The position numbers and the translations under genes are program-made. This document shows positions 1-64,000 of a DNA stretch of 64,000 nucleotides, one piece after another. Below the pieces are notes generated by a model. It ran no database searches. It had not been told where the DNA came from and saw nothing but the letters and a program-made list of their open reading frames with translations. Each line of letters starts with the position of its first letter. Position 1 is the stretch's first letter. The stretch comes from Clostridia bacterium (GTDB lineage Bacteria; Bacillota; Clostridia; Oscillospirales; Acutalibacteraceae), in assembly GCA_017416765.1 (NCBI GenBank), contig JAFQBE010000034.1, positions 25,757 through 89,756 of the forward strand, read 5' to 3'.

Positions 1-1234
1 TGCACGCGCAGTTGCAGGTGAAGCCGATGTACCCTTCTTCTCAATTTCGGGTTCCGATTTTGTTGAAATGTATGTAGGTGTCGGTGCTTCCCGTGTACGC
101 GATTTGTTTGACCAGGCAAAGAAAAATGCCCCGTCAATTATCTTTATTGATGAAATTGATGCAGTAGGTCGCCACAGAGGCGCAGGTATGGGCGGCGGTC
201 ATGATGAACGCGAACAGACCCTTAACCAGATGCTTGTTGAAATGGACGGCTTTGGCGCAAATGAGGGCGTAATTATAATCGCAGCAACTAACCGCCCCGA
301 TATTCTTGACCCTGCGCTGCTGCGTCCCGGTCGTTTTGACAGACAGATTACCGTTAACTATCCCGATTTGAAGGGCAGAGAAGAAATACTTCAGGTTCAC
401 GCAAAGAACAAGCCCCTTGCACCCGATGTTGAGCTTTCCGTTATTGCCCGCTCAACAGCAGGCTTTACAGGTGCTGACCTTGAAAACCTGCTAAACGAAG
501 CCGCACTTCTTGCTGCAAGGCAGAATAAGCGCGCAATAACAATGCAGGAAATTGAGGAAGCTACAGTTAAGGTAGTTGTCGGTACGGAAAAGAAATCGCA
601 CAAGATGAGCGATAAAGAAAAGAAACTTACAGCCTACCACGAGGCAGGTCATGCAGTTTCAACCTTTGCTCTCCCGACTCAGGACCCCGTACACGAAATT
701 TCAATCATTCCCCGCGGTATGGCAGGCGGCTATACAATGTCCATCCCGACAGAGGATAAGAGCTACCGCACAAAGAACGATATGCTTGACGATATTGTTA
801 CTCTCCTCGGCGGTCGCGTTGCCGAAGCACTTATCCTCGGCGACATTTCAACGGGCGCGTCAAACGATATTGAGCGCGCAACCTCCCTTGCAAGAAACAT
901 GGTTACAAAGTACGGTATGAGCGACAACCTCGGTCCTATAGCTTTTGTTTCCGGTAACAACGAAGTGTTCCTCGGCAAGGATTACGGTCATGCACGCAAC
1001 TATTCCGAAAATGTTGCAAGCTCAATTGATAATGAAATCAATACAATCATCACAAACGCATATGAGCGCTGTGAAAATATTCTCAATGCCAATATGGATA
1101 AGCTGCACAATGTTGCGCAGTACCTTATCGAGCATGAGAAGATGAGCGGCGAGCTGTTCAAGCAGTTTATGCTGGGCGAAGAACCCAAGGCAGAAGCTGT
1201 TGAACCAGAAACCGTCAGCGAAGAAAACGAATAA
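1..1234 (+). CDS. ftsH: ATP-dependent zinc metalloprotease FtsH (3' part, 5' end outside window)
   Basis: Membrane-anchored AAA+ protease that degrades misfolded membrane and regulatory proteins. The frame is open from base 2, so about 410 residues are visible. The N-terminal membrane segments and the Walker A motif lie before the window. Seen here are Walker B ([12 protein letters not shown]), the second region of homology ([20 protein letters not shown]) with its arginine fingers, and the zinc-protease motif HEAGH at about residue 213 of the visible part. The third metal-ligand region ([11 protein letters not shown]) is also present. The C-terminal tail is acidic and ends EENE. The next gene follows after 82 bases, a usual gap for an independent or weakly linked transcript. 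Identification is firm; only the start is missing. Confidence 0.97.
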
Positions 1235-1316
1235 AATATTTACGCTTGCCGACACTGCGAAAACGCAGTGCCGGCAATGTGCGGTATAAAGAGCAATATA
1301 TAAGTGAGGTAAAAAG

Positions 1317-3302
1317 ATGCCTAAAAAAGCGGAATACGGAGTAGAAAGCATAACCTCCCTCAAGGGTGCGGACAGAGTCCGTAAGCGTCCCGGTGTTATT
1401 TTCGGTTCGGACGGTCTTGAGGGCTGTGAACATTCTATTTTTGAAATTATCTCCAACTCAATAGACGAAGCACGAGAAGGCTACGGCAATAAAATCATAG
1501 TCACCCGCTTTACGGATGGCTCTGTTGAAGTGCAGGATTTCGGACGCGGTATCCCCGTTGACTATAACCCCAAGGAAAAAAAGTTCAACTGGGAGCTTGT
1601 TTTCTGCGAGCTTTATGCGGGCGGAAAGTACGATACGAATGACGGCGGCAGCTATGAATATTCGCTGGGCCTTAACGGCTTGGGTCTTTGCTCTACTCAA
1701 TATGCTTCCGAATATATGGAAGCTGAAATAAAAACCGGCGGCTATCGCTACGAGCTTAAATTTAAAAAGGGCAAGCCCGTAGGAAAAATGCTCAAAGAAG
1801 AATATGCAAAAAAGGATACAGGTACACGCATCAAATGGAAGCCCGACCTTGATGTTTTTACCGATATTGCTGTACCGCTTGATTATTTCAAATCCATGAT
1901 TAAGCGTCAGGCTATAGTCAACTCGGGTGTCCGCTTTATACTCAAAGACCAGAAGGGTCACACAAATTCCTTTGAAACATACGAATACTTTTATGAAAAC
2001 GGTATAAAGGATTATGTTGATGAGCTCGGCGGCGATACAGCTATGAGTCAGACTCAGCTCTGGACTGCGGAGCGTGTAGGCCGTGACCGTGAGGACCAGA
2101 AGGATTATAAGCTTAAAATAAATGTCGCACTGCGTTTTTCAAACAAGGTTCAGGCAAAGGAGTACTACCACAATTCAAGCTGGCTTGAACACGGCGGTGC
2201 GCCGGATAAGGCTGTAAAAAGTGCCCTCGTTTCGCAGATTGATGCTTACTTAAAGCAGAATAACAAGTACACAAAGACTGACCCGAAAATCAGCTTCCAG
2301 GATATTGAGGACTGTCTTGTGCTTGTTGTTTCTTCGTTCTCAACGCAGACTTCTTACGAAAATCAGACCAAGAAGTCAATCACAAATAAATTCATTCAGG
2401 AAGCTATGACGGACTTCCTGCGCAAACAGCTTGAAATATACTTTATTGAAAATAAGCTCGATGCAGAAAAAATCTGCGATCAGGTGCTTATAAATATGCG
2501 CAGCCGTGTCAAGGCTGAAACCACAAGGCAGACAATTAAGAAAAACCTTCAGACCAGCAACGATATGGCAAACAGAGTTCAGAAGTTTGTCGATTGCCGC
2601 AGCCGTGATGTGAATATGCGCGAGCTGTTTATAGTTGAGGGTGACTCTGCATTGGGTGCCTGTAAGCAGTCAAGAGATTCCGAGTTTCAGGCAATTATCC
2701 CTGTACGCGGTAAAATTCTCAACTGCTTAAAGTGCGAGTATGACAGAATTTTCAAGAGCGATATCATAACCGACCTTGTAAAGGTTCTCGGCTGCGGTAT
2801 TGAGGTTAAAGGCAAGGCGGCAAAGGATTTGTCAACCTTCAACCTTGAAAACCTCAGATGGAATAAAGTTATTATCTGTACCGATGCCGATGTTGACGGT
2901 TTCCAGATAAGAACCCTTATTTTAACTATGATTTACAGACTTATGCCTACTCTTATTCACGCAGGCTATGTCTTTATTGCGGAATCTCCGCTTTATGAAA
3001 TCACATATAAGGACCAGACCTGGTTTGCCTATACCGAAAAAGAAAAGGCAGATGTGTTGGCTGAACTGGAAGGCAAAAAGTTCACCATTCAGCGCTCCAA
3101 GGGTCTTGGTGAAAACGATGCGGATATGATGTGGCTTACCACAATGAACCCCGCAACACGCCGCCTTATTAAAATTGAACCCGATATGGCTGAGGCTATG
3201 GCGGAAAAATTTGAGCTTCTGCTTGGTGATAACCTTGCCGGCAGAAAACAGCATATTGCAGAAAACGGTCATCTCTATATTGATATGGCTGATGTCAGCT
3301 GA
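1317..3302 (+). CDS. Type IIA DNA topoisomerase subunit B (ParE/GyrB-like)
   Basis: ATPase and TOPRIM subunit of a gyrase/topoisomerase IV-type enzyme, 661 residues. The GHKL ATPase is at the N-terminus (EIISNSIDEAREG, then DFGRGIPVD). The TOPRIM motif EGDSALG lies near residue 441 and DADVDGF near residue 522, giving the acidic metal site. The usual DADVDGSHIRTL is changed to DADVDGFQIRTL, and EGDSAGG to EGDSALG. These changes suggest a divergent clostridial paralogue rather than canonical GyrB. A GGTAA-type ribosome site precedes the ATG. The partner A subunit starts 17 bases downstream, so the two form an operon. Whether the enzyme is a decatenase or a gyrase cannot be settled by motif reading, so no symbol is given. 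Confidence 0.9.
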   Translation: MPKKAEYGVESITSLKGADRVRKRPGVIFGSDGLEGCEHSIFEIISNSIDEAREGYGNKIIVTRFTDGSVEVQDFGRGIPVDYNPKEKKFNWELVFCELYAGGKYDTNDGGSYEYSLGLNGLGLCSTQYASEYMEAEIKTGGYRYELKFKKGKPVGKMLKEEYAKKDTGTRIKWKPDLDVFTDIAVPLDYFKSMIKRQAIVNSGVRFILKDQKGHTNSFETYEYFYENGIKDYVDELGGDTAMSQTQLWTAERVGRDREDQKDYKLKINVALRFSNKVQAKEYYHNSSWLEHGGAPDKAVKSALVSQIDAYLKQNNKYTKTDPKISFQDIEDCLVLVVSSFSTQTSYENQTKKSITNKFIQEAMTDFLRKQLEIYFIENKLDAEKICDQVLINMRSRVKAETTRQTIKKNLQTSNDMANRVQKFVDCRSRDVNMRELFIVEGDSALGACKQSRDSEFQAIIPVRGKILNCLKCEYDRIFKSDIITDLVKVLGCGIEVKGKAAKDLSTFNLENLRWNKVIICTDADVDGFQIRTLILTMIYRLMPTLIHAGYVFIAESPLYEITYKDQTWFAYTEKEKADVLAELEGKKFTIQRSKGLGENDADMMWLTTMNPATRRLIKIEPDMAEAMAEKFELLLGDNLAGRKQHIAENGHLYIDMADVS

Positions 3303-3319
3303 GAAAGGGGAGAGTTACA

Positions 3320-5557
3320 ATGGCTAAGAAAAAGCAGGATAAACAGCCAAAGGCTGAAATTAATCCCAACGCTCATATTCTCGGTGCAGGCGAAGTTGTT
3401 AACCAGCGTATTACCGACACGCTTGAAGTAAACTACATGCCCTATGCAATGAGCGTTATTATGTCCCGTGCTATCCCTGAAATTGACGGCTTGAAGCCCG
3501 CACACAGAAAGCTGCTCTATACAATGTATAAAATGGGTCTGCTTTCCGGCGGCAGAATAAAGTCAGCCAATATTGTCGGCCGTACAATGCAGCTCAACCC
3601 ACACGGCGATGCCGCAATTTACGATACTATGGTGCGTCTTTCCCGCGGCTACGAGGCTTTGCTTCACCCTCTTGTTGATTCAAAGGGTAACTTCGGTAAA
3701 GCGTACTCGCGCGATATGATGTGGGCTGCCTCACGTTATACGGAAGCAAAGCTTGAACCCATTTGTGCGGAGCTTTTCGGCGATATTGATAAGGATACCG
3801 TCGATTTCGTTGACAACTACGATAACACAATGAAGGAGCCGACCTTGCTGCCGGTTTCTTTCCCGAGCGTGCTTGTAAACAACAACACGGGTATTGCCGT
3901 CGGTATGGCAAGCTCAATCTGCTCATTCAACTTGAACGAAATATGCGAAACAACAATTGAGCTTATCAAGGACCCCGATTTTGATGTTTCCGAAAATATA
4001 AAAGCCCCCGATTTTATCGGCGGCGGCAAAATTATTTATAACCGCGAAGAGATGATGAATGTAATCAATAACGGTCGCGGCAGCATTAAGGTCAGGGCAA
4101 AATACAACTACGATAAATCTAACAACTGCATTGATATTTATGAAATTCCGCCAACCACAACAGCGGAAGCAATAATTGATAAAATTATCGAAAAATTCAA
4201 GGCAGGCTCACTTAAAGAAATCAGCGATGTCCGCGATGAAACCGACAAGAGCGGTCTTAAAGTCACTATAGACCTCAAGCGCGGTGTTGACCCCGAAAAG
4301 CTTATGCTAAAGCTTTATAAGCAAACCCCGCTTGAAGATACCTTCTCCTGCAATTTCAATGTTCTTATTGCCGGCATGCCGCAGGTACTCGGTGTTAAGG
4401 TTTTGCTTGAAGAGTGGATAGCCTTCCGTACAGAGTGTGTGCGCAGAAGAACTTACTACGATTTACAGAAGGCTAAAAACAGGCTGCACCTTTTACAGGG
4501 CTTGCAGAAGATATTGCTTGATATTGACAAGGCAATTAAAATTATTCGCAATACCGAAGAAGAAAAGGAAGTTGTTACCAACTTGATGATAGGCTTTGGT
4601 ATTGATGAGGTTCAGGCGGAATATGTAGCGGAAATCAAACTTCGCCACCTTAACCGCGAATATATCCTCAAGCATACAAAGGATATTGAAAATCTGCAGG
4701 AATCCATTAAGGATATGGAGGATATACTTGCAAAGGGCAGCAGAGTAAAGAAGATTATTATTTCCGAGCTTCAGAATGTTGCCAAGAAATACGGCAAGCC
4801 CCGCAGAAGCGAAATCATTTACGATGCTGAAATTGCAGAGGAAGAAACAGAGGCTCCCGTTTCAAACGAGCCTGTACACCTGTTTATTTCACAGCAGGGC
4901 TATTTCAAAAAGATTACTCCTCTTTCACTTCGCATGAGCGGCGAGCAGAAATACAAAGAGGGCGACAGCTTATTGGCTTCGCACGATACAACCAACGATG
5001 TTGATTTGCTGTTCTTCAGTAACAAACAGCAGGTTTACAAATCAAAGGCTGATGATTTTGAGTTTACAAAGGCAAGCGTGCTGGGCGAATATGTGCCGTC
5101 AAAGCTTGATATGGAGCCTGATGAAGTGTTCAGCTATATGGCTGTAACCAAGGATTACAGCGGCAATATGCTCTTCTTCTTTGAAAACGGCAAGGTTGCA
5201 AAGGTTGAAATGTCAGCCTATGCTACAAAAACCAACCGTAAAAAGCTGATTAAGGCTTATTCGGACAAATCTCCGCTTGTTGCAGCTATGTATGTTCAGC
5301 AGGATATTGAGCTTGTGCTTATTTCAAGCGCAGGCAGACATCTGCTGTTCAACACAGGTTCAATTTCCGCAAAAACAACCAAGGATACTCAGGGTGTCAG
5401 CGTATTTACCCTTAAAAAGGGTCAGCGTTTAATGACGGTTCGTCCTTATGAAGAAGGCGAATTCGCCAAGCCCTACCGCTACCGTACAAAAAATCTGCCC
5501 TCAACCGGCGCACTTTTAAGTGCAGAGGACAGCGGAGAGCAGATGAGCTTATTATAA
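3320..5557 (+). CDS. Type IIA DNA topoisomerase subunit A (ParC/GyrA-like)
   Basis: DNA breakage-reunion subunit, 745 residues, partner of the preceding gene. The catalytic tyrosine is Tyr140 in the motif AASRYTEAKL. A coiled, charged region around residues 370-480 fits the tower/coiled-coil gate. The C-terminal 230 residues have the repeated pattern of a pinwheel DNA-wrapping domain, without an obvious GyrA box, which leans towards topoisomerase IV-like function. In the region that corresponds to the quinolone-resistance region, the sequence is HGDAAIYD, so Ala98 takes the place of the usual Ser83 of E. coli GyrA while Asp102 matches Asp87. The start follows AAAGGGGAGAG, and the gene ends at a hairpin terminator. 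Confidence 0.9.
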   Translation: MAKKKQDKQPKAEINPNAHILGAGEVVNQRITDTLEVNYMPYAMSVIMSRAIPEIDGLKPAHRKLLYTMYKMGLLSGGRIKSANIVGRTMQLNPHGDAAIYDTMVRLSRGYEALLHPLVDSKGNFGKAYSRDMMWAASRYTEAKLEPICAELFGDIDKDTVDFVDNYDNTMKEPTLLPVSFPSVLVNNNTGIAVGMASSICSFNLNEICETTIELIKDPDFDVSENIKAPDFIGGGKIIYNREEMMNVINNGRGSIKVRAKYNYDKSNNCIDIYEIPPTTTAEAIIDKIIEKFKAGSLKEISDVRDETDKSGLKVTIDLKRGVDPEKLMLKLYKQTPLEDTFSCNFNVLIAGMPQVLGVKVLLEEWIAFRTECVRRRTYYDLQKAKNRLHLLQGLQKILLDIDKAIKIIRNTEEEKEVVTNLMIGFGIDEVQAEYVAEIKLRHLNREYILKHTKDIENLQESIKDMEDILAKGSRVKKIIISELQNVAKKYGKPRRSEIIYDAEIAEEETEAPVSNEPVHLFISQQGYFKKITPLSLRMSGEQKYKEGDSLLASHDTTNDVDLLFFSNKQQVYKSKADDFEFTKASVLGEYVPSKLDMEPDEVFSYMAVTKDYSGNMLFFFENGKVAKVEMSAYATKTNRKKLIKAYSDKSPLVAAMYVQQDIELVLISSAGRHLLFNTGSISAKTTKDTQGVSVFTLKKGQRLMTVRPYEEGEFAKPYRYRTKNLPSTGALLSAEDSGEQMSLL

Positions 5558-5574
5558 TTAAAAATGTAAAATTT

Positions 5575-5598
5575 CGGGTGGGCCTTTGCCCACACCCG
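5575..5598 (+). terminator. Intrinsic terminator after the topoisomerase operon
   Basis: CGGGTGGGC pairs with GCCCACACCCG around a CTTT loop with a small bulge, and is followed by ATTTTAT. It sits 18 bases after the stop codon of the A subunit. Confidence 0.65.
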
Positions 5599-5668
5599 AT
5601 TTTATGAACTCGGAGTGAAGCGACCCTTAATTTTACATTTAGTATTTTACACTTTGCATTTATATGTA

Positions 5669-5743
5669 AAACCGCTGCTGCAGGGCTTCCCCTTCGGCGA
5701 ACGGTTTTAACGGAGAAGAAAGCCCTGCAAGCGCAAACGGTTT
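5669..5743. other. Nested hairpin element in the secG upstream gap
   Basis: The 410-base gap before secG contains no convincing gene. Inside it an outer helix AAACCG/CGGTTT (5669-5674 with 5738-5743) encloses an inner 9-bp helix GCAGGGCTT/AAGCCCTGC (5680-5688 with 5720-5728). This could be a small structured RNA or a decayed repeat. No known family is recognised. The promoter of secG lies about 100 bases further on. Confidence 0.3.
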
Positions 5744-5848
5744 GAATTTAATTCGGCTTTTTGTCCGCTGTTAGTATAATTGCCGAATAACAGCCGTATA
5801 AACAAGTAAATTTTTTCCGTTTTAACGCAATGTTTTTGCAAAAAGGTG

Positions 5849-5877
5849 TTGCAATTATTAAAATGTTGTGTTAAAAT
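5849..5877 (+). promoter_or_regulatory. Predicted sigma-A promoter of secG
   Basis: TTGCAA (5849-5854) and TAAAAT (5872-5877) are separated by exactly 17 bases. A small GC-rich hairpin (CCCGAT/GTCGGG near 5937-5950) lies in the leader just before the ribosome site. Confidence 0.6.
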
Positions 5878-5967
5878 ACTCAAGTATCAAAAAAGGTCGG
5901 ATGTTATATCTGTCTGAAACGAAAGGAAATTATTCCCGATACGGTCGGGATTTTAAGGTGATTAATT

Positions 5968-6216
5968 ATGGCAGTTTATGAAATTATTTTCGCAGTAGTT
6001 CTTATTATTCTCGCTATCGGCATTGTTGCTCTTGTTCTTCTTCAGGAGGGTAATTCACAGGGCCTTTCCGGTACAATCGCAGGCGGTGCAGAAACCTTCT
6101 TCGGTAAGAATAAGGGTCGCACAATGGAAGCAAAGCTTGTCAAGCTCACAAAGATTGTCGGTATCGGTTTCTTTGTTCTCGCACTTGCTGCAAAAATTGT
6201 TCTCACACTTGTTTGA
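5968..6216 (+). CDS. secG: Preprotein translocase subunit SecG
   Basis: Small membrane subunit of the SecYEG channel, 82 residues, which helps SecA-driven protein export. Two hydrophobic segments are visible (about residues 4-26 and 57-80), separated by the conserved loop LLQEGNSQGLSGTIAGGAET with the FFGKNKGR stretch. Length and loop are typical for Firmicutes SecG. The start is preceded by AAGGTGATTA. The gene is transcribed alone: its promoter is at 5849-5877 and a strong terminator follows. The usual clostridial neighbours rnr and smpB are not next to it here. Confidence 0.95.
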   Translation: MAVYEIIFAVVLIILAIGIVALVLLQEGNSQGLSGTIAGGAETFFGKNKGRTMEAKLVKLTKIVGIGFFVLALAAKIVLTLV

Positions 6217-6242
6217 TTTTTTTATTCATTTCAACACTTCAT

Positions 6243-6270
6243 GCCGCAGTATTTTTACTGCGGCTTTTTT
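6243..6270 (+). terminator. Intrinsic terminator of secG
   Basis: GCCGCAGT pairs with ACTGCGGC around a 6-base loop and is followed by six T. Confidence 0.85.
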
Positions 6271-6346
6271 GTTCGTTTTTCTTGACTAATTTTAACAATG
6301 TGTTATTATAATCTCTAATGTTTATAATATAAAGAAGGTTTTTGGC

Positions 6347-7630
6347 ATGTCTTCAAATCCTGTTACTGCAATAATTGTCGGCGGCGGCCATCGAGCTTTT
6401 ACCTATGCTGAGCTTGCACTTCAAAGCCCCGAAAAGCTTAAAATTGTCGGTATTGCCGACCCGAATCCCTTCCGCTGCGAAAAAGCAAGGAAAACATTCG
6501 GCTTTCCGAAGGAAAACTGCTTTTCAAGTGCTGAGGAGCTTGCCGCTGTGCCTAAGTTTGCTGATGCAATAATCAACGGCACTATGGACCACCAGCATTT
6601 TGAAACTGCGGTGCCGCTTCTCAAATGCGGCTATGATATGCTGCTTGAAAAGCCCTTTGTTGTCAATATGCAGGAGCTTGATGAGCTTGTTGATATAGTA
6701 AAAGAACACGGTAACAGGGTTATGATTTGCCATGTGCTTCGCTATACTCCCTTTTATCTTGCAATTAAAGAGCGTATATTGGCTGGCGAAATAGGCGATA
6801 TAATCAGCATAAATATGTCTGAACATGTCAGCTATCACCACGCATCCACTTCGTATGTCCGTGGTAAATGGGGTAACAGTGATATTTGTAAAACACCTAT
6901 GCTGCTTGCAAAATGCTGCCACGATATGGATATCATGATGTGGCTTATGGGCGATATAAAGCCGAAAACAGTTTCAAGCTGCGGTTCAATTTTTCAGTAT
7001 AAACCTGAAATGGCGCCCGAGGGTGCAGGCACAAAATGCCTTGTGGATTGTCCCCATGTAAATACCTGCCTTTATTCTGCCAAGCGTATTTATATCGACA
7101 ACCCTGACAGATGGGAATTCTATGTCTGGTCAGCACTTGAGGATATGGAAAACGCTACAATTGAAGATAAAATCAACCTGCTCAAGGGCGACAGTCCCTA
7201 CGGCAAATGTATCTACAAAAGCGGCAACAATGTTGTTGACCACCAGAGCGTTATGGTTAATTTTGAAAACGGTGCAACCGGCACACATAATATGATAGGC
7301 GGTGCGTCGCGTCCGCTTCGCAGGATTGAAATTGTAGGTACAAAGGGCGAAATCTTCGGCGAATTCGAGCATAACGATATCCATGTACTCAAAATTAATC
7401 CTGACCCCGGTAAGGAATTCGATGAAGAAATAATTGACCTTTCCGCTTTTTGCGAGGGCGGTGGTCACGGCGGCGGAGATTTGGGGCTTGCAGAAGATTT
7501 TGTAAACTTTATCCGCGGCGAAAAGCCTTCTGTTTCCTGCACAACTATTTTTGATTCCGTTACAGGTCACAAGAGCATCTTCCTTGCGGAAGAATCGCGC
7601 CTTAACGGCAGTAAAGCGGTCGAATATTAA
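6347..7630 (+). CDS. Gfo/Idh/MocA-family oxidoreductase
   Basis: NAD(P)-dependent dehydrogenase of 427 residues, probably acting on a sugar or sugar derivative; the substrate cannot be read from the sequence. The N-terminal Rossmann fold starts VTAIIVGGGHRAFTYAE, and the family signature LLEKPFVVN is near residue 100. The C-terminal catalytic domain carries H-rich motifs (CCHDMDIMMWL). An insertion near residues 225-245 has four cysteines (CLVDCPHVNTC plus a nearby one) and could bind a metal. The family's usual length is 330-440, so this is full length. TTGACT and TATAAT are visible upstream with a long 19-base spacer. The transporter gene follows after 18 bases, so co-transcription is likely. 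Confidence 0.85.
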   Translation: MSSNPVTAIIVGGGHRAFTYAELALQSPEKLKIVGIADPNPFRCEKARKTFGFPKENCFSSAEELAAVPKFADAIINGTMDHQHFETAVPLLKCGYDMLLEKPFVVNMQELDELVDIVKEHGNRVMICHVLRYTPFYLAIKERILAGEIGDIISINMSEHVSYHHASTSYVRGKWGNSDICKTPMLLAKCCHDMDIMMWLMGDIKPKTVSSCGSIFQYKPEMAPEGAGTKCLVDCPHVNTCLYSAKRIYIDNPDRWEFYVWSALEDMENATIEDKINLLKGDSPYGKCIYKSGNNVVDHQSVMVNFENGATGTHNMIGGASRPLRRIEIVGTKGEIFGEFEHNDIHVLKINPDPGKEFDEEIIDLSAFCEGGGHGGGDLGLAEDFVNFIRGEKPSVSCTTIFDSVTGHKSIFLAEESRLNGSKAVEY

Positions 7631-7648
7631 TAAAAGAGAGAAATTTAA

Positions 7649-8563
7649 ATGGAATTAAATAAAAAGAAAGCCCTTGGCGGCAACCTTGCGTTGCTGACCG
7701 CGGCATTTATCTGGGGTACTTCCTTCGTTGCACAAAGTGTAGGTATGGAATCGGTTGAGGGCTTTACCTTTAACGGTATCCGTATGCTTTTGGGGTCTGC
7801 GGCACTTATTCCGCTGATTGTTTTTTTGCAGCTTAAAAAGGCCAAAACCGATACACGCACAAAAGAGGAAAAGAAAAAGCAGGGCTTCGTTCAGCTTAAA
7901 TGCGGTATAATCTGCGGTATAATTTTGTTTTGTGCAAGCAATTTACAGCAGTTTGCGTTCAACTACACTTCGTCCGGCAAAATAGGTTTTATTACCGCGC
8001 TTTACATGCTGCTTGTTCCGGTTTTCGGTCTGTTCCTTAAACAAAAGCAGCGCCTTTTTGTATGGCTTGCGGTGCTTATTGGCTGCTTTGGCGCATATCT
8101 GCTTTGTGTTGACGGCGAAATGAGTATAGGAAAAGGTGAGCTTTTAACCCTTGGCTGTGCTGTTTTCTACGCGTTCCATATTCTTTATATTGACAGCGTT
8201 GTTGATAAGGTTGACGGAATTATTCTCTCCTGCACTCAGTTTTTTGTGGTGGGTGTTATTTCCGTTATATGCATGTTCATTTTTGAAACTCCGCAGCTTG
8301 TCAATATAAATGCCGCCATAGTGCCTATTTTATATTCGGGTATTATGAGCAGCGGTATTGCATACACTTTGCAGATTGTGGGGCAGAAGAATACGCAGCC
8401 TGCCGTTGCATCTTTGCTGATGTGCCTTGAATCGGTCTTTGCTGTGCTTGCAGGCTGGGTAGTGCTTCACGAAGCGCTTTCCACCCGCGAAATGATAGGC
8501 TGTATAGTAATGTTTGCCGCAATTATTCTCACCAAGCTACCTGAAAGAAAAAAGAATATATAA
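7649..8563 (+). CDS. EamA/DMT-family transporter
   Basis: Integral membrane protein of 304 residues with about ten hydrophobic segments in two EamA repeats. The first repeat opens with LLTAAFIWGTSFVAQ, typical of the family, and the second with LTLGCAVFYAFHILYID. These proteins export or exchange small metabolites; the substrate is unknown. A basic cytoplasmic loop of about 25 residues (KAKTDTRTKEEKKKQ) follows the second segment. It is read with the oxidoreductase upstream and ends at a terminator shared with the convergent toxin-antitoxin pair. Confidence 0.85.
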   Translation: MELNKKKALGGNLALLTAAFIWGTSFVAQSVGMESVEGFTFNGIRMLLGSAALIPLIVFLQLKKAKTDTRTKEEKKKQGFVQLKCGIICGIILFCASNLQQFAFNYTSSGKIGFITALYMLLVPVFGLFLKQKQRLFVWLAVLIGCFGAYLLCVDGEMSIGKGELLTLGCAVFYAFHILYIDSVVDKVDGIILSCTQFFVVGVISVICMFIFETPQLVNINAAIVPILYSGIMSSGIAYTLQIVGQKNTQPAVASLLMCLESVFAVLAGWVVLHEALSTREMIGCIVMFAAIILTKLPERKKNI

Positions 8564-8570
8564 AAAATAT

Positions 8571-8603
8571 ACCGCAGGTTGAGCGAAAAACTTAACCTGC
8601 GGT
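8571..8603. terminator. Bidirectional terminator between convergent genes
   Basis: ACCGCAGGTT pairs perfectly with AACCTGCGGT around a 13-base loop. It lies between the stop codons of the transporter (+) and the HEPN gene (-), with T/A-rich flanks on both sides. Confidence 0.75.
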
Positions 8604-8608
8604 GTTTA

Positions 8609-9335
<727 letters not shown>

Positions 9336-9358
9336 TCAACTCACCTTCTTTCAATATT

Positions 9359-9387
9359 ATTATATACAATAATTATTCTATCGTCAA
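9359..9387 (-). promoter_or_regulatory. Promoter of the MNT-HEPN operon
   Basis: Read on the minus strand, TTGACG (9387-9382) and TATAAT (9364-9359) are 17 bases apart, about 24 bases before the antitoxin start codon. Confidence 0.6.
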
Positions 9388-9412
9388 CAGCTTAAAAATT
9401 TTTACTTACATA

Positions 9413-9455
9413 TTGACAAACTGTGCTTTAACTGTATATACTGTTTATATACAGT
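9413..9455 (+). promoter_or_regulatory. Promoter and operator dyad of the GntR-ABC operon
   Basis: TTGACA (9413-9418) and TATACT (9437-9442, 18-base spacer) form a promoter. A perfect 10-bp inverted repeat, ACTGTATATA and TATATACAGT with a 5-base gap (9431-9455), covers the -10 region. The position suggests that the GntR protein encoded downstream represses its own operon. Confidence 0.7.
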
Positions 9456-9471
9456 TGTGGCAGGTGATGGA

Positions 9472-9846
9472 ATGAAAATTCTGATTAACAATAAAAGCGG
9501 TGTGCCGATTTACGAGCAGATTTATTCGCAGATAAAAAGTTACATTATAAGCGGCGAAGCGCAGGAGGATGAAGCGCTGCCTTCAATCCGCAGCCTTGCA
9601 AAGGATTTGCGAATCAGCGTTATTACAACAAAGCGTGCGTATGACGAGCTGGAGCGAGAAGGCTTTATTTACACCATAGCGGGCAAGGGCTGTTTTGTTG
9701 CGGCAAAAAACCTTGAGCTGCTGCGCGAAGAAAACCTGCGCAAAATTGAAGAATACATGCTTTGCATAGCTGAGCTTGCCGATACCTGCAAGCTCACACG
9801 GGAAGATATAACCGAAATGTACAGAGTAATTACTGAGGAGGAATAA
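9472..9846 (+). CDS. GntR-family repressor, YtrA type
   Basis: DNA-binding regulator of 124 residues. The winged helix-turn-helix occupies about residues 10-75 (PIYEQIYSQIKSYIISGE, then LPSIRSLAKDLRISVITTKR). The short C-terminal helical tail is typical of the YtrA subfamily, which controls adjacent ABC transporters. I chose the ATG at 9472 because AGGTG stands five bases before it; the in-frame GTG at 9457 has no such site. A perfect dyad over its own promoter fits autorepression. The ABC ATPase starts two bases after its stop codon. Confidence 0.88.
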   Translation: MKILINNKSGVPIYEQIYSQIKSYIISGEAQEDEALPSIRSLAKDLRISVITTKRAYDELEREGFIYTIAGKGCFVAAKNLELLREENLRKIEEYMLCIAELADTCKLTREDITEMYRVITEEE

Positions 9847-9848
9847 AA

Positions 9849-10715
9849 ATGAACGCAATTGAAGTAAGAAATTTAAATAAACTCTATAAAGCAAATAAGG
9901 TAAGCTCGGGCTTTGAGCTTAAAGATGTAAGCTTTGATTTACCCTATGGCTGTATTATGGGCTTGATAGGTGAAAACGGTGCAGGTAAAAGCACAACGAT
10001 AAAGCTGATACTTGATATAATTGAAAAGGATTCGGGTACAATACGCATTTTCGGCAAGGAAAGCCCCGAAGAGCTTGTGTTGGCAAAGGACGATATAGGC
10101 GTTGTAATTGATGAACCTGTTTTTCACGACAGTATGACAGGCGCACAGATAAACAAAATAATGCGCAGTACATATACCAATTGGGACGAAGCAAAGTTTT
10201 TTGAGCTTCTTGAACGCTTTGGTGTGGAGAAGGGCAAACGCTTCAAAACCCTTTCAAAGGGTATGAAAATGAAAATGAGCATTGCCGTAGCCCTTTCGCA
10301 CAAGGCAAAGCTGCTGATTATGGATGAACCTACAAGCGGACTTGACCCCGTAATCAGAAACGATATAGTTGATATTTTCAACGAGTTTACGCGTGACCCG
10401 CAGAATTCCGTGCTTATATCTTCGCACATAGTCAGCGACCTTGAAAAGCTGTGCGATTATGTTGCGTTTATAAGCCGCGGTCAGCTTCTGCTGTGCGAAG
10501 AAAAGGACAGGCTGCTTGAACGCTATGCCGTAGTTTATTGTTCTGCAGATGAATTGGCTGCCATATCGGAAAAAGCGGTAAAGGGCAAAAAAGAATCGCC
10601 TTACGGTGTTGAAGCTGTTGTTGAACGCAGTGCAATACCCGAAGGTATGCAGGCTAACCCTGTAAGTATGGAAGAACTGTTTGTGCTTTTTGCGAAAGAG
10701 GGTAAATTAAAATGA
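9849..10715 (+). CDS. ABC transporter ATP-binding protein
   Basis: Cytoplasmic ATPase of 288 residues that powers the permeases encoded next. Walker A is GENGAGKST (residues 41-49), the signature is LSKGMKMKMS, Walker B is LLIMDEPTSGLDP, and the H-loop is SSHIVSDLE. The 70-residue C-terminal extension fits the YtrB/BcrA-type exporter group. The stop codon overlaps the start of the first permease by four bases (ATGA), so translation is coupled. Such operons often respond to cell-wall antibiotics or peptides; the inducer cannot be deduced. Confidence 0.9.
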   Translation: MNAIEVRNLNKLYKANKVSSGFELKDVSFDLPYGCIMGLIGENGAGKSTTIKLILDIIEKDSGTIRIFGKESPEELVLAKDDIGVVIDEPVFHDSMTGAQINKIMRSTYTNWDEAKFFELLERFGVEKGKRFKTLSKGMKMKMSIAVALSHKAKLLIMDEPTSGLDPVIRNDIVDIFNEFTRDPQNSVLISSHIVSDLEKLCDYVAFISRGQLLLCEEKDRLLERYAVVYCSADELAAISEKAVKGKKESPYGVEAVVERSAIPEGMQANPVSMEELFVLFAKEGKLK

Positions 10716-12094
10716 AAAGTGCCTTATTGCAGGAATTTTTGATGTGGAAAAATACCCGCAAAAGATTTATTGTTGTGGCGGTTGTTATAGCGGCTGTTTG
10801 CGCCTTGTCAGAATACATTTTTATTTTCGGTGCATTTCTAGTTTTCGGTATGGGCTTTGCATCATGTGCAGAAAGCTTTGAAGAAAAGCACAAGCCAATA
10901 TCTGAAGCATACCGTAAAGGTATGCCGACTACCGTACAGCAGAGTATTGCAGCAAGGTATATGGTTTTGCTTTGCGAAGCTTTGGTTTATTGTTTGGCTT
11001 ATATTGCTGCCTGCGCTTTTACGGATTTATCGCGCTTGGATATTTTTTATGATGAAACAGATTACAGCCTTTCAATGGTAAAACGAGGGTTTTTCAGTAT
11101 ATGTTTTTATTTTATTGTGTTTGGTCTGGTTTTTCCGCTTTACTATAAAATTAAACGCGGTAAGGGTATTATCCTCGGGTTGATGATGGTTGTTGTTTTT
11201 ACTGCTTTCTCTTTTGCGCATATTGAGTTTAACAGTGTGTTACGCCATGATAAGTGGGTTTTGCTTGCTCTTGTGCTGTCGGTTCCGTTGGTGCTGTGGA
11301 TTGGTTATGCGTCTGCGGTATGGGCGGAAGCAGGACAAAGCTGCGGTAAAAAAATCAAAACATCTGCGATAGTGTGCGCAGTTATTGTACCTGTTATATG
11401 CGTTACATTGAATGTGCTTGATGAATATAACTTTTTCGGAGAAAATGCTCCCTTGGGCTTTATTTATTACGGTATTAATAACGACAATGATGAAATATAT
11501 CCTGTTATAGATGATTATATTCCTACCGAAGAAACCCGTGCCAACAGCGAAGCTATGCTTGATGTTATGGGTGAAGTGTGCCTCGATTCCAATATAGGCA
11601 TGAGCTTTAGCGAATGTATCGAAAAGTTAAGAGATGCCGGATTTGAGGGCGAAAGCTACGGCAGTATGGCGCAGCTTTTCAAAGGTGATGTAAGCTGTAT
11701 GCTGTCCGACCAGTCAACAATCTATTCGGATATAATTATGGACGGTAACAGTATGCAGGATAATGTTAAAAAAGTTGTTACCTGCCTTGCTTTGTCTGCC
11801 TATACGGGCGGTGTGTATTATGAAAACGGCAATGAAACCGATATAGCGGCGCTGGCATCGGCTTTTGAAAGCTGCGAAAGCGAAGCAGAGCTTCATCAGG
11901 CTTTTAAAGATAATAAAGCCGTACCGCAGCAGATAAATGAAATCAGCCTTGATTCGGGTAAAACAGGCAGCAGAAATTATATACTGACAGGCTGTTTTGG
12001 AAACTATGAAAACAGCGGTAATGCAAAGGAATTTACAATTACCGTTATAACAGTAGAACAGAAAATAACTTCCGTAAAGTATGTTGTTGAATAA
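10712..12094 (+). CDS. ABC-2-like permease 1 with soluble C-terminal domain
   Basis: Membrane protein of 460 residues. Six hydrophobic segments fill roughly residues 15-235. After a last membrane segment (AIVCAVIVPVICVTLNVL) comes a soluble domain of about 200 residues, predicted outside the membrane. The N-terminus MKSALLQEFLMWKNTRK matches the N-termini of the next two genes, so the three are paralogues. This copy has the most diverged soluble domain (repeat-like segments at residues 285-345 and 390-455). It probably forms a channel with one of the other permeases. It follows the ATPase with a 4-base overlap. Confidence 0.75.
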   Translation: MKSALLQEFLMWKNTRKRFIVVAVVIAAVCALSEYIFIFGAFLVFGMGFASCAESFEEKHKPISEAYRKGMPTTVQQSIAARYMVLLCEALVYCLAYIAACAFTDLSRLDIFYDETDYSLSMVKRGFFSICFYFIVFGLVFPLYYKIKRGKGIILGLMMVVVFTAFSFAHIEFNSVLRHDKWVLLALVLSVPLVLWIGYASAVWAEAGQSCGKKIKTSAIVCAVIVPVICVTLNVLDEYNFFGENAPLGFIYYGINNDNDEIYPVIDDYIPTEETRANSEAMLDVMGEVCLDSNIGMSFSECIEKLRDAGFEGESYGSMAQLFKGDVSCMLSDQSTIYSDIIMDGNSMQDNVKKVVTCLALSAYTGGVYYENGNETDIAALASAFESCESEAELHQAFKDNKAVPQQINEISLDSGKTGSRNYILTGCFGNYENSGNAKEFTITVITVEQKITSVKYVVE

Positions 12095-12109
12095 AAGGGG
12101 GCGTTGGTT

Positions 12110-13549
12110 TTGAAAAGTGCGCTGACTAAAGAATTCTATTCCTGGCTTAATACAAGAAGCATTTATATCGGTATTCAGCTGGCTATTTCCGTAATTTGTG
12201 TAATTACCTCTAACAGTACGGATGTAATTACATATATCATGATACTTATTATGGCTACAATTTGCGGCAGCTTTGCGCAGGATGCCAAAAGCAGTTGGGA
12301 TGTTTATTCGAGGGCTTTGCCCGTAAAGCCGTGGCATTGGGTTGCGGCAAAATACATTACAGCCTTTACCGAAATACTGCTTTCCGCCATAATTTCGTCT
12401 GTAACTTTTATTTTGGTAATGAAAAGAGCGTCTGACGGTTTAAGTGCCGAAGATGGATTTGGCTTTGATACAGTAACTGATAGATCGGTTTATGGTCTTG
12501 TACTTATGGCTTTCGTCGCCGTGGTATGTATGTCAATATCGCTTTTTGTGAATTATTTTTCGGGTGGAAAGCGTTGGGCTGCAGTTTTGGGTACGGTGCC
12601 GTTTGCTCTGGTTGTTTTTATAGCGTGGCTTTTTACGAGCTTGATTTTTATTTTTGACAAGCTTGCAAAAATATTTGAAACCGAAGCCTGGCTTTATGCA
12701 GCTATGGCTGCTGTTGCGATTATGAGTGTTGCAGCTTCATTTATGGGCAGCGTGGTTGTAAGAACACATAACGGTAAAGAAAAAATGAAGGCGGTCAAAG
12801 CCGTTGCGATAATTCTTGCTGTATTATCTGTTGCTGTTATCGCAGGCTCTTTTGTAAAGCTTGATAAAAACGGCTGGTTTAAAACTGACGATATCGGCAC
12901 AATTCTGGGCGGTACACTTGACCTGGATGAAATCGGAGAAGTTTTTGAACCCGAAACCACTACCGTACAGTATAACCCCGGCGACGGTAAGGACCATTCT
13001 GTTCTTACCGCACAGCAAAAAGCAAATTTATCTGAATCGGCAGAGCTTGTGGGCTTTCTCAGTAAGCAGGAAAACATTGGCAAACCGTTTGACGAAGTGA
13101 AGGCGATGTTTGAAGAAAACGGCTACAGCGAATTGACCTGCTTTGAAGCGGATATAATTACCTATCTCTACAACAAAAATGCCGAATCAATAACGGTTTA
13201 TATAGAAAAAGATGCAGAGGATACCGTAAAATCGGTAAAATTCAGCACGGATACGGGCGAAAACTATATTGAAAAATTGGATCAGGCAGGTCTTGATGAG
13301 CTTATGAATTCCCGCATGAAAATCGGCATGACCGAAAGTGAAGCGCTTGAAATTATGCAGGAATACGGCATGAATATTGATGTTTTTGAAGAATATGAAA
13401 GGCTGTCATCTGCTGTGCCTACCAAAATGTACCGCTCTACCTGCTATATTCAGGAGTACCTTGATCAGGGTGCAACAAAGGTTAAGTTCAATCTGCGTGT
13501 GGCAAATTCTACGGTAATCAACTTTTCATATGCTGTTCAGGATTGGTAA
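12110..13549 (+). CDS. ABC-2-like permease 2 with soluble C-terminal domain
   Basis: Membrane protein of 479 residues with about six N-terminal membrane segments and an extracytoplasmic C-terminal region. The likely start is the TTG at 12110, eight bases after AAAAGGGGG and giving MKSALTKEF, which lines up with its two paralogues; the TTG at 12104 is too close to the ribosome site. The soluble part begins with YNPGDGKDHSVL and carries two similar halves with a SmpA-like look (NIGKPFDEVKAMFEENGYSE and KIGMTESEALEIMQEYGM). Permease 3 has the same arrangement. The soluble domain might sense or bind the transported compound. Confidence 0.75.
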   Translation: MKSALTKEFYSWLNTRSIYIGIQLAISVICVITSNSTDVITYIMILIMATICGSFAQDAKSSWDVYSRALPVKPWHWVAAKYITAFTEILLSAIISSVTFILVMKRASDGLSAEDGFGFDTVTDRSVYGLVLMAFVAVVCMSISLFVNYFSGGKRWAAVLGTVPFALVVFIAWLFTSLIFIFDKLAKIFETEAWLYAAMAAVAIMSVAASFMGSVVVRTHNGKEKMKAVKAVAIILAVLSVAVIAGSFVKLDKNGWFKTDDIGTILGGTLDLDEIGEVFEPETTTVQYNPGDGKDHSVLTAQQKANLSESAELVGFLSKQENIGKPFDEVKAMFEENGYSELTCFEADIITYLYNKNAESITVYIEKDAEDTVKSVKFSTDTGENYIEKLDQAGLDELMNSRMKIGMTESEALEIMQEYGMNIDVFEEYERLSSAVPTKMYRSTCYIQEYLDQGATKVKFNLRVANSTVINFSYAVQDW

Positions 13550-13563
13550 AGGAGGTAAGGCTG

Positions 13564-15306
13564 ATGAAAGCGGCTTTTGTAACGGAATTCTACCTGCGTA
13601 AAAGTAAAAATCTGCCCGCGTTGGCTTTGTCCTTCGTGTTGTTGGCTTTTGCTTATTTCAGCGGTGCTGTTTCTGCTTCTCCGTTTTTACTGTGCATACC
13701 GTTTGCTTTTTCGTGTTTTGCATTTTCAAATGAAGAGAAAAATATGTGGAATGAGTTTTTCGCTGCCTTACCCGTCAAGTCTTTTTACCGTGTTACTGCA
13801 AGGTTTGTTTTCAGCTTTGCGGAAATATGGCTGGTGTGCGTTGTAGTCTGGCTTGTAATGCGCTATCCGTTTAAAACGGAGGGTGCATACTATTACGGCG
13901 TTGATTTATGGTTTGTTAATGCGCTGTGCTTTTTTACCGTTGCGCAGGCATTGCTGAATTTTGTTGATTACAGAATAAAGCACGATATTAAAAATTCGGT
14001 TAAGGTTTTACTTTATATACCTGTGGTTGCTTTTCATATTCTGTTTTCGGGCAGGATTCTGCGCGATTACAGTCTGCTTGCTTCAATGTTCGAAGCGGAA
14101 AAATGGATTCTGGCGGTTGAAGCTGTCTGCGCCGTTATGCTGACTGCGGCTTTGTGGGCTTTAAGCGCAAAGGCTGTTTCAAAAAGGAATAACCAAAAGC
14201 GGCTAAGGGCAGTTTGCTGCACCCTTATCTGTGTTGCGGTTGCAGCTGCGGGTGTTTCGCTTGGCATAATTTATAAGGACGGCTGGTTTGAAAAGCAGGA
14301 AGTATCCGGAACGCAGTATTATAATTACGGTGACGGAAAGGACCATTCCTTCCTTAACAGAACACAAAAAGCCAATATTCAGCAGATGCGTGCTTTAATG
14401 TCGGAATTCTGTACACAGCAAAATATCGGCAGAAGTATGGATAAATACACTCCCGCGCTTAAAAAGCTCGGATTTTATGAAGCTGTTCAGGGCAGTAACA
14501 CCTTTGTCAGCAAAACAGGCAAGGTTAGTGTAGAGTTTATTTGCGGTTCGGGCGGCACTGTAAAAGCGGTTGAAATTACGGGCGATGTCGGCGAAAATTA
14601 CAGAGAAAAAATGACCACGGAAGATGTTTACGATATTGAACTGGCTTTTCCGCAAGGCTTGAAGGAAACGCAGATGCTTGAAAAGCTGAAGGAAATGAAT
14701 CTGTATCCGAATTCCGTAAAGGAAGAGGAAAATTCCGACGGCATACCCATGCGTACATATACTGCGGATTGCTATATAGAAGAATTTGACGATATAGGTG
14801 TAAAAAAACTGCGTTATGTTATCTCTTCCGCTAACGGTACGGTTGTAAAAGTTGAGCATAGCGATATTACTTTTGATTCAGAGGAGGAAGACGGTATGGG
14901 CTTTTTTGATAAGCTTAAAAGCAAAAAGAATGTTCAGCTTTCGCAGGAGGCGGAAAACTGGAACAAAATGCTGGACTGTTGGTCGGAGGGCAAGCTGAAC
15001 TCGCCCTATGATGAGCTTGTCGGCTATTACGGCGAAGTCAGCGGCGACGGACACGGCTTTTATTTCACAAACCTTGACAGCAACGGCGATACAGAAAAAA
15101 CAGTAAACACGCTTAAAGAAAATCTGCCCGAAGCATTGGGCAAAAATCTTGCCAAAGCATATGAGCTTTATGTTCAGCTTGAAAACGAAACCGATGACAG
15201 CAAAGCAGAAAAAATTGATAAAGAGCTGTATCAATGTGATGTGTTCTTCAGCGAAAATATAGCTACGCTTGAACAGATGCTTCAGCAGTATGCAGACAAA
15301 CTGTAA
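13564..15306 (+). CDS. ABC-2-like permease 3 with extended soluble C-terminal domain
   Basis: Membrane protein of 580 residues, paralogous to the two genes before it. The ATG at 13564 follows GGAGGT by seven bases; a TTG 21 bases earlier lies inside the previous gene and is less likely. Hydrophobic segments cover residues 15-240. The soluble part starts YNYGDGKDHSFLNRTQKAN, closely matching permease 2, and is followed by an extra 130-residue acidic helical extension that permease 2 lacks. A gene for a small membrane protein follows 12 bases downstream and is probably part of the same operon. Confidence 0.75.
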   Translation: MKAAFVTEFYLRKSKNLPALALSFVLLAFAYFSGAVSASPFLLCIPFAFSCFAFSNEEKNMWNEFFAALPVKSFYRVTARFVFSFAEIWLVCVVVWLVMRYPFKTEGAYYYGVDLWFVNALCFFTVAQALLNFVDYRIKHDIKNSVKVLLYIPVVAFHILFSGRILRDYSLLASMFEAEKWILAVEAVCAVMLTAALWALSAKAVSKRNNQKRLRAVCCTLICVAVAAAGVSLGIIYKDGWFEKQEVSGTQYYNYGDGKDHSFLNRTQKANIQQMRALMSEFCTQQNIGRSMDKYTPALKKLGFYEAVQGSNTFVSKTGKVSVEFICGSGGTVKAVEITGDVGENYREKMTTEDVYDIELAFPQGLKETQMLEKLKEMNLYPNSVKEEENSDGIPMRTYTADCYIEEFDDIGVKKLRYVISSANGTVVKVEHSDITFDSEEEDGMGFFDKLKSKKNVQLSQEAENWNKMLDCWSEGKLNSPYDELVGYYGEVSGDGHGFYFTNLDSNGDTEKTVNTLKENLPEALGKNLAKAYELYVQLENETDDSKAEKIDKELYQCDVFFSENIATLEQMLQQYADKL

Positions 15307-15318
15307 GGGGTAAAGCAA

Positions 15319-15798
15319 ATGAAATATAAATACAGGCTGAGTTTATATTTTGTACAGTTTTTAGCTGTCGAATTTGCGGTTGTTCTGATTTTATATGGTA
15401 TGGGTGTCCCTGTGGATAAAGATCCGGTTGAGACTATAGGTTCTTTATTGTTATTCTTGGTGGTATTTGCTTTTATAGAATTGAAAGAATACAAAAACAA
15501 ATATGTTGAAACCTTTGATGAGTATATGTGCCTTAATTCCTTCAGGTTCAGAGGACACCGCAGCCCGTTTTCGCCTAATGTACGGTATGAGGATATCTGG
15601 TATATCGAAGCACGCCGTTTGCCGATTATAGGTGTCTGGGGCATAAGAATAAACGCAAAATTTCTGCCGCACAAGGTTACAATTTCCTATTGCTTTAAAA
15701 ACAGCAGTCAGCTTTATGCCGAGCTTTGCGAGAAGGCAAGACTTTTTAAGCCGGATGTGTATATTGATGACCGCTTAACGGAATATCTGAATAAGTAA
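15319..15798 (+). CDS. Two-TM protein with PH-like C-terminal domain
   Basis: Uncharacterised membrane protein of 159 residues and last gene of the ABC operon. Two hydrophobic segments (about residues 8-27 and 40-55) precede a soluble beta-rich domain containing NSFRFRG, LPIIGVWGIRI and LPHKVTISYCF. The same order of motifs occurs in the gene at 62452-62988 (NSFRFKG, LPLLGIWAIKI, LPHEITISFCF), so the two are paralogues. The layout resembles bacterial PH-like domain membrane proteins, but I cannot name a family. AAGGGG precedes the start codon. Confidence 0.7.
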   Translation: MKYKYRLSLYFVQFLAVEFAVVLILYGMGVPVDKDPVETIGSLLLFLVVFAFIELKEYKNKYVETFDEYMCLNSFRFRGHRSPFSPNVRYEDIWYIEARRLPIIGVWGIRINAKFLPHKVTISYCFKNSSQLYAELCEKARLFKPDVYIDDRLTEYLNK

Positions 15799-15809
15799 AA
15801 TTAAAGATG

Positions 15810-15847
15810 CTGTATCAAAATGTATTGTTTGCACAATTTTGATACAG
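15810..15847 (+). terminator. Terminator of the GntR-ABC operon
   Basis: CTGTATCAAAA pairs with TTTTGATACAG and is followed by TGTTTTGCTTTTTTGC. The rest of the gap to 16300 is AT-rich and holds one possible short reading frame. Confidence 0.7.
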
Positions 15848-16041
15848 TGTTTTGCTTTTTTGCTTTTGAGGCATTGGATAATATGCACAAATGCAATAAA
15901 TTGACGATGTGCAAATTTGCAGAAAAAGTTAATATACGTATAAAATATACACAAAACTATTGCAATAATGCTTTAAAATTGGTAATATTTACTTAACAAC
16001 TTGCATAAGTTGAATAAATTAGAAAAAAGGATGTGATTCCA

Positions 16042-16170
16042 ATGGCTCAACACCTTTCACCCGAAAAACCAAATAACGGGGCACGTTTGAAATTTAACAG
16101 CACTGAAAGTCGTGAAACCTCTGTTGCCATATCACGTCTTTGCTTAATTTTTTACTGTATAAGAGAATAA
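16042..16170 (+). CDS. Possible short peptide gene (42 residues)
   Basis: A reading frame of 42 codons starts with ATG after AAAAAGGATGTGATT. The peptide has a hydrophilic N-terminal half (MAQHLSPEKPNNGARLKF) and a Cys-containing hydrophobic tail (ISRLCLIFYCIRE). It may be a leader or signal peptide, or chance. No similarity is recognised and no neighbour suggests a peptide-processing system. Confidence 0.25.
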   Translation: MAQHLSPEKPNNGARLKFNSTESRETSVAISRLCLIFYCIRE

Positions 16171-16246
16171 AGACTATGGCAAAAACAGAGTGAAGATTTT
16201 TTGCTTGAGTTTTCAGATGTGTCCGACTAAACAATATGAGAAAAAT

Positions 16247-16272
16247 TTCGGCCGACTTGAAACACCGGCCGA
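16247..16272 (+). other. Leader hairpin upstream of the surface protein gene
   Basis: TTCGGCCG pairs perfectly with CGGCCGAA around a 10-base loop, 28 bases before the start codon and in front of the ribosome site. It may stabilise the message or control initiation. Confidence 0.4.
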
Positions 16273-16300
16273 AGAAAAAGTTTAGAAACGGAGAAACATT

Positions 16301-18646
16301 ATGAAAAAACTTAACAAATCCTTCGCTGTCCTTCTGACGGCACTTTTGCTTTTGTCAATTATCCCGATGGGCTTAAGCGCATCGGCTGCGGATCCTGTAT
16401 CGCTTACCTACCGTAACACAACAGTAACGGTTGCTCCCACCGTTACACCCAGTACCTTTGAATACGGCCTGAGCTACGGCGACCTTACCGTATCAGGCGG
16501 TGAGGTCTGGTACGAGGGCGAAAAGGTTGAAGGATACTTTGGCTTTAACAACGCATCAACCGTACCTACTCCCCGTGAAAATTCGGAGGTTACGCTTTAT
16601 TTCTTCCCGACGGATACGACGAAATATAAGAAAGGCTCGTTCAGAACTACGGACGATTACCCGATTGAAAACTGGCCGACGATAACCGTTACTGCGATTG
16701 AAACCGCTCTTCAGGGTACGGCAACGGCTGCTGTAATCGACCCCGGTGCAAAGCTTTCTGACGCAACGATAACGGGCACGATTATAAACACGAAAACGGG
16801 CGAACCGATTGAAGGCGGTAAATGGGCTTACGATTTCATATCAAACGTTCAATCGGGCAGCAAAAAGATTTATGAGAGCGGTACATATTCCGCAACGTGG
16901 ACTCTCAAGGGTCATGCGGACGTTACAACTACCGTACAGGTAAACGTAAACGATAACCCTGCATTGGCTTCGGGTATATCTGTTTATCCGACGGTTCTTG
17001 ATGATGACCTTGTCTGGTCACCCGACCTCACATACGGTGACATCAAGTTTGAAGGCGGACGTGTTCTTTATGAAGGTCAGCCAATAACCGGTATCTTCAA
17101 ATGGCAGAGCAAGGATACCGTAAAAGTCGCAGGTACGAATATAAGCACATCGGCATACTTTGTGCCCGACAACCCCGACCTTGCCGGCTTCTTCGCTAAA
17201 AGCGCACAGATGATATCTCTGAGCATATCCCTTAAACCCGGCACACTCAACGTTAGGGTGCCTATGCCGCTTGAGATTGTTCAGGGTACTGTAGGCTCTT
17301 CGGTAAAGGCTGATGCCCTGCTCGGCTTTGAGTTCGGCGAGGGAATTGACCCTGCAAACGTAACCGTGAAGTTCAGCAAGAGTCTTTCAACTCTTGAGCC
17401 CGGAACATATAACGATATAACAACCACAGTAAGCTGCGCAAATTACGAGAGCCTTGAGTTCAATATTCCCATAAAGATAATTGCTCCCAAGAAGCTTCCG
17501 ATTACAAAAACTCCCGAGGCCGTTAAGGTCAACTACGGCTATGTGGCCAAAAACAGAAAGGCTGCAGATGCAGGCTTCGAGTTTGAGGAGGGCTTTGATG
17601 CCTCCAAGGTTATCGTTGAATGGGGCGTAAGCGTAAGAGACCTTCCTCTGGGTAAGACAGAGCCTATGGAAATTAGGGTTTATCTTGATGACAACTATGA
17701 AGATATTACCCTCACTCTCCCGATTGAAATAGTCAAGCGACCCGATACGGGCAAGTTTGGCTCACTTGCCGTCAATACCCGTAACTCCAATAACGAGGGC
17801 GTAATTCAGGTAACTCTTGCTTTCCATGACCAGTACAAGAACGGTACGGCAAAGGTCTGGCTTACCGACGGCACGAATACCTGGGTTCTCGGCGAGGATA
17901 TTCCGCCAACCTACAGCCATACGCAGAGCAGTAAGCGCAAGGTATTCGAGCATCAGATTGAGGAGCCGGGCACATATACCTTTGTTGCCTACGCCGAATA
18001 TACTCCCGGTGATGCAGACTGTATCTACTTTACAAATCCGGTTATGGAATCCTACGCAACGACAGTTACCTACGAAAAGTGGATCAAGATGACCTGTATC
18101 AACACAAGATACGACACGAGTACGCTTGATGTATACAAGGGTAAGCAGATTTCGGCAAGAACATCACTTTCTTCAAGCGATTTCTCCTATTGGGAAATCC
18201 TTGATTCAAAGGGCAGAAAATACGACCCGTCAGTTTTCGGCCTTGACGAGGATGATATGAAGGAAACGACCCTTGCTTTCTATGTTCCGATTGAAGAGGA
18301 CTTCACAATTGCGGCAAGAGACAAGTTCTATATTCCTCCTATCGTACAGCCCGATGTTCCCGATGAACCGGATAATCCCGACAACCCCGATGACCCCGAT
18401 GACCCCGATGACCCCGATAACCCCGATAACCCCGATGAGCCCGATGAGCCCGATAATCCCGACGAGCCCGATAATCCCGACGACCCTGTTGATGAGCCTA
18501 CCCTTTGGGAGCAGATAGTTGCTTTCTTCCAAAATCTTTTTAACGGCTCAGGTGAAGGTATACAGCTTCCCTCCTGGCTGATAAGATTCTTTAATATCAT
18601 AGTCTCCTTCTTCACAGGCTTATTCAACGGTCTGTTCGGTAAATAA
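16301..18646 (+). CDS. Secreted repeat protein with Asp-Pro linker
   Basis: Exported protein of 781 residues. A signal peptide (MKKLNKSFAVLLTALLLLS, likely cut after SASA near residue 29) is followed by about 650 residues of beta-rich repeats. Two copies of a motif are clear: YGDLTVSGGEVWYEG near residue 60 and YGDIKFEGGRVLYEG near residue 245. Paired segments of the type LGFEFGEGIDPANVTVKF and AGFEFEEGFDASKVIVEW also recur. Residues about 685-732 form a linker of repeated DP/NP/EP units. The final 45 residues are hydrophobic-amphipathic (WEQIVAFFQNLFNG...), a tail common in secreted proteins of this bacterial group and possibly used for surface attachment. No enzyme motif is seen. Confidence 0.75.
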   Translation: MKKLNKSFAVLLTALLLLSIIPMGLSASAADPVSLTYRNTTVTVAPTVTPSTFEYGLSYGDLTVSGGEVWYEGEKVEGYFGFNNASTVPTPRENSEVTLYFFPTDTTKYKKGSFRTTDDYPIENWPTITVTAIETALQGTATAAVIDPGAKLSDATITGTIINTKTGEPIEGGKWAYDFISNVQSGSKKIYESGTYSATWTLKGHADVTTTVQVNVNDNPALASGISVYPTVLDDDLVWSPDLTYGDIKFEGGRVLYEGQPITGIFKWQSKDTVKVAGTNISTSAYFVPDNPDLAGFFAKSAQMISLSISLKPGTLNVRVPMPLEIVQGTVGSSVKADALLGFEFGEGIDPANVTVKFSKSLSTLEPGTYNDITTTVSCANYESLEFNIPIKIIAPKKLPITKTPEAVKVNYGYVAKNRKAADAGFEFEEGFDASKVIVEWGVSVRDLPLGKTEPMEIRVYLDDNYEDITLTLPIEIVKRPDTGKFGSLAVNTRNSNNEGVIQVTLAFHDQYKNGTAKVWLTDGTNTWVLGEDIPPTYSHTQSSKRKVFEHQIEEPGTYTFVAYAEYTPGDADCIYFTNPVMESYATTVTYEKWIKMTCINTRYDTSTLDVYKGKQISARTSLSSSDFSYWEILDSKGRKYDPSVFGLDEDDMKETTLAFYVPIEEDFTIAARDKFYIPPIVQPDVPDEPDNPDNPDDPDDPDDPDNPDNPDEPDEPDNPDEPDNPDDPVDEPTLWEQIVAFFQNLFNGSGEGIQLPSWLIRFFNIIVSFFTGLFNGLFGK
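18355..18495 (+). repeat. Short tandem repeat in the linker of the secreted protein
   Basis: Variants of the 6-9 base unit CCCGAT(G/A)A(C/G) are repeated about twenty times and encode the DP/DNP/DEP linker. Such arrays can change length by slippage. Confidence 0.8.
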
Positions 18647-18692
18647 AAAAGCCAAAATCTGCTGCTTTGCAGCAGTGAAACATAATGTTTTT

Positions 18693-18732
18693 CTCCCCTC
18701 TGCCCGGTTACCCGGGCACGGGGGAGTTTTTT
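18693..18732 (+). terminator. Terminator of the secreted protein gene
   Basis: CTCCCC and GGGGAG enclose a second GC-rich helix TGCCCGG/CCGGGCA. Six T follow. Confidence 0.85.
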
Positions 18733-18771
18733 GACTAAATATTACAATTTTTCAAAGAAATTATTTTACTC

Positions 18772-18800
18772 TTGCCTTTTACTTTTTTATTTGGTAAACT
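18772..18800 (+). promoter_or_regulatory. Promoter of the membrane protein-fucosidase operon
   Basis: TTGCCT and TAAACT are 17 bases apart, about 50 bases before the start codon at 18853. Confidence 0.5.
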
Positions 18801-18852
18801 TACATTGTTGTACGGTTAAACCGTGACAGTATAAATTGAGGGAGAAAGATTT

Positions 18853-19686
18853 ATGAAAAACTACATTGCAAGAATCAAGGCTAACGCAAAGCCGATAGAA
18901 ATAGTCTGGTGGTGGATTTTCCGTGCCATTATGATTTTCGGTATTCTCGATTCAATATTCGGCTTCACTCCGCTTGGCGGCAGACCTATGATGGTAAAGC
19001 AGATGGCGGCTAACCTTGTCGGTATGTTCGCATGGGAAATATGTATGGCAACAAGCAAGAAGAACTTTATGCACTATCTGCCTTCCTATATTCAGGATAT
19101 TTCCGTTATAGGCTTCTTTATGGCATCCTTCTGCGGTGCATATGTCAACCTTTACTATTATTTCCGTTACTACGACCTTATTTTCCATATATTCGGCGGT
19201 ATAGCAGGCGCTCTCTTCGGCTACGAGGCAATTACAGCTATGCAGGTGCGTGATAAGGTTAAGCATCACATTCCGCTTGTTGCTCTTGCCGCCTTCGGCG
19301 TTTCCTTTATTGCGGGTAATGCCTGGGAAATTGTAGAGTTTGTTCTTGATCAGTTCTTCGGCTCCGATGCTCAGCACTGGTGCTATCAGGAAGCACAGGA
19401 AGCAGCCGCTGCCTACGGTAAGGACTTCCTTGCAAATCCGCACATAATTCCTCATGTTATAAGCGAAAGCCTTTGGGCTGAGGGTTGGACCGCAGAAACA
19501 TTTGAATTCCGTTGGGCACTTATGGACACTATGGAAGACCTTCTTTGTAATGCTGTCGGCGGTGTGCTGGCTTATGTATTCCTGCTTGTTTACCCCTATC
19601 ACCACAAGGGTAAGTACGATGTTCATAAAATGATTGATGAATCTCTTGTTAAAGAAACAAAGCAGAAGGAAGCTGTTACAAAATGA
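18853..19686 (+). CDS. YjdF/DUF2238-like membrane protein
   Basis: Multi-spanning membrane protein of 277 residues with about six hydrophobic segments. Conserved polar motifs sit in or near the membrane: DLIFHIFGGIAGALFGYE, GNAWEIVEFVLD and DTMEDLLCNAVGGVLAY. This order (D..H..GG, WE..E, DT..D....GG) resembles the YjdF/DUF2238 family of unknown function. The stop codon overlaps the start of the fucosidase gene by four bases (ATGA), so the two are translationally coupled. A role in uptake or processing of host glycans is a guess from the neighbour only. Confidence 0.65.
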   Translation: MKNYIARIKANAKPIEIVWWWIFRAIMIFGILDSIFGFTPLGGRPMMVKQMAANLVGMFAWEICMATSKKNFMHYLPSYIQDISVIGFFMASFCGAYVNLYYYFRYYDLIFHIFGGIAGALFGYEAITAMQVRDKVKHHIPLVALAAFGVSFIAGNAWEIVEFVLDQFFGSDAQHWCYQEAQEAAAAYGKDFLANPHIIPHVISESLWAEGWTAETFEFRWALMDTMEDLLCNAVGGVLAYVFLLVYPYHHKGKYDVHKMIDESLVKETKQKEAVTK

Positions 19687-21032
19687 TTTCACTTAACGAT
19701 TTCCTTGAAAAAGCGGGCAAGGTAGTGCCGAGTGCGCGTCAGCTTGAACGCCTGCGTGAAACACAGTTTTATGCTTTTATCCATTTTAGCCCAAACACCT
19801 ATACCGGGCTTGAATGGGGCACAGGTAAGGAAGACCCTGCGATATTCAATCCCACAGAGCTTGACTGCGACAGTTGGGTTGAAGCAATTAAAGCTGCCGG
19901 CATGAAGGGCGCTGTTATTACAGCAAAGCATCATGACGGTTTCTGTCTGTGGCAGACCGAAACTACAGAACATTCAATAAAAAACAGCCCCTACAAAAAC
20001 GGAAAGGGCGATATTGTACGCGAGCTTGCTGAAGCATGTAAAAGGGGCGGCATAAAGTTTGGCTTTTACCTTTCTCCGTGGGATAGGAACGCTTCCTGCT
20101 ACGGCACTGATGAATATAACGATTTTTACCGCGCACAGTTAACGGAGCTTCTCACCAACTACGGCGAGGTTTTCCATGTGTGGCTTGACGGTGCCTGCGG
20201 CGAAGGTCCGAGCGGAAAAAAGCAGGTTTATGATTTTGAATCGTATTTTGAGCTTGTACGCAAGTATCAGCCCAACGCGACAATATTTAAGGATGACGGC
20301 CCTGATTTGCGTTGGTGCGGCAACGAAAGCGGCAGCGCAAGGGCAAGCGAATGGGCAGTAGTGCCGTATGAGCTGTGCTGTTACTGCGAAAAGCAGACCG
20401 AAGGCAAGCTGATGGAAGGCAGCCTTGAAGGCATGTGCAACTGCAACTGCGATATCGGTACGCTTGAAAATATTATTTATTCCGAAGGTCTTGTTTTTGC
20501 TCCGTCGGAAATTGATATGTCAATCCGTCCGGGTTGGTTCTATCACCCGGAGGAAGAGCCGCATTCACTTGAGCGACTGTTTAACACATACCTGAAATCG
20601 GTAGGTGCTAATACAACCTTTAACCTCAATATTCCTCCTATGCCCAACGGTCTGTTTGACCCGAGAGATGTTCAGCGTTTAAAGGAACTCGGCGAAAAAA
20701 TCAGAAGTACATTTGCGGTAAACCTTTGCGAAAACGCAAAAATTACCTGTACACATACTTCACCCACCCAGTCGGAATATCTTGTTGAGCTGGACGGTGA
20801 AAAGGAAATCAAATACGTTGAGCTTATGGAAAACATTGCCGAAGGTCAGCGCGTTGCCTCGTTCAGAATAGCTTTCAGGGTTGATGGCTTGTGGGCAAAG
20901 GATTATGAAAACTACACAACCATCGGCAACCGCAAAATCTGTCCGCAGGATCCGGTTACCTGCGATGCGTTCAAGGTTATTATTATGTCCTCGCGCGGAA
21001 GGGCAGATATAGAAAAAATAGCAGCATATTAA
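19683..21032 (+). CDS. Alpha-L-fucosidase, glycoside hydrolase family 29
   Basis: Retaining exo-fucosidase of 449 residues that releases L-fucose from host or dietary glycans. The N-terminal barrel is typical: FYAFIHFSPNTYTGLEWG, AVITAKHHDGFCLWQTE and GIKFGFYLSPWD. The predicted nucleophile is Asp169 in VWLDGA. A beta-rich C-terminal domain occupies about residues 340-449. There is no signal peptide, so it acts in the cytoplasm on imported oligosaccharides. The length is near the short end for GH29 and it carries no extra binding module. It overlaps the membrane protein gene and is followed 11 bases later by a small hypothetical gene. Confidence 0.9.
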   Translation: MISLNDFLEKAGKVVPSARQLERLRETQFYAFIHFSPNTYTGLEWGTGKEDPAIFNPTELDCDSWVEAIKAAGMKGAVITAKHHDGFCLWQTETTEHSIKNSPYKNGKGDIVRELAEACKRGGIKFGFYLSPWDRNASCYGTDEYNDFYRAQLTELLTNYGEVFHVWLDGACGEGPSGKKQVYDFESYFELVRKYQPNATIFKDDGPDLRWCGNESGSARASEWAVVPYELCCYCEKQTEGKLMEGSLEGMCNCNCDIGTLENIIYSEGLVFAPSEIDMSIRPGWFYHPEEEPHSLERLFNTYLKSVGANTTFNLNIPPMPNGLFDPRDVQRLKELGEKIRSTFAVNLCENAKITCTHTSPTQSEYLVELDGEKEIKYVELMENIAEGQRVASFRIAFRVDGLWAKDYENYTTIGNRKICPQDPVTCDAFKVIIMSSRGRADIEKIAAY

Positions 21033-21043
21033 GGATTTGAAGC

Positions 21044-21364
21044 ATGAACAGAATACCCGATTTGACATATGAATATATCCTTGGTGCAGTACCCATCTGG
21101 GGTAAGCCCAATACATGGTTCGGTTCGGTTCAGTTAAAAGAAAACGCAGGTGTTTTTGATGACCAGTTCCGTTACCGTGTAACCTTGCTTGTTGATAATG
21201 AAAACGTAAATAAAATTTCCGCTTCATACTATATCGGCTGGCAGTCATACGATACGGTTGACAAAGAAACCGTAACCGAAGAAACCTTTGAAGCAAGCGA
21301 TGACGGCGCGGCGCAGGCAATAACCTGGCTGCGCGAAAAGCTTGCAGATACACTAAAAATGTAA
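21044..21364 (+). CDS. Small hypothetical protein
   Basis: Unrecognised protein of 106 residues, soluble and with mixed beta/alpha character. It contains several aromatic residues (PIWGKPNTWFGSVQ, SASYYIGWQSYDTVD) and ends with a helix. AAGGATTTGAAGC precedes the ATG, and it lies 11 bases after the fucosidase, so it is probably the last gene of that operon. Confidence 0.6.
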   Translation: MNRIPDLTYEYILGAVPIWGKPNTWFGSVQLKENAGVFDDQFRYRVTLLVDNENVNKISASYYIGWQSYDTVDKETVTEETFEASDDGAAQAITWLREKLADTLKM

Positions 21365-21431
21365 GTTTTCACTAAACAATTACCCATTTGACAGCTTAAC
21401 TTATATAAAATGAAAAAATATAAAAAAACGC

Positions 21432-21460
21432 TTGCTTTTTATAAAGTTATCTGTTAAAAT
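21432..21460 (+). promoter_or_regulatory. Promoter of rpmB
   Basis: TTGCTT (21432-21437) and TAAAAT (21455-21460) have a 17-base spacer, 46 bases before the start codon. Confidence 0.55.
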
Positions 21461-21506
21461 ACTCTATGTTCGTTTAGTCTATAAGCTTTAAAAGGAGGTG
21501 CCGCAA

Positions 21507-21695
21507 ATGGCAAAATGTGAATTCTGCGGTAAGGACGTCGCTTTCGGTATCAAGGTATCGCACTCACACAGACGTTCTAACAGAACATGGAAGCCCAACA
21601 TCAAGCGTGTTAAGGCTGTTGTAAACGGTTCACCCAAAAGGGTATACGCTTGCACACGCTGCCTTCGTTCAGGAAAGGTCACTCGCGCTGTCTGA
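21507..21695 (+). CDS. rpmB: Ribosomal protein bL28
   Basis: Large-subunit ribosomal protein of 62 residues. Two Cys pairs (CEFCGK at the N-terminus and CTRCLRSGK near the C-terminus) form the zinc-ribbon version of L28. The central stretch HSHRRSNRTWKPNIKRV is diagnostic. I start at the ATG at 21507, which lies seven bases after AAAGGAGGTG; an in-frame GTG at 21498 is inside that ribosome site. It is transcribed alone between its own promoter and a terminator. Confidence 0.96.
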   Translation: MAKCEFCGKDVAFGIKVSHSHRRSNRTWKPNIKRVKAVVNGSPKRVYACTRCLRSGKVTRAV

Positions 21696-21716
21696 TGTTA
21701 ACAAAGCGTTGATTTA

Positions 21717-21747
21717 GAGGCTGTCGGTATGCCGACGGTCTCTTTTT
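21717..21747 (+). terminator. Terminator of rpmB
   Basis: GAGGCTGTCGGT pairs (with G-U pairs) with GCCGACGGTCTC, and T5 follows. Confidence 0.8.
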
Positions 21748-21781
21748 CAATTTATAATGTATGTTCAGCTTAAAAAAGGTA

Positions 21782-21810
21782 TTGCAAAAAATGGCAATTT
21801 CAGCTATAAT
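21782..21810 (+). promoter_or_regulatory. Promoter of the CDP-glycerol transferase gene
   Basis: TTGCAA (21782-21787) and TATAAT (21805-21810) with a 17-base spacer, a near-consensus promoter 24 bases before the TTG start. Confidence 0.7.
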
Positions 21811-21834
21811 ACCCTATTAAGGAGTTGATTTGCT

Positions 21835-23094
21835 TTGAGTAAAAAGGACGCTGCAGTTAACGTTTACAAGTTAATCAAGCGCAAAGTAAAAAACAAAATC
21901 AAAAAGCTGCTTGGCGATATTCGCAGAAGCTTCTGGTACTATCACCTGTGGCCGCACTACTACAAAAAGTATTCCAAAAAGCCTATTGACCCTAAAAAGG
22001 TAGTTTTTGCCTATTCAAGCCTTTACAAAACAATGCCGGATAACCTCAGGTGCATGAAGGAAGAGCTTGAAAAGCGCGGCTACAACTGTGTAGTTGTTGA
22101 TAAGGGTGAGGGCGAAAACAGATATAAGAATAAAATTCTTAACGAGTTAAGCAAGTTTATTGACTGTGAATTTTTCTTTAAGGAATTCGGCGATTGTAAG
22201 GCGCTGTTCCTTGTGGATTATTATTTCCCTGCCTTTGCAAACAAACCGCGTGAAGGTCAGCACATAGTCCAGCTGTGGCATGCCTGCGGCGCATTCAAAA
22301 TGTGGGGCTATTCCACAGCCGATAAGGCATGGGGCGCAAACAAGCGCTCGCTTGATAAATTCCCCGTACACAATACATATACCGAGGTATGCGTTTCTTC
22401 GCCAAAGGTACGCTTTGCCTATGCCGAAGCGTTTAATTGCAGCGAGGATGTTGTGCTTCCCCTGGGCACACCGCGAACCGATGTTTATTTCGACCCCGAT
22501 TTTGTAAAAAGCGGTAAGGATAAAATCCGTGAGCTTTGCCCCGGTATCGGCGATAAAAAGATTATTCTTTACGCGCCTACTTTCCGCGGCAATTCTTTGC
22601 GCAATTCCTATATGCACAACACCCTTGATTTGGATGCGCTTTACGATGCCCTGCATGAAGAATACGCTTTTGTTATGAAGCTTCATCCGCTTACTGCAAA
22701 GGCATTCAAAATAACCGAAGAACAGCAGCAGAAGTTTGAAGGCTTCCTTTACAACGTTTCCAAAACCGCGAGTATTGACGATGCACTATGCGCAGCCGAT
22801 ACCGTTATTTCGGATTATTCTTCCCTCATTTTCGAGTATTCTCTGCTTGAACGCCCGATGATATTCTACGCATACGATTTGGAAAAGTACGAGAATGACC
22901 GCAGCTTCTATTTCGATTACCGCAGCTTTGTCCCCGGCGAAATAGTTGACAGCACCGAGGGCATTATTGCCGAAATCAAGCGCCTTGAAACAGGCTTTGA
23001 CAAGCAGAAGGTTATCAACTTCAAAAACGATTTTATGTCCGCTTGCGACGGAAACAGCGTAAACAGAATTATAAAAGAAGTTTTAGGCGAATAA
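21835..23094 (+). CDS. CDP-glycerol glycerophosphotransferase family protein
   Basis: Enzyme of 419 residues of the TagB/TagF family, which transfers glycerol-phosphate or related polyol-phosphate units from CDP-linked donors to a wall or capsule polymer. Diagnostic motifs are QLWHACGAFKMWG, VLPLGTPRTDVYFD, ILYAPTFRGN, VMKLHP and ISDYSSLIFEYSLLERP. A basic amphipathic N-terminus (KLIKRKVKNKIKKLLGDIRR) suits attachment to the inner face of the membrane. The start is TTG, ten bases after AAGGAG; no ATG with a ribosome site is available nearby. It is transcribed alone between its own promoter and a terminator. Confidence 0.87.
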   Translation: MSKKDAAVNVYKLIKRKVKNKIKKLLGDIRRSFWYYHLWPHYYKKYSKKPIDPKKVVFAYSSLYKTMPDNLRCMKEELEKRGYNCVVVDKGEGENRYKNKILNELSKFIDCEFFFKEFGDCKALFLVDYYFPAFANKPREGQHIVQLWHACGAFKMWGYSTADKAWGANKRSLDKFPVHNTYTEVCVSSPKVRFAYAEAFNCSEDVVLPLGTPRTDVYFDPDFVKSGKDKIRELCPGIGDKKIILYAPTFRGNSLRNSYMHNTLDLDALYDALHEEYAFVMKLHPLTAKAFKITEEQQQKFEGFLYNVSKTASIDDALCAADTVISDYSSLIFEYSLLERPMIFYAYDLEKYENDRSFYFDYRSFVPGEIVDSTEGIIAEIKRLETGFDKQKVINFKNDFMSACDGNSVNRIIKEVLGE

Positions 23095-23111
23095 AAACAG
23101 TATAAAAATAC

Positions 23112-23144
23112 CGGCAACCTTATGGGCTTTCCACAAGGTTGCCG
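23112..23144 (+). terminator. Terminator of the CDP-glycerol transferase gene
   Basis: CGGCAACCTT pairs perfectly with AAGGTTGCCG, followed by TTTGTTTATTTT. Confidence 0.85.
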
Positions 23145-23181
23145 TTTGTTTATTTTGCGTGTATTGGCTTTACACCAACAA

Positions 23182-23258
23182 GTAGGGTCGATTCATGAAT
23201 CTACCGCTGTGAAAGCGATGTGTTGTGGATTTTCGGACAATTCGTGAATTGTCCCTAC
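23182..23258. repeat. Short MITE-like inverted-repeat element
   Basis: The 77-base stretch begins GTAGGGTCGATTCATGAATC and ends with a sequence whose complement is GTAGGGACAATTCACGAATT. The 20-base ends match at about 16 positions. It has no coding capacity and may be a non-autonomous transposon or a REP-type palindrome. Confidence 0.4.
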
Positions 23259-23266
23259 AAACATCT

Positions 23267-23315
23267 ATCACAGAACTGTCCCCTGATTGGTTTATTGCTC
23301 TCCCCTGATTGATTC
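23267..23315. repeat. Partial copy of a dispersed repeat
   Basis: ATCACAGAACTGTCCCCTGA followed by TTGG and a second CTCCCCTGATTGATTCC matches the 3' half of the repeats at 51365, 51531 and 62411. The hairpin half of the repeat is absent here. Confidence 0.6.
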
Positions 23316-23357
23316 CTCTTTTTCAGTGGTTTCGAACCGTCTCTTGATAGTTTTTGA

Positions 23358-24569
23358 TTAATAATTGTAGACATTTATTATTCTTTTGTTTCCGGTAGCG
23401 TATTCATCCGCCACCGCAGCATTTTTATGGTAACTACTATCACTCGTTCTACTTGTTATATAAGCATAAGAACGAGTACCGTCACTCGATTTTGTCTCTT
23501 TGGTAATGATTGTCGAATGTTCGTATCCTGAATTACTATTGTAATCTATCTGCAAGACCGAACCTAATCCCCAATAGGCTCCGTTATAAGTGTATTGAAA
23601 AATATTGTTTATTGCTGTGGCTTTGTTGGAGGCAGTGCTTGTTGACATATAATTATAGAACTGATCAACTCCACTCCAAGCAGAACTGCGATTACTTAAA
23701 CTTCTATAGTACCAGCCGGAACTGCTGATTCCTGAATTTCCAGTATCATTGACTGTTGCACCGCCTGCTAAAAGTGCGTGAGAAACAAAATTTGTACAAT
23801 CATAGCTACCAGTTATTTCAGAAAAATCATAATATGGAACTGTACCATTGCCACTGGAAGGGGTGTTTTTATTACAGTTCGCAGTTGCCCAATCAACAAT
23901 AGCTTGATGATTTAAAGTAGAAGTTCTGGGTTGAACATAAGCGGTGTTCACCTTTGAACTGTTAATTGTAGCCATTTCGCTAGCATACACATCATTAATG
24001 CTATCAATAATATTTTTCTGTTTTTCCGCAATGTTTGAATTAATAAAAAATCCATTATTATCAGCTGTATTTAAAGAGGTGGTTTCATTGCTTCTTACAA
24101 ACGAATCATAGTAATTTAAAGGAACATAAAAATCAAGAATCTTATTTGATGAATAATCATACTCAATAAATACCGTTTCGCTTACAGTAGTGTCGAAATC
24201 TACACCAACATAATTATAGGTAGTGATAACCTGAAACTCTAAATTAAGAATGTTAGAGTGTAAGGTTTCATTTAAAAGAATGACATCTACTTCATAATTT
24301 TCCTTGTTAGTATCATAAATATCAGTTACATATTGATGAGTTTCTATTTTGTCAGATAAAAAACTTGCAATGTTGGATTCCAAATAAACATCATCAATGG
24401 CTTTTCCGCAAACATCTTTGTTGAAATAAAAGCTTTCTATCACAGAAGTGACATCGGTAATTATTTCGTCTTCTTTCGTGGATGAAATTGCTACACTTGA
24501 TACTTCTACAACTGGGCAGATAGATACTATTGTGAAGATTGATAAAATAGTTAACATAAATTTTTTCAT
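23358..24569 (-). CDS. Secreted protein with putative amidase (NlpC-like Amidase_6) domain
   Basis: Exported protein of 403 residues. A signal peptide (MKKFMLTILSIFTIVSICP) precedes a region of about 190 residues without recognised motifs. The C-terminal domain (from about residue 215) has the hallmarks of the papain-like Amidase_6 group: HQAIVDWATANCNK, then the putative nucleophile in YDCTNFVSHALLAGG, and the conserved His in YEHSTIIT. Such proteins probably cut peptides or amides in the cell wall; the substrate is unknown. The gene is AT-richer than the genes around it. It may be co-transcribed with the membrane-anchored protein encoded upstream (22-base gap). Confidence 0.75.
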   Translation of the reverse strand: MKKFMLTILSIFTIVSICPVVEVSSVAISSTKEDEIITDVTSVIESFYFNKDVCGKAIDDVYLESNIASFLSDKIETHQYVTDIYDTNKENYEVDVILLNETLHSNILNLEFQVITTYNYVGVDFDTTVSETVFIEYDYSSNKILDFYVPLNYYDSFVRSNETTSLNTADNNGFFINSNIAEKQKNIIDSINDVYASEMATINSSKVNTAYVQPRTSTLNHQAIVDWATANCNKNTPSSGNGTVPYYDFSEITGSYDCTNFVSHALLAGGATVNDTGNSGISSSGWYYRSLSNRSSAWSGVDQFYNYMSTSTASNKATAINNIFQYTYNGAYWGLGSVLQIDYNSNSGYEHSTIITKETKSSDGTRSYAYITSRTSDSSYHKNAAVADEYATGNKRIINVYNY

Positions 24570-24590
24570 TACTATTTCATTCCTTTCATT

Positions 24591-25214
24591 TTATAGGTTG
24601 TCAAACATCTTGTAGATTTCGCTTTTGTGAGTTTTTGAATTGTAAACAACTATTTGCAAACTGTTCATACTCCAATCATTGTTCGCACGCAGATAAATTG
24701 TTTTATTATCGGTTTGTACAATTTGATCACCCAAAATGAAATTAAAATCAATATATTCTTTCAACTTGTCAATGGAAGGTAAATGTACCGTTTCAACCGA
24801 GAATAAATCTTCTGTAATTTTAGTGCAAGGGTACAGTTTTCCGGATACTATAACATACTTATATAGTGTTTTAGCTTCTTCGCTAATATAAAGTGTTTTT
24901 CCGTCAACGGAAACCTTGCATTCCGGATGGGAGATATCCATGCGCTCAAAATCAGAAAAGGAAATTCTGTTTTTTAGCTGCATTTCTTCAACACTATATA
25001 CTACAACACCGCAAGTGCCGTATATTATTACAATTTTGGTATCTGCATATAATAATTCAGGCATTTCTGCACCGATATTCATTTGAACAATATCGCCTGT
25101 ATCGAAATCTTTTATGCCGACTGTATTTTGTGAAGAAAAAACTAAAGATACTATGATAATAAGTGAGATCAAAACTATAGTTATAAACAGAGAAACTTGT
25201 ACAGTTTTTTTCAT
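24591..25214 (-). CDS. Membrane-anchored hypothetical protein
   Basis: Unrecognised protein of 207 residues with one N-terminal membrane segment (residues 6-27, SLFITIVLISLIIIVSLVF) and a beta-rich extracellular part. The repeated pattern of strand pairs (TKIVIIYGTCGVVVYSVEE, GKTLYISEEAKTLYKYV, NKTIYLRANNDW) suggests a small beta-propeller-like or WD-like fold. It precedes the amidase-like gene in the same direction and may act with it. It is divergent from the PadR module. Confidence 0.55.
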   Translation of the reverse strand: MKKTVQVSLFITIVLISLIIIVSLVFSSQNTVGIKDFDTGDIVQMNIGAEMPELLYADTKIVIIYGTCGVVVYSVEEMQLKNRISFSDFERMDISHPECKVSVDGKTLYISEEAKTLYKYVIVSGKLYPCTKITEDLFSVETVHLPSIDKLKEYIDFNFILGDQIVQTDNKTIYLRANNDWSMNSLQIVVYNSKTHKSEIYKMFDNL

Positions 25215-25343
25215 AAGGTATCTCCTGCAGAATTTGCAATTTATTAAATTAAATACAGCTTTTTTGTTAACACATCGGACTCACCTCTTTCAATCAGATT
25301 TTTCTTCCTTTTGTTATCACAATATCACAAAAATATTACCTTG

Positions 25344-25398
25344 TCAACAATATATTTTGTTGAATAGTATTGACAATGCAATATAATCTTGATAAATT
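25344..25398 (+). promoter_or_regulatory. Promoter and dyad of the PadR module
   Basis: TTGACA (25370-25375) and TAAATT (25393-25398) are 17 bases apart. Just upstream is a perfect 7-bp inverted repeat TCAACAA/TTGTTGA (25344-25363). It lies between divergent genes and could be a PadR binding site. Confidence 0.45.
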
Positions 25399-25476
25399 AA
25401 TATTGAAAATGTAAAGGTTTTGCGTTATTATTGTATACGGTCAACGCTAAACTTAATTTTTCAGGGTGTGATATCA

Positions 25477-25854
25477 ATGCCTATTTCAGATAATGTAAAA
25501 AGAGGCAGTGTAGAGCTTTTGCTTTTAACGCTGCTGAATGATGAGGACATGTACGGCTATCAGCTGTCGCAGGAGTTGGAAAAACGCAGCGGCGGCAGAT
25601 ATTCGTTGCAGGAAAGCTCAATGTACCCCATACTTTACCGTATGATGGACAAGGGGCTTATTTCCGACAAGCAGGTTTTAGTCGGCAAACGCCGCACAAG
25701 GGTGTATTATCACCTTGAGGATAAGGGCAGGGAATACCTCAGCCAAATCCGTGCGGAATACCTTTCGCTTTGCAAGGGTATTTTGCAGATACTTGAAATC
25801 AGCGATTTGTCACAGCTTGAAGAAAAAGGGGAGGATACCGATGATAACCGATAA
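25477..25854 (+). CDS. PadR-family transcriptional regulator
   Basis: Winged-helix repressor of 125 residues. The PadR core is clear: VELLLLTLLNDEDMYGYQL, then SLQESSMYPILYRMMDKGLI and the wing RRTRVYYHLEDKGREYL. I chose the ATG at 25477, which follows AGGGTG; the open frame extends 57 bases further upstream but without a ribosome site. The last 14 bases overlap the next gene, which encodes a membrane protein of the kind often regulated by PadR. Confidence 0.88.
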   Translation: MPISDNVKRGSVELLLLTLLNDEDMYGYQLSQELEKRSGGRYSLQESSMYPILYRMMDKGLISDKQVLVGKRRTRVYYHLEDKGREYLSQIRAEYLSLCKGILQILEISDLSQLEEKGEDTDDNR

Positions 25855-26230
25855 AGAAATATACAGCTACTTAAAAGCTGTTCAGCGAAATTGCCCGACG
25901 GAATTAAAATCCAAAATCAAAGCGGATTTGGAAAACAACCTCTATGATTTCCGTGAGGAAAATCCGCAATTGGATATGTCTCAGTTGATTGAGCGTTTCG
26001 GAAGCCCCGAAGCCTATGCCGCAGGCTTCGCACAGGCTATGCCGGCTGATGAACAGGTAAAGGCGGTTAAAAAAGCACATCTCAACAAGTGGTTGATTGC
26101 ATTGGTTTTGGTATTGTTTGTAATATTAGCTTGTGTTATAACAATTTTTGCAATAAGTGATAAAGATATAAATGCTACTTACTATTACACGGAAGAAATA
26201 ATTGACGAAGGCACACAGGTTAACAATTAG
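25841..26230 (+). CDS. PadR-associated HAAS/DUF1700-like membrane protein
   Basis: Protein of 129 residues. The N-terminal 75 residues are a helical HAAS-like domain (YSYLKAVQRNCPTELKSKI, then LIERFGSPEAYAAGFAQAM), followed by one membrane segment (WLIALVLVLFVILACVITIF) and a short extracellular tail. These proteins are typically encoded beside PadR regulators and are thought to sense membrane state. The ATG follows AAAGGGGAGG inside the end of the PadR gene, so translation is coupled. Confidence 0.75.
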   Translation: MITDKEIYSYLKAVQRNCPTELKSKIKADLENNLYDFREENPQLDMSQLIERFGSPEAYAAGFAQAMPADEQVKAVKKAHLNKWLIALVLVLFVILACVITIFAISDKDINATYYYTEEIIDEGTQVNN

Positions 26231-26250
26231 AAAAAAGGAGATTTAAAATT

Positions 26251-26715
26251 ATGAAAAGATTAATTTCTTTTGTACTTTGTTTAGTTGTTTTTATAAGTTC
26301 ATTGGCTTTTAATGTTTCGGCAAACAACGGTGCGGATTTGTTGCTGTCCGAAAATGGATATTACGTAGAAACAACTATTATAGAAGATAAAAGTTCCATT
26401 ACAAGAGCTTCCACATATACAAAAAGCGGTTCTAAAGTTCAAACGGTACGCGATGCAGACGGAAATGTGCTGTTTTCGTTTACTTTAAAAGGTACATTTA
26501 CCGTTAATTCCGGTGTAAGCGCAACCTGTACATCTGTAAGTTATACATACAGCATAACAGATGATGCATGGGATTTTGACAGCGCAAACACAAGCAAATC
26601 AGGTAACACCGCAAGCGGTACGGCGATTTTCAAGAAAAAAATTTTGTTTATTACTACCACGGAAGAAACCATTAATTTAACATTGCAATGCGATAAAAAC
26701 GGAAACCTGTCATAA
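26251..26715 (+). CDS. Small secreted protein
   Basis: Exported protein of 154 residues with a signal peptide (MKRLISFVLCLVVFISSLAF, cut near FNVSAN). The mature part is beta-rich and Ser/Thr-rich (VSATCTSVSYTYSITDD, KSGNTASGTAIFKK). No family is recognised. It is third in the PadR operon, 20 bases after the HAAS-like gene, with AAAAAAGGAG before the ATG. Confidence 0.6.
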   Translation: MKRLISFVLCLVVFISSLAFNVSANNGADLLLSENGYYVETTIIEDKSSITRASTYTKSGSKVQTVRDADGNVLFSFTLKGTFTVNSGVSATCTSVSYTYSITDDAWDFDSANTSKSGNTASGTAIFKKKILFITTTEETINLTLQCDKNGNLS

Positions 26716-26721
26716 TTATTT

Positions 26722-26746
26722 AAAGCGTGCTATTGCGGCACGCTTT
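26722..26746 (+). terminator. Terminator of the PadR operon
   Basis: AAAGCGTGC pairs perfectly with GCACGCTTT around a 7-base loop, followed by ATTTTTTG. Confidence 0.85.
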
Positions 26747-26784
26747 ATTTTTTGTTATAATGCAAAATAAGTAAGGTGATACAT

Positions 26785-30554
<3,770 letters not shown>

Positions 30555-30565
30555 ATAGAGCAGCA

Positions 30566-30599
30566 CCACCTGAAGGAGATGAAAATTTCCTTCAGGTGG
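30566..30599 (+). terminator. Terminator of the beta-galactosidase operon
   Basis: CCACCTGAAGGA pairs perfectly with TCCTTCAGGTGG; ATTTTTCTGTT follows. Confidence 0.85.
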
Positions 30600-30623
30600 A
30601 TTTTTCTGTTAAACTGTAAACCG

Positions 30624-30652
30624 TTGCAAATTGGCGAATTAAATGGTAAAAT
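30624..30652 (+). promoter_or_regulatory. Promoter of the GH43-like gene
   Basis: TTGCAA (30624-30629) and TAAAAT (30647-30652) have a 17-base spacer, 32 bases before the chosen ATG. The pattern equals that of secG. Confidence 0.6.
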
Positions 30653-30684
30653 CATTGTATCAAATCAAATTCGGAGTTGAAATT

Positions 30685-31608
30685 ATGCCGTATTTATTTT
30701 CACATTTCAAAGAAAAAATCACACCCGACGGTGAGCAGGTTTATTTTTCCGTAAGCCGTGACGGTGTCAACTGGGAAAAGATAAACGGCGGTGAACCTGT
30801 GCTTACAAGCACTATGGGTACCTGCGGCTGCCGCGATATTGAAGTTGTACGTTTGCATACGGGCGGCTTTGTTGTGTTGACTACTGACCTTTGCATAGCA
30901 AATATTATGGATGAAAATTATTGGGTCGATTGGAAAAAGGTTAACAGTACGGGCAGTAAATGCCTTTGTATGTGGAAAACAGACGACCTTGTTAACTTTT
31001 CTGAACAAAGACTGATTTATTTCGGCAGGGATGATTTCGGCTGTCTTTGGGCACCCGAGGTTTTCTTTGACGAGGAAAATGAAGAATATCTTATCCATTG
31101 GGGCTCTACTGTAAAGGAAGATAACTTTACACATATGTCGATATACTGCTGCACCACAACGGATTTTGAAAGCTTTTCCGAGCCAAAGCTGTATTTTACC
31201 AAGGATAACGAAATACTCGATTCTCATATAACCAAGGTAGGGGATACATACCACCTTTTCTATAAAAATTCCGACAGACCGGCTATGAATATGCACGCAA
31301 CTTCAAAAAGCCCTTACGGTCCGTTTGAAAACGATGAAAAATTTCAAATGCTTATGGCATCTCTTGAAAGCCCCGGTGCATACGAAGCACCTACTACTAT
31401 GGTTCTGCCAGATGGCAGGTGGTGTTTACTGATTGACTTTTTCGGCTGCGAAAAATCAAAAATGGGCTATGTGCCTTTTGTTTCGCCTGCACCCGGCAGT
31501 AACGATTTTGAGCGTTGTGATGAGCTGTTTTCATTTCCCTACGGCTTTAAACACGGCGGTGTAACCGAAATAACCGATGAGGAGTACGAAAGACTTTTAA
31601 AGTTATAA
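30685..31608 (+). CDS. GH43-like five-bladed propeller glycosidase
   Basis: Protein of 307 residues with the repeats of a GH43/GH62-type beta-propeller: SVSRDGVNWEKIN, CLCMWKTDDLVNFSEQRLI, CLWAPEVFFDEENEEYLIHW, DSHITKVGDTYHLFYKN and GAYEAPTTMVLPDGRW. WAPE followed by a Glu in EAPT is typical of arabinosidase/xylosidase relatives. No signal peptide is present, so it acts in the cytoplasm. The start is the ATG at 30685 after CGGAGTTGA; the frame opens earlier but that would place the start upstream of the -10 box. The exact sugar is not predictable. Confidence 0.75.
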   Translation: MPYLFSHFKEKITPDGEQVYFSVSRDGVNWEKINGGEPVLTSTMGTCGCRDIEVVRLHTGGFVVLTTDLCIANIMDENYWVDWKKVNSTGSKCLCMWKTDDLVNFSEQRLIYFGRDDFGCLWAPEVFFDEENEEYLIHWGSTVKEDNFTHMSIYCCTTTDFESFSEPKLYFTKDNEILDSHITKVGDTYHLFYKNSDRPAMNMHATSKSPYGPFENDEKFQMLMASLESPGAYEAPTTMVLPDGRWCLLIDFFGCEKSKMGYVPFVSPAPGSNDFERCDELFSFPYGFKHGGVTEITDEEYERLLKL

Positions 31609-31691
31609 AAGTTAAATAAAGGTAACGCTGTATTGTGCAAATGCACATTCTTTTATAAAATTAAAGAAAAGAATGTAAAGGAGATAATTCG

Positions 31692-32963
31692 ATGAAAAAT
31701 ATCAAAAAGATTTTTTCAGTTGTTATTGTTTTTGCACTTTTGGTTTCTATGCTTTCTGTTTCTGCCTTTGCGGCAAAAGAAAAAGGAACGGATTACCCGT
31801 ATGTTTTCGTACATGGCATGGGCGGCTGGGGACCGGACAACAAATTTTACGAGCTTTCACCTTATTGGGGCGGCGGGCTTGGTGTCGGCTCCGGTACTGA
31901 CCTGATAAAAATTCTCAACGAAAACGGTATTGAGGCTTATGCTCCTTCTGTAGGTCCGCTGAACAGTGCGTGGGACAGAGCGTGTGAGCTTTATGCACAG
32001 CTTACAGGTACAGTTGTTGATTACGGTGAAGCACATTCAAAGGCTCACGGTCATGACCGCTACGGATTTAATTATGAAGGTAAGGCAACAATGGGCGAGC
32101 CGTGGAATCTAAAAGATAAAATTAACCTTGTCGGTCATTCCTTTGGCGGTGAAACAGTTCGTTTGTTTACATCGTTGCTGTATTACGGAAGTGAAGAGGA
32201 AATTGCCGCGACGGGTGAAGATACAAGTGAGCTTTTCAAGGGCGGGCACGACTGCGTCCATTCCTGCATTACGCTTTCAAGTCCGCACAACGGTTCACAG
32301 GTTGCCAATCAGCTTGTTGACCCGCAGATTACAATGCTCTTGATGTCGGCAGCGGTGAATATTATAGGCTGTGTTCTGGGAAATAATTTTCTTGTCTTTT
32401 CCTTCCAGCTTGGTCATTTCGGGTTGACACCTAAGCAGGATGAGTTCAGAGCAAAGCCTTCGCTGCAAGGTATTAAAGGCTATGCTGTAACAAATGATAA
32501 CTGCGGTTACGATATGACCCTGCGCGGTGCGGCGGAGCTTAATGCAAAAATAAAGCTTGCTCCGAATACATACTACTATTCATATTCTACCGCCGCAACA
32601 AAAGAAGGACTTTTCGGTTTGCAATGGCCTATAAAAACGCTCAACCCGATTTTTTATATTTCTTCCGCAATGCTTGGCATAACGGCAGGCTCAACGGTTG
32701 ACGGTGTGAAAATAGAAGGGGATTGGGCTGTGAATGACGGTATTGTACCGCTTGCTTCCGCACTCTATCCGCTTTGTGATGCCGAAACAGCACGCGATTA
32801 TGAAGATGCACTTGCTGCCGGTGAAACAATAGAACCCGGCAGATGGTATTACCTTGATACAATGTACGGCACTGACCACTTCGATTTTTGCGGAACAAAG
32901 GATTACCCAACAACCTTTGAAGATTTCTATTTTGGCATGATTGAAACCGCAAACAGTAGATAA
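31692..32963 (+). CDS. Secreted triacylglycerol lipase-like hydrolase
   Basis: Exported alpha/beta hydrolase of 423 residues. A signal peptide (MKNIKKIFSVVIVFALLVSM, cut near SAFA) is followed by the family opening YPYVFVHGMGGWG, close to staphylococcal/Bacillus L1-type lipases. The nucleophile is Ser150 in LVGHSFGG. A candidate catalytic Asp is in VNDGIVPLAS and the catalytic His in GTDHFDF. LSSPHNGSQ is also shared with that group. It probably hydrolyses lipids outside the cell. It ends at a strong terminator. Confidence 0.85.
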   Translation: MKNIKKIFSVVIVFALLVSMLSVSAFAAKEKGTDYPYVFVHGMGGWGPDNKFYELSPYWGGGLGVGSGTDLIKILNENGIEAYAPSVGPLNSAWDRACELYAQLTGTVVDYGEAHSKAHGHDRYGFNYEGKATMGEPWNLKDKINLVGHSFGGETVRLFTSLLYYGSEEEIAATGEDTSELFKGGHDCVHSCITLSSPHNGSQVANQLVDPQITMLLMSAAVNIIGCVLGNNFLVFSFQLGHFGLTPKQDEFRAKPSLQGIKGYAVTNDNCGYDMTLRGAAELNAKIKLAPNTYYYSYSTAATKEGLFGLQWPIKTLNPIFYISSAMLGITAGSTVDGVKIEGDWAVNDGIVPLASALYPLCDAETARDYEDALAAGETIEPGRWYYLDTMYGTDHFDFCGTKDYPTTFEDFYFGMIETANSR

Positions 32964-32973
32964 ATAACAAAAA

Positions 32974-33009
32974 TAAGGTCGCACAAGTGTTAAAGTTTGT
33001 GCGGCCTTA
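32974..33009 (+). terminator. Terminator of the lipase gene
   Basis: TAAGGTCGCACAA pairs with TTTGTGCGGCCTTA, with one mismatch. Confidence 0.75.
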
Positions 33010-33098
33010 TAAAATAAATTTCCAAATTGTAACATAAATTTAACAAAATATTGCTATAATATTAAAATGACTACATTATGAGAACAGGAGTTTTTAAC

Positions 33099-34256
33099 AT
33101 GAAAAGGTTTGCAAGTAAAGCGGTTGCCGTACTTCTTTTAGCGGCAATGCTGTTTTCCTTTGCAGGTGTGAGTGTATATGCCGCACCGTCATCAAAAAGT
33201 GCTGCCTCCGCATACAAAAGCTCAGGTCATGCCCTTGTTGTAAAAAGTGAAAGTCTTACTGTTGCACAAAGGCACACTATACAGATGACTGCTTCAGTCA
33301 CCAATGTCAGCAAGCAGCCGAAAATCACATGGTCTTCGTCTGATACCTCCATTGCTACCGTTGACGAAAACGGTAAGGTTAAGGGTGTTGCGGTAGGTCA
33401 GGTAACAATTACTGCTAAAGCAACGGTTGATGGCGAAACGATTAAGGGCGAATTTGGCATTAATGTTGTAAAACGCGAAAGCCTTATCAAGAATTTGCTC
33501 GAAAAACAGCAGATTCTCAGCTATCAGTACAGCTATGTTGATGACTACTATTACACTAATGATAAAGAAGCATGGCAATATAATTTCGGCTTCGGCAAAA
33601 TTTATGACCTCGCTTCACCGTATCTTCTGCTTGAATATGATTATATCCGTATTTTCTTCACCTACGAGAAGAAGGACTGGATGCTTCAGATGTGGAAGGG
33701 TCAGTACGGTATGATATTCTACGGCGGTGAAATCGGTATCTATAATCGTCCCCATGAGGATGATGGTGTCAACGAATGGACCTTCTTCAACTGCCCTGCA
33801 GAAGAAGATTGGCTTAAAATGGAAATGACCCTTTACCATCAGGATACAAACGGAAAATGGAACAGGGAATTCACAAGAGAGTACGACTATTACTGGTGGT
33901 GCACAGGCTTCAAAAACGGTCACCTTCGTCAGGAAGAACCTGCAGATGAACTCAGACTTACAGGGCGTATAACCATGAAGGATAAGGAAATGACAAAGCT
34001 TGTTTCCGACGGTCTTGCAGAATGTGGTTTAGCTAAAGCAAAAAGCAAGGATAAAATCGGCGTTGACCAGATGTTTGTTGACGGCAAAGATATCTATTTT
34101 TGCTGGCAGAACATTTCCGAGGCTGAAAGTACAATGGCAATCAAGGTTGGTGTAGGCTTTGTTTCAAGCCTTCTCGCTCTTCCCTTTGCTCCGCTTATTA
34201 TGCCGTATGTAGGTATTTTTGCTGTGCTTGTCTTGTTAGCTTCATTACTTGTATAA
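33099..34256 (+). CDS. Secreted BIG2-DUF4474 protein with C-terminal membrane segment
   Basis: Exported protein of 385 residues. A signal peptide ends near residue 30 (SVYAAPS). A BIG2 Ig-like domain follows (ITWSSSDTSIATVDENGKVK, then VGQVTITAKA, about residues 45-130). The central part matches DUF4474, with WQYNFGFGKIYD, IRIFFTYEKKDWMLQMWKGQ and GGEIGIYNRP. The last 35 residues are hydrophobic and should anchor the protein. The function is unknown; the BIG2 domain suggests surface adhesion. The ATG at 33099 follows AACAGGAG; an ATG seven codons upstream lacks such a site. Confidence 0.8.
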   Translation: MKRFASKAVAVLLLAAMLFSFAGVSVYAAPSSKSAASAYKSSGHALVVKSESLTVAQRHTIQMTASVTNVSKQPKITWSSSDTSIATVDENGKVKGVAVGQVTITAKATVDGETIKGEFGINVVKRESLIKNLLEKQQILSYQYSYVDDYYYTNDKEAWQYNFGFGKIYDLASPYLLLEYDYIRIFFTYEKKDWMLQMWKGQYGMIFYGGEIGIYNRPHEDDGVNEWTFFNCPAEEDWLKMEMTLYHQDTNGKWNREFTREYDYYWWCTGFKNGHLRQEEPADELRLTGRITMKDKEMTKLVSDGLAECGLAKAKSKDKIGVDQMFVDGKDIYFCWQNISEAESTMAIKVGVGFVSSLLALPFAPLIMPYVGIFAVLVLLASLLV

Positions 34257-34267
34257 ATAAAGAATTA

Positions 34268-34299
34268 CAGGCTGTTTTACCTTTGAATAATACAGCCTG
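34268..34299. terminator. Terminator between convergent genes
   Basis: CAGGCTGT pairs perfectly with ACAGCCTG around a 16-base loop, followed by GTTTTGTTT. It lies between the DUF4474 gene (+) and the hydrolase gene (-). Confidence 0.7.
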
Positions 34300-34306
34300 G
34301 TTTTGT

Positions 34307-35278
34307 TTAAATATAGTTAATCTGTTGTTCTGTTATTAACGAGTAGCTTGTTATCATGTTTGAATTAAGGTCAGCTTTGTTCATGTCAACAGCGGTTATT
34401 TGGCGGTTGCCGTAGGTTGAGTAGTAGTAAATACCCTTATCTGCATTACAGCACGATGTGTAGAGCGTAATTTCGTATTTGCCGTCACCTGTGTCGCAAC
34501 AACCGCGAGTCTGGTTTACCGAACCTAAAATGTGAAAAAATTGGCTTACACTGCTCTTTTCGTCACCTTCGCAGACTGAATTAAGCTTTGTGAATGCGGC
34601 ACGCACAAAGCGCGATTGCGACGATAAATCACCCGGCAGACCTAATGCCCCCATGCCGTGGCTGTAAGCGGAAAGCTCAACAGCTTTGGAAAATGTGTTT
34701 TTAGCTGTATTAGAGGATAGCTGCATAAAATTATTAAGGTTGAACATCTGTATTTCAAACGGCGGATTGTTTGTCAGTATGCCAATCGGATTTTCATAAA
34801 CCTTCAGCCCGTCCTTTACCGATTCAACGGTTATTGCTTCGTTTTTGTCAGCAATAAGCCAATGCAGGCTTGCGGTAGACAGACTTTCGTTGAAAGGAAT
34901 ATCGCACAAATTAATGCTTTCAAGTAATTCCTTAACCTGCTTTACACTTTGGCATTGTTTTAGAATATACGGTATTAATTCATATACAGCAATGTTGTTT
35001 TGTCCTTTTTCAGGTTCAGGGTAAAATGCGTTGCCAACAAAGTTCAGCCCCGCAATGCACAGCCCCTTTTCGTTTATTGCGTCGTAATAAAGTGGATATC
35101 CATTTTCAATGTGTGCCATGCCGATTATTGCAAAGCGGTTGCCAAATACGGGTGGGGAATTGAAACTGAAATCAAAATTTTTCGGCGATATAACAATTTC
35201 TTCACCGTAAGAAAACGGATTATCAAGCGTGCGCCCGAAATAAAAATCCTTAGTTTTTATTGTTGCGGCAGTACACAT
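34307..35278 (-). CDS. Choloylglycine hydrolase family protein (bile salt hydrolase/penicillin V acylase type)
   Basis: N-terminal-nucleophile amidase of 323 residues. After removal of Met1, Cys2 is the nucleophile. The other active-site residues can be placed: Arg16, Asp19, Asn79 (GLNFVG), Asn170 (LTNNPPF) and Arg223 (SRFVRAA). The stretch GLPGDLSSQSRFVRAAF is typical of bile salt hydrolases of gut Firmicutes, which cleave glycine or taurine from bile acids. Penicillin V acylase activity cannot be excluded. It is cytoplasmic, read alone from GGAAGGAG, with a dyad in the upstream region. Confidence 0.9.
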   Translation of the reverse strand: MCTAATIKTKDFYFGRTLDNPFSYGEEIVISPKNFDFSFNSPPVFGNRFAIIGMAHIENGYPLYYDAINEKGLCIAGLNFVGNAFYPEPEKGQNNIAVYELIPYILKQCQSVKQVKELLESINLCDIPFNESLSTASLHWLIADKNEAITVESVKDGLKVYENPIGILTNNPPFEIQMFNLNNFMQLSSNTAKNTFSKAVELSAYSHGMGALGLPGDLSSQSRFVRAAFTKLNSVCEGDEKSSVSQFFHILGSVNQTRGCCDTGDGKYEITLYTSCCNADKGIYYYSTYGNRQITAVDMNKADLNSNMITSYSLITEQQINYI

Positions 35279-35307
35279 AGCGTATTGCTCCTTCCTTTAA
35301 ACTAGAC

Positions 35308-35329
35308 TATATCATTTCAGTATGATATA
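35308..35329 (-). promoter_or_regulatory. Inverted repeat upstream of the choloylglycine hydrolase gene
   Basis: TATATCAT and ATGATATA form a perfect 8-bp dyad with a 6-base spacer, about 30 bases before the start codon and next to an AT-rich -10-like stretch. It may be an operator. Confidence 0.4.
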
Positions 35330-35354
35330 ATTATAACAAATTTTGAAAAAAATA

Positions 35355-35383
35355 TTGACAAACTCATGTTTTTTTGATATACT
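35355..35383 (+). promoter_or_regulatory. Promoter of the tRNA pair
   Basis: TTGACA (35355-35360) and TATACT (35378-35383) with a 17-base spacer, 28 bases before the first tRNA. Confidence 0.65.
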
Positions 35384-35411
35384 TCAAAAGCTGTTGGAAA
35401 CGCAGCCACAT

Positions 35412-35488
35412 GGGCCATTAGCTCAGTTGGTTAGAGCAACCGGCTCATAACCGGTTGGTCCGGGGTTCGAGTCCCTGATGGCCCACCA
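35412..35488 (+). tRNA. tRNA with CAT anticodon (Met, or Ile2)
   Basis: A 77-base cloverleaf with acceptor GGGCCAT/ATGGCCC, D-arm GCTC/GAGC, anticodon stem ACCGG/CCGGT with loop CTCATAA, T-arm with GGTTCGAGTCC, and an encoded CCA end. The CAT anticodon fits elongator Met. The general body also resembles Ile2 tRNA, in which the C is modified to lysidine, and the two cannot be separated by eye. Confidence 0.93.
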
Positions 35489-35501
35489 TTTAATTTAACA
35501 T

Positions 35502-35577
35502 AGGGGTATAGCTCAGTTGGTAGAGCAGCGGTCTCCAAAACCGCGTGCCGAGGGTTCAAGTCCTTCTGCCCCTGCCA
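35502..35577 (+). tRNA. tRNA-Trp (CCA anticodon)
   Basis: A 76-base cloverleaf with acceptor AGGGGTA/TGCCCCT, anticodon stem GCGGT/ACCGC and loop CTCCAAA, T-arm GAGGG..CTTCT region with GGTTCAAGTCC, discriminator G and encoded CCA. The integrase gene of a mobile element starts its convergent reading 210 bases downstream, which makes this tRNA the probable integration site. Confidence 0.95.
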
Positions 35578-35580
35578 TAA

Positions 35581-35612
35581 AATCGTTGAAAAATCAAGGT
35601 TTTTCAGCGATT
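35581..35612 (+). terminator. Terminator of the tRNA pair
   Basis: AATCGTTGAAAAA pairs with TTTTTCAGCGATT, followed by TTTCTTTTTAA. Confidence 0.75.
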
Positions 35613-35692
35613 TTTCTTTTTAATTCAATTACTTTCAGAGATCGATTTTCTTTCTTTTTCCTGCAAAATATATGGTCTTTTCGAGCTTTTTA

Positions 35693-35710
35693 CTGTCAAA
35701 TTTACTGTCA
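35693..35710. promoter_or_regulatory. Paired CTGTCA motifs, left side of the element
   Basis: CTGTCA occurs at 35693 and 35705, 12 bases apart, in the context TTTACTGTCAAATTTACTG. A near-identical pair with the same 12-base spacing lies at 39431 and 39443. They may be arm-type binding sites of the integrase. Confidence 0.4.
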
Positions 35711-35746
35711 GAAAACAGGTTGAAAAACCGCTTGAAATCAAGCACA

Positions 35747-35778
35747 AAAGGCTGCCTTGCTTATGCAAGACAGCCTTT
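35747..35778 (-). terminator. Terminator of the integrase gene
   Basis: AAAGGCTG and CAGCCTTT with inner CTTGC/GCAAG and one mismatch, placed just after the integrase stop codon on the minus strand. Confidence 0.65.
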
Positions 35779-35786
35779 ATTCATTG

Positions 35787-36977
35787 TTAAATTATAAAAT
35801 TATTCATTACCGCATCCTTATAACTGTCAAATATGCTTACATAAATCCTTGCTGTAAAAGCGGGATCACTGTGTCCTAAGAGTTTGGACACGAGTTCAAT
35901 CTGACCCTTTGAATGCATATAAGCCATAGAGGCGAAGGTGTGTCTGAGGGTATGTACTCCGCATTGCTTTATTCCGGCGTATTTAAGAATAGAATAAAAC
36001 CTTTTATCAAGGCTTCTTTCGCCGAAAATTGCGCCGTTAGGTCCATGTATTATAAGTCCGTCATATCCTTCGGGCTCGGCTGCTTTCAGTTCTTTGATAA
36101 TGTTCAATACCTCCGGATTGAGCTTCATCTTTCGGATGGAGTTGTTGGTTTTGGGTGTTTGTATATACCGCTTTTTCTTTCCGGTGCTTTTTCCGTTTTC
36201 ATCACGCTCTTTAACGGCGGTAACGGTTTTATTAATATAATATACACCGGTTTCAAAATCTATATCGGAATACTTTGTTGCAAGTGCCTCTCCGAGTCTG
36301 ATACCGGTGTTGAGCATAAAGATAAAGAAAATACCTTGGTGAAATCTATTAACTCCGTTTTTATACTTTGCTGTACACGCTTTCTTGAATCTTTCGATTT
36401 CGTCATTGTTGAACACAATGATCTTTTCTTTTTCTTCCTCATCTTCATTGATGATAGTTTTGTCAGCTTTCAGTGTGATAAGCCAAACCGGATTAAGTTT
36501 TGCCATATTGTTTGCAACGGCAAATTTGAAAAAATCGGACAAAAAATCCTTTGTCTTCTTCTGTGTGCTGTACTTATATCCTTGATTCTTGACATAATCA
36601 AGAACAGCTTGTGCTGCGTAAACATCAAAATCACTAATCTTTGTAATGCCAACATAGTCTAAAGCTGGAGAAACCTGATATTTGAAAGTTTGCTCCAAAC
36701 GGTCAAACGAACTGCTTTTCACCTTGTTAATTTTGATTTTATACAGCCACTTTTCCATTTCAGCTTTAAGTGTGCAGCCATTCTTGTCATAGCTCTTAGG
36801 ATTCCAATCCTGTAGGAAGTCATCTCTTTTGGCTTTAACATCGCTTCTGGTTTTTCCGTAAAGCGATTTTGTGATTTTTTTGCCTGTCAGTCCATCAATA
36901 CCCAAGGTCAGTTCACAACACCAACGATCATCCGAGTTTCTTCGGTATATCGTATCCTTTGGTTTTTCGTAATACAT
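35787..36977 (-). CDS. Tyrosine recombinase (phage/ICE-type integrase)
   Basis: Site-specific recombinase of 396 residues. An N-terminal arm-binding domain (RRNSDDRWCCELTLG...KKITKSLYGKTR) is followed by a SAM-like core-binding domain (residues 65-170) and the catalytic domain. The catalytic set is visible: Arg in NTGIRLGEAL, HTLRHTFAS, LLGHSDPAFTARIY with the tyrosine nucleophile in the last motif. AAGGAG precedes the ATG. It lies next to tRNA-Trp and is followed upstream by an excisionase-like gene, the standard order at the end of an integrative element. Confidence 0.93.
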   Translation of the reverse strand: MYYEKPKDTIYRRNSDDRWCCELTLGIDGLTGKKITKSLYGKTRSDVKAKRDDFLQDWNPKSYDKNGCTLKAEMEKWLYKIKINKVKSSSFDRLEQTFKYQVSPALDYVGITKISDFDVYAAQAVLDYVKNQGYKYSTQKKTKDFLSDFFKFAVANNMAKLNPVWLITLKADKTIINEDEEEKEKIIVFNNDEIERFKKACTAKYKNGVNRFHQGIFFIFMLNTGIRLGEALATKYSDIDFETGVYYINKTVTAVKERDENGKSTGKKKRYIQTPKTNNSIRKMKLNPEVLNIIKELKAAEPEGYDGLIIHGPNGAIFGERSLDKRFYSILKYAGIKQCGVHTLRHTFASMAYMHSKGQIELVSKLLGHSDPAFTARIYVSIFDSYKDAVMNNFII

Positions 36978-37077
36978 TGAGTTACTCCTTGATTAATTGA
37001 ATTGTTTCTTTTTCTGAACATTTAATTCTTTAGGTGCTCAGCTGCCGGTTTTAAACCGACAGCTGATAATCTGTTTT

Positions 37078-37284
37078 TCAACATTTAATTCTTTTTTCGC
37101 TGTTTTGTTCCCATTCGAGAAGAAGGTCTTCGCGGATAAAGAATTTACCAGAAAGGTAAAACGCAGGAAAATCCTTGCGTCGAACAAGTGCATAGGCAGC
37201 ATCATTTCCGATTCCGTAACGGTCTTTAAGATCCTTTACTTTCAGAAGCTTGTGGCTTGTATTGATATCTACGATGGTGTTCAC
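37078..37284 (-). CDS. Excisionase-like helix-turn-helix protein
   Basis: Small MerR/Xis-like protein of about 68 residues. The core LLKVKDLKDRYGIGNDAAY, then ALVRRKDFPAFYLSGKFFIR and EDLLLEWEQN, is typical of excisionase-like DNA-binding proteins next to integrases. The start is uncertain. The GTG at 37284 overlaps AAGGGGG, which would itself be the ribosome site, and a stop codon lies just upstream. Initiation may therefore be at a rare codon a few residues further in. It probably directs excision together with the integrase. Confidence 0.75.
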   Translation of the reverse strand: MNTIVDINTSHKLLKVKDLKDRYGIGNDAAYALVRRKDFPAFYLSGKFFIREDLLLEWEQNSEKRIKC

Positions 37285-37638
37285 CCCCTTTTAACTCATG
37301 CTTATGATGAAGGCATAAAAGATTTACATTCATCAGAAGATTGCAACACAGGAGGTGTTGAGAGGAGCATACAGACAATAACCTTGTGTTTCAATCTTCA
37401 AAGAAAGTATGTAAGATTGAAAGAATTTTTGATAAAATTGTGTTATCTCAATTCAGAAATTGTCTTTTATGCTTTGGATTTATATTTAATCTTTCTTTCA
37501 ATATTAATTGTATCAATACACTTATCTTAAGTCCACGCGTAAAAGCGCACGATCTTTAACGCGAATTACGAATTATGGCCGGCTATAGCGCACAAATCAA
37601 CCGATTTCAATAGATCTGGAGTATTTGTGCGCTCATTT
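37285..37638. other. Non-coding gap with one iteron-like motif and a long hairpin
   Basis: No convincing gene is present. At 37403-37416 is one copy of GAAAGTATGTAAGA, also found at 39189, 39271, 39350 and (one change) 48735. At 37587-37633, AGCGCACAAAT pairs perfectly with ATTTGTGCGCT around a 25-base loop, just after the stop codon of the ATPase gene. CATTTTTAATT follows it only on the plus strand. Confidence 0.5.
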
Positions 37639-38700
37639 TTAATTGAACGGTGAATAAGTAACGTAACCGTCTTTGACCTTTTCAAAGCCGGGTGTTGATT
37701 CTATACGGTTCTTGACAGTATTGACCGTTACCCCCAAAACTTCCGCTAAATCTGAAATCTTTGCTGTGCCGTCATCGCTTTTGATGTTCTTATAAGCCTC
37801 TATCAGCTTTTCGGATTTCTGCTCTTTTGCGGTTTTGGACTTTCTGAATAGATCATCTTTATTGTTGATGTTTTGATCTTTTGAGGAATCGATGCTAAAA
37901 ATGCCGTCTTTGAAAATGACATTAAGCGGCGGATGTGGTGGGAAATGTCTTGAGACAATTTTAATATGTTCCTTTTTACTGTCGTTCTTCTCATATACTC
38001 TTGTTATGCCTACGAGAGTCTGAGCGTATCTGCCAAAAATTGATGAGCCTGAAATCATATCAATAGAACTCGTGTACCCTTCGGTTGCCTTTTTAACATG
38101 ATGACAAAGAATTATTGAGGACCGTAAAGCGGCAGCCAGTCTGTCCATCTCTTTCATAAACAAATCAACATCTTCCGGCTGACTCTCACGACCGTTCAGA
38201 AAATTATAAACAGAGTCAATAATAATTGCACTGTAACAACCCGGTTCAATATTCGAAATCATCATATCAACAAAGGCCGTTGTTTCTGCATAGCTTTTCA
38301 TATTTGTCACAGTAATATGATTCATACAGTCTTTGCTGATTGAACGTTGTTCGCAGATTTGTTCAATACGCTTACGAGTTTCAGCCGCGCCATTTTCAAT
38401 GTCACAAATGAAAACGTTACCGCATTCGCATTTGTGCTCAAGCCATTCTCCGCCGCAGGCAATGGCAATAGCAAGGTCAGCAGTAAGATATGATTTGCCT
38501 GCTTTTGCCGGACCGTACACAATCATCTTATGTCCTCGGTGCAGCAACCCGTAAATAAGAACAGGAGCAGGCAAAACATAATCTTCAACCTTGTTAAGCG
38601 GCATAGCATCAAAAAGATCGGTTTTGAAGTGCAGCTGAGAAACATCCGGTAAATTACACGGATTTATTACCGGAGCAGATTCTGTAACAAGGTTCATCAT
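37639..38700 (-). CDS. RepA-like AAA ATPase/helicase of the mobile element
   Basis: P-loop ATPase of 353 residues of the RecA-like AAA_25/RepA-helicase group. Walker A is GPAKAGKS (residues 63-70), followed by YLTADLAIAIACGGEW. The acidic motif CDIENG is followed by the Walker B stretch SAIIIDSVYNFL, and SSIILCHHVKKA is the sensor-like segment. After a charged linker the C-terminus has a helix-turn-helix (KISDLAEVLGVTVNTVKNRI). Such proteins assist replication of phages, plasmids and integrative elements. The DUF669-like gene ends three bases before it, so both are in one operon. Confidence 0.82.
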   Translation of the reverse strand: MMNLVTESAPVINPCNLPDVSQLHFKTDLFDAMPLNKVEDYVLPAPVLIYGLLHRGHKMIVYGPAKAGKSYLTADLAIAIACGGEWLEHKCECGNVFICDIENGAAETRKRIEQICEQRSISKDCMNHITVTNMKSYAETTAFVDMMISNIEPGCYSAIIIDSVYNFLNGRESQPEDVDLFMKEMDRLAAALRSSIILCHHVKKATEGYTSSIDMISGSSIFGRYAQTLVGITRVYEKNDSKKEHIKIVSRHFPPHPPLNVIFKDGIFSIDSSKDQNINNKDDLFRKSKTAKEQKSEKLIEAYKNIKSDDGTAKISDLAEVLGVTVNTVKNRIESTPGFEKVKDGYVTYSPFN

Positions 38701-38703
38701 AAG

Positions 38704-39117
38704 TTAATTCCTTGGAATGAATTTGTCCACTGAGTTAATAGTCTTGAAGTCGAGCTTCTTTTGGATGATGTGGCAACCACCCTCTTTGCCAACAATTTCG
38801 TCCCACGCAGGTGGTGCATCTTCTTCGGGTGTCATACCGATAGATGCGAAGAAATCGCTGATCATCTGAATGTTACCTTCTGTAAGAAACAGCTTTTGAT
38901 TGATGACAACATTACCGTGCTCGTTGTCGATTTCCAGACGAAGGTTAGCTACGGGACAAGATGTGGAATCGTCCTCATAAAAGTCCTTCTCAAAGTGTAC
39001 AACTTTGAAACGGTAGTGACCTTCGCCGAGGAGAATGAACTCCTCTGTTTTAGCAAGCGGGCTTTCCCAGCCCATTACTGTGTTTGTGCTCTCGCGAGCA
39101 GTTTGACAAATTGACAT
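38704..39117 (-). CDS. DUF669-like element protein
   Basis: Soluble protein of 137 residues. Its core (LLGEGHYRFKVVHFEKDFYE, then NLRLEIDNEHGNVVINQKLF and MISDFFASIGM) resembles DUF669/single-strand-binding-type proteins found beside RepA-like ATPases in phages and integrative elements. I use the ATG at 39117, which follows AAAGGAG; the frame is open for 270 bases further upstream but that stretch contains the repeats and no ribosome site. It probably helps replication of the element. Confidence 0.65.
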   Translation of the reverse strand: MSICQTARESTNTVMGWESPLAKTEEFILLGEGHYRFKVVHFEKDFYEDDSTSCPVANLRLEIDNEHGNVVINQKLFLTEGNIQMISDFFASIGMTPEEDAPPAWDEIVGKEGGCHIIQKKLDFKTINSVDKFIPRN

Positions 39118-39188
39118 TGTCTTTTTCTCCTTTCGGATAATGATATTTTTTTGAGAAGTTACAAACGAGTCGTTTGAAACTTCTCGCT

Positions 39189-39363
39189 GAAAGTATGTAA
39201 GACTGAAATGATTTTTGTGACATTTCTTGAAAACGCTGATAAAACTCATTCCCTCACCACACTTTTCGAAGAAAGTATGTAAGACTGAAATAAATTTTGC
39301 GATATTTCTTGAAACCACTGTTAAATCATCTCTTCCACTTGCTTTCAAGGAAAGTATGTAAGA
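39189..39363. repeat. Three iteron-like repeats upstream of the replication genes
   Basis: GAAAGTATGTAAGA occurs at 39189, 39271 and 39350, spaced 82 and 79 bases. The first two share a further 50 bases, including TGAAAT and ATTTCTTGAAA. The direct repeats sit in the leader of the DUF669-like/RepA-like operon. They may be an origin or the binding site of an element protein. Confidence 0.6.
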
Positions 39364-39430
39364 GTGGCTTTCAAAAAGTAAAAACAACGAAATTCATACT
39401 TAAAACAACAGAAAAAAGGTGTCAGATTTG

Positions 39431-39448
39431 CTGTCAATTTTGCTGTCA
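39431..39448. promoter_or_regulatory. Paired CTGTCA motifs, right side of the replication module
   Basis: CTGTCA at 39431 and 39443, in the context TTTGCTGTCAATTTTGCTG, with a third partial copy (TGTCAG at 39420). The spacing equals that of the pair at 35693/35705. Confidence 0.4.
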
Positions 39449-39500
39449 AAAACAGCGGTATATATAATAAATAGTTAATAATTGATAGATAAAAGAGAAT

Positions 39501-39926
39501 GCAAGGATATGCAAGTGATTTGCAAGTACTGTTTGGAATTCTCTTCACAAATATTAAGCTCAGGAAAATAACAGTACATGACATAGCAAGTCAAAGCGAT
39601 ACAAGCAGATTAGCAGAACAAGGCATAACAGGACATTACCAAGCATAACCCGGAAGAACTCATCATAGCAAAGCAAGACCTTTTCAACACAAAACAACGT
39701 CAGCGAAAAATATAAAGTAACAGACACGCAGTAAGCAACATCAAGCAGGAACAATACGGCGATGGAAGGGTCGAGCAAGACAAGGCTTGCTCTCGCAAAA
39801 GGGGTTACAATGCAAAACGAAGCAAAAACCTGATGAAGGTCTTTGCTTCGGAAAAAGTTTGCTTAATAAAATTTGCTTTATTGATTTTTTGAACATATTA
39901 CGGTTGTTGTCTATTATACTGTTTAT
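39501..39926. repeat. Non-coding element, copy 1
   Basis: A stretch of over 400 bases shared with copy 3 (47953-48286, about a dozen mismatches over the best 275 bases) and, more loosely, with copy 2 (40790-41065). Near its end are a hairpin GAGCAAG/CTTGCTC (39773-39792), the conserved block TCGCAAAAGGGGTT, and a second hairpin built from CGAAGCAAAAACCT and AGGTCTTTGCTTCG. The last part, ATATTACGGTTGTTGTC, is shared with copy 2. The remaining bases up to 40019 show nothing further. Confidence 0.7.
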
Positions 39927-40019
39927 ATTATTTACGATACTTGCGAAAACGGTTATTGTTAATCCCTCTTGCGGATAAAGATGTGCTTAGAAAAATGCTT
40001 AACTATAAAAAATGAAGGA

Positions 40020-40055
40020 AAAGCGGTATCACCGATTGAGGAGAGATACCGCTTT
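40020..40055 (-). terminator. Terminator downstream of the minus-strand fragment
   Basis: AAAGCGGTATC pairs perfectly with GATACCGCTTT. On the minus strand it is followed by TCCTTCATTTTTT. Confidence 0.65.
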
Positions 40056-40218
40056 AAATTTGTTTATCCGACCATTATTTGCAATATAAGCTTGCGTTAC
40101 TTTTAGTTGCAGTTTGATTATTTTGATTATGTGGTAACAAGTACAATCGTTTAATACAATACTTTGAGAAGAAGATATAAATAAAACAAGTAATAAATAT
40201 ATAATTTAAATCAAAACT

Positions 40219-40740
40219 TTACCCCCAATATTCCAACAACTCACGGATTTCTGTGTTTTTAATCTGCTCTTTCCAAATGGATATATCTTGTTCTATTTTT
40301 TGTCTGTGCTTCAAAAACTTCACTCCAGGTAACAATGCAGCAAGTGATGACAGATAATCAATGCGAGCTTGCATATAGGGAATCCCACTTCCAGAATAAC
40401 TCCAAGATGACGGTTCTATAGGCAATTTTTCAAAATCATCAAAACTGTCATTATTGGAAATAAATTTCAATAAAGCAGATTTCCTTCTGACATCAGACCA
40501 ATTAGTTATAGCACTAAATAGTACACGCATAGAATATAAATCTTTGTGTCTTTCCTCAATAAAATGATTTATCCAAGTGTCCTGCTTGTCTGTTATGTCA
40601 TTAATTGATTTGTCTTTTTCCAGTAATTCTTCGACACACTGAATTAAATCCAATCTTTTAACATTAAATGCATTAAAAAGATAATTAACGATTTCGTTTA
40701 TTGCTGTTAAATAATCATAACGTTTCCACATGTCTTTCAA
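40219..40740 (-). pseudogene. C-terminal fragment of a larger cargo protein
   Basis: Open frame of 173 residues, all predicted helical and without any enzyme motif. The C-terminal part (SSWSYSGSGIPYMQARIDYL, then FLKHRQKIEQDISIW) reads like the helical tail of a large P-loop defence-type protein, though I cannot name a family. The first codon is TTG without a ribosome site, and a stop codon lies five codons upstream. Copy 2 of the non-coding element begins within 50 bases of that point. This looks like the surviving 3' end of a gene whose front was lost. Confidence 0.45.
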
Positions 40741-40789
40741 TCTGTTTATATATAACTATCATAGCCTAACCAATCCAAACAGATCAATA

Positions 40790-41065
40790 CAATTATTTCA
40801 GCAGTAACGAGGCATAACAGGGCACAACCTACCATATTCCGAACAGATCAAATCATTACAATATATAACCTTTTCAGAACATCACAACCTTTAGTAGACA
40901 TTTAAATCAACAGTCACACAGCAAGCAACATCTGGCAAGGGCGAAATAGCTATTTAAGGGGGGAGAGAGCTGGGTGAGCTCTCTCGCAAAGGGGTTGCAA
41001 TGTAAAACGGAGCAAAAACCTTATGAAGGTGAGTATATTACGGTGGTGCTTTGTTATATTTGTTT
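40790..41065. repeat. Non-coding element, copy 2 (diverged)
   Basis: It keeps the order and key blocks of copies 1 and 3 (GAGGCATAACAGGGCACAAC, then CACAGCAAGCAACATC, TCGCAAAGGGGTTGCAATG, GAGCAAAAACCT, ATATTACGGTGG) but little else. Its hairpin is GAGAGAGCT/AGCTCTCTC (40963-40985), different in sequence from GAGCAAG/CTTGCTC of copies 1 and 3 but in the same position. It ends about 145 bases before the first phosphoesterase gene. Confidence 0.65.
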
Positions 41066-41209
41066 TTTGCAATCTTGTACAAATTAAACTGTCGAAAATT
41101 GTCCAAAAGAGAGAAACTAAAGAAAACAAGTGATTATTTGAAAATTTTTGTGTTACATTTTGCAATTTTTGTCATATATATACAAATTGATTTTTTTAGG
41201 AGGTAAAAA

Positions 41210-43303
41210 ATGAAAACTGTATTACATTTGTCGGATTTACATTTAAAAAACGATGATTATCCTAAAGAGAAATTAGAGTCATTAATTCAAATTATTAAAA
41301 ACAAGAAAATTGATATTCTTGTTATTACTGGTGATTTAAAAAATTGGGATGCAACATTTGAAAATTCAATAAAATTTATTAATACATTAGTCGATAATAT
41401 AGGTATAGAAAATGTAGTAATTGTCCCTGGAAATCATGATGTAAAATGTATAGAGTCTGCATCTCTATGTTATAACAAAACAAATGGAGAGTGCAATTTG
41501 TTAGATAACAAGATTAATTCAGTAGAATTGCAAAAACAAACTGAGGACTTTTTTGATGCATGTAAGAAAATAAATAATTGTAGAACAAGTCAAGAAATAC
41601 AAACAATTAGACTCTACAATTTTAATTTTATTATTGCTAATTCTGTAGTTGGATATGATAATAAAAAGAATAATCCTTTTTGTTGTAATTGTGAAAAGTT
41701 ATATAATCACATTCAAGAAAATATTACAAAATATTTTGAAGCAGATGCTATAAATGTTTTTGTTACTCACACTAACGATGAAAGTTTATGCGAAAGTTCA
41801 CTGCATGATTACAAAGGAAGTTCAATAATATCTGAACTTAATAAAATATGTCACATTAAACTTTTCGGACATTTACATGTACGAGAGAAAAGAAATAAAG
41901 ATTCTCTTTTGGAATTTTGTGTTGGAAATGATAGTTTTTATTCTGAGACATTAAATTATAACCTGTATAATTTTACAGAAAATTCAGTCAATATCGAAAA
42001 ATTACAATACGAAGATAAAGAGTGGATAATATCAAATGAAAAAGAAGAATTTAAACTTAAAAATGGAAAAGTTTTAGTTCCTAATTTAAAAAGAGCATCT
42101 TTTGAAGTTGTTGAGCAAATATTTAATACAAGTAAAAGTTTTCTAAAAAATAAAGTGTTTGATTTGTCAGTAGATAATTTAAGTATGAAAGGCTTAACCT
42201 TAAACGATAATACTTTATGTGTTGATAATAAGAAAATATATAATATAAATGTTGCCACAGATTTTTTCGAAAGTATTTCAAAATTAAAACAAGTTACTTC
42301 TAATGGAACTGAAAAAATTAATATTGAGGAAGATGTTTTTAGTCAACTAAAAAGATATTTAGACGAAGCAAAAAATATAGAACATACTGATGTAAAAATA
42401 TCAGTTCCAATTACAATAAAAGGAAAAATCGGTACAGGAAAAACAACCTTCTTAAATCTTTTTTATTACTATTTACTTCAATCAATAAAATCTAATTTTG
42501 ATTATATTCCATTATACATTGATGTATATGAAGCATCAAAAGAACAAAATTTTAAAAAGCTGTTAGAAAATATAAAATATTGGAGCAGCTTTAATAAAAA
42601 ATTCTATGTGATTTTGGATGGCCTTGATGAAAAATGTGTGATATGTAATGATTATTCAAAGATTAGAAGCCTTCTTACTTTTATGAAGAGTAAGGCTGTT
42701 TTATTCTGTATTAATGAACATTCAAATACGAGACGAGAAAAAGTTCCAAACTTTATTTCTAACAATAAAAATTCAGAATATATTTTATACTTTAATGGAA
42801 AATCAAAAATTCCAAATTACTTGCAAGAATTTTATTATTTGGAAAACAATGCTGATTATAATAATGTTATTGATCTTTATTTTGATATGCTAAACATTCC
42901 CCAAAATGAAGACACAAAAGAAAATGTAAAAAAATTTATTAGTGAATGTAATCTTCCTTACATTGATTATTTTATTTTACATTATATTACCAAGGAAGCG
43001 CTTAATTGTTCTGGTTTGCAATACACTTTAGTAGAATTTTTAGACAAAGTAATATCAGATTATTTAATGAATAAGAAAGAGTTTGGAAGCAACGATGGAG
43101 AAAGTGCTTTAGAGTTGTCGTACAACTATGTTTATAGTACTGACATACTTGATTCATATCTTGACTTCAGAGCTGAAAACTTAAAATCTCAGTTTTTAAT
43201 TGATTATTATATTGCAAAATATTTAGCAGAAATAATTCAAAATGGAAATTTAGCTGACACTGCGTTCCAAAGATACTATAGTAAGTCAATAAATTATTTT
43301 TAA
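41210..43303 (+). CDS. Phosphoesterase-STAND-like NTPase fusion, part before the in-frame stop
   Basis: Product of 697 residues. The N-terminal 260 residues are a calcineurin-like phosphoesterase with all metal motifs: LSDLHLK, VITGDLKNW, VPGNHDV, VTHTND and LFGHLHVRE. A P-loop NTPase follows: Walker A GKIGTGKT (residues 405-412) and Walker B FYVILDGLDEK (Asp470, Asp473), the look of a NACHT/STAND module. The domain plan, with an enzymatic front and a nucleotide switch, is that of prokaryotic conflict proteins. It is strongly AT-rich, starts after AGGAGG, and ends at a TAA after which the same frame continues for 453 codons. The full gene probably spanned 41210-44662. Confidence 0.8.
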   Translation: MKTVLHLSDLHLKNDDYPKEKLESLIQIIKNKKIDILVITGDLKNWDATFENSIKFINTLVDNIGIENVVIVPGNHDVKCIESASLCYNKTNGECNLLDNKINSVELQKQTEDFFDACKKINNCRTSQEIQTIRLYNFNFIIANSVVGYDNKKNNPFCCNCEKLYNHIQENITKYFEADAINVFVTHTNDESLCESSLHDYKGSSIISELNKICHIKLFGHLHVREKRNKDSLLEFCVGNDSFYSETLNYNLYNFTENSVNIEKLQYEDKEWIISNEKEEFKLKNGKVLVPNLKRASFEVVEQIFNTSKSFLKNKVFDLSVDNLSMKGLTLNDNTLCVDNKKIYNINVATDFFESISKLKQVTSNGTEKINIEEDVFSQLKRYLDEAKNIEHTDVKISVPITIKGKIGTGKTTFLNLFYYYLLQSIKSNFDYIPLYIDVYEASKEQNFKKLLENIKYWSSFNKKFYVILDGLDEKCVICNDYSKIRSLLTFMKSKAVLFCINEHSNTRREKVPNFISNNKNSEYILYFNGKSKIPNYLQEFYYLENNADYNNVIDLYFDMLNIPQNEDTKENVKKFISECNLPYIDYFILHYITKEALNCSGLQYTLVEFLDKVISDYLMNKKEFGSNDGESALELSYNYVYSTDILDSYLDFRAENLKSQFLIDYYIAKYLAEIIQNGNLADTAFQRYYSKSINYF

Positions 43304-44662
43304 GTTGAATTAATAAACAACGGAACTATTGATAGAAAAAAATTCTTAAAAAACTTTGAAGAAAATATTCAAAAGTTAGATAGTAAAGCAAAATCACAAT
43401 TGCTTTTTTTAAAAAGATTTATAACAGATAGTTCTAAATTCTATGATGAACAAATCTTAGAAAATGAAAATTGTCAAGATATAGATGATTTGATTTATCA
43501 AAGAACATATTGGTTGACAACTATACATCAATCTTCTAAAAGAACAAAACACAATAGAGTATATAAATATTTAAAAAAATTAATAAGTGATTCTGAGTTT
43601 GCAAAAACCAATAGAGAGTTTAATCTTTTTTATTACAATGATTGTAAATCAATAAATGATGGGTTTGGTAACACTAAAATAAATGATTACAATTTTGATT
43701 TTAAAAAAACTTTTGAAAATAGTTTTTATATTATTTTTAAAGACTCTAAAAAATGCAGATTAGAAAATGGTAACTTTTGTATTGATTTAGATTCTGAATA
43801 CCAAGATAAGATTGATATTAATGTATTTACTATTACAAATATACTGCAGCAAAGAATGATGTTTTTTAACGACATCAAAATTTCAGGCAATAAAATGCGT
43901 TTGATTGAATCCATTTTATTTTTGATGATTTTTTTGGAGAAATATACCTCTCAATATTTTAGAGAAACAATAGAAGAAAAAGCAGTGTATACATATTATA
44001 AAATGATAATAAATGATTTTTATAATTTTTTAGAGGTAAATGTTTCTTTGGTTCCTTTATGTCAAGAAAAATTCACAAAAATAGAAAAGATCGAAACAGT
44101 TTATTCTTTATATGATAAAAATTTATTTGATGCTTTAGATATTAGCAGGATTTTAAGAGTTGGATGGAAAAAAGATTGTGATTTAAAAATTTTAAACCAA
44201 GAATCTGTTGCAGAACATTCATTTTCGCTTATGTCATTAGCTTTATTTTATTTAGATAAAGCTAAATATCCATACAAGGACGATGTAATGAATCTTGCTC
44301 TTTTACATGATTTGATTAAAGGGATTTACAACAAAGATATCAACCGAAAAAGTTCTAATTATTTAAAGCAAAAAAGAAACGAAAAATGTACTTTGTTATA
44401 TCTTTCTCTAATCGGAACATATGACAATCATGTTAATCTTTTTGAATATTTTAATATTGTTTATAGTTTTTGGGACAATGATGTTTCAGATACTATAAGA
44501 ATTTTTAATGATTTAGAGATAATTCAAAGATTAATTAAAATGAATTATTATATTTCAAACAAAGCAAAAATTAAAGAAGAAAAAATAAATGATTTTAAAA
44601 AAGATCTAAAAATGTTGGAAACTAATTTCGGGAGAGATTTAGCGAAAAAATTTAATTTGTAA
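43304..44662 (+). pseudogene. Continuation of the fusion gene: helical region and HD phosphohydrolase domain
   Basis: Same frame as the preceding reading frame, open from the codon after its TAA to 44662, without another stop in 452 codons. A TTG at 43400 would allow a separate protein of 420 residues but has no good ribosome site. The C-terminal 200 residues match the YfbR/HDDC2-type HD domain: ILRVGWKKDCDLK, then QESVAEHSFSLMSLAL and NLALLHDLIKGIY. The HD pair is at position 1033-1034 of the joined frame. The family's acidic residue after HD (as in HDMAEC) appears as Lys/Gly. The HD family removes phosphates from deoxynucleotides. Either a recent nonsense mutation or a recoded stop explains the layout. 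Confidence 0.7.
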
Positions 44663-44678
44663 TATAATGAGGTGTTTT

Positions 44679-47663
44679 ATGAAAATTTTATTTATTCATT
44701 TAAGTGATTTGCATTGTAATAGTTCTAAAACTATTTCAATGAAGAAAATAGATATGGCAATAACTGCACTGAAAAGCTTAGGAAATATTGATAATGCGGT
44801 TTTAATTTTTACAGGAGATCTCACTGATAATGCTGATGCAAATGAGTATAAAATCGGCAGAAAAACAATAGGTAAGTTACTACATGACATATCTGAATCA
44901 TTTAAATGTGGTTTTATCAAAACTAAAATTGTTCCAGGTAATCATGATATGATTTTACCTGAAGGAAGCAGAGGTTCTGAGGAAATTGAATATTGGGATA
45001 AAGATGAGCACTTAATAGAAGAACTTGATAGGCTAACAGAATTCTTTAATTACTCGAAAAGCAAAAAGTGTTTTGAATCAAATAAATTATATGATGTCAA
45101 AACAGAAAAAATAGGTAATGAAAATATTCAATTCTGTCTTATTAATTCCGCACCATATTCTACTCGTAGACATGAGGATAAACAATTTCATTATTTGCCT
45201 GAGTATGTATTTGGGAAACTTAATCGTGATCCAGAAGCTGATTTAAAAATAAGTTTAATGCATCATGGCTATGAGTGGTGTGAGTGGAAAACAAAAACTT
45301 CATTAAAAAAAGTGTTGGAACAAGACGATATTGTGTTTTTTGGTCACGATCATAAATCAGAAGCATATTCAATGATTAAATCTACTGGAGAAACCATAAA
45401 TATTATTATGGGTGGACGTTTTAATTTGTCTGTAGATCAAGAGAGTGCTTTTAATGCTTTGGTTTATGATTCTGACGTTAAAGAGTTTCTTGTTTATAGA
45501 TTTGAATGGAGCATTGATTCACAAATATTTTGTAAACAGCATCTTGGAAATATTCCCAAGAAGTCACATTCTATGAGACCAACAGATGAATATCTTAAAA
45601 AGCTACTTGAAGACAAACATAAAATAAGCGATTATTTTACAGATTATTATGTTTTGCCTAAGCTGTATGCTGAAGGTGATATGTTTGAAGATTCATATAT
45701 TGAACGAATAAGTGTTGAAAATATTTTTGAAGCTCTTGAAACCGAACGTATTATTAGAATAACGGGAGATTCCGGAACTGGAAAATCATCACTTTTAAGA
45801 TATTTATATTACAAATCAATTGATAATGGATATTTACCGCTTTTAATTGAAAAGAGAGATTATAAAGATAGCAATATTGAGAAAATGTTTAAAGAAATGT
45901 TTGTATCTCAATATGGTGAAAAAATTGATAATGGATATGATTTCTATGACCAAGGAGATAGAACGAGACAAATCATATTTATTGATGATATCGACTTGAT
46001 TTCTAATCAAAGATCAAGAGAAAAACTTTTTTCGTACGTTTTAGATTCTGGGCGAATACTGATATATACAACAAAAGAAATGCTTCAAGATCTGGAGAAT
46101 ATAATTAAAGAAAGAATGCATGGCAAAAGAGTCAGTTCTTTAGAACTTTCTCCGTTTTATAAAGAAACACGTGATGAACTTGTATATAAAATTTGTGATC
46201 TCAAAGGAAGAAAAAATGAAGATGCTGAATCAACAATTATTGCACTTGATTATATGATTCAATGTCAAACCACTTTCTTTTCATTAACTCCGGGATGTAT
46301 TCTTCAGTATATTAACTTTTTCTTAAATGGCGGTGCAGGAAAAGGAAAGGGCTTTCAAACAATTTCACTTGTCTTTGAGACCAACCTAAGAAATTCTATG
46401 CTTTCATGTACAAATGATAATGATGCCGGCGTATACTTGACATTGTTAGAATTTGTTGCCAACAAAATGTATTTTGAAGATTATAAAGATTCTATATCAA
46501 TTTCTTCATTAGAGGCTACTGTTTCTTTGTTTAATAACAACAGAAAGGCAAATGTTAATCCGAAACATTTTTTGGAAGTGTGTAAAAATTCAGAAATTTT
46601 AAAAGAAAAAGACGATTCATTTGATATTCAATTTTGCAATAAAAATACATATGCATATTTTGTTGCGAAATATTTAAGTAAAGAACTCGAAAAAAATCCT
46701 GACAATACAGAAAAACTACTTTATGTTATGAATCGTATTTGTTTTGGTATTAATGAAACTATTATTTTGTTTTTATCATTCATAAGAAGCAATACGCGTA
46801 TAATAATGAAAATAGCTTATAAAGCTTTTGATTTATTAAAAGGCTACGATGAGTGGAATATAACAGAAAATAACTTGCCACTTTTAACACAACCGTTAAA
46901 GTTTTCCAATCAACTTCCGAGCGAAGAGGAAAGAAAAGAGGCAAAGCAAAATACGGAGAGAATGGAAAAAACAAAGCAAGAAATAGTGAAATTCAAAGGT
47001 GCATTAGATTTTAATGAAAACGATGTTGAAAAAGAACGTTTTGTTCTTTTACGATCATTAAAATTCATTATGCTTATTGCAAATACTCTCGTTGATCAGT
47101 ACGGTTCTTTTGACGCAGAAGAGCTTGAGCTAATGAGTTTAGCGCTTTATTCTTTACCACAAAAATTAATTTATGCTTTTTTAAAGCCTTATCATGACAA
47201 TTTAGATAAACATGTTCAAGAACTTATGGAATTTGCAAAAGAAAACTTTGGCGATGAAAAGATTTCTGAAGATGATATAAAAGAAATGATTGGTAAGGCA
47301 TCGGTAATATATGCTTTAAATGTTCTAAATGCCGTTGCTTATAGAGCTTCAAATCAAAATACAATGATTGCTTTGAGAGAATTTACGTGTAAAACTCCCA
47401 ATTACAGTATAATGAAACTAATGATGGAGGAGAATTCTAATGATTCAAATGAATTCGTGACCAAGGCAATATCATTGTTTAAGAAAAGCCATGGTCAAAA
47501 TGATATGTTTGTTAAATCATTAATTTCTTTGATAGCAAGAAAGCATGTTATGTATTCTGATGTCGATAGAAGACAGGTTGATAAATTAATATCTGCCAAG
47601 GTATTATCTTCGAAAAGCAAAAAAGAACTTTTGCTTTCTCGCGGTAAAAAAGAAGAGTGCTAA
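44679..47663 (+). CDS. Second phosphoesterase-STAND-like NTPase fusion protein
   Basis: Protein of 994 residues with the same plan as its neighbour. The calcineurin-like phosphoesterase (residues 1-270) has HLSDLHCN, IFTGDLTDN, VPGNHDM, LMHHGYEW and FFGHDHKSE. The NTPase has Walker A GDSGTGKS (363-370) and Walker B IIFIDDIDLI (Asp436, Asp437). A helical C-terminal half of about 500 residues follows, with no HD domain. The ATG at 44679 follows GAGGTG and lies 16 bases after the HD gene's stop; an ATG four codons earlier is inside the ribosome site. The two proteins probably work together, with the P-loops as switches and the phosphoesterases as effectors. That is inference from architecture. 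The stop codon lies inside a structured RNA element. Confidence 0.82.
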   Translation: MKILFIHLSDLHCNSSKTISMKKIDMAITALKSLGNIDNAVLIFTGDLTDNADANEYKIGRKTIGKLLHDISESFKCGFIKTKIVPGNHDMILPEGSRGSEEIEYWDKDEHLIEELDRLTEFFNYSKSKKCFESNKLYDVKTEKIGNENIQFCLINSAPYSTRRHEDKQFHYLPEYVFGKLNRDPEADLKISLMHHGYEWCEWKTKTSLKKVLEQDDIVFFGHDHKSEAYSMIKSTGETINIIMGGRFNLSVDQESAFNALVYDSDVKEFLVYRFEWSIDSQIFCKQHLGNIPKKSHSMRPTDEYLKKLLEDKHKISDYFTDYYVLPKLYAEGDMFEDSYIERISVENIFEALETERIIRITGDSGTGKSSLLRYLYYKSIDNGYLPLLIEKRDYKDSNIEKMFKEMFVSQYGEKIDNGYDFYDQGDRTRQIIFIDDIDLISNQRSREKLFSYVLDSGRILIYTTKEMLQDLENIIKERMHGKRVSSLELSPFYKETRDELVYKICDLKGRKNEDAESTIIALDYMIQCQTTFFSLTPGCILQYINFFLNGGAGKGKGFQTISLVFETNLRNSMLSCTNDNDAGVYLTLLEFVANKMYFEDYKDSISISSLEATVSLFNNNRKANVNPKHFLEVCKNSEILKEKDDSFDIQFCNKNTYAYFVAKYLSKELEKNPDNTEKLLYVMNRICFGINETIILFLSFIRSNTRIIMKIAYKAFDLLKGYDEWNITENNLPLLTQPLKFSNQLPSEEERKEAKQNTERMEKTKQEIVKFKGALDFNENDVEKERFVLLRSLKFIMLIANTLVDQYGSFDAEELELMSLALYSLPQKLIYAFLKPYHDNLDKHVQELMEFAKENFGDEKISEDDIKEMIGKASVIYALNVLNAVAYRASNQNTMIALREFTCKTPNYSIMKLMMEENSNDSNEFVTKAISLFKKSHGQNDMFVKSLISLIARKHVMYSDVDRRQVDKLISAKVLSSKSKKELLLSRGKKEEC

Positions 47664-47770
47664 ACATTGTGTCGGACCTTCCCCGACTGGCCATTTTTAT
47701 CTTGTAGATTATGGCCTAACTAACAAGATAAGATTTTGCATGTCATATAGCCACGCTGACAATGTTTAGC
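47659..47770 (+). ncRNA. Structured 3' element with predicted pseudoknot
   Basis: A perfect 12-bp outer helix, GCTAAACATTGT (47659-47670) with ACAATGTTTAGC (47759-47770), starts on the stop codon of the preceding gene. Inside are hairpin GTCGG/CCGAC (47671-47675 and 47683-47687) and hairpin GGCCAT/ATGGCC (47689-47694 and 47711-47716). Nine bases of the second loop, TTATCTTGT (47697-47705), can pair with ACAAGATAA (47723-47731), forming a pseudoknot. No known RNA family is recognised. Confidence 0.5.
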
Positions 47771-47831
47771 AATAAATATTATATTATTTAAAATATTATT
47801 TTATTCAGAAATGATAAGTTTTTTGAATAAA

Positions 47832-47867
47832 ATCGCACCCGCAGGAATATAAACCTGCGGGTGCGAT
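47832..47867. terminator. Terminator of the phosphoesterase-NTPase operon
   Basis: ATCGCACCCGCAGG pairs perfectly with CCTGCGGGTGCGAT around an 8-base loop. It is preceded by TTTTTTGAAT and followed by ACTTCATAT, so it may stop transcription from both sides. Confidence 0.7.
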
Positions 47868-47952
47868 ACTTCATATATTAAAGTCACAAAAATTTAATCT
47901 TATGCGTTTAGTGTGCACCATAAATAGGTGAAACCGTTGATAAATACGGAAA

Positions 47953-48286
47953 GCAAAGATATGCAAGTACTGTTTGGAATTCTCTTCACAAATATTAAGC
48001 TCAGGAAAATAACAGTACCTAACATAGCAAGTCAAAGCGATACAAGCAGATTAGCAGAACAAGGCATAACAGGACATTACCAAGCACAACCCGGAAGAAC
48101 TCATCCTAACAAAGCAAGACCTTTTCAGCACAAAACAACGTCGGCGAAAAATATAAAGCAACAGACACGCAGTAAGCGACATCGAGCAGGAACAATACGG
48201 CTATAGAAGGGTCGAGCAAGACAAGGCTTGCTCTCGCAAAGGGTTTAAAATACAAAACGAATCAAAATAATTAAGACTTTGCTTCG
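47953..48286. repeat. Non-coding element, copy 3
   Basis: Near-identical direct repeat of copy 1, starting 8452 bases after it, with one 11-base deletion near its beginning (GTGATTTGCAA absent). The hairpin GAGCAAG/CTTGCTC and TCGCAAAGGG are kept, but the terminal A-rich hairpin has decayed. Confidence 0.75.
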
Positions 48287-48944
48287 TTAAATCTTTGCTT
48301 ATTCTTTTATAATTTGCAATACCGTTGATATTAAAATTATATCTTCCTTACTTTATATTACCTAATATGCTTTGCTTGTCTTCCTTAAAATAGATGTTTT
48401 GTTAATGCTTTTTCTGTTTCTTGCTTTTCTTTTCCTCTTCGGTGCAGACCTAATGCAAACATATCTTGCGCAGGTCTTTTCTGAAAGTACAATTCTGTCA
48501 TAATATGTGCAATGTGTCGTGCCTGCACTATTTCTGAAATGCATACACCTACTACAATCACTTGGGATCTTATTGTGAATGCGAAGTTAAAAGATAGAAT
48601 TTGTTGGTGTGCCAATGCTACTTTTTGGCATAGCTAATCACTCCTGTAATAAATTTTTAAGTTGATTTGAAGAATCGCTTTGTTTACCCATATGGGAAAT
48701 GCATACAAAACATATTTCAAATTAACTTTTCACAAAAAGTATGTAAGATTTGAAATGAAAAATGTTTTTCTGAACAAAAGTCATTAATATGTTTGTGAAA
48801 TTAGTTTTCTATAATATAATAACCTAACTACATAATAGAGGAATATATTTTGATAAAAGGTAGTTGTAGCGATACAATAAACATACTGATAATCTTTGCT
48901 TATAATATAATAAAGAGTTTAGATTTTGCACATTAATGCATCAA
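48287..48944. other. AT-rich gap with decayed coding traces
   Basis: No intact gene is supported. On the minus strand an ATG near 48630 follows AGGAGTGA but stops after 14 codons. Neighbouring frames stay open down to about 48385 and encode basic, unrecognised peptides, so this may be a decayed small gene. At 48735-48748 is a fifth copy (one change) of the GAAAGTATGTAAGA motif, suggesting that the element reaches at least this far. Confidence 0.35.
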
Positions 48945-48981
48945 ACACCCCTCAAAACAGTTTCACTGTTTTGAGGGGTGT
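48945..48981 (-). terminator. Terminator of the sigma factor operon
   Basis: ACACCCCTCAAAACAG pairs perfectly with CTGTTTTGAGGGGTGT around TTTCA, 20 bases past the stop codon of the secreted protein gene on the minus strand. Confidence 0.8.
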
Positions 48982-49000
48982 TCTTTGTTGGTGAATAATA

Positions 49001-49507
49001 TTAGAAGGTTAAAATGTTTGAAACATTGTCTATTTTCTGAACAGAAAAGATGTTTTTCTTTGCGTAATGTATACAGGTTACACGGTACTGATAACCGGTA
49101 GGAACGGTGAGAGCCTTTGCGAGGTTATAAGAACCGATATCTACATACAAATCTTCATATGTAACATAATCTGTCCATGATGCGCTGCTGCTTGCTCTGC
49201 GCTGAACAACAACCTCTTTGAAACCCGACTTAACAACATCTGCTGTGCCTGTTGTTTTACCAGCAATATTTAAAGTGTTGGTTCCGCTTTTTGAAATTGC
49301 TATAGCATACAAGCTAATTAATCCAGTAGCACGTGTATTTTCATCAACTGTGTAAATAGTATTATTTGCTAAAATAGCGTTGAATTCTTCTTGAGTCAGT
49401 ATAAGATCCTGCCATTCGGGTGTCTGTTCATTTGCTGCAAAAGCAGTAGGGACAAGGGTAAACATAACCATAATAAGAGAAACAACCGAAAGAATAATTT
49501 TCTTCAT
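49001..49507 (-). CDS. Small secreted protein, DUF6147-like
   Basis: Exported protein of 168 residues with a signal peptide (MKKIILSVVSLIMVMFTLVP, cut near TAFA). The mature part has a beta-sandwich look (NTLNIAGKTTGTADVVKSGF, then VVVQRRASSSASWTDYVTYE and VPTGYQYRVTCIHYAKKN). It resembles the DUF6147 group of small secreted clostridial proteins, with moderate confidence. It lies 9 bases after the anti-sigma gene and is a candidate target or signal of that system. Confidence 0.6.
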   Translation of the reverse strand: MKKIILSVVSLIMVMFTLVPTAFAANEQTPEWQDLILTQEEFNAILANNTIYTVDENTRATGLISLYAIAISKSGTNTLNIAGKTTGTADVVKSGFKEVVVQRRASSSASWTDYVTYEDLYVDIGSYNLAKALTVPTGYQYRVTCIHYAKKNIFSVQKIDNVSNILTF

Positions 49508-49516
49508 AAGTTTATA

Positions 49517-50371
49517 TCATCCTTTATTTTTTATTGTTTCAGCAATTGAAACCATAGTATCGAAATCACAAGTTAAAGCTATCTCATAATTTGTAGCAAC
49601 ATCAGAATAATTGATATAGGATTTTTCATCATTTCCAAATACAATTACTTTTTTGCCGCTAATTAAAAGTTCTTTGAAATATTTATATGTATCATCTGGT
49701 ATATTACCATAACCATTTGTCATATTATGATCGGTACTTTTAAATTGAGTAACTGTTATGAGTCCTGATATATCCTGTTCAGAATTATTGACAGAAATCC
49801 AAATAGTTGTCATAAATTCATTTTGCTCTGTCTGAATCTCTTTTTCATATTCATCACTCAACAAAACTTCGGGCAAAATCAATGAATCTAAGCTTTCGAG
49901 AATCATCTGATTGACCAAATCGTTTTTATCAGCTGTTGTCGGTTCATCCTTGCTCAGATTGATTTTGAAGAAATCTTCATAAAATTCTATTATACCGTCC
50001 GACGCTTTGTTATTAAACAGCTTTGCGCCTGCGGGCAAGGCTACGACAAACACAAGAATAGCGATAGCCGCAACAAGAAGTACTGTTTTGAAAGGAATAC
50101 TGCGTTTTTTCTTTTGCTGTGTGCTTTTCTGCTCCTGTGGCTTTGTTTCTTCTTCCCAAGGGCAGAACATCGGTATTTCCACCTCGTCTTTTATTTCGGG
50201 GTGGTATATTTCGGCTAAAACACTTGCACACAAATCAATAAGCTCAGTATCCATTTCTTCTTCAGGCTTTGCTACTTCTGCATCCATTATATCTTCTATT
50301 TCTTTAACAGTAAGCATCATTCCTTTCTCGTTAAGAATTTTTGACAATAAATCTTTATCAATATTATTCAT
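49517..50371 (-). CDS. Putative membrane anti-sigma factor
   Basis: Protein of 284 residues. The N-terminal cytoplasmic 90 residues are acidic and helical and include a short Cys-containing stretch (IPMFCPWEEE). A single membrane segment (residues 95-114, TVLLVAAIAILVFVVALPAG) leads to an extracellular domain of 170 residues resembling DUF4367-type anti-sigma ends (FMTTIWISVNNSEQDISGLI, ISGKKVIVFGNDEKSYINYS). It starts at the ATG at 50371 after AAAGGAG. It follows the sigma factor gene by 55 bases, so it should bind and hold that factor until an outside signal arrives. Confidence 0.7.
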   Translation of the reverse strand: MNNIDKDLLSKILNEKGMMLTVKEIEDIMDAEVAKPEEEMDTELIDLCASVLAEIYHPEIKDEVEIPMFCPWEEETKPQEQKSTQQKKKRSIPFKTVLLVAAIAILVFVVALPAGAKLFNNKASDGIIEFYEDFFKINLSKDEPTTADKNDLVNQMILESLDSLILPEVLLSDEYEKEIQTEQNEFMTTIWISVNNSEQDISGLITVTQFKSTDHNMTNGYGNIPDDTYKYFKELLISGKKVIVFGNDEKSYINYSDVATNYEIALTCDFDTMVSIAETIKNKG

Positions 50372-50426
50372 ATTTTCTCCTTTCACCCTATATATGACAG
50401 TTTTGAAAAAAAGTAACACATTAATT

Positions 50427-50969
50427 TTAAAAGAATCCCAAATCTTTTTTAGCTTTATCTGAAATTTTGTGCAGCTTCTTTGATGCTCGGAACTTTTTCT
50501 GTTTGATTGCCGTTTTCGTTGAGTTTAAAATTCCTGCAATCTCTTCGTACGTTTTTTCTTCCATATAGTGGTAGTGTAATATTTGTTTTTCGTCTTCTTT
50601 TAGGGTTTGATTAGCTCTTGAAATTCGTTCTTCATCGAGTTGTTCCAGCTCATATTGCTCGGCCACATCTTGTGTGTACGGCATATAGATTTCTTCATCT
50701 ATAGAATGCAAAACACAGTTTTCATTGTTTTTGCGTATGGTTCTGTATTTGTATTTTAAAAGATTATCTATGGTTTTATACAAAAATGCCTGTGGGTATT
50801 CCGGTATACCGTCTTTCAAAATCTTTTCCCAAAGTATAGTGAAGGCATCGTTAATTATATCTTTAGCGTCTTCTTCGTATCGGTTCAGCTTACCTTTACA
50901 ATACCTTAACATGGCAGGTTTATATTTAATCCATATTTGTGTATATATCTCTTTTTGAGAATCGTTCAT
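50427..50969 (-). CDS. ECF-type RNA polymerase sigma factor
   Basis: Alternative sigma factor of 180 residues. Region 2 is AMLRYCKGKLNRYEEDAKDI followed by INDAFTILWEK, and region 4 is LKEDEKQILHYHYMEEKTYE with the helix-turn-helix EEIAGILNSTKTAIKQK. The start follows GAGG by 8 bases. The operon is sigma factor, anti-sigma factor, secreted protein, a standard surface-signalling unit. Its targets might include the RHS genes next to it; that is a guess from position. Confidence 0.88.
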   Translation of the reverse strand: MNDSQKEIYTQIWIKYKPAMLRYCKGKLNRYEEDAKDIINDAFTILWEKILKDGIPEYPQAFLYKTIDNLLKYKYRTIRKNNENCVLHSIDEEIYMPYTQDVAEQYELEQLDEERISRANQTLKEDEKQILHYHYMEEKTYEEIAGILNSTKTAIKQKKFRASKKLHKISDKAKKDLGFF

Positions 50970-51099
50970 AAAACAAACCTCATTTCGTACATGTTATTTT
51001 GATTATACACACAAATGGAAATAATTGCAAATATTGTTTTATCGTGTCGAAAAAATTTTTTAGTATGACGGCTTTTGCGATTGAGCATAAACTATGTTT

Positions 51100-51333
51100 T
51101 TATTCACTAAGCTGCCAACAGTCAATTACGGTTTCGCTGTTTTCATCAATATGTGAAATGAGTTTATATTTTTGCCCTTGTAGGTCAAGCGCAGTTCCGT
51201 TCTCATAAACTATAATAAAAGCGCCGTTTTCAATAACGGCGACATACATGCGGTTATTATCATAAAAAATTTCTTTAAGCATTTGGTTTACCTGCATATC
51301 GGACAGCAAAAGCCGCCGATATTCAAGTGACAA
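51100..51333 (-). pseudogene. Possible 3' remnant of a small gene
   Basis: Open frame of 77 codons with a plausible protein character (MYVAVIENGAFIIVYENG, then TALDLQGQKYKLIS). It begins at a TTG without a ribosome site, and the frame continues upstream into the dispersed repeat at 51365 with no start codon. It may be the tail of a gene cut by the repeat. The family is not recognised. Confidence 0.3.
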
Positions 51334-51364
51334 AACAACGAGAAAATAACACTTTACTGCAAAA

Positions 51365-51449
51365 AACAGGATAGCTCCTGAATTAACAAGAGCTATCCAT
51401 TTGATTAGTGTTTGTCTGTGTCAATCACAGAACCGTCCCCTGATTGGTG
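51365..51449. repeat. Dispersed hairpin repeat, copy 1
   Basis: GATAGCTCCT and AAGAGCTATC form the hairpin (51370-51397), followed by TTTGATTAGTGTTTGTC and then GTCAATCACAGAACCGTCCC and CTGATTGGTG. The same unit recurs at 51531 and 62411, and its second half at 23267. Confidence 0.75.
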
Positions 51450-51454
51450 TATTG

Positions 51455-51532
51455 GCATCTTCCCAACCATCAAAACGTGTAACTGTGCTTTCTTTCCTGC
51501 CGAAATAGTCTGTTACGCTTGTTTGGGCGAGA
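51455..51532 (-). pseudogene. Scrap of an RHS gene
   Basis: 78 bases match 53939-54016 inside the RHS gene with about 8 differences; the encoded segment is TSVTDYFGRKESTVTRF. It stands alone between two copies of the dispersed repeat, so it is a leftover of an earlier RHS copy. Confidence 0.75.
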
Positions 51533-51640
51533 TAGCTCCCGAATTAACGGGAGCTATCCTTTTTGATTTTAATGCTTATCGGGGTCAATCACAGAACCGT
51601 CCCCTGATTGGTGCTGATTGGTGGAACCGTCCCCCGATTG
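51531..51640. repeat. Dispersed hairpin repeat, copy 2
   Basis: Perfect hairpin GATAGCTCCC/GGGAGCTATC (51531-51558), then GTCAATCACAGAACCGTCCC CTGATTGG followed by two further variants of the last half. Its right half encodes the final 24 residues of the adjacent minus-strand gene. Confidence 0.8.
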
Positions 51641-52249
51641 ATTTATTGGAAAATCAACTGAAAGATTAGTTAATTCAGCGAATTTTGCTTTAGCATATTG
51701 TACATCTGCTTTAGAAACAATAGCATTAAATGTTCCTTTTTCTATATTGAATTTTTCTTCAAAATAATCTAAAAATAAATTGCCGTTGTTGCACCACAGG
51801 TCATTAAATTGACCTACAACCAATTGACCGTTCGTGGAGCCTTTTTCGTAAAGATCGGTGACAAAAACATTATTGTCAATTGATGCAATAAAAACAAGAT
51901 CAAATTTTGTTTCACGAAATAATTGCTCGGTTATTTGAGAAATATTGTCGATAGTAAATAAATCTGAATAAATACTGCATACCCCATTATTATCAACGAT
52001 AACAAAATCTTCAATACACTTAGGAAAGCCCTCCTTTTTTTCATTGAGCATATTTAATGCTTGTACCAATTCATCTGTAGTCATGGTATTGTTTGATTCC
52101 CCAAATATATTCGAGAGTGCTTTATGAGCCTTTTCCATCTTGTTTGCTAAATCTTTTGTATTTATCGATTTGTTAAGGCTGTGGGTAATTGCTCTTTTTA
52201 CTTTTTTAATGTCTGCGTTCAATATGTGAATTACTATTTGTTTGTTCAT
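51569..52249 (-). CDS. Putative immunity protein of the first RHS toxin
   Basis: Soluble protein of 226 residues without a recognised family. It is mixed alpha/beta, with DFVIVDNNGVCSIYSDLF and DLVFIASIDNNVFVTDLYEK, and a helical N-terminus. It directly follows the RHS toxin gene, the usual place of an immunity gene. The ATG at 52249 has GAGGTAG six bases before it; an ATG at 52267 overlaps the RHS stop codon (ATGA) and could also serve through coupling. The last 24 residues (NQSGDGSTNQHQSGDGSVID...) are encoded by the dispersed repeat, so the original C-terminus was replaced or extended. Confidence 0.55.
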   Translation of the reverse strand: MNKQIVIHILNADIKKVKRAITHSLNKSINTKDLANKMEKAHKALSNIFGESNNTMTTDELVQALNMLNEKKEGFPKCIEDFVIVDNNGVCSIYSDLFTIDNISQITEQLFRETKFDLVFIASIDNNVFVTDLYEKGSTNGQLVVGQFNDLWCNNGNLFLDYFEEKFNIEKGTFNAIVSKADVQYAKAKFAELTNLSVDFPINQSGDGSTNQHQSGDGSVIDPDKH

Positions 52250-52263
52250 TGTAACTACCTCTT

Positions 52264-55200
52264 TCATATAATTGCTTTAGAAAGTGACTTTACAAATATT
52301 TGTATAGCCATAGTTAAACCGCCCATCAGCATAGGTATGTCGTTCACTACGCCGGTACCGCCTGTAATTAAGTTATCTGTAAGAGTTGTTATTGCTATAG
52401 CGCCAACAGCAATAGTTGCAGTTAATAAAGCTTTTTTTAATATTTTTGATAATTCTGTGTTTTTTACTTTTTTTAAATTTAAATAAAATGAATAGAAAGC
52501 ACCACCATTGTTATCAAAAGTGATTTTCATTTTTAGATGTTTAAACAGTATAATTTCAATTGTGCCGATATTTTTACCTTTGCTATAGCCAGAAAGTTTA
52601 CAATACTCCTTTACTTGTTTGCTTGCATCTGTTCCCAAAGGTTTTACTTCCCACAAGTAATTTTTACTATTTTTAGTAGCGACAATATCTATTTCTTTTT
52701 TTGAGAATATTTTTTCAAGTTGTATGTTAATATACCCTTTGGCTTTTAGTTTTCTAGCAATAAAAAGCTGTGCCAATTCATGAAAAGCAGTATAAAGATT
52801 TTTTCCATTAAGTAGTAAAACCAAAACGGCTATTTGTGAATCGTCAAATATGCTACTATTAGTTACATCAACCATATTATTGAGAAGAGTAACTGACATA
52901 TGTCCAGTAGGATCTGTATAGATAATAGGATTATTATTGCAATATGGCATCATATTAGCAGTTGAATAATAGAAACCAATTTTAATATATGAATCCGCAT
53001 TAATAAACCTACCCCAAAGCGGGTCGTAGTAGCGGCTTTGCAGGTAGTAATAACCTGTTTCAGTGTCATAGTAATACCCACGGTAGCGAATGGGATTGAG
53101 GATACCAAGGGTATCAGCCTGTGAGCCGGTTATTTCAAGCAGATAGCCCCACGCATCGTAGAGATATTCCGCAACAACCGTGCCATTGGAATTGACTATA
53201 GCATAAACATCGCCCTGCAAGTTCTTGACATAATAGTACATTTCGCTTGAATCTGCAGTCAGCTTTGCAAAACCTATAATTTCATCGTTTTCATCATAGA
53301 TAAAATGCAGCGTTGTAGTGCCGTCGGTCTGTGAAATCAGCCTTCCGTCCTGCGACCAAGCATAGGTATAGGTTGCGGTAACGCCGTTTTGCGTTACTGT
53401 TTTGTGCGTTCTCAAGCCGCTGTCGTTATACTTGAAGGCAAGCGACATATCCGCTGTTGCAATGCTTGCAAGCTCTCTGCCTGCAGTCCAGGTATAAGTT
53501 TTACCATCATAGGTTAAAGGATTGCCTATAGCATCATAGGTAATGGGTTTATCATTAACCTTAGTCAGCTGGTCGGGCCAGTTTTCGTTGCCGTATTCAA
53601 AAATGTATTCTTCTTCAATACCGTTTTCACCTGTGGAATCTGTCCATATAATGTATTTATATGTAACATTACCGCCGTTATCATACTCGGTATAAGTATC
53701 CCAAGTAAGGTTTACGGCTTCAAGCAACTGACCTGCTTCGTCGTAATAATAATCCGTACGGTCAATTGAGCCGGGAACAGTTTCGCTTGTAATATTGCCG
53801 TTGGCATCGTAGGTGTATTCCCAGGTGAAGCTGCGGGCATGTCCGCTGACGGGGTTAATAACAGCAGATATGCTTTCGGGTATTTCGGAAGTATTATTCC
53901 CGACAGATTTATATGAATAATTGGTTGTGATTTTGTTTGCATCTTCCCAGCCGCCAAAGCGTGTAACCGTGCTTTCTTTCCTGCCGAAATAGTCAGTTAC
54001 GCTTGTTTGTGTGAGAGCGTCTGTGCCGTTGCCTACGGTAAAGGCTGATGTTGTTTTACCTGTAGTTTCGCTGTAGCCGCCGTTTGTTAATTCGGCATAA
54101 TCATAAGTAAATACATAACCGTTGGCTGTTTCAACAAAATTATCATCTTCATCATATGATGACTGATATACAACATTACCGGAAGAATTTTTAACGGTAT
54201 AGGTTGTTTCGCCGTAGGTTGTAACAAAGCCCGTTTTCCTGTCCGTTGCAGAAGAAAGCTCGCCGCCGGCATATGTGTAGGTATATTCATAGCCGCTGTG
54301 TGCTGAATCGCACTCAATTGCGGTTATGTTGCCGTCGGTATCGTAAGTGTAGCTTACAACCTGACCGTTACCAAATGTAACGGAATTCATTTGGCTGCGG
54401 TTTGCGCCCGTGCCGTAGGAATATGAAGCAAGGGTCTGATTGCCTACCTTTACCGTTTTTTGATTGCCGAACGGGTCATAGGTAAAGCTGTAGTTAACAC
54501 CGTTGCCTGTTGAAATAGAGGTCAGCCTATCGTCTGTATAGCCGTAGGTGTTGCTGATTGTAAAAGGCTCACCGCCGTAGTATTCGTTGCTGACCGCTTG
54601 CGATACATAGGCAAGACCGAGCATTGCATCGTAGCTGTAATTAACGGTGTTATCCTCAGCATCTTTAAAAGATGTGAGTGTACCGTTTAATGTATTATAG
54701 CTGTATTCAACCGTATTTCCGAGCGAATCGGACGCAGTTGCAAGGAAATTCTTATCCTCTGTATATGTATATGTTTCGGAAATGGTTTTGCTGCCGTCAG
54801 ATGTTGCGGAATAGATAAGGTTACCTGCCGAATCATAGTTTGTGGTTGTTGTTGCATGGCAACATACACAAACACAATCAGCTGCACTTGTGCAGGTACA
54901 AGGACAACCTTCGCCGTACTCGCAAGCTGAACCGCAAACACAGGTTGCCGGTTCCATTGTGCCGTTTTCTTCTACATCAATATCGTTCGCATCAAAATAG
55001 AAAGAAAAATCGGATTCGTAAAATTCAAGCCCTGCAAAATACAGCGGCGATACCTGATAATCGTTGAGAACATGAAGGTTAATATATTCCGTTCCTGCAG
55101 GCACGGTAATACAGCAAAGCATATACTGCCAACCTGCTATTGATGTATCAATAGCGTATGATGCGCTGACAGTTTCGTTGCCCTCGCTGTCAAAAGCTGA

Positions 55201-58011
55201 AAGCATAATACCGCTGAATCTGGTATCGTTCGTATGTGCGGCAAAAGGAGCTTTAAGCCATACCTCTGTATTAAATGTAACATCGTTTTCGCCGTCCGTC
55301 AAGCTGCTTACATCAATTTGGCTGTATGCTCGGCTTAAATCAAGCGGTGAAGCGCTTACGGAATACACTGTTTCACCTGTTGCACCGTCAATTGGGCGAG
55401 CGTTATTTATATTCAACTTTGCTTGGCTTTCAGCTGTTGCGTTGGTAAGTGTCTGCGAAGCAAGCAGGTTTGTTCCTTCATCGCTTGATACACTTGCTTT
55501 AAGCTCGCCATCGGAATAGTAGTAGGTGGCAGAACCTTCATTTTCCGAGTCGAATGTACTACGGATTTCGTAATTCTTATCGTAGTATACTGTTTGAGTA
55601 TATGAGGGTGTATTCTCATCTCCGTCATATTCGGTATATACTCTTTCGTACGGAGAAATAATATCAAATTCAACCCTTTGATCAAAGAGATATTGGTTAT
55701 TATCTGCATCATAAACCCGTTTTGTGTATGCTGAAACACGCCCATTTGTATACTCAATTTCCAAACGTGATTGGTCTATGTTTTCAATTAATATAAGGTT
55801 GTTGTTGCTATCGTATTCATAACGAACAGTTTCACCGTCAGCATAGGTTGCAGTTTTAAACAACGGAACTTCAGGGGTAGTAGTGTCGTATGTATATGTA
55901 ACCGAAATATTTGAGGCTGTCTGTGAGCCATTTGGTGTAACAGTTATCCTTTCGCCGGAACTCGTGTATGCTCCTATTTCCGATACTGTGCGCGGGGTAG
56001 AATACGGGTCGGGAATAGTAAGGCGAATTTCTCTGCCTGCACCATCAGTTATTTTACCGATAGTAGAAGAATACGCAAATGAAATTTGCAAAGAGGAATC
56101 ATTTTGTTTGTTAATTATCTTGTTTATCCTACCGTCGGAAGTGAATCTGTACTGATATTCTTCATCTTCAAAATACATGTTTGAAAAATCACTTAAACTT
56201 GAAGCATCAGATTCTATCCATAAAACGGTTTTTTCGCCGTCCGGGCTCACATATTTCTGCGTTCCATCTTCAAGCGTTTCTTCAAGGTTAAAATACAACC
56301 ATTTTCCGTCAGCACCGATATATCTGTGTACACCGCTGCTGTAAATAAGTCTTCCATAATAATTCCATTGCCAGTTTGTGCCGGCACCGTCACCCCTTGT
56401 CCATGAAAAACCTGACGAATTATATAGCGCACTATCATAAATTCTGCACAAGTTAACCGGCATAAGGTTACCCGCTAAGCCAAGTTCTTCGCGAACTACT
56501 ACCAAGGTGTTAGTAATATCATTAACATAGGCAGTACCGGCTCTACCCATATCTATGCTGTGAAACTCAAAATCTTCATCAAGACCGTAGGCAAGTTTAT
56601 AGTTAATTGTAAACAATGGTCGTTTTGATGAAAGACCATCTTCATTGCCGATTTTTACATTGCAATATTCACCTGAATCAGTAATAGGTTTTATTGCAAA
56701 ACCGTAATTATTTGTAACACCGATATTCCACATATTAAAGGCTTCGGTAATATCAAAAGTATATGTACCTGCCGTTGCTATTGTATGAGCATCTATATAA
56801 TCATTACTACTTTGCGGTATTGCTGTGGTTTCTGTTGACCACTCCTCATTTACAAGGCTGAGCCCAATCGTGTTTGTAAATCCATTATCTATAGATAACG
56901 GTGCACAGTAAAGGGCTACTGTAGCATCTGTTATTATACGCTCACCTAAAAGCAAAGAGTTTTCAATATTCAGAAGCATTTGTGAATTGTATGCTGTTTC
57001 ATTTTCTGTATACTTCTGAACATACATATATGATGTTGTATCGCCCGTATAGTTGCCTACACAAGCATTCACTATATGACTTCTGCTGTAAGTTACAACT
57101 GTAGGGTCTAAAACGACAGGATAAACTCGGCTTTTATCTTCTAACCAAGCTGTGGACGGTAAATAAGTTATAAGGTTGCCGGTTCGGCTTCGATATATAT
57201 TTACCTGAATATCATTACTTGTGTTGCCTGAATTATCATACATATACGGTGAAAGAATAGTAAAAGTTTCTTCTCTATCAGCATTATAGAAGCTAATACT
57301 GTTATCTTGATTAAGTTCCCATGACATTCCGGGAGCAGAAAAAGAAAAGCTTAATGCATATCCCATATCAGGTGCAGAATTGAAGATAATGTTTTCTTTT
57401 AGTCCGTTTTCAATTACCAAATATTCAATATCCGTATCATCAAATACATCTTCATATTTAATTTTTGAAATATTATCTTCTATTGATACTGCAGTTTCAT
57501 CAGCTGTTAACTGTACAGGTTTATTATCAATTATTTCAGAAGATTTTTCTGTAGAAACTCCGCTCAATTTAAAATTAAGTTTATAAGAATTATTAGCTAT
57601 TGAAATGTTGTTATCTGAACCGAGTTTGTCCGGCAAAGAAACCGTGAACGAATTTGCTTTGTTTTGCCAAACATCTTCTTCATTGATAGTCGTTTTTTCT
57701 AAAGTGTTGTCAATATCTTTCAAAGTTCCATCTTCATCATAATAATGAATAGGTGTAGTAGAAATGATATCAACTTTTGTTCCATCTTTTCTGTTGAATG
57801 TTTTTGTATATTCATTGGTTTTTTCTTCTGTTTCAAGTAAGATTTCAGCAGGTTCTGATTTAACTGAACTCTCTTCTGAAACTTGTGCTGATTCAAGTTT
57901 TTTAGTTTCTTTTATATTTGCAGCAATTACCGAGAAAGGCAAAATCTGCAAAACAATTATGACAGATAAAATAATAGATATGGTTTTCAAAAGTATTCTG
58001 CATTTTTTCAT
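52264..58011 (-). CDS. RHS/YD-repeat polymorphic toxin with nuclease-like tip
   Basis: Secreted giant protein of 1915 residues. A signal peptide (residues 1-30) is followed by a DNRLRE-type beta domain (about 310-470), a long array of YD repeats, and the RHS core motif GYYYLQSRYYDPLWGRFINA. A Cys-rich patch with ten cysteines sits near residues 1022-1052 (CVCGSACEYGEGCPC and neighbours). After YTDPTGH comes the variable toxin tip of about 210 residues. It contains EIDIVATKNSKNYLWEVKP, matching a PD-(D/E)XK nuclease core (Asp1775, Glu1788, Lys1790), then a hydrophobic helix pair (LLTATIAVGAIAITTL, and LMGGLTMAIQIFV). I start at ATG 58011 rather than the GTG nine bases upstream, which is too close to AAGGA. 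The tip is AT-richer than the body. Confidence 0.85.
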   Translation of the reverse strand: MKKCRILLKTISIILSVIIVLQILPFSVIAANIKETKKLESAQVSEESSVKSEPAEILLETEEKTNEYTKTFNRKDGTKVDIISTTPIHYYDEDGTLKDIDNTLEKTTINEEDVWQNKANSFTVSLPDKLGSDNNISIANNSYKLNFKLSGVSTEKSSEIIDNKPVQLTADETAVSIEDNISKIKYEDVFDDTDIEYLVIENGLKENIIFNSAPDMGYALSFSFSAPGMSWELNQDNSISFYNADREETFTILSPYMYDNSGNTSNDIQVNIYRSRTGNLITYLPSTAWLEDKSRVYPVVLDPTVVTYSRSHIVNACVGNYTGDTTSYMYVQKYTENETAYNSQMLLNIENSLLLGERIITDATVALYCAPLSIDNGFTNTIGLSLVNEEWSTETTAIPQSSNDYIDAHTIATAGTYTFDITEAFNMWNIGVTNNYGFAIKPITDSGEYCNVKIGNEDGLSSKRPLFTINYKLAYGLDEDFEFHSIDMGRAGTAYVNDITNTLVVVREELGLAGNLMPVNLCRIYDSALYNSSGFSWTRGDGAGTNWQWNYYGRLIYSSGVHRYIGADGKWLYFNLEETLEDGTQKYVSPDGEKTVLWIESDASSLSDFSNMYFEDEEYQYRFTSDGRINKIINKQNDSSLQISFAYSSTIGKITDGAGREIRLTIPDPYSTPRTVSEIGAYTSSGERITVTPNGSQTASNISVTYTYDTTTPEVPLFKTATYADGETVRYEYDSNNNLILIENIDQSRLEIEYTNGRVSAYTKRVYDADNNQYLFDQRVEFDIISPYERVYTEYDGDENTPSYTQTVYYDKNYEIRSTFDSENEGSATYYYSDGELKASVSSDEGTNLLASQTLTNATAESQAKLNINNARPIDGATGETVYSVSASPLDLSRAYSQIDVSSLTDGENDVTFNTEVWLKAPFAAHTNDTRFSGIMLSAFDSEGNETVSASYAIDTSIAGWQYMLCCITVPAGTEYINLHVLNDYQVSPLYFAGLEFYESDFSFYFDANDIDVEENGTMEPATCVCGSACEYGEGCPCTCTSAADCVCVCCHATTTTNYDSAGNLIYSATSDGSKTISETYTYTEDKNFLATASDSLGNTVEYSYNTLNGTLTSFKDAEDNTVNYSYDAMLGLAYVSQAVSNEYYGGEPFTISNTYGYTDDRLTSISTGNGVNYSFTYDPFGNQKTVKVGNQTLASYSYGTGANRSQMNSVTFGNGQVVSYTYDTDGNITAIECDSAHSGYEYTYTYAGGELSSATDRKTGFVTTYGETTYTVKNSSGNVVYQSSYDEDDNFVETANGYVFTYDYAELTNGGYSETTGKTTSAFTVGNGTDALTQTSVTDYFGRKESTVTRFGGWEDANKITTNYSYKSVGNNTSEIPESISAVINPVSGHARSFTWEYTYDANGNITSETVPGSIDRTDYYYDEAGQLLEAVNLTWDTYTEYDNGGNVTYKYIIWTDSTGENGIEEEYIFEYGNENWPDQLTKVNDKPITYDAIGNPLTYDGKTYTWTAGRELASIATADMSLAFKYNDSGLRTHKTVTQNGVTATYTYAWSQDGRLISQTDGTTTLHFIYDENDEIIGFAKLTADSSEMYYYVKNLQGDVYAIVNSNGTVVAEYLYDAWGYLLEITGSQADTLGILNPIRYRGYYYDTETGYYYLQSRYYDPLWGRFINADSYIKIGFYYSTANMMPYCNNNPIIYTDPTGHMSVTLLNNMVDVTNSSIFDDSQIAVLVLLLNGKNLYTAFHELAQLFIARKLKAKGYINIQLEKIFSKKEIDIVATKNSKNYLWEVKPLGTDASKQVKEYCKLSGYSKGKNIGTIEIILFKHLKMKITFDNNGGAFYSFYLNLKKVKNTELSKILKKALLTATIAVGAIAITTLTDNLITGGTGVVNDIPMLMGGLTMAIQIFVKSLSKAII

Positions 58012-58433
58012 GATAATCACTATTCCTTTCTTTAATGATAATGAATTATTAGTTGTTTTTATTGTAGTAACTTTTTAAACCATTTCAATTATGCCTCCTG
58101 AATGTTAATATGAAGACTATTAATCAGTTGTATAATTCAAAAACCTTTATAACATATTTATTGAAATAAAATGCCAACAGTAACACGTTTTCGCAAAATT
58201 AATTTATTTTCTACTATTTTTACATAGAGTTCACATATTATTTGTTGAAGATTACAATTAAAATAATTGTCGCATAAAACAAAAAGCTACCGCAAAAATG
58301 CGATAGCTCAACTGCCATATTAAACGTTAGCATAACATGTTATAATTTTTGTCTAAGAATAATTATTTTATTAAAATCACAAATATTTGATAAACTATTT
58401 ACACATTCGTAAAATAATTTGTTTTGAAACACA
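58012..58433. other. Upstream region of the RHS gene and end of the TIR operon
   Basis: No gene is seen. The region is very AT-rich, with a stray AGGAGG at 58095-58100 on the minus strand not followed by a useful reading frame. The RHS promoter must lie here, but no clear -35/-10 pair stands out. Confidence 0.4.
58277..58307 (-). terminator. Terminator of the TIR operon
   Basis: Read on the minus strand, GCTATCGCA pairs with TGCGGTAGC (one G-U pair) around TTTT, followed by TTTTTGTTTT. It lies about 130 bases after the last gene of the operon. Confidence 0.75.
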
Positions 58434-59162
58434 CTATTTTATGTAGTTATGGTGAACCCAACCATCAACATCATTATCGACTATTATGTGACACCATTTC
58501 TCATCTTCGCTGTACTCTATAAAGAGTACATGAGTTCCTTTTTTTAAAATCTTCAAAGATGGATATGAAGTTCCCGGACCCTCTCTGAAATTGACATCTT
58601 TAATAATCTGTTTTTGTTCAAGCGATGGTTCTTCTGTGATTTCATCTTCACCATTTGATTCAATAATTATTGGTTTATAGGTTGATGCAATTTGAAGTTG
58701 TTCATTTTCAAATTTATTATATATATTTGAAACGACAGAAATCATATCAATATATTCCTTATTGACAACGGAGTTCAACATATCAGGTAGGGATACTAAA
58801 AGAATTACAATCAGGTATAGTAGAATGAATTTGCCTATGTGTAATTTCTTTCCGAATTTACCTTTTATTTTATTGATGCTCAAAAAATATCTTTCCATCA
58901 GAGAGGAGCATTTGTTTGCTACCTGTATGTAATTCTTCCTGAAAACAAATCGAAAAATATAATCAGACAAAATCACATAAAGAATTTTCACAGCTTTTTG
59001 CAAAACAGCTAAAAATATTTTTATTATTTTCGGAAATATTAACACCGCAGCAATCCATGTTGCTAACACCAATACTGCAATAACCAAAGCAGCTCTCGAA
59101 AGCTGAGGCCAATCGCTTATTTGTGACCATAATCCGTAATAAATATCCTCAATTTTTTCCAT
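58434..59162 (-). CDS. Two-TM protein with C-terminal SH3b domain
   Basis: Membrane protein of 242 residues. Membrane segments lie at about residues 21-45 (VIAVLVLATWIAAVLIFP) and 110-130 (FILLYLIVILLVSLPDML), with a basic helical region between them. After an acidic linker the last 60 residues form a bacterial SH3 domain (VNFREGPGTSYPSLKILKKG, then WCHIIVDNDVDGWVHHNYI). SH3b domains bind peptides or cell-wall material. The ATG at 59162 has AAAGGGTG eight bases before it and is preferred to the GTG at 59171. It is the last gene of the four-gene TIR operon. Confidence 0.75.
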   Translation of the reverse strand: MEKIEDIYYGLWSQISDWPQLSRAALVIAVLVLATWIAAVLIFPKIIKIFLAVLQKAVKILYVILSDYIFRFVFRKNYIQVANKCSSLMERYFLSINKIKGKFGKKLHIGKFILLYLIVILLVSLPDMLNSVVNKEYIDMISVVSNIYNKFENEQLQIASTYKPIIIESNGEDEITEEPSLEQKQIIKDVNFREGPGTSYPSLKILKKGTHVLFIEYSEDEKWCHIIVDNDVDGWVHHNYIK

Positions 59163-59174
59163 TTTGTACACCCT

Positions 59175-60101
59175 TTATTCATCAATAGCCTGATAAGGAT
59201 TGTTGTCATTTGTGATTCCTTGCAAGCGTTCGCTATTAGCTTTTTTACTATTTTCTAAAGACGAAGCAGAAATTGCAGGAAGTTGATTCTTAAGCGCCGC
59301 TGTTGCTTGCTCCTCTGTAAGCATTCCATCATCAACAAGTTTTTTAAATAAATTGCTTAAATTATTAAATTGTTTTATTTTTTCTTCAAAATCATTACTT
59401 CTTATTTGCTTAAGCTCGCCATATGCTTCTGATATTGACTTTTTCCCTGATACAACATCAGTAAGAATAGCTGTCGTATCAGAAATTGTGGTATTTGAAA
59501 GATCTGCAGCTGCCTCTAACTCTAACCGTTTGAGTTCAGCTTCATTGTCAATTGATATTTTTTTCTTCAGATGCCCTCTATACAATTCATCATTTTCAAT
59601 CGATACTTTTATATTCGAAACTTTGGCACCAATAAGCTCTGAGGTAAGAGCTGTTTGTTTTGATTCCAAATCGCTCAGTAAAGAAGCTAATTCATCTGGG
59701 TTATATAAGAGGGCCATATCTTTAATTGTATTCTCAATACTTGAACTGACAAAAGAACACATATCGCCAATTTTTAATTTATATATTTCAATGGGATTAT
59801 TGACCAAACAAGAAGCTATAACAGCAAACTTAAATTTGTTTACCATATTGGCAGAAAATGCCTCAAATGAAAATTCAATATTGTGCGCTGATATATCTAC
59901 TCTTATTTGCTTGCTATATTTTCCGTTTCGTATTTGGCCGATTGGAATCGAATTACGGTTTTGACTATTGATTTCAAGTATTCCGTTTTCTCCTGAAAGC
60001 AGAATCGCTTCTCCATTTGAAGGAACTGGAAGTTTTACAAAAAATCCGGTTGTATAAGGTGACTCACTAATTATAGGGTTATAAGTTTTTATTATTGACA
60101 T
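59175..60101 (-). CDS. SPFH/band-7-like protein (tentative)
   Basis: Protein of 308 residues without a membrane segment. A beta-rich N-terminal domain (ILLSGENGILEINSQNRNSI, then RVDISAHNIEFSFEAFSAN and FKFAVIASCLVNNPIEIYKL) leads into a long helix rich in Glu, Ala and Lys (KKISIDNEAELKRLELEAAA). This order recalls SPFH/stomatin proteins, which form membrane-bound rings; the match is by eye and tentative. The C-terminus ends in a disordered Asn/Ser stretch. The start follows AAAGGAG and overlaps the preceding gene by 10 bases. It may form a scaffold for the TIR system. Confidence 0.5.
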   Translation of the reverse strand: MSIIKTYNPIISESPYTTGFFVKLPVPSNGEAILLSGENGILEINSQNRNSIPIGQIRNGKYSKQIRVDISAHNIEFSFEAFSANMVNKFKFAVIASCLVNNPIEIYKLKIGDMCSFVSSSIENTIKDMALLYNPDELASLLSDLESKQTALTSELIGAKVSNIKVSIENDELYRGHLKKKISIDNEAELKRLELEAAADLSNTTISDTTAILTDVVSGKKSISEAYGELKQIRSNDFEEKIKQFNNLSNLFKKLVDDGMLTEEQATAALKNQLPAISASSLENSKKANSERLQGITNDNNPYQAIDE

Positions 60102-61627
60102 ATCAATTTCTCCTTTGAATTATTTTGTATGAATAACATATTGTTTAAATAGGCAATCATATGTGCAGAAAAATCAGGCAAGCTGTCCCTGCTCTTAGTT
60201 AGCCAAGATATCACTCTTTCGAAATCTTCTTTTTTTCCGGTAAACGCCAATTCTCTGATAAACTTTTCTGTGCTTGCCCATTCTCCGGAATTAGCATTGT
60301 ATTCAGCAAAAAAAGAATTAAGTATTTCAAACAGGTTCTTTCGCATATGATGATAGCCCAATACATAATGTATTATCGGTCGCATTTTTTCTCTTGTGTT
60401 TTTTGAGTTTGAACTGTTTACAAAAACAAGCAATTTATGTATTTCATCTGTAGTAAAATAATCAAAGAGTAATAACCATAAAAATGTTTGTGCAATATAA
60501 TCTTTTTCACTTTTTTGACTACAGTTGGTAAAATGGGAGTTCAGAATATTAATAATACTGTTTGAAATAAACTCAGAGCGATGAGCAAAACCCATTATGT
60601 ACATAAAATACTTTTCTTTTCTTCTTTCTGACGAAAAAAGACATTTGTTAATTACATCGAGCATTTTTCCTTCGCATTTTTGAGCATACCCCTTTGCCCA
60701 AAGTCTAAAGCTTACCATCCATAAATCATTTTTTTCGCTTATCCACTGAAGTAGCAGATTCTCAACATTATCTTTGTTAAGATTTTTTTCGTAAAAGCGT
60801 TCTATAATCATAGAAAGCGTAGATATATTGTAGTTATTAAGATTTTTGCGTAATTTGGTTATAATTTTTGATATCGTATAGTCAAAATCAATGGTAGCAT
60901 ACTCAGCGACTCCGTTTTGAGCGGTTGCACTTAAAAACCAATCGTTTGAGAGACCGATATGTAACAACCAATCTATCACTACGCTTCGAAATTGAGGATA
61001 CATAATCCATAGCCAAATTCGAATTCTTTCGGCCATAGTTTCATCTGAAAAACAAATACAGTTAGTATCTATCAATCCAGTGTGTGTATTGCGTTTGACA
61101 GAAAGAGTTCTCATAAATGCAGTTTTCAGCAAACGATATCTTGACTCGAAAGGAGAATCAAGCTTTAAGTCTTCCTGTGTCGGTTGGGTTAACTCATCCA
61201 ACCGTGATTTAAGTTCATCACATACATAATCAAAATTTCTTTCTTCAATTCGATCTAAAGAAGCTACTGCAATAAGTGCCGATAGCGTTTTTGTGTTCTT
61301 GTATTGATCAACAAACTTTTCAAAATCATCTTCACTTTTAATCTGTGATTTTTCTTTAGACACTTTACTTGCTAAAGCATTTGACTCACTTCTTTGAATA
61401 TCACTATCATTAATTGTGTCGGCATTGATCACATTTGAATAATCACCATACATATTAATCGTTATATATGGCAGATTTTTATCACTATTTTGGTTTAATG
61501 TTGTTATTAAATCAATAAGTTCTTTGGCTTTTCCCTCATGCTTTTCATCTGTTTTATCAGCGACATTGCTTTCTTCTGAATATTCTTCGTTAATATTTTC
61601 TTGGAATGTTTCCTTAATATCAGTCAT
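60092..61627 (-). CDS. Large helical partner protein with N-terminal signalling-type motif
   Basis: Protein of 511 residues with no recognised family and no P-loop. The first 50 residues are acidic and disordered. Residues 56-78 (core ITINMYGDYSNVINADTIND) then carry a motif that matches the C-terminus of the TIR protein without gaps: N, aromatic, G, three residues, NV, aliphatic, later I..S.IQ. The remaining 430 residues look like all-helical HEAT/TPR-type repeats rich in Trp and Phe (IWLWIMYPQFRSVVIDWLLH). I infer a sensor or adaptor that contacts the TIR protein through the shared motif. GAGGA precedes the ATG; the TIR gene lies 10 bases upstream. Confidence 0.6.
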   Translation of the reverse strand: MTDIKETFQENINEEYSEESNVADKTDEKHEGKAKELIDLITTLNQNSDKNLPYITINMYGDYSNVINADTINDSDIQRSESNALASKVSKEKSQIKSEDDFEKFVDQYKNTKTLSALIAVASLDRIEERNFDYVCDELKSRLDELTQPTQEDLKLDSPFESRYRLLKTAFMRTLSVKRNTHTGLIDTNCICFSDETMAERIRIWLWIMYPQFRSVVIDWLLHIGLSNDWFLSATAQNGVAEYATIDFDYTISKIITKLRKNLNNYNISTLSMIIERFYEKNLNKDNVENLLLQWISEKNDLWMVSFRLWAKGYAQKCEGKMLDVINKCLFSSERRKEKYFMYIMGFAHRSEFISNSIINILNSHFTNCSQKSEKDYIAQTFLWLLLFDYFTTDEIHKLLVFVNSSNSKNTREKMRPIIHYVLGYHHMRKNLFEILNSFFAEYNANSGEWASTEKFIRELAFTGKKEDFERVISWLTKSRDSLPDFSAHMIAYLNNMLFIQNNSKEKLICQ

Positions 61628-61637
61628 ATTGCTGTCC

Positions 61638-62207
61638 TCAAGATTTGTTAGTATCAGTTGTTCTTGGTTGTATTTGAGAGTTCGATATATTGTTCACGTA
61701 AAGGACATTATTATTGTTGCCAAAATTATTTATTATTGATTTATGAGCAGAATTTGAAACATTTGGGGCTTTGTTTGAAAAATCTGTTTTATCTTTTCTT
61801 ATCTTTTCGTTGATATAATAAGCAACTTCACTTTCAACAGTTTTGTCTGCCGATAAGTATACTATGTCTTTGCTCATCCAATCCAATCTGGCGCTTCCGA
61901 ACACAACCGGAATGATAAAACGTTGTTTTTCCGTTGCTTGTCTTAATTTAATAATTGATGCTTCTTGTCGTGTATATTCCTTTGATAAATATTTTTCAGA
62001 AATAAAAACTACTACATAATGACACTCATCGTTATACACTTTATTAAGGTATATCAATAAATCTTCACCGATCATATTTCCTTGTTCTGCGGGTGCGAAA
62101 AACACTTTTAATTGATAACGCTCTTTTAAAAGCTTTATAACTCTACCAACATATTCTTCGTCTTCTGTTGCGTAAGATATACCGACATCATATTTGTAAT
62201 CTGACAC
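61638..62207 (-). CDS. TIR-domain effector with C-terminal signalling-type motif
   Basis: Protein of 189 residues. The TIR domain covers residues 6-130: YDVGISYATEDEEYVGRVI (box 1), VFFAPAEQGNMIGEDL and VVVFISEKYLSKEYTRQEAS. Glu82 in YTRQE fits the catalytic Glu of NAD-cleaving TIR enzymes. After a short Ser/Asn linker, residues 158-180 (INNFGNNNNVLYVNNISNSQ) form an Asn-rich motif that matches the neighbour's N-terminal motif. I prefer the GTG at 62207, eight or nine bases after AAAGGA, to the ATG at 62216, which directly touches that site. It is the first gene of the operon and probably the killing enzyme of an immune system. Confidence 0.82.
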   Translation of the reverse strand: MSDYKYDVGISYATEDEEYVGRVIKLLKERYQLKVFFAPAEQGNMIGEDLLIYLNKVYNDECHYVVVFISEKYLSKEYTRQEASIIKLRQATEKQRFIIPVVFGSARLDWMSKDIVYLSADKTVESEVAYYINEKIRKDKTDFSNKAPNVSNSAHKSIINNFGNNNNVLYVNNISNSQIQPRTTDTNKS

Positions 62208-62410
62208 TAAAACCATCCTTTCGTATCTGTTTGTTGAATTTTCAATTGAAATTATCTTAGAATTTGGGAATAACTAAACACTCATATAGTGCATATGACA
62301 AAAAATGATAAAAGTAACGCAAAATTTGTAAAAAAGTTTTATAAATGTAAAAAAGTCAAAAAAGCATGATTTTTTGAAATTTTTGGGCTGAAAAATGCAT
62401 AGTAAATAAA

Positions 62411-62496
62411 CAGGATAGCTCCCGAATTAACGAGAGCTATCCTGTTTGATTTTAGTGCTTGTCGGGGTCAATCATAGAACCTTCCTCTGATTGGTG
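62411..62496. repeat. Dispersed hairpin repeat, copy 3
   Basis: Hairpin GATAGCTCCC/GAGAGCTATC (62414-62441), then GTCAATCATAGAACCTTCCT CTGATTGG. The left part separates the TIR promoter region from the gene at 62452; the right part encodes the last residues of that gene (HQSEEGSMIDPDKH). Confidence 0.75.
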
Positions 62497-62988
62497 ACGA
62501 TTCTGAAGGATGAATTTTTCTAAGTGGCTATCAATATACACAGTATCATTTCGTTCCTTAATCAATGCACAAAGACAACTATATAATTTTCTATGTTTTT
62601 GAAAACAAAAAGATATTGTGATTTCATGTGGGAGATTCTTAGCTTTAATTTTTATTGCCCAAATGCCAAGCAATGGTAATGTTCTTGATGTCACACTCCA
62701 CACATCCACATATTTAACATTAAAAGATATTGGATGAATTTTTCCTTTAAATCTAAAGGAATTGAAAAACATCTGCTCATCCGAAAGAGTTATATACTTG
62801 TTAAAATATTCTCCACCATACATAAAAGCACAACTTATTAAAAACGCTGAAACTAATAATATCACATTGTTAAATTGCTTTTTCTCCACATCGATAAAAA
62901 AGCCCAAGGTAAACAAAATAGTCATAACTATTAATGCTGTAAATATCAAACAACATACAAAAGCTATTTTACTATATTTATATCTCAT
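62452..62988 (-). CDS. Two-TM PH-like protein, putative immunity protein of the second RHS toxin
   Basis: Membrane protein of 178 residues. Two or three hydrophobic segments (FVCCLIFTALIVMTILFTLG, and ILLVSAFLISCAFMYGG) precede a beta-rich domain with NSFRFKG, LPLLGIWAIKI and LPHEITISFCF. It is a paralogue of the gene at 15319-15798. It starts 24 bases after the second RHS gene, after AGGAG, so an immunity role is likely by position. Its last 14 residues come from the dispersed repeat, as in the gene after the first RHS toxin. Confidence 0.65.
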   Translation of the reverse strand: MRYKYSKIAFVCCLIFTALIVMTILFTLGFFIDVEKKQFNNVILLVSAFLISCAFMYGGEYFNKYITLSDEQMFFNSFRFKGKIHPISFNVKYVDVWSVTSRTLPLLGIWAIKIKAKNLPHEITISFCFQKHRKLYSCLCALIKERNDTVYIDSHLEKFILQNRHQSEEGSMIDPDKH

Positions 62989-63012
62989 AACAACTCCTCC
63001 AATGTTTCAAAC

Positions 63013-64000
63013 TCAGATACCTGAAAAAGCAATAATGCCCAAAACGAGTGCGCTAAATCCAAAGCCTATATAAGGATTGCCAGTCATAGCTGTTACTGCA
63101 GCTGTAAGTTCGGCTGTAAAAACGCCTACACCTACTGCAGCACTTGCAATGTGTTCAAATGCATTAAATCGAATATCATCATCAGTCATTAACGGATTCC
63201 AAAAATCCTTCAATATATTTATGGCCGCACTTACAACACCTGATGCCGTACTGATTTTAATTTTTCCACCCAAAGCAATTGTAGCAATATTTTTCAAATC
63301 GCCATATAACCCTTTGGCAGAGAACAAAGCATTAAGCCACTCATCGCCATTAAGTACCATAACTCCAATTTCTAATACTTCAGCGTAATTTACGAGTTTA
63401 GAATCTTCGTCAGTTGTTCTTTCTAAAAAATCGACAACAGCATATACATTCATATCGTGCCGTTCAGCATAATCCGCAATATATATTAAACACGCAAAAA
63501 TAGTTGCAACATTAACTGCTACTTGTTCTGTTGAACTTAAATACCCACTCGGATCACTATATCTCACCGGATTATTCAGGCAATAGGCAAACATATTAGT
63601 GCCTTGGAGAGCATTGCCGGCTACGAGATAGGCATCGGCACTGATGAAGCGGCAGAGCTCGGGGTCATAATAACGGCTTTGCAGGTAGTAAAGTCCGGTT
63701 TCGTTATCGTAAACATAGCCCCTGTAGCGCAACGGATTGGCTAAAGCAATATCTTCATAAATTGAATTGTTTACTGTTACAGAAATAGGCTTTCCCCATG
63801 AATCATAAGCGTATTCAACTATTACATTGCCATTGCCGGTAGCAATACCAATAACATCACCTTGCAGATTAAGCATATAGTAGAACGGACCGCCGCCGTA
63901 GTAAAAGCTGTACGGTTTACCGTCTGCCGTGTAGTAAATTGTCAGCGGACCATAATCCAAACCATCGGATTCAACACGAACAAGCTTATCGCCGACATAA
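63013..64000 (-). CDS. RHS polymorphic toxin, 3' part (5' end outside window)
   Basis: The last 328 codons of a second RHS gene; the frame is open to the window edge. The YD-repeat end (LVRVESDGLDYGPLTIYYTA) and the core motif GLYYLQSRYYDPELCRFISA are clear, ending NNPVRYSDPSGYLSS. The variable tip is about 170 residues with a different sequence from that of the first RHS protein. It is helical with hydrophobic stretches (VAVNVATIFACLIYIADYA, and ASAAVGVGVFTAELTAAV), so it may act on membranes. No nuclease motif is seen. Confidence 0.85.
   Translation of the reverse strand, partial: YVGDKLVRVESDGLDYGPLTIYYTADGKPYSFYYGGGPFYYMLNLQGDVIGIATGNGNVIVEYAYDSWGKPISVTVNNSIYEDIALANPLRYRGYVYDNETGLYYLQSRYYDPELCRFISADAYLVAGNALQGTNMFAYCLNNPVRYSDPSGYLSSTEQVAVNVATIFACLIYIADYAERHDMNVYAVVDFLERTTDEDSKLVNYAEVLEIGVMVLNGDEWLNALFSAKGLYGDLKNIATIALGGKIKISTASGVVSAAINILKDFWNPLMTDDDIRFNAFEHIASAAVGVGVFTAELTAAVTAMTGNPYIGFGFSALVLGIIAFSGI

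What the first reader, a model, noticed from the sequence alone, without database searches (positions are those of the whole stretch)
60092..62207. TIR effector and helical partner share a matched signalling-type motif
The C-terminal residues 158-180 of the TIR protein and residues 56-78 of the protein encoded next align without gaps over 23 positions, with 9 identities. The pattern is I-N-x-aromatic-G-x3-N-V-aliphatic, then I-x2-S-x-I-Q. Established knowledge: bacterial amyloid signalling sequences (BASS) are short motifs found at the C-terminus of an effector and the N-terminus of an adjacent sensor, which transmit a prion-like fold. Here the effector is TIR, but the partner has no NTPase domain, unlike the usual NLR partner. 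This would be a variant immune switch.
Basis: partly seen in the sequence, partly recalled or inferred. Interest (0 to 1): 0.85.

Follow-up and report, generated by a model that had tools for sequence, protein, structure and literature searches.

The report
Membrane-anchored operon with matched effector tags
A rare four-gene bacterial operon pairs a swappable enzyme (here a TIR protein) with a partner protein through a short matching tag that changes together in both, next to a membrane scaffold protein, which looks like an immune switch of the amyloid-signalling type built without the usual NTPase receptor.

Summary
Alone this is only moderately significant (7 of 2000 shuffles as good). Comparison decides it. 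The genes begin a four-gene operon flanked by terminator-like stems: effector, motif-bearing partner, a protein with predicted SPFH/stomatin fold, and a membrane protein with an SH3_3 domain. Three distant operons have the same gene order but other effectors: a PNP_UDP_1 phosphorylase, Trypco1+trypsin, and an unknown 271-aa protein. In each the effector's C-terminus matches its own partner's N-terminus (scores 47/47/54/37, the last weak), with residues that differ between systems; of 12 cross pairs only one is high, between two systems with a similar motif. No partner has a Walker A motif. Best reading: a modular, SPFH-scaffolded, membrane-linked signalosome in which matched amyloid-type motifs recruit interchangeable toxic effectors; a new variant of NLR-associated amyloid signalling. 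Fibril formation, phage defence and BASS-family membership are untested.

The parts
61638..62216 (-). TIR-domain effector (192 aa; TIR match at residues 12-124, C-terminal tail with motif)
   Evidence: ORF; PF13676 48 bits over cut-off 28
61668..61733 (-). effector-side motif, TIR residues 162-183 INNFGNNNNVLYVNNISNSQIQ
   Evidence: best ungapped match to the partner; both copies fit one degenerate DNA pattern written from them
60092..61627 (-). motif-bearing partner/adaptor (511 aa), no known domain, no Walker A; residues from about 101 on are homologous to P0006, P0009, P0014
   Evidence: (E 6e-11 with P0006)
61394..61459 (-). partner-side motif, residues 57-78 INMYGDYSNVINADTINDSDIQ
59175..60101 (-). 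third gene (308 aa), predicted SPFH/stomatin-like domain plus helical C-terminal part; overlaps the partner gene by 10 bases
59499..60050 (-). SPFH-like fold, residues 18-201 of the third protein
58434..59171 (-). fourth gene (245 aa), membrane protein with two hydrophobic clusters (22-70, 107-137) and C-terminal SH3_3 domain
   Evidence: (PF08239 37.2 bits, cut-off 27)
58437..58598 (-). SH3_3 domain, residues 192-245 (Cu_amine_oxidN1 in its place in L044; no recognised domain in L051 and L056)
62408..62447 (-). terminator-like stem (17 pairs) just upstream of the operon, after the preceding ORF
   Evidence: 7 such sites found in 57900-63100 v. mean 2.1 in shuffles
58284..58309 (-). terminator-like stem (11 pairs) just downstream of the fourth gene

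Best explanation
A modular four-gene, membrane-linked signalosome. Shown by sequence: a conserved core of three genes (motif-bearing adaptor, SPFH-fold protein, membrane protein with variable C-terminal domain) is preceded by an interchangeable effector (TIR, nucleoside phosphorylase, Trypco1+trypsin-like protease, or an unknown protein), and the C-terminus of each effector carries a short motif matched to the N-terminus of its own adaptor. Inferred: the SPFH protein forms a ring or dome at the membrane with the fourth protein, which senses envelope damage or phage entry through its wall-type domain; the complex clusters the adaptors, whose N-terminal motifs then fold into a beta-arch/amyloid-type seed; the seed templates the matching motif on the effector, concentrating and activating it. 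For the window's TIR this would be NAD+ cleavage or TIR filament formation, giving growth arrest or cell death and protecting the population. Motif identity would keep neighbouring systems from cross-firing.
For: Same gene order in four operons. G624 was reached through the third gene and G935 through the adaptor, matching profile positions 88-537, mostly beyond the motif, so effector and motif were not what found them; G1063's match (positions 60-517) includes the motif region but rests mostly on the body. Successive genes overlap or lie at most 80 bases apart. Own pairs score 47, 47, 54, 37 with 7, 1, 0, 33 of 2000 shuffles as good; of 12 cross pairs 11 score 19-33 and one 53 (G935 tail x G1063 adaptor, similar motif); the true pairing has the highest sum of all 24 (185, next 178). 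Adaptor bodies are homologous (E 6e-11) while the motif regions of window, G624 and G935 do not align. Of 87 adjacent co-directional ORF pairs in the loaded DNA the top two are operon pairs of this kind. SPFH fold. Effector domains over curated cut-offs. Motif segments have 27-55% N/Q/G, 27-42% ILVFYM and one proline in eight segments. Literature, passages seen: BASS motifs occur mostly with Bell, less often with CHAT or TIR (PMC7889193); fungal PNP_UDP effectors carry amyloid motifs (PMC12261475); Trypco1 with trypsin is a known conflict-system pair (PMC7159879).
Confidence: 0.55

Rival explanations
1. The matched segments are homotypic docking tags (a non-amyloid beta-arch, beta-zipper or folding-upon-binding pair) that hold the effector in an inactive complex with its adaptor until a signal releases it, as in an antitoxin-like arrangement.
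For: All comparative evidence shows matching, not the fold; tight operon spacing fits obligate complexes.
Against: Inference only: similarity of the two copies is more natural for templating or co-assembly than for a heterotypic inhibitor interface; composition resembles amyloid-type motifs.
Confidence: 0.25
2. The window's match is a chance similarity of N-rich, disordered tails.
For: For this pair alone 2 of 1000 to 21 of 3000 shuffles do as well, and 1 of 380 unrelated N-termini does better.
Against: Three relatives repeat the pattern with other residues; pooled p about 9e-8 (from shuffles) to 2e-7 (from ranks) (Fisher; the tail and N-terminal lengths were my choice and the two systems with a similar motif are not fully independent).
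Confidence: 0.03
3. The operon is a housekeeping envelope-stress module (SPFH plus membrane protein, as in the Bacillus subtilis SPFH protein that links the phage-shock protein to the membrane) whose effector acts in the host's own envelope response rather than on phage.
For: SPFH fold and membrane protein with wall-type domains; the Bacillus paper (PMC8581546) was seen only as a search listing with the start of its abstract.
Against: Sporadic distribution (besides G000, 1 real relative among 300 family genomes, the same one again among 229, 1 among 394 of the order), and effectors that are usual conflict-system enzymes.
Confidence: 0.12
4. The genes are cargo or immunity genes of the flanking RHS polymorphic-toxin genes.
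For: RHS-type genes lie on both sides in the window (by eye; PF05593 over its cut-off for part of 52264-58020, and under it, 15.8 v. 22 bits, for 63013-63960).
Against: By eye, no RHS gene in the ORF lists around the three relatives; terminator-like stems separate the unit.
Confidence: 0.03

Closest known systems
NLR-associated bacterial amyloid signalling sequences (BASS1-10; Dyrka et al. 2020, not held; described from passages of PMC7889193, PMC9815663, PMC12261475)
   Same: short motif of about 20-28 residues at an effector C-terminus matched to the N-terminus of the protein encoded next; several effector types including TIR
   Different: partner has no NTPase/NLR domain; operon continues with an SPFH-fold protein and a membrane protein; no Bell domain recognised; the four members lie in one order (outside it only a class sample of 391 genomes was searched, with the window's adaptor alone), whereas BASS are reported from multicellular actinomycetes, cyanobacteria and archaea
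Fungal amyloid signalling motifs with PNP_UDP effectors (PUASM; passages of PMC12261475 and PMC9815663)
   Same: L044 pairs a PNP_UDP_1 effector with a motif match in the neighbour
   Different: no NLR; whether the motif resembles PUASM was not tested
VMAP/iSTAND ternary conflict systems and their effector-associated domains (Kaur et al. 2020, PMC7159879, and 2021, PMC8195603; passages)
   Same: Trypco1+trypsin and TIR effectors, homotypic adaptor principle, Band7-like scaffold domains mentioned there
   Different: no MoxR, vWA or VMAP component found in these operons; short motif instead of a folded adaptor domain
SPFH/stomatin-type membrane complexes (QmcA-YbbJ, HflK/C)
   Same: SPFH fold of the third protein and a small membrane protein encoded beside it
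   Different: third protein has no hydrophobic segment of its own in 4 of 4 members; coupled to putative toxic effectors
Thoeris (ThsB TIR)
   Same: TIR weakly matches the PADLOC ThsB model (E 5e-6)
   Different: no ThsA match beside it; TIR sits in a four-gene operon with an adaptor

Membership tests
BASS amyloid signalling pair | matched motif at effector C-terminus and neighbour's N-terminus, adjacent genes | tested here: met
   own pairs 47, 47, 54, 37 in 4 operons; 3 of 4 tails score highest with their own adaptor by a wide margin, G1063 narrowly (37 v. 31)
BASS amyloid signalling pair | partner is an NLR (NTPase) protein | tested here: not met
   no NTPase domain, no Walker A in 4 of 4 partners
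BASS amyloid signalling pair | motif falls in one of the ten BASS families | not tested
   profiles not available; Dyrka 2020 not held
BASS amyloid signalling pair | motif forms self-templating amyloid | not testable with these tools
   needs peptide biochemistry
SPFH/Band 7 superfamily (third protein) | SPFH fold | tested here: met
SPFH/Band 7 superfamily (third protein) | sequence-profile similarity to known members | tested here: inconclusive
   hhalign with 4 E. coli SPFH proteins, probability 0.8%, both profiles shallow; no Band_7 Pfam hit for P0003, P0007, P0011, P0016
TIR domain (first protein) | TIR_2 profile over its curated cut-off | tested here: met
   48 bits v. 28
TIR domain (first protein) | NADase catalytic glutamate and activity | not testable with these tools
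   Glu85 lies in SEKYLSKEYTRQE, at the place recalled for the catalytic Glu; not assayed
Thoeris | ThsA partner beside the TIR protein | tested here: not met
   no PADLOC match at E up to 0.1 for genes 2-4
VMAP/iSTAND ternary system | MoxR ATPase plus vWA protein plus third component in the operon | tested here: not met
   none among genes 2-4 of the four operons by Pfam or Walker A; P0014 has a sub-threshold VMAP-M1 match (15.1 v. 25 bits); an AAA gene lies downstream of the operon in L056

The most novel reading that the evidence does not exclude
A previously undescribed class of bacterial inflammasome-like machine in which an SPFH cage at the membrane, rather than an NLR wheel, clusters an NTPase-free adaptor and so nucleates a prion-like motif that fires one of several plug-in toxic enzymes.
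Probability: 0.35. Interest if true: 0.92.

Novelty: new variant of a known kind. Interest (0 to 1): 0.82.

Why it matters
In the passages I saw, bacterial amyloid signalling is described with NTPase receptors of the NLR type. A matched, co-varying motif system with no NTPase, coupled to an SPFH scaffold and a membrane protein, would show that the templating switch is a free-standing plug that can be attached to other sensors, and would give a direct membrane-damage input. It also supplies natural matched and mismatched motif pairs for testing how specificity of prion-like signalling evolves. I saw no description of this four-gene unit in the listings of the paper searches (open-licence PMC papers only, top rows only).

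Tried and rejected
P0002 alone: only itself among 97 relatives; no relative by tight scan of genome contigs (12 pattern stretches, none confirmed) or viral contigs (2 stretches, none), none on plasmids or phages, and three non-self hits among 391 class genomes that lie in unrelated genes. P0003 on plasmids: no match. P0001 on plasmids: 6 records, TIR region only, none over 80% of the query. Profiles A1, A2, A4, A8 in viral contigs: none. P0009 and P0006 on plasmids, P0009 on phages: none. A DNA pattern written from both window copies found nothing in viral contigs and 2 stretches in genome contigs; I judge both chance (frames inside or opposite unrelated genes). So the window's motif type was not found elsewhere with that strict pattern; what repeats is the co-variation, not the sequence. 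Weak hits dropped: G835/L052 (no operon), G1045/L057 (unrelated ORF at the contig end), G606/L043 and G482/L060 (short, several stops; not read further). A simple motif regex over the loci fetched by then, most of them TIR loci, gave three matches, none at a TIR tail/neighbour pair. PDB sequence searches gave nothing significant for P0002, P0003, P0001, A7, A8, P0015, A9 (best E 0.044). PHROGs below E 0.01: only families of unknown function for P0001 and an amidase match to the SH3 part of P0004. A 3x3 test was later widened to 4x4.

In one search the PNP-adaptor pair of L044 was left out by the script's overlap limit (80-base overlap), and 13 loci that duplicate the four systems or are E. coli were skipped; the L056 pair ranks fourth there (37), behind an unrelated pair (40).

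A structure of the adaptor (A7) was never accepted by the busy machine, so its fold and the word 'helical' remain untested. The organism was not identified.
Full report
The finding concerns two adjacent genes on the minus strand of the window. The TIR gene (62216-61638, 192 aa) is followed after 10 bases by a 511-aa gene (61627-60092) with no recognised domain. The claimed alignment is exact: TIR 161-183 against partner 56-78, 9 of 23 identical, and it is the best ungapped 23-residue window of the two whole proteins. Taken alone it is not overwhelming: 21 of 3000, 2 of 1000 and 7 of 2000 shuffles reach the score in three set-ups, and 1 of 380 unrelated ORF N-termini scores higher.

The operon is larger than reported. 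The 511-aa gene overlaps a 308-aa gene (60101-59175), which is followed after 3 bases by a 245-aa gene (59171-58434) with two hydrophobic clusters and a C-terminal SH3_3 domain. Terminator-like stems lie just before the TIR gene (62447-62408) and just after the fourth gene (58309-58284); 7 such sites were found in 57900-63100 against a mean of 2.1 in shuffles.

Relatives are rare. The adaptor P0002 as a single query found only itself among 97 genomes, and itself plus three spurious hits among 391. The third gene P0003 found one real relative among 300 genomes of the same family (G624; the other non-self hit was a short stretch with stops). The 18-kb stretch around it (L044) shows the same order: a 311-aa protein with PNP_UDP_1 (34.1 bits, cut-off 25.1), an adaptor relative, a P0003 relative, and a membrane protein with Cu_amine_oxidN1 (70.5 bits, cut-off 24.2) in place of SH3_3. 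A two-row adaptor profile then found G935 (E 4.9e-50) among 394 genomes of the order, and a three-row profile found G1063 (E 8.5e-130) among 197 genomes of G935's family. G935 (L051) has Trypco1 (61 bits, cut-off 24.6) and a trypsin-like protease (Trypsin_2, 51.5 bits, cut-off 27.6) in the effector place; G1063 (L056) has a 271-aa protein without a Pfam, PADLOC or significant PDB sequence match. The fourth proteins of G935 and G1063 keep the hydrophobic clusters but have no recognised outer domain. A final profile search of 229 family genomes returned G000, G624 and one short broken stretch. The genome budget (2000, overlapping sets) was then spent.

The motif co-varies. In each operon the effector's C-terminal tail matches its own adaptor's N-terminus without gaps: window INNFGNNNNVLYVNNISNSQIQ / INMYGDYSNVINADTINDSDIQ; G624 GLMQVCGNSADTIIATQGSVIYGGINFG / GDAHVKDNHADNLGVFQNSIIHGDVLFG; G935 KSKFSIINNGNIGPQKNVNIETLNGDI / ESKFSTQIDGNISTQYIFNIDQMLGDI; G1063 YIDNRNAKIGHQKITNIGTVNGDIN / KFSTQNDGNITTQNIFNIGSMTGGIS (part of a 36-residue match). 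Scores of own pairs are 47, 47, 54, 37, with 7, 1, 0 and 33 of 2000 shuffles as good. Eleven of the 12 cross pairs score 19-33; the twelfth, G935 tail against G1063 adaptor, scores 53: these two adaptors have a similar motif although their effectors differ. The reciprocal pair, G1063 tail against G935 adaptor, scores only 31 and at another place. The true pairing has the highest total of all 24 pairings (185; next 178). A Fisher combination gives p of 9e-8 (shuffles) and 2e-7 (ranks); tail and N-terminal lengths were chosen by me and the two similar systems are not fully independent. Among 87 adjacent co-directional ORF pairs in the loaded DNA the two best are pairs of these operons (L044 was excluded by the overlap rule, L056 ranks fourth). 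Against this: 5 of 374 unrelated tails match the G1063 adaptor as well as its own effector does.

The adaptor bodies are homologous (P0002-P0006 E 6e-11, beginning at residue 101; 17-20% identity to P0002), whereas the motif regions of window, G624 and G935 are not alignable: the body is inherited, the tag appears to be exchanged with the effector. None of the 12 core proteins examined has a Walker A pattern, so these are not NLRs.

Interpretation. What is shown is a modular operon with exchangeable effectors, a co-varying tag, an SPFH-fold protein and a membrane protein. The mechanism is inferred: the membrane/SPFH part senses or scaffolds, the adaptor's tag nucleates, and the effector's tag is templated. 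The parallel with published amyloid signalling is close (motif position, adjacency, effector types TIR and PNP_UDP; passages of PMC7889193, PMC9815663, PMC12261475), but the defining NLR partner is absent, so I do not file it as a BASS-NLR system. Trypco1+trypsin and TIR are also effectors of ternary conflict systems, whose authors mention Band7-like scaffolds (passages of PMC7159879). I saw no description of this unit in the listings; the library holds only open-licence papers and the key 2020 paper was not held.

Split confidence: operon and co-varying matched tags real, about 0.95; tags bring effector and adaptor together, about 0.8; amyloid-type templating, about 0.6; defence role, about 0.65; the whole chain including SPFH/membrane sensing, about 0.55.

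Noticed in passing
window 41210-43303 (+), followed by 43400-44662 and 44667-47663: 697-aa protein with a calcineurin-like phosphoesterase domain (Metallophos 49.8 bits) and a stretch matching NPHP3_N just under its cut-off (24.4 v. 24.8 bits): possibly a STAND-NTPase conflict protein at the head of a second putative defence operon.
   Followed up: no
window 52264-58020 (-) and 63013-63999 (-): RHS-type proteins with unrelated C-termini on both sides of the operon, and a 232-aa ORF without Pfam match (51569-52267) just behind the first one; looks like polymorphic-toxin loci.
   Followed up: partly
L056 2688-6220 (-): Directly after the relative's operon: a 163-aa ORF, an AAA ATPase (PF00004, 51.4 bits), a 192-aa ORF and a 424-aa protein with an internal N/G-rich motif NIHGDNHGVAVAKNTGSISNIS; perhaps another tag-using conflict system.
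   Followed up: partly
L056 9258-10073 (-): 271-aa protein in the effector position without match in Pfam, PADLOC or significant match in PDB sequences: a candidate new effector enzyme.
   Followed up: partly
G000 contigs C43, C46, C30 (L045-L047): Three further TIR_2 genes in the same genome, in longer open frames; L045 holds a 726-aa TIR protein with a zinc-ribbon-like start (by eye). L046 and L047 were fetched but their genes not listed.
   Followed up: partly
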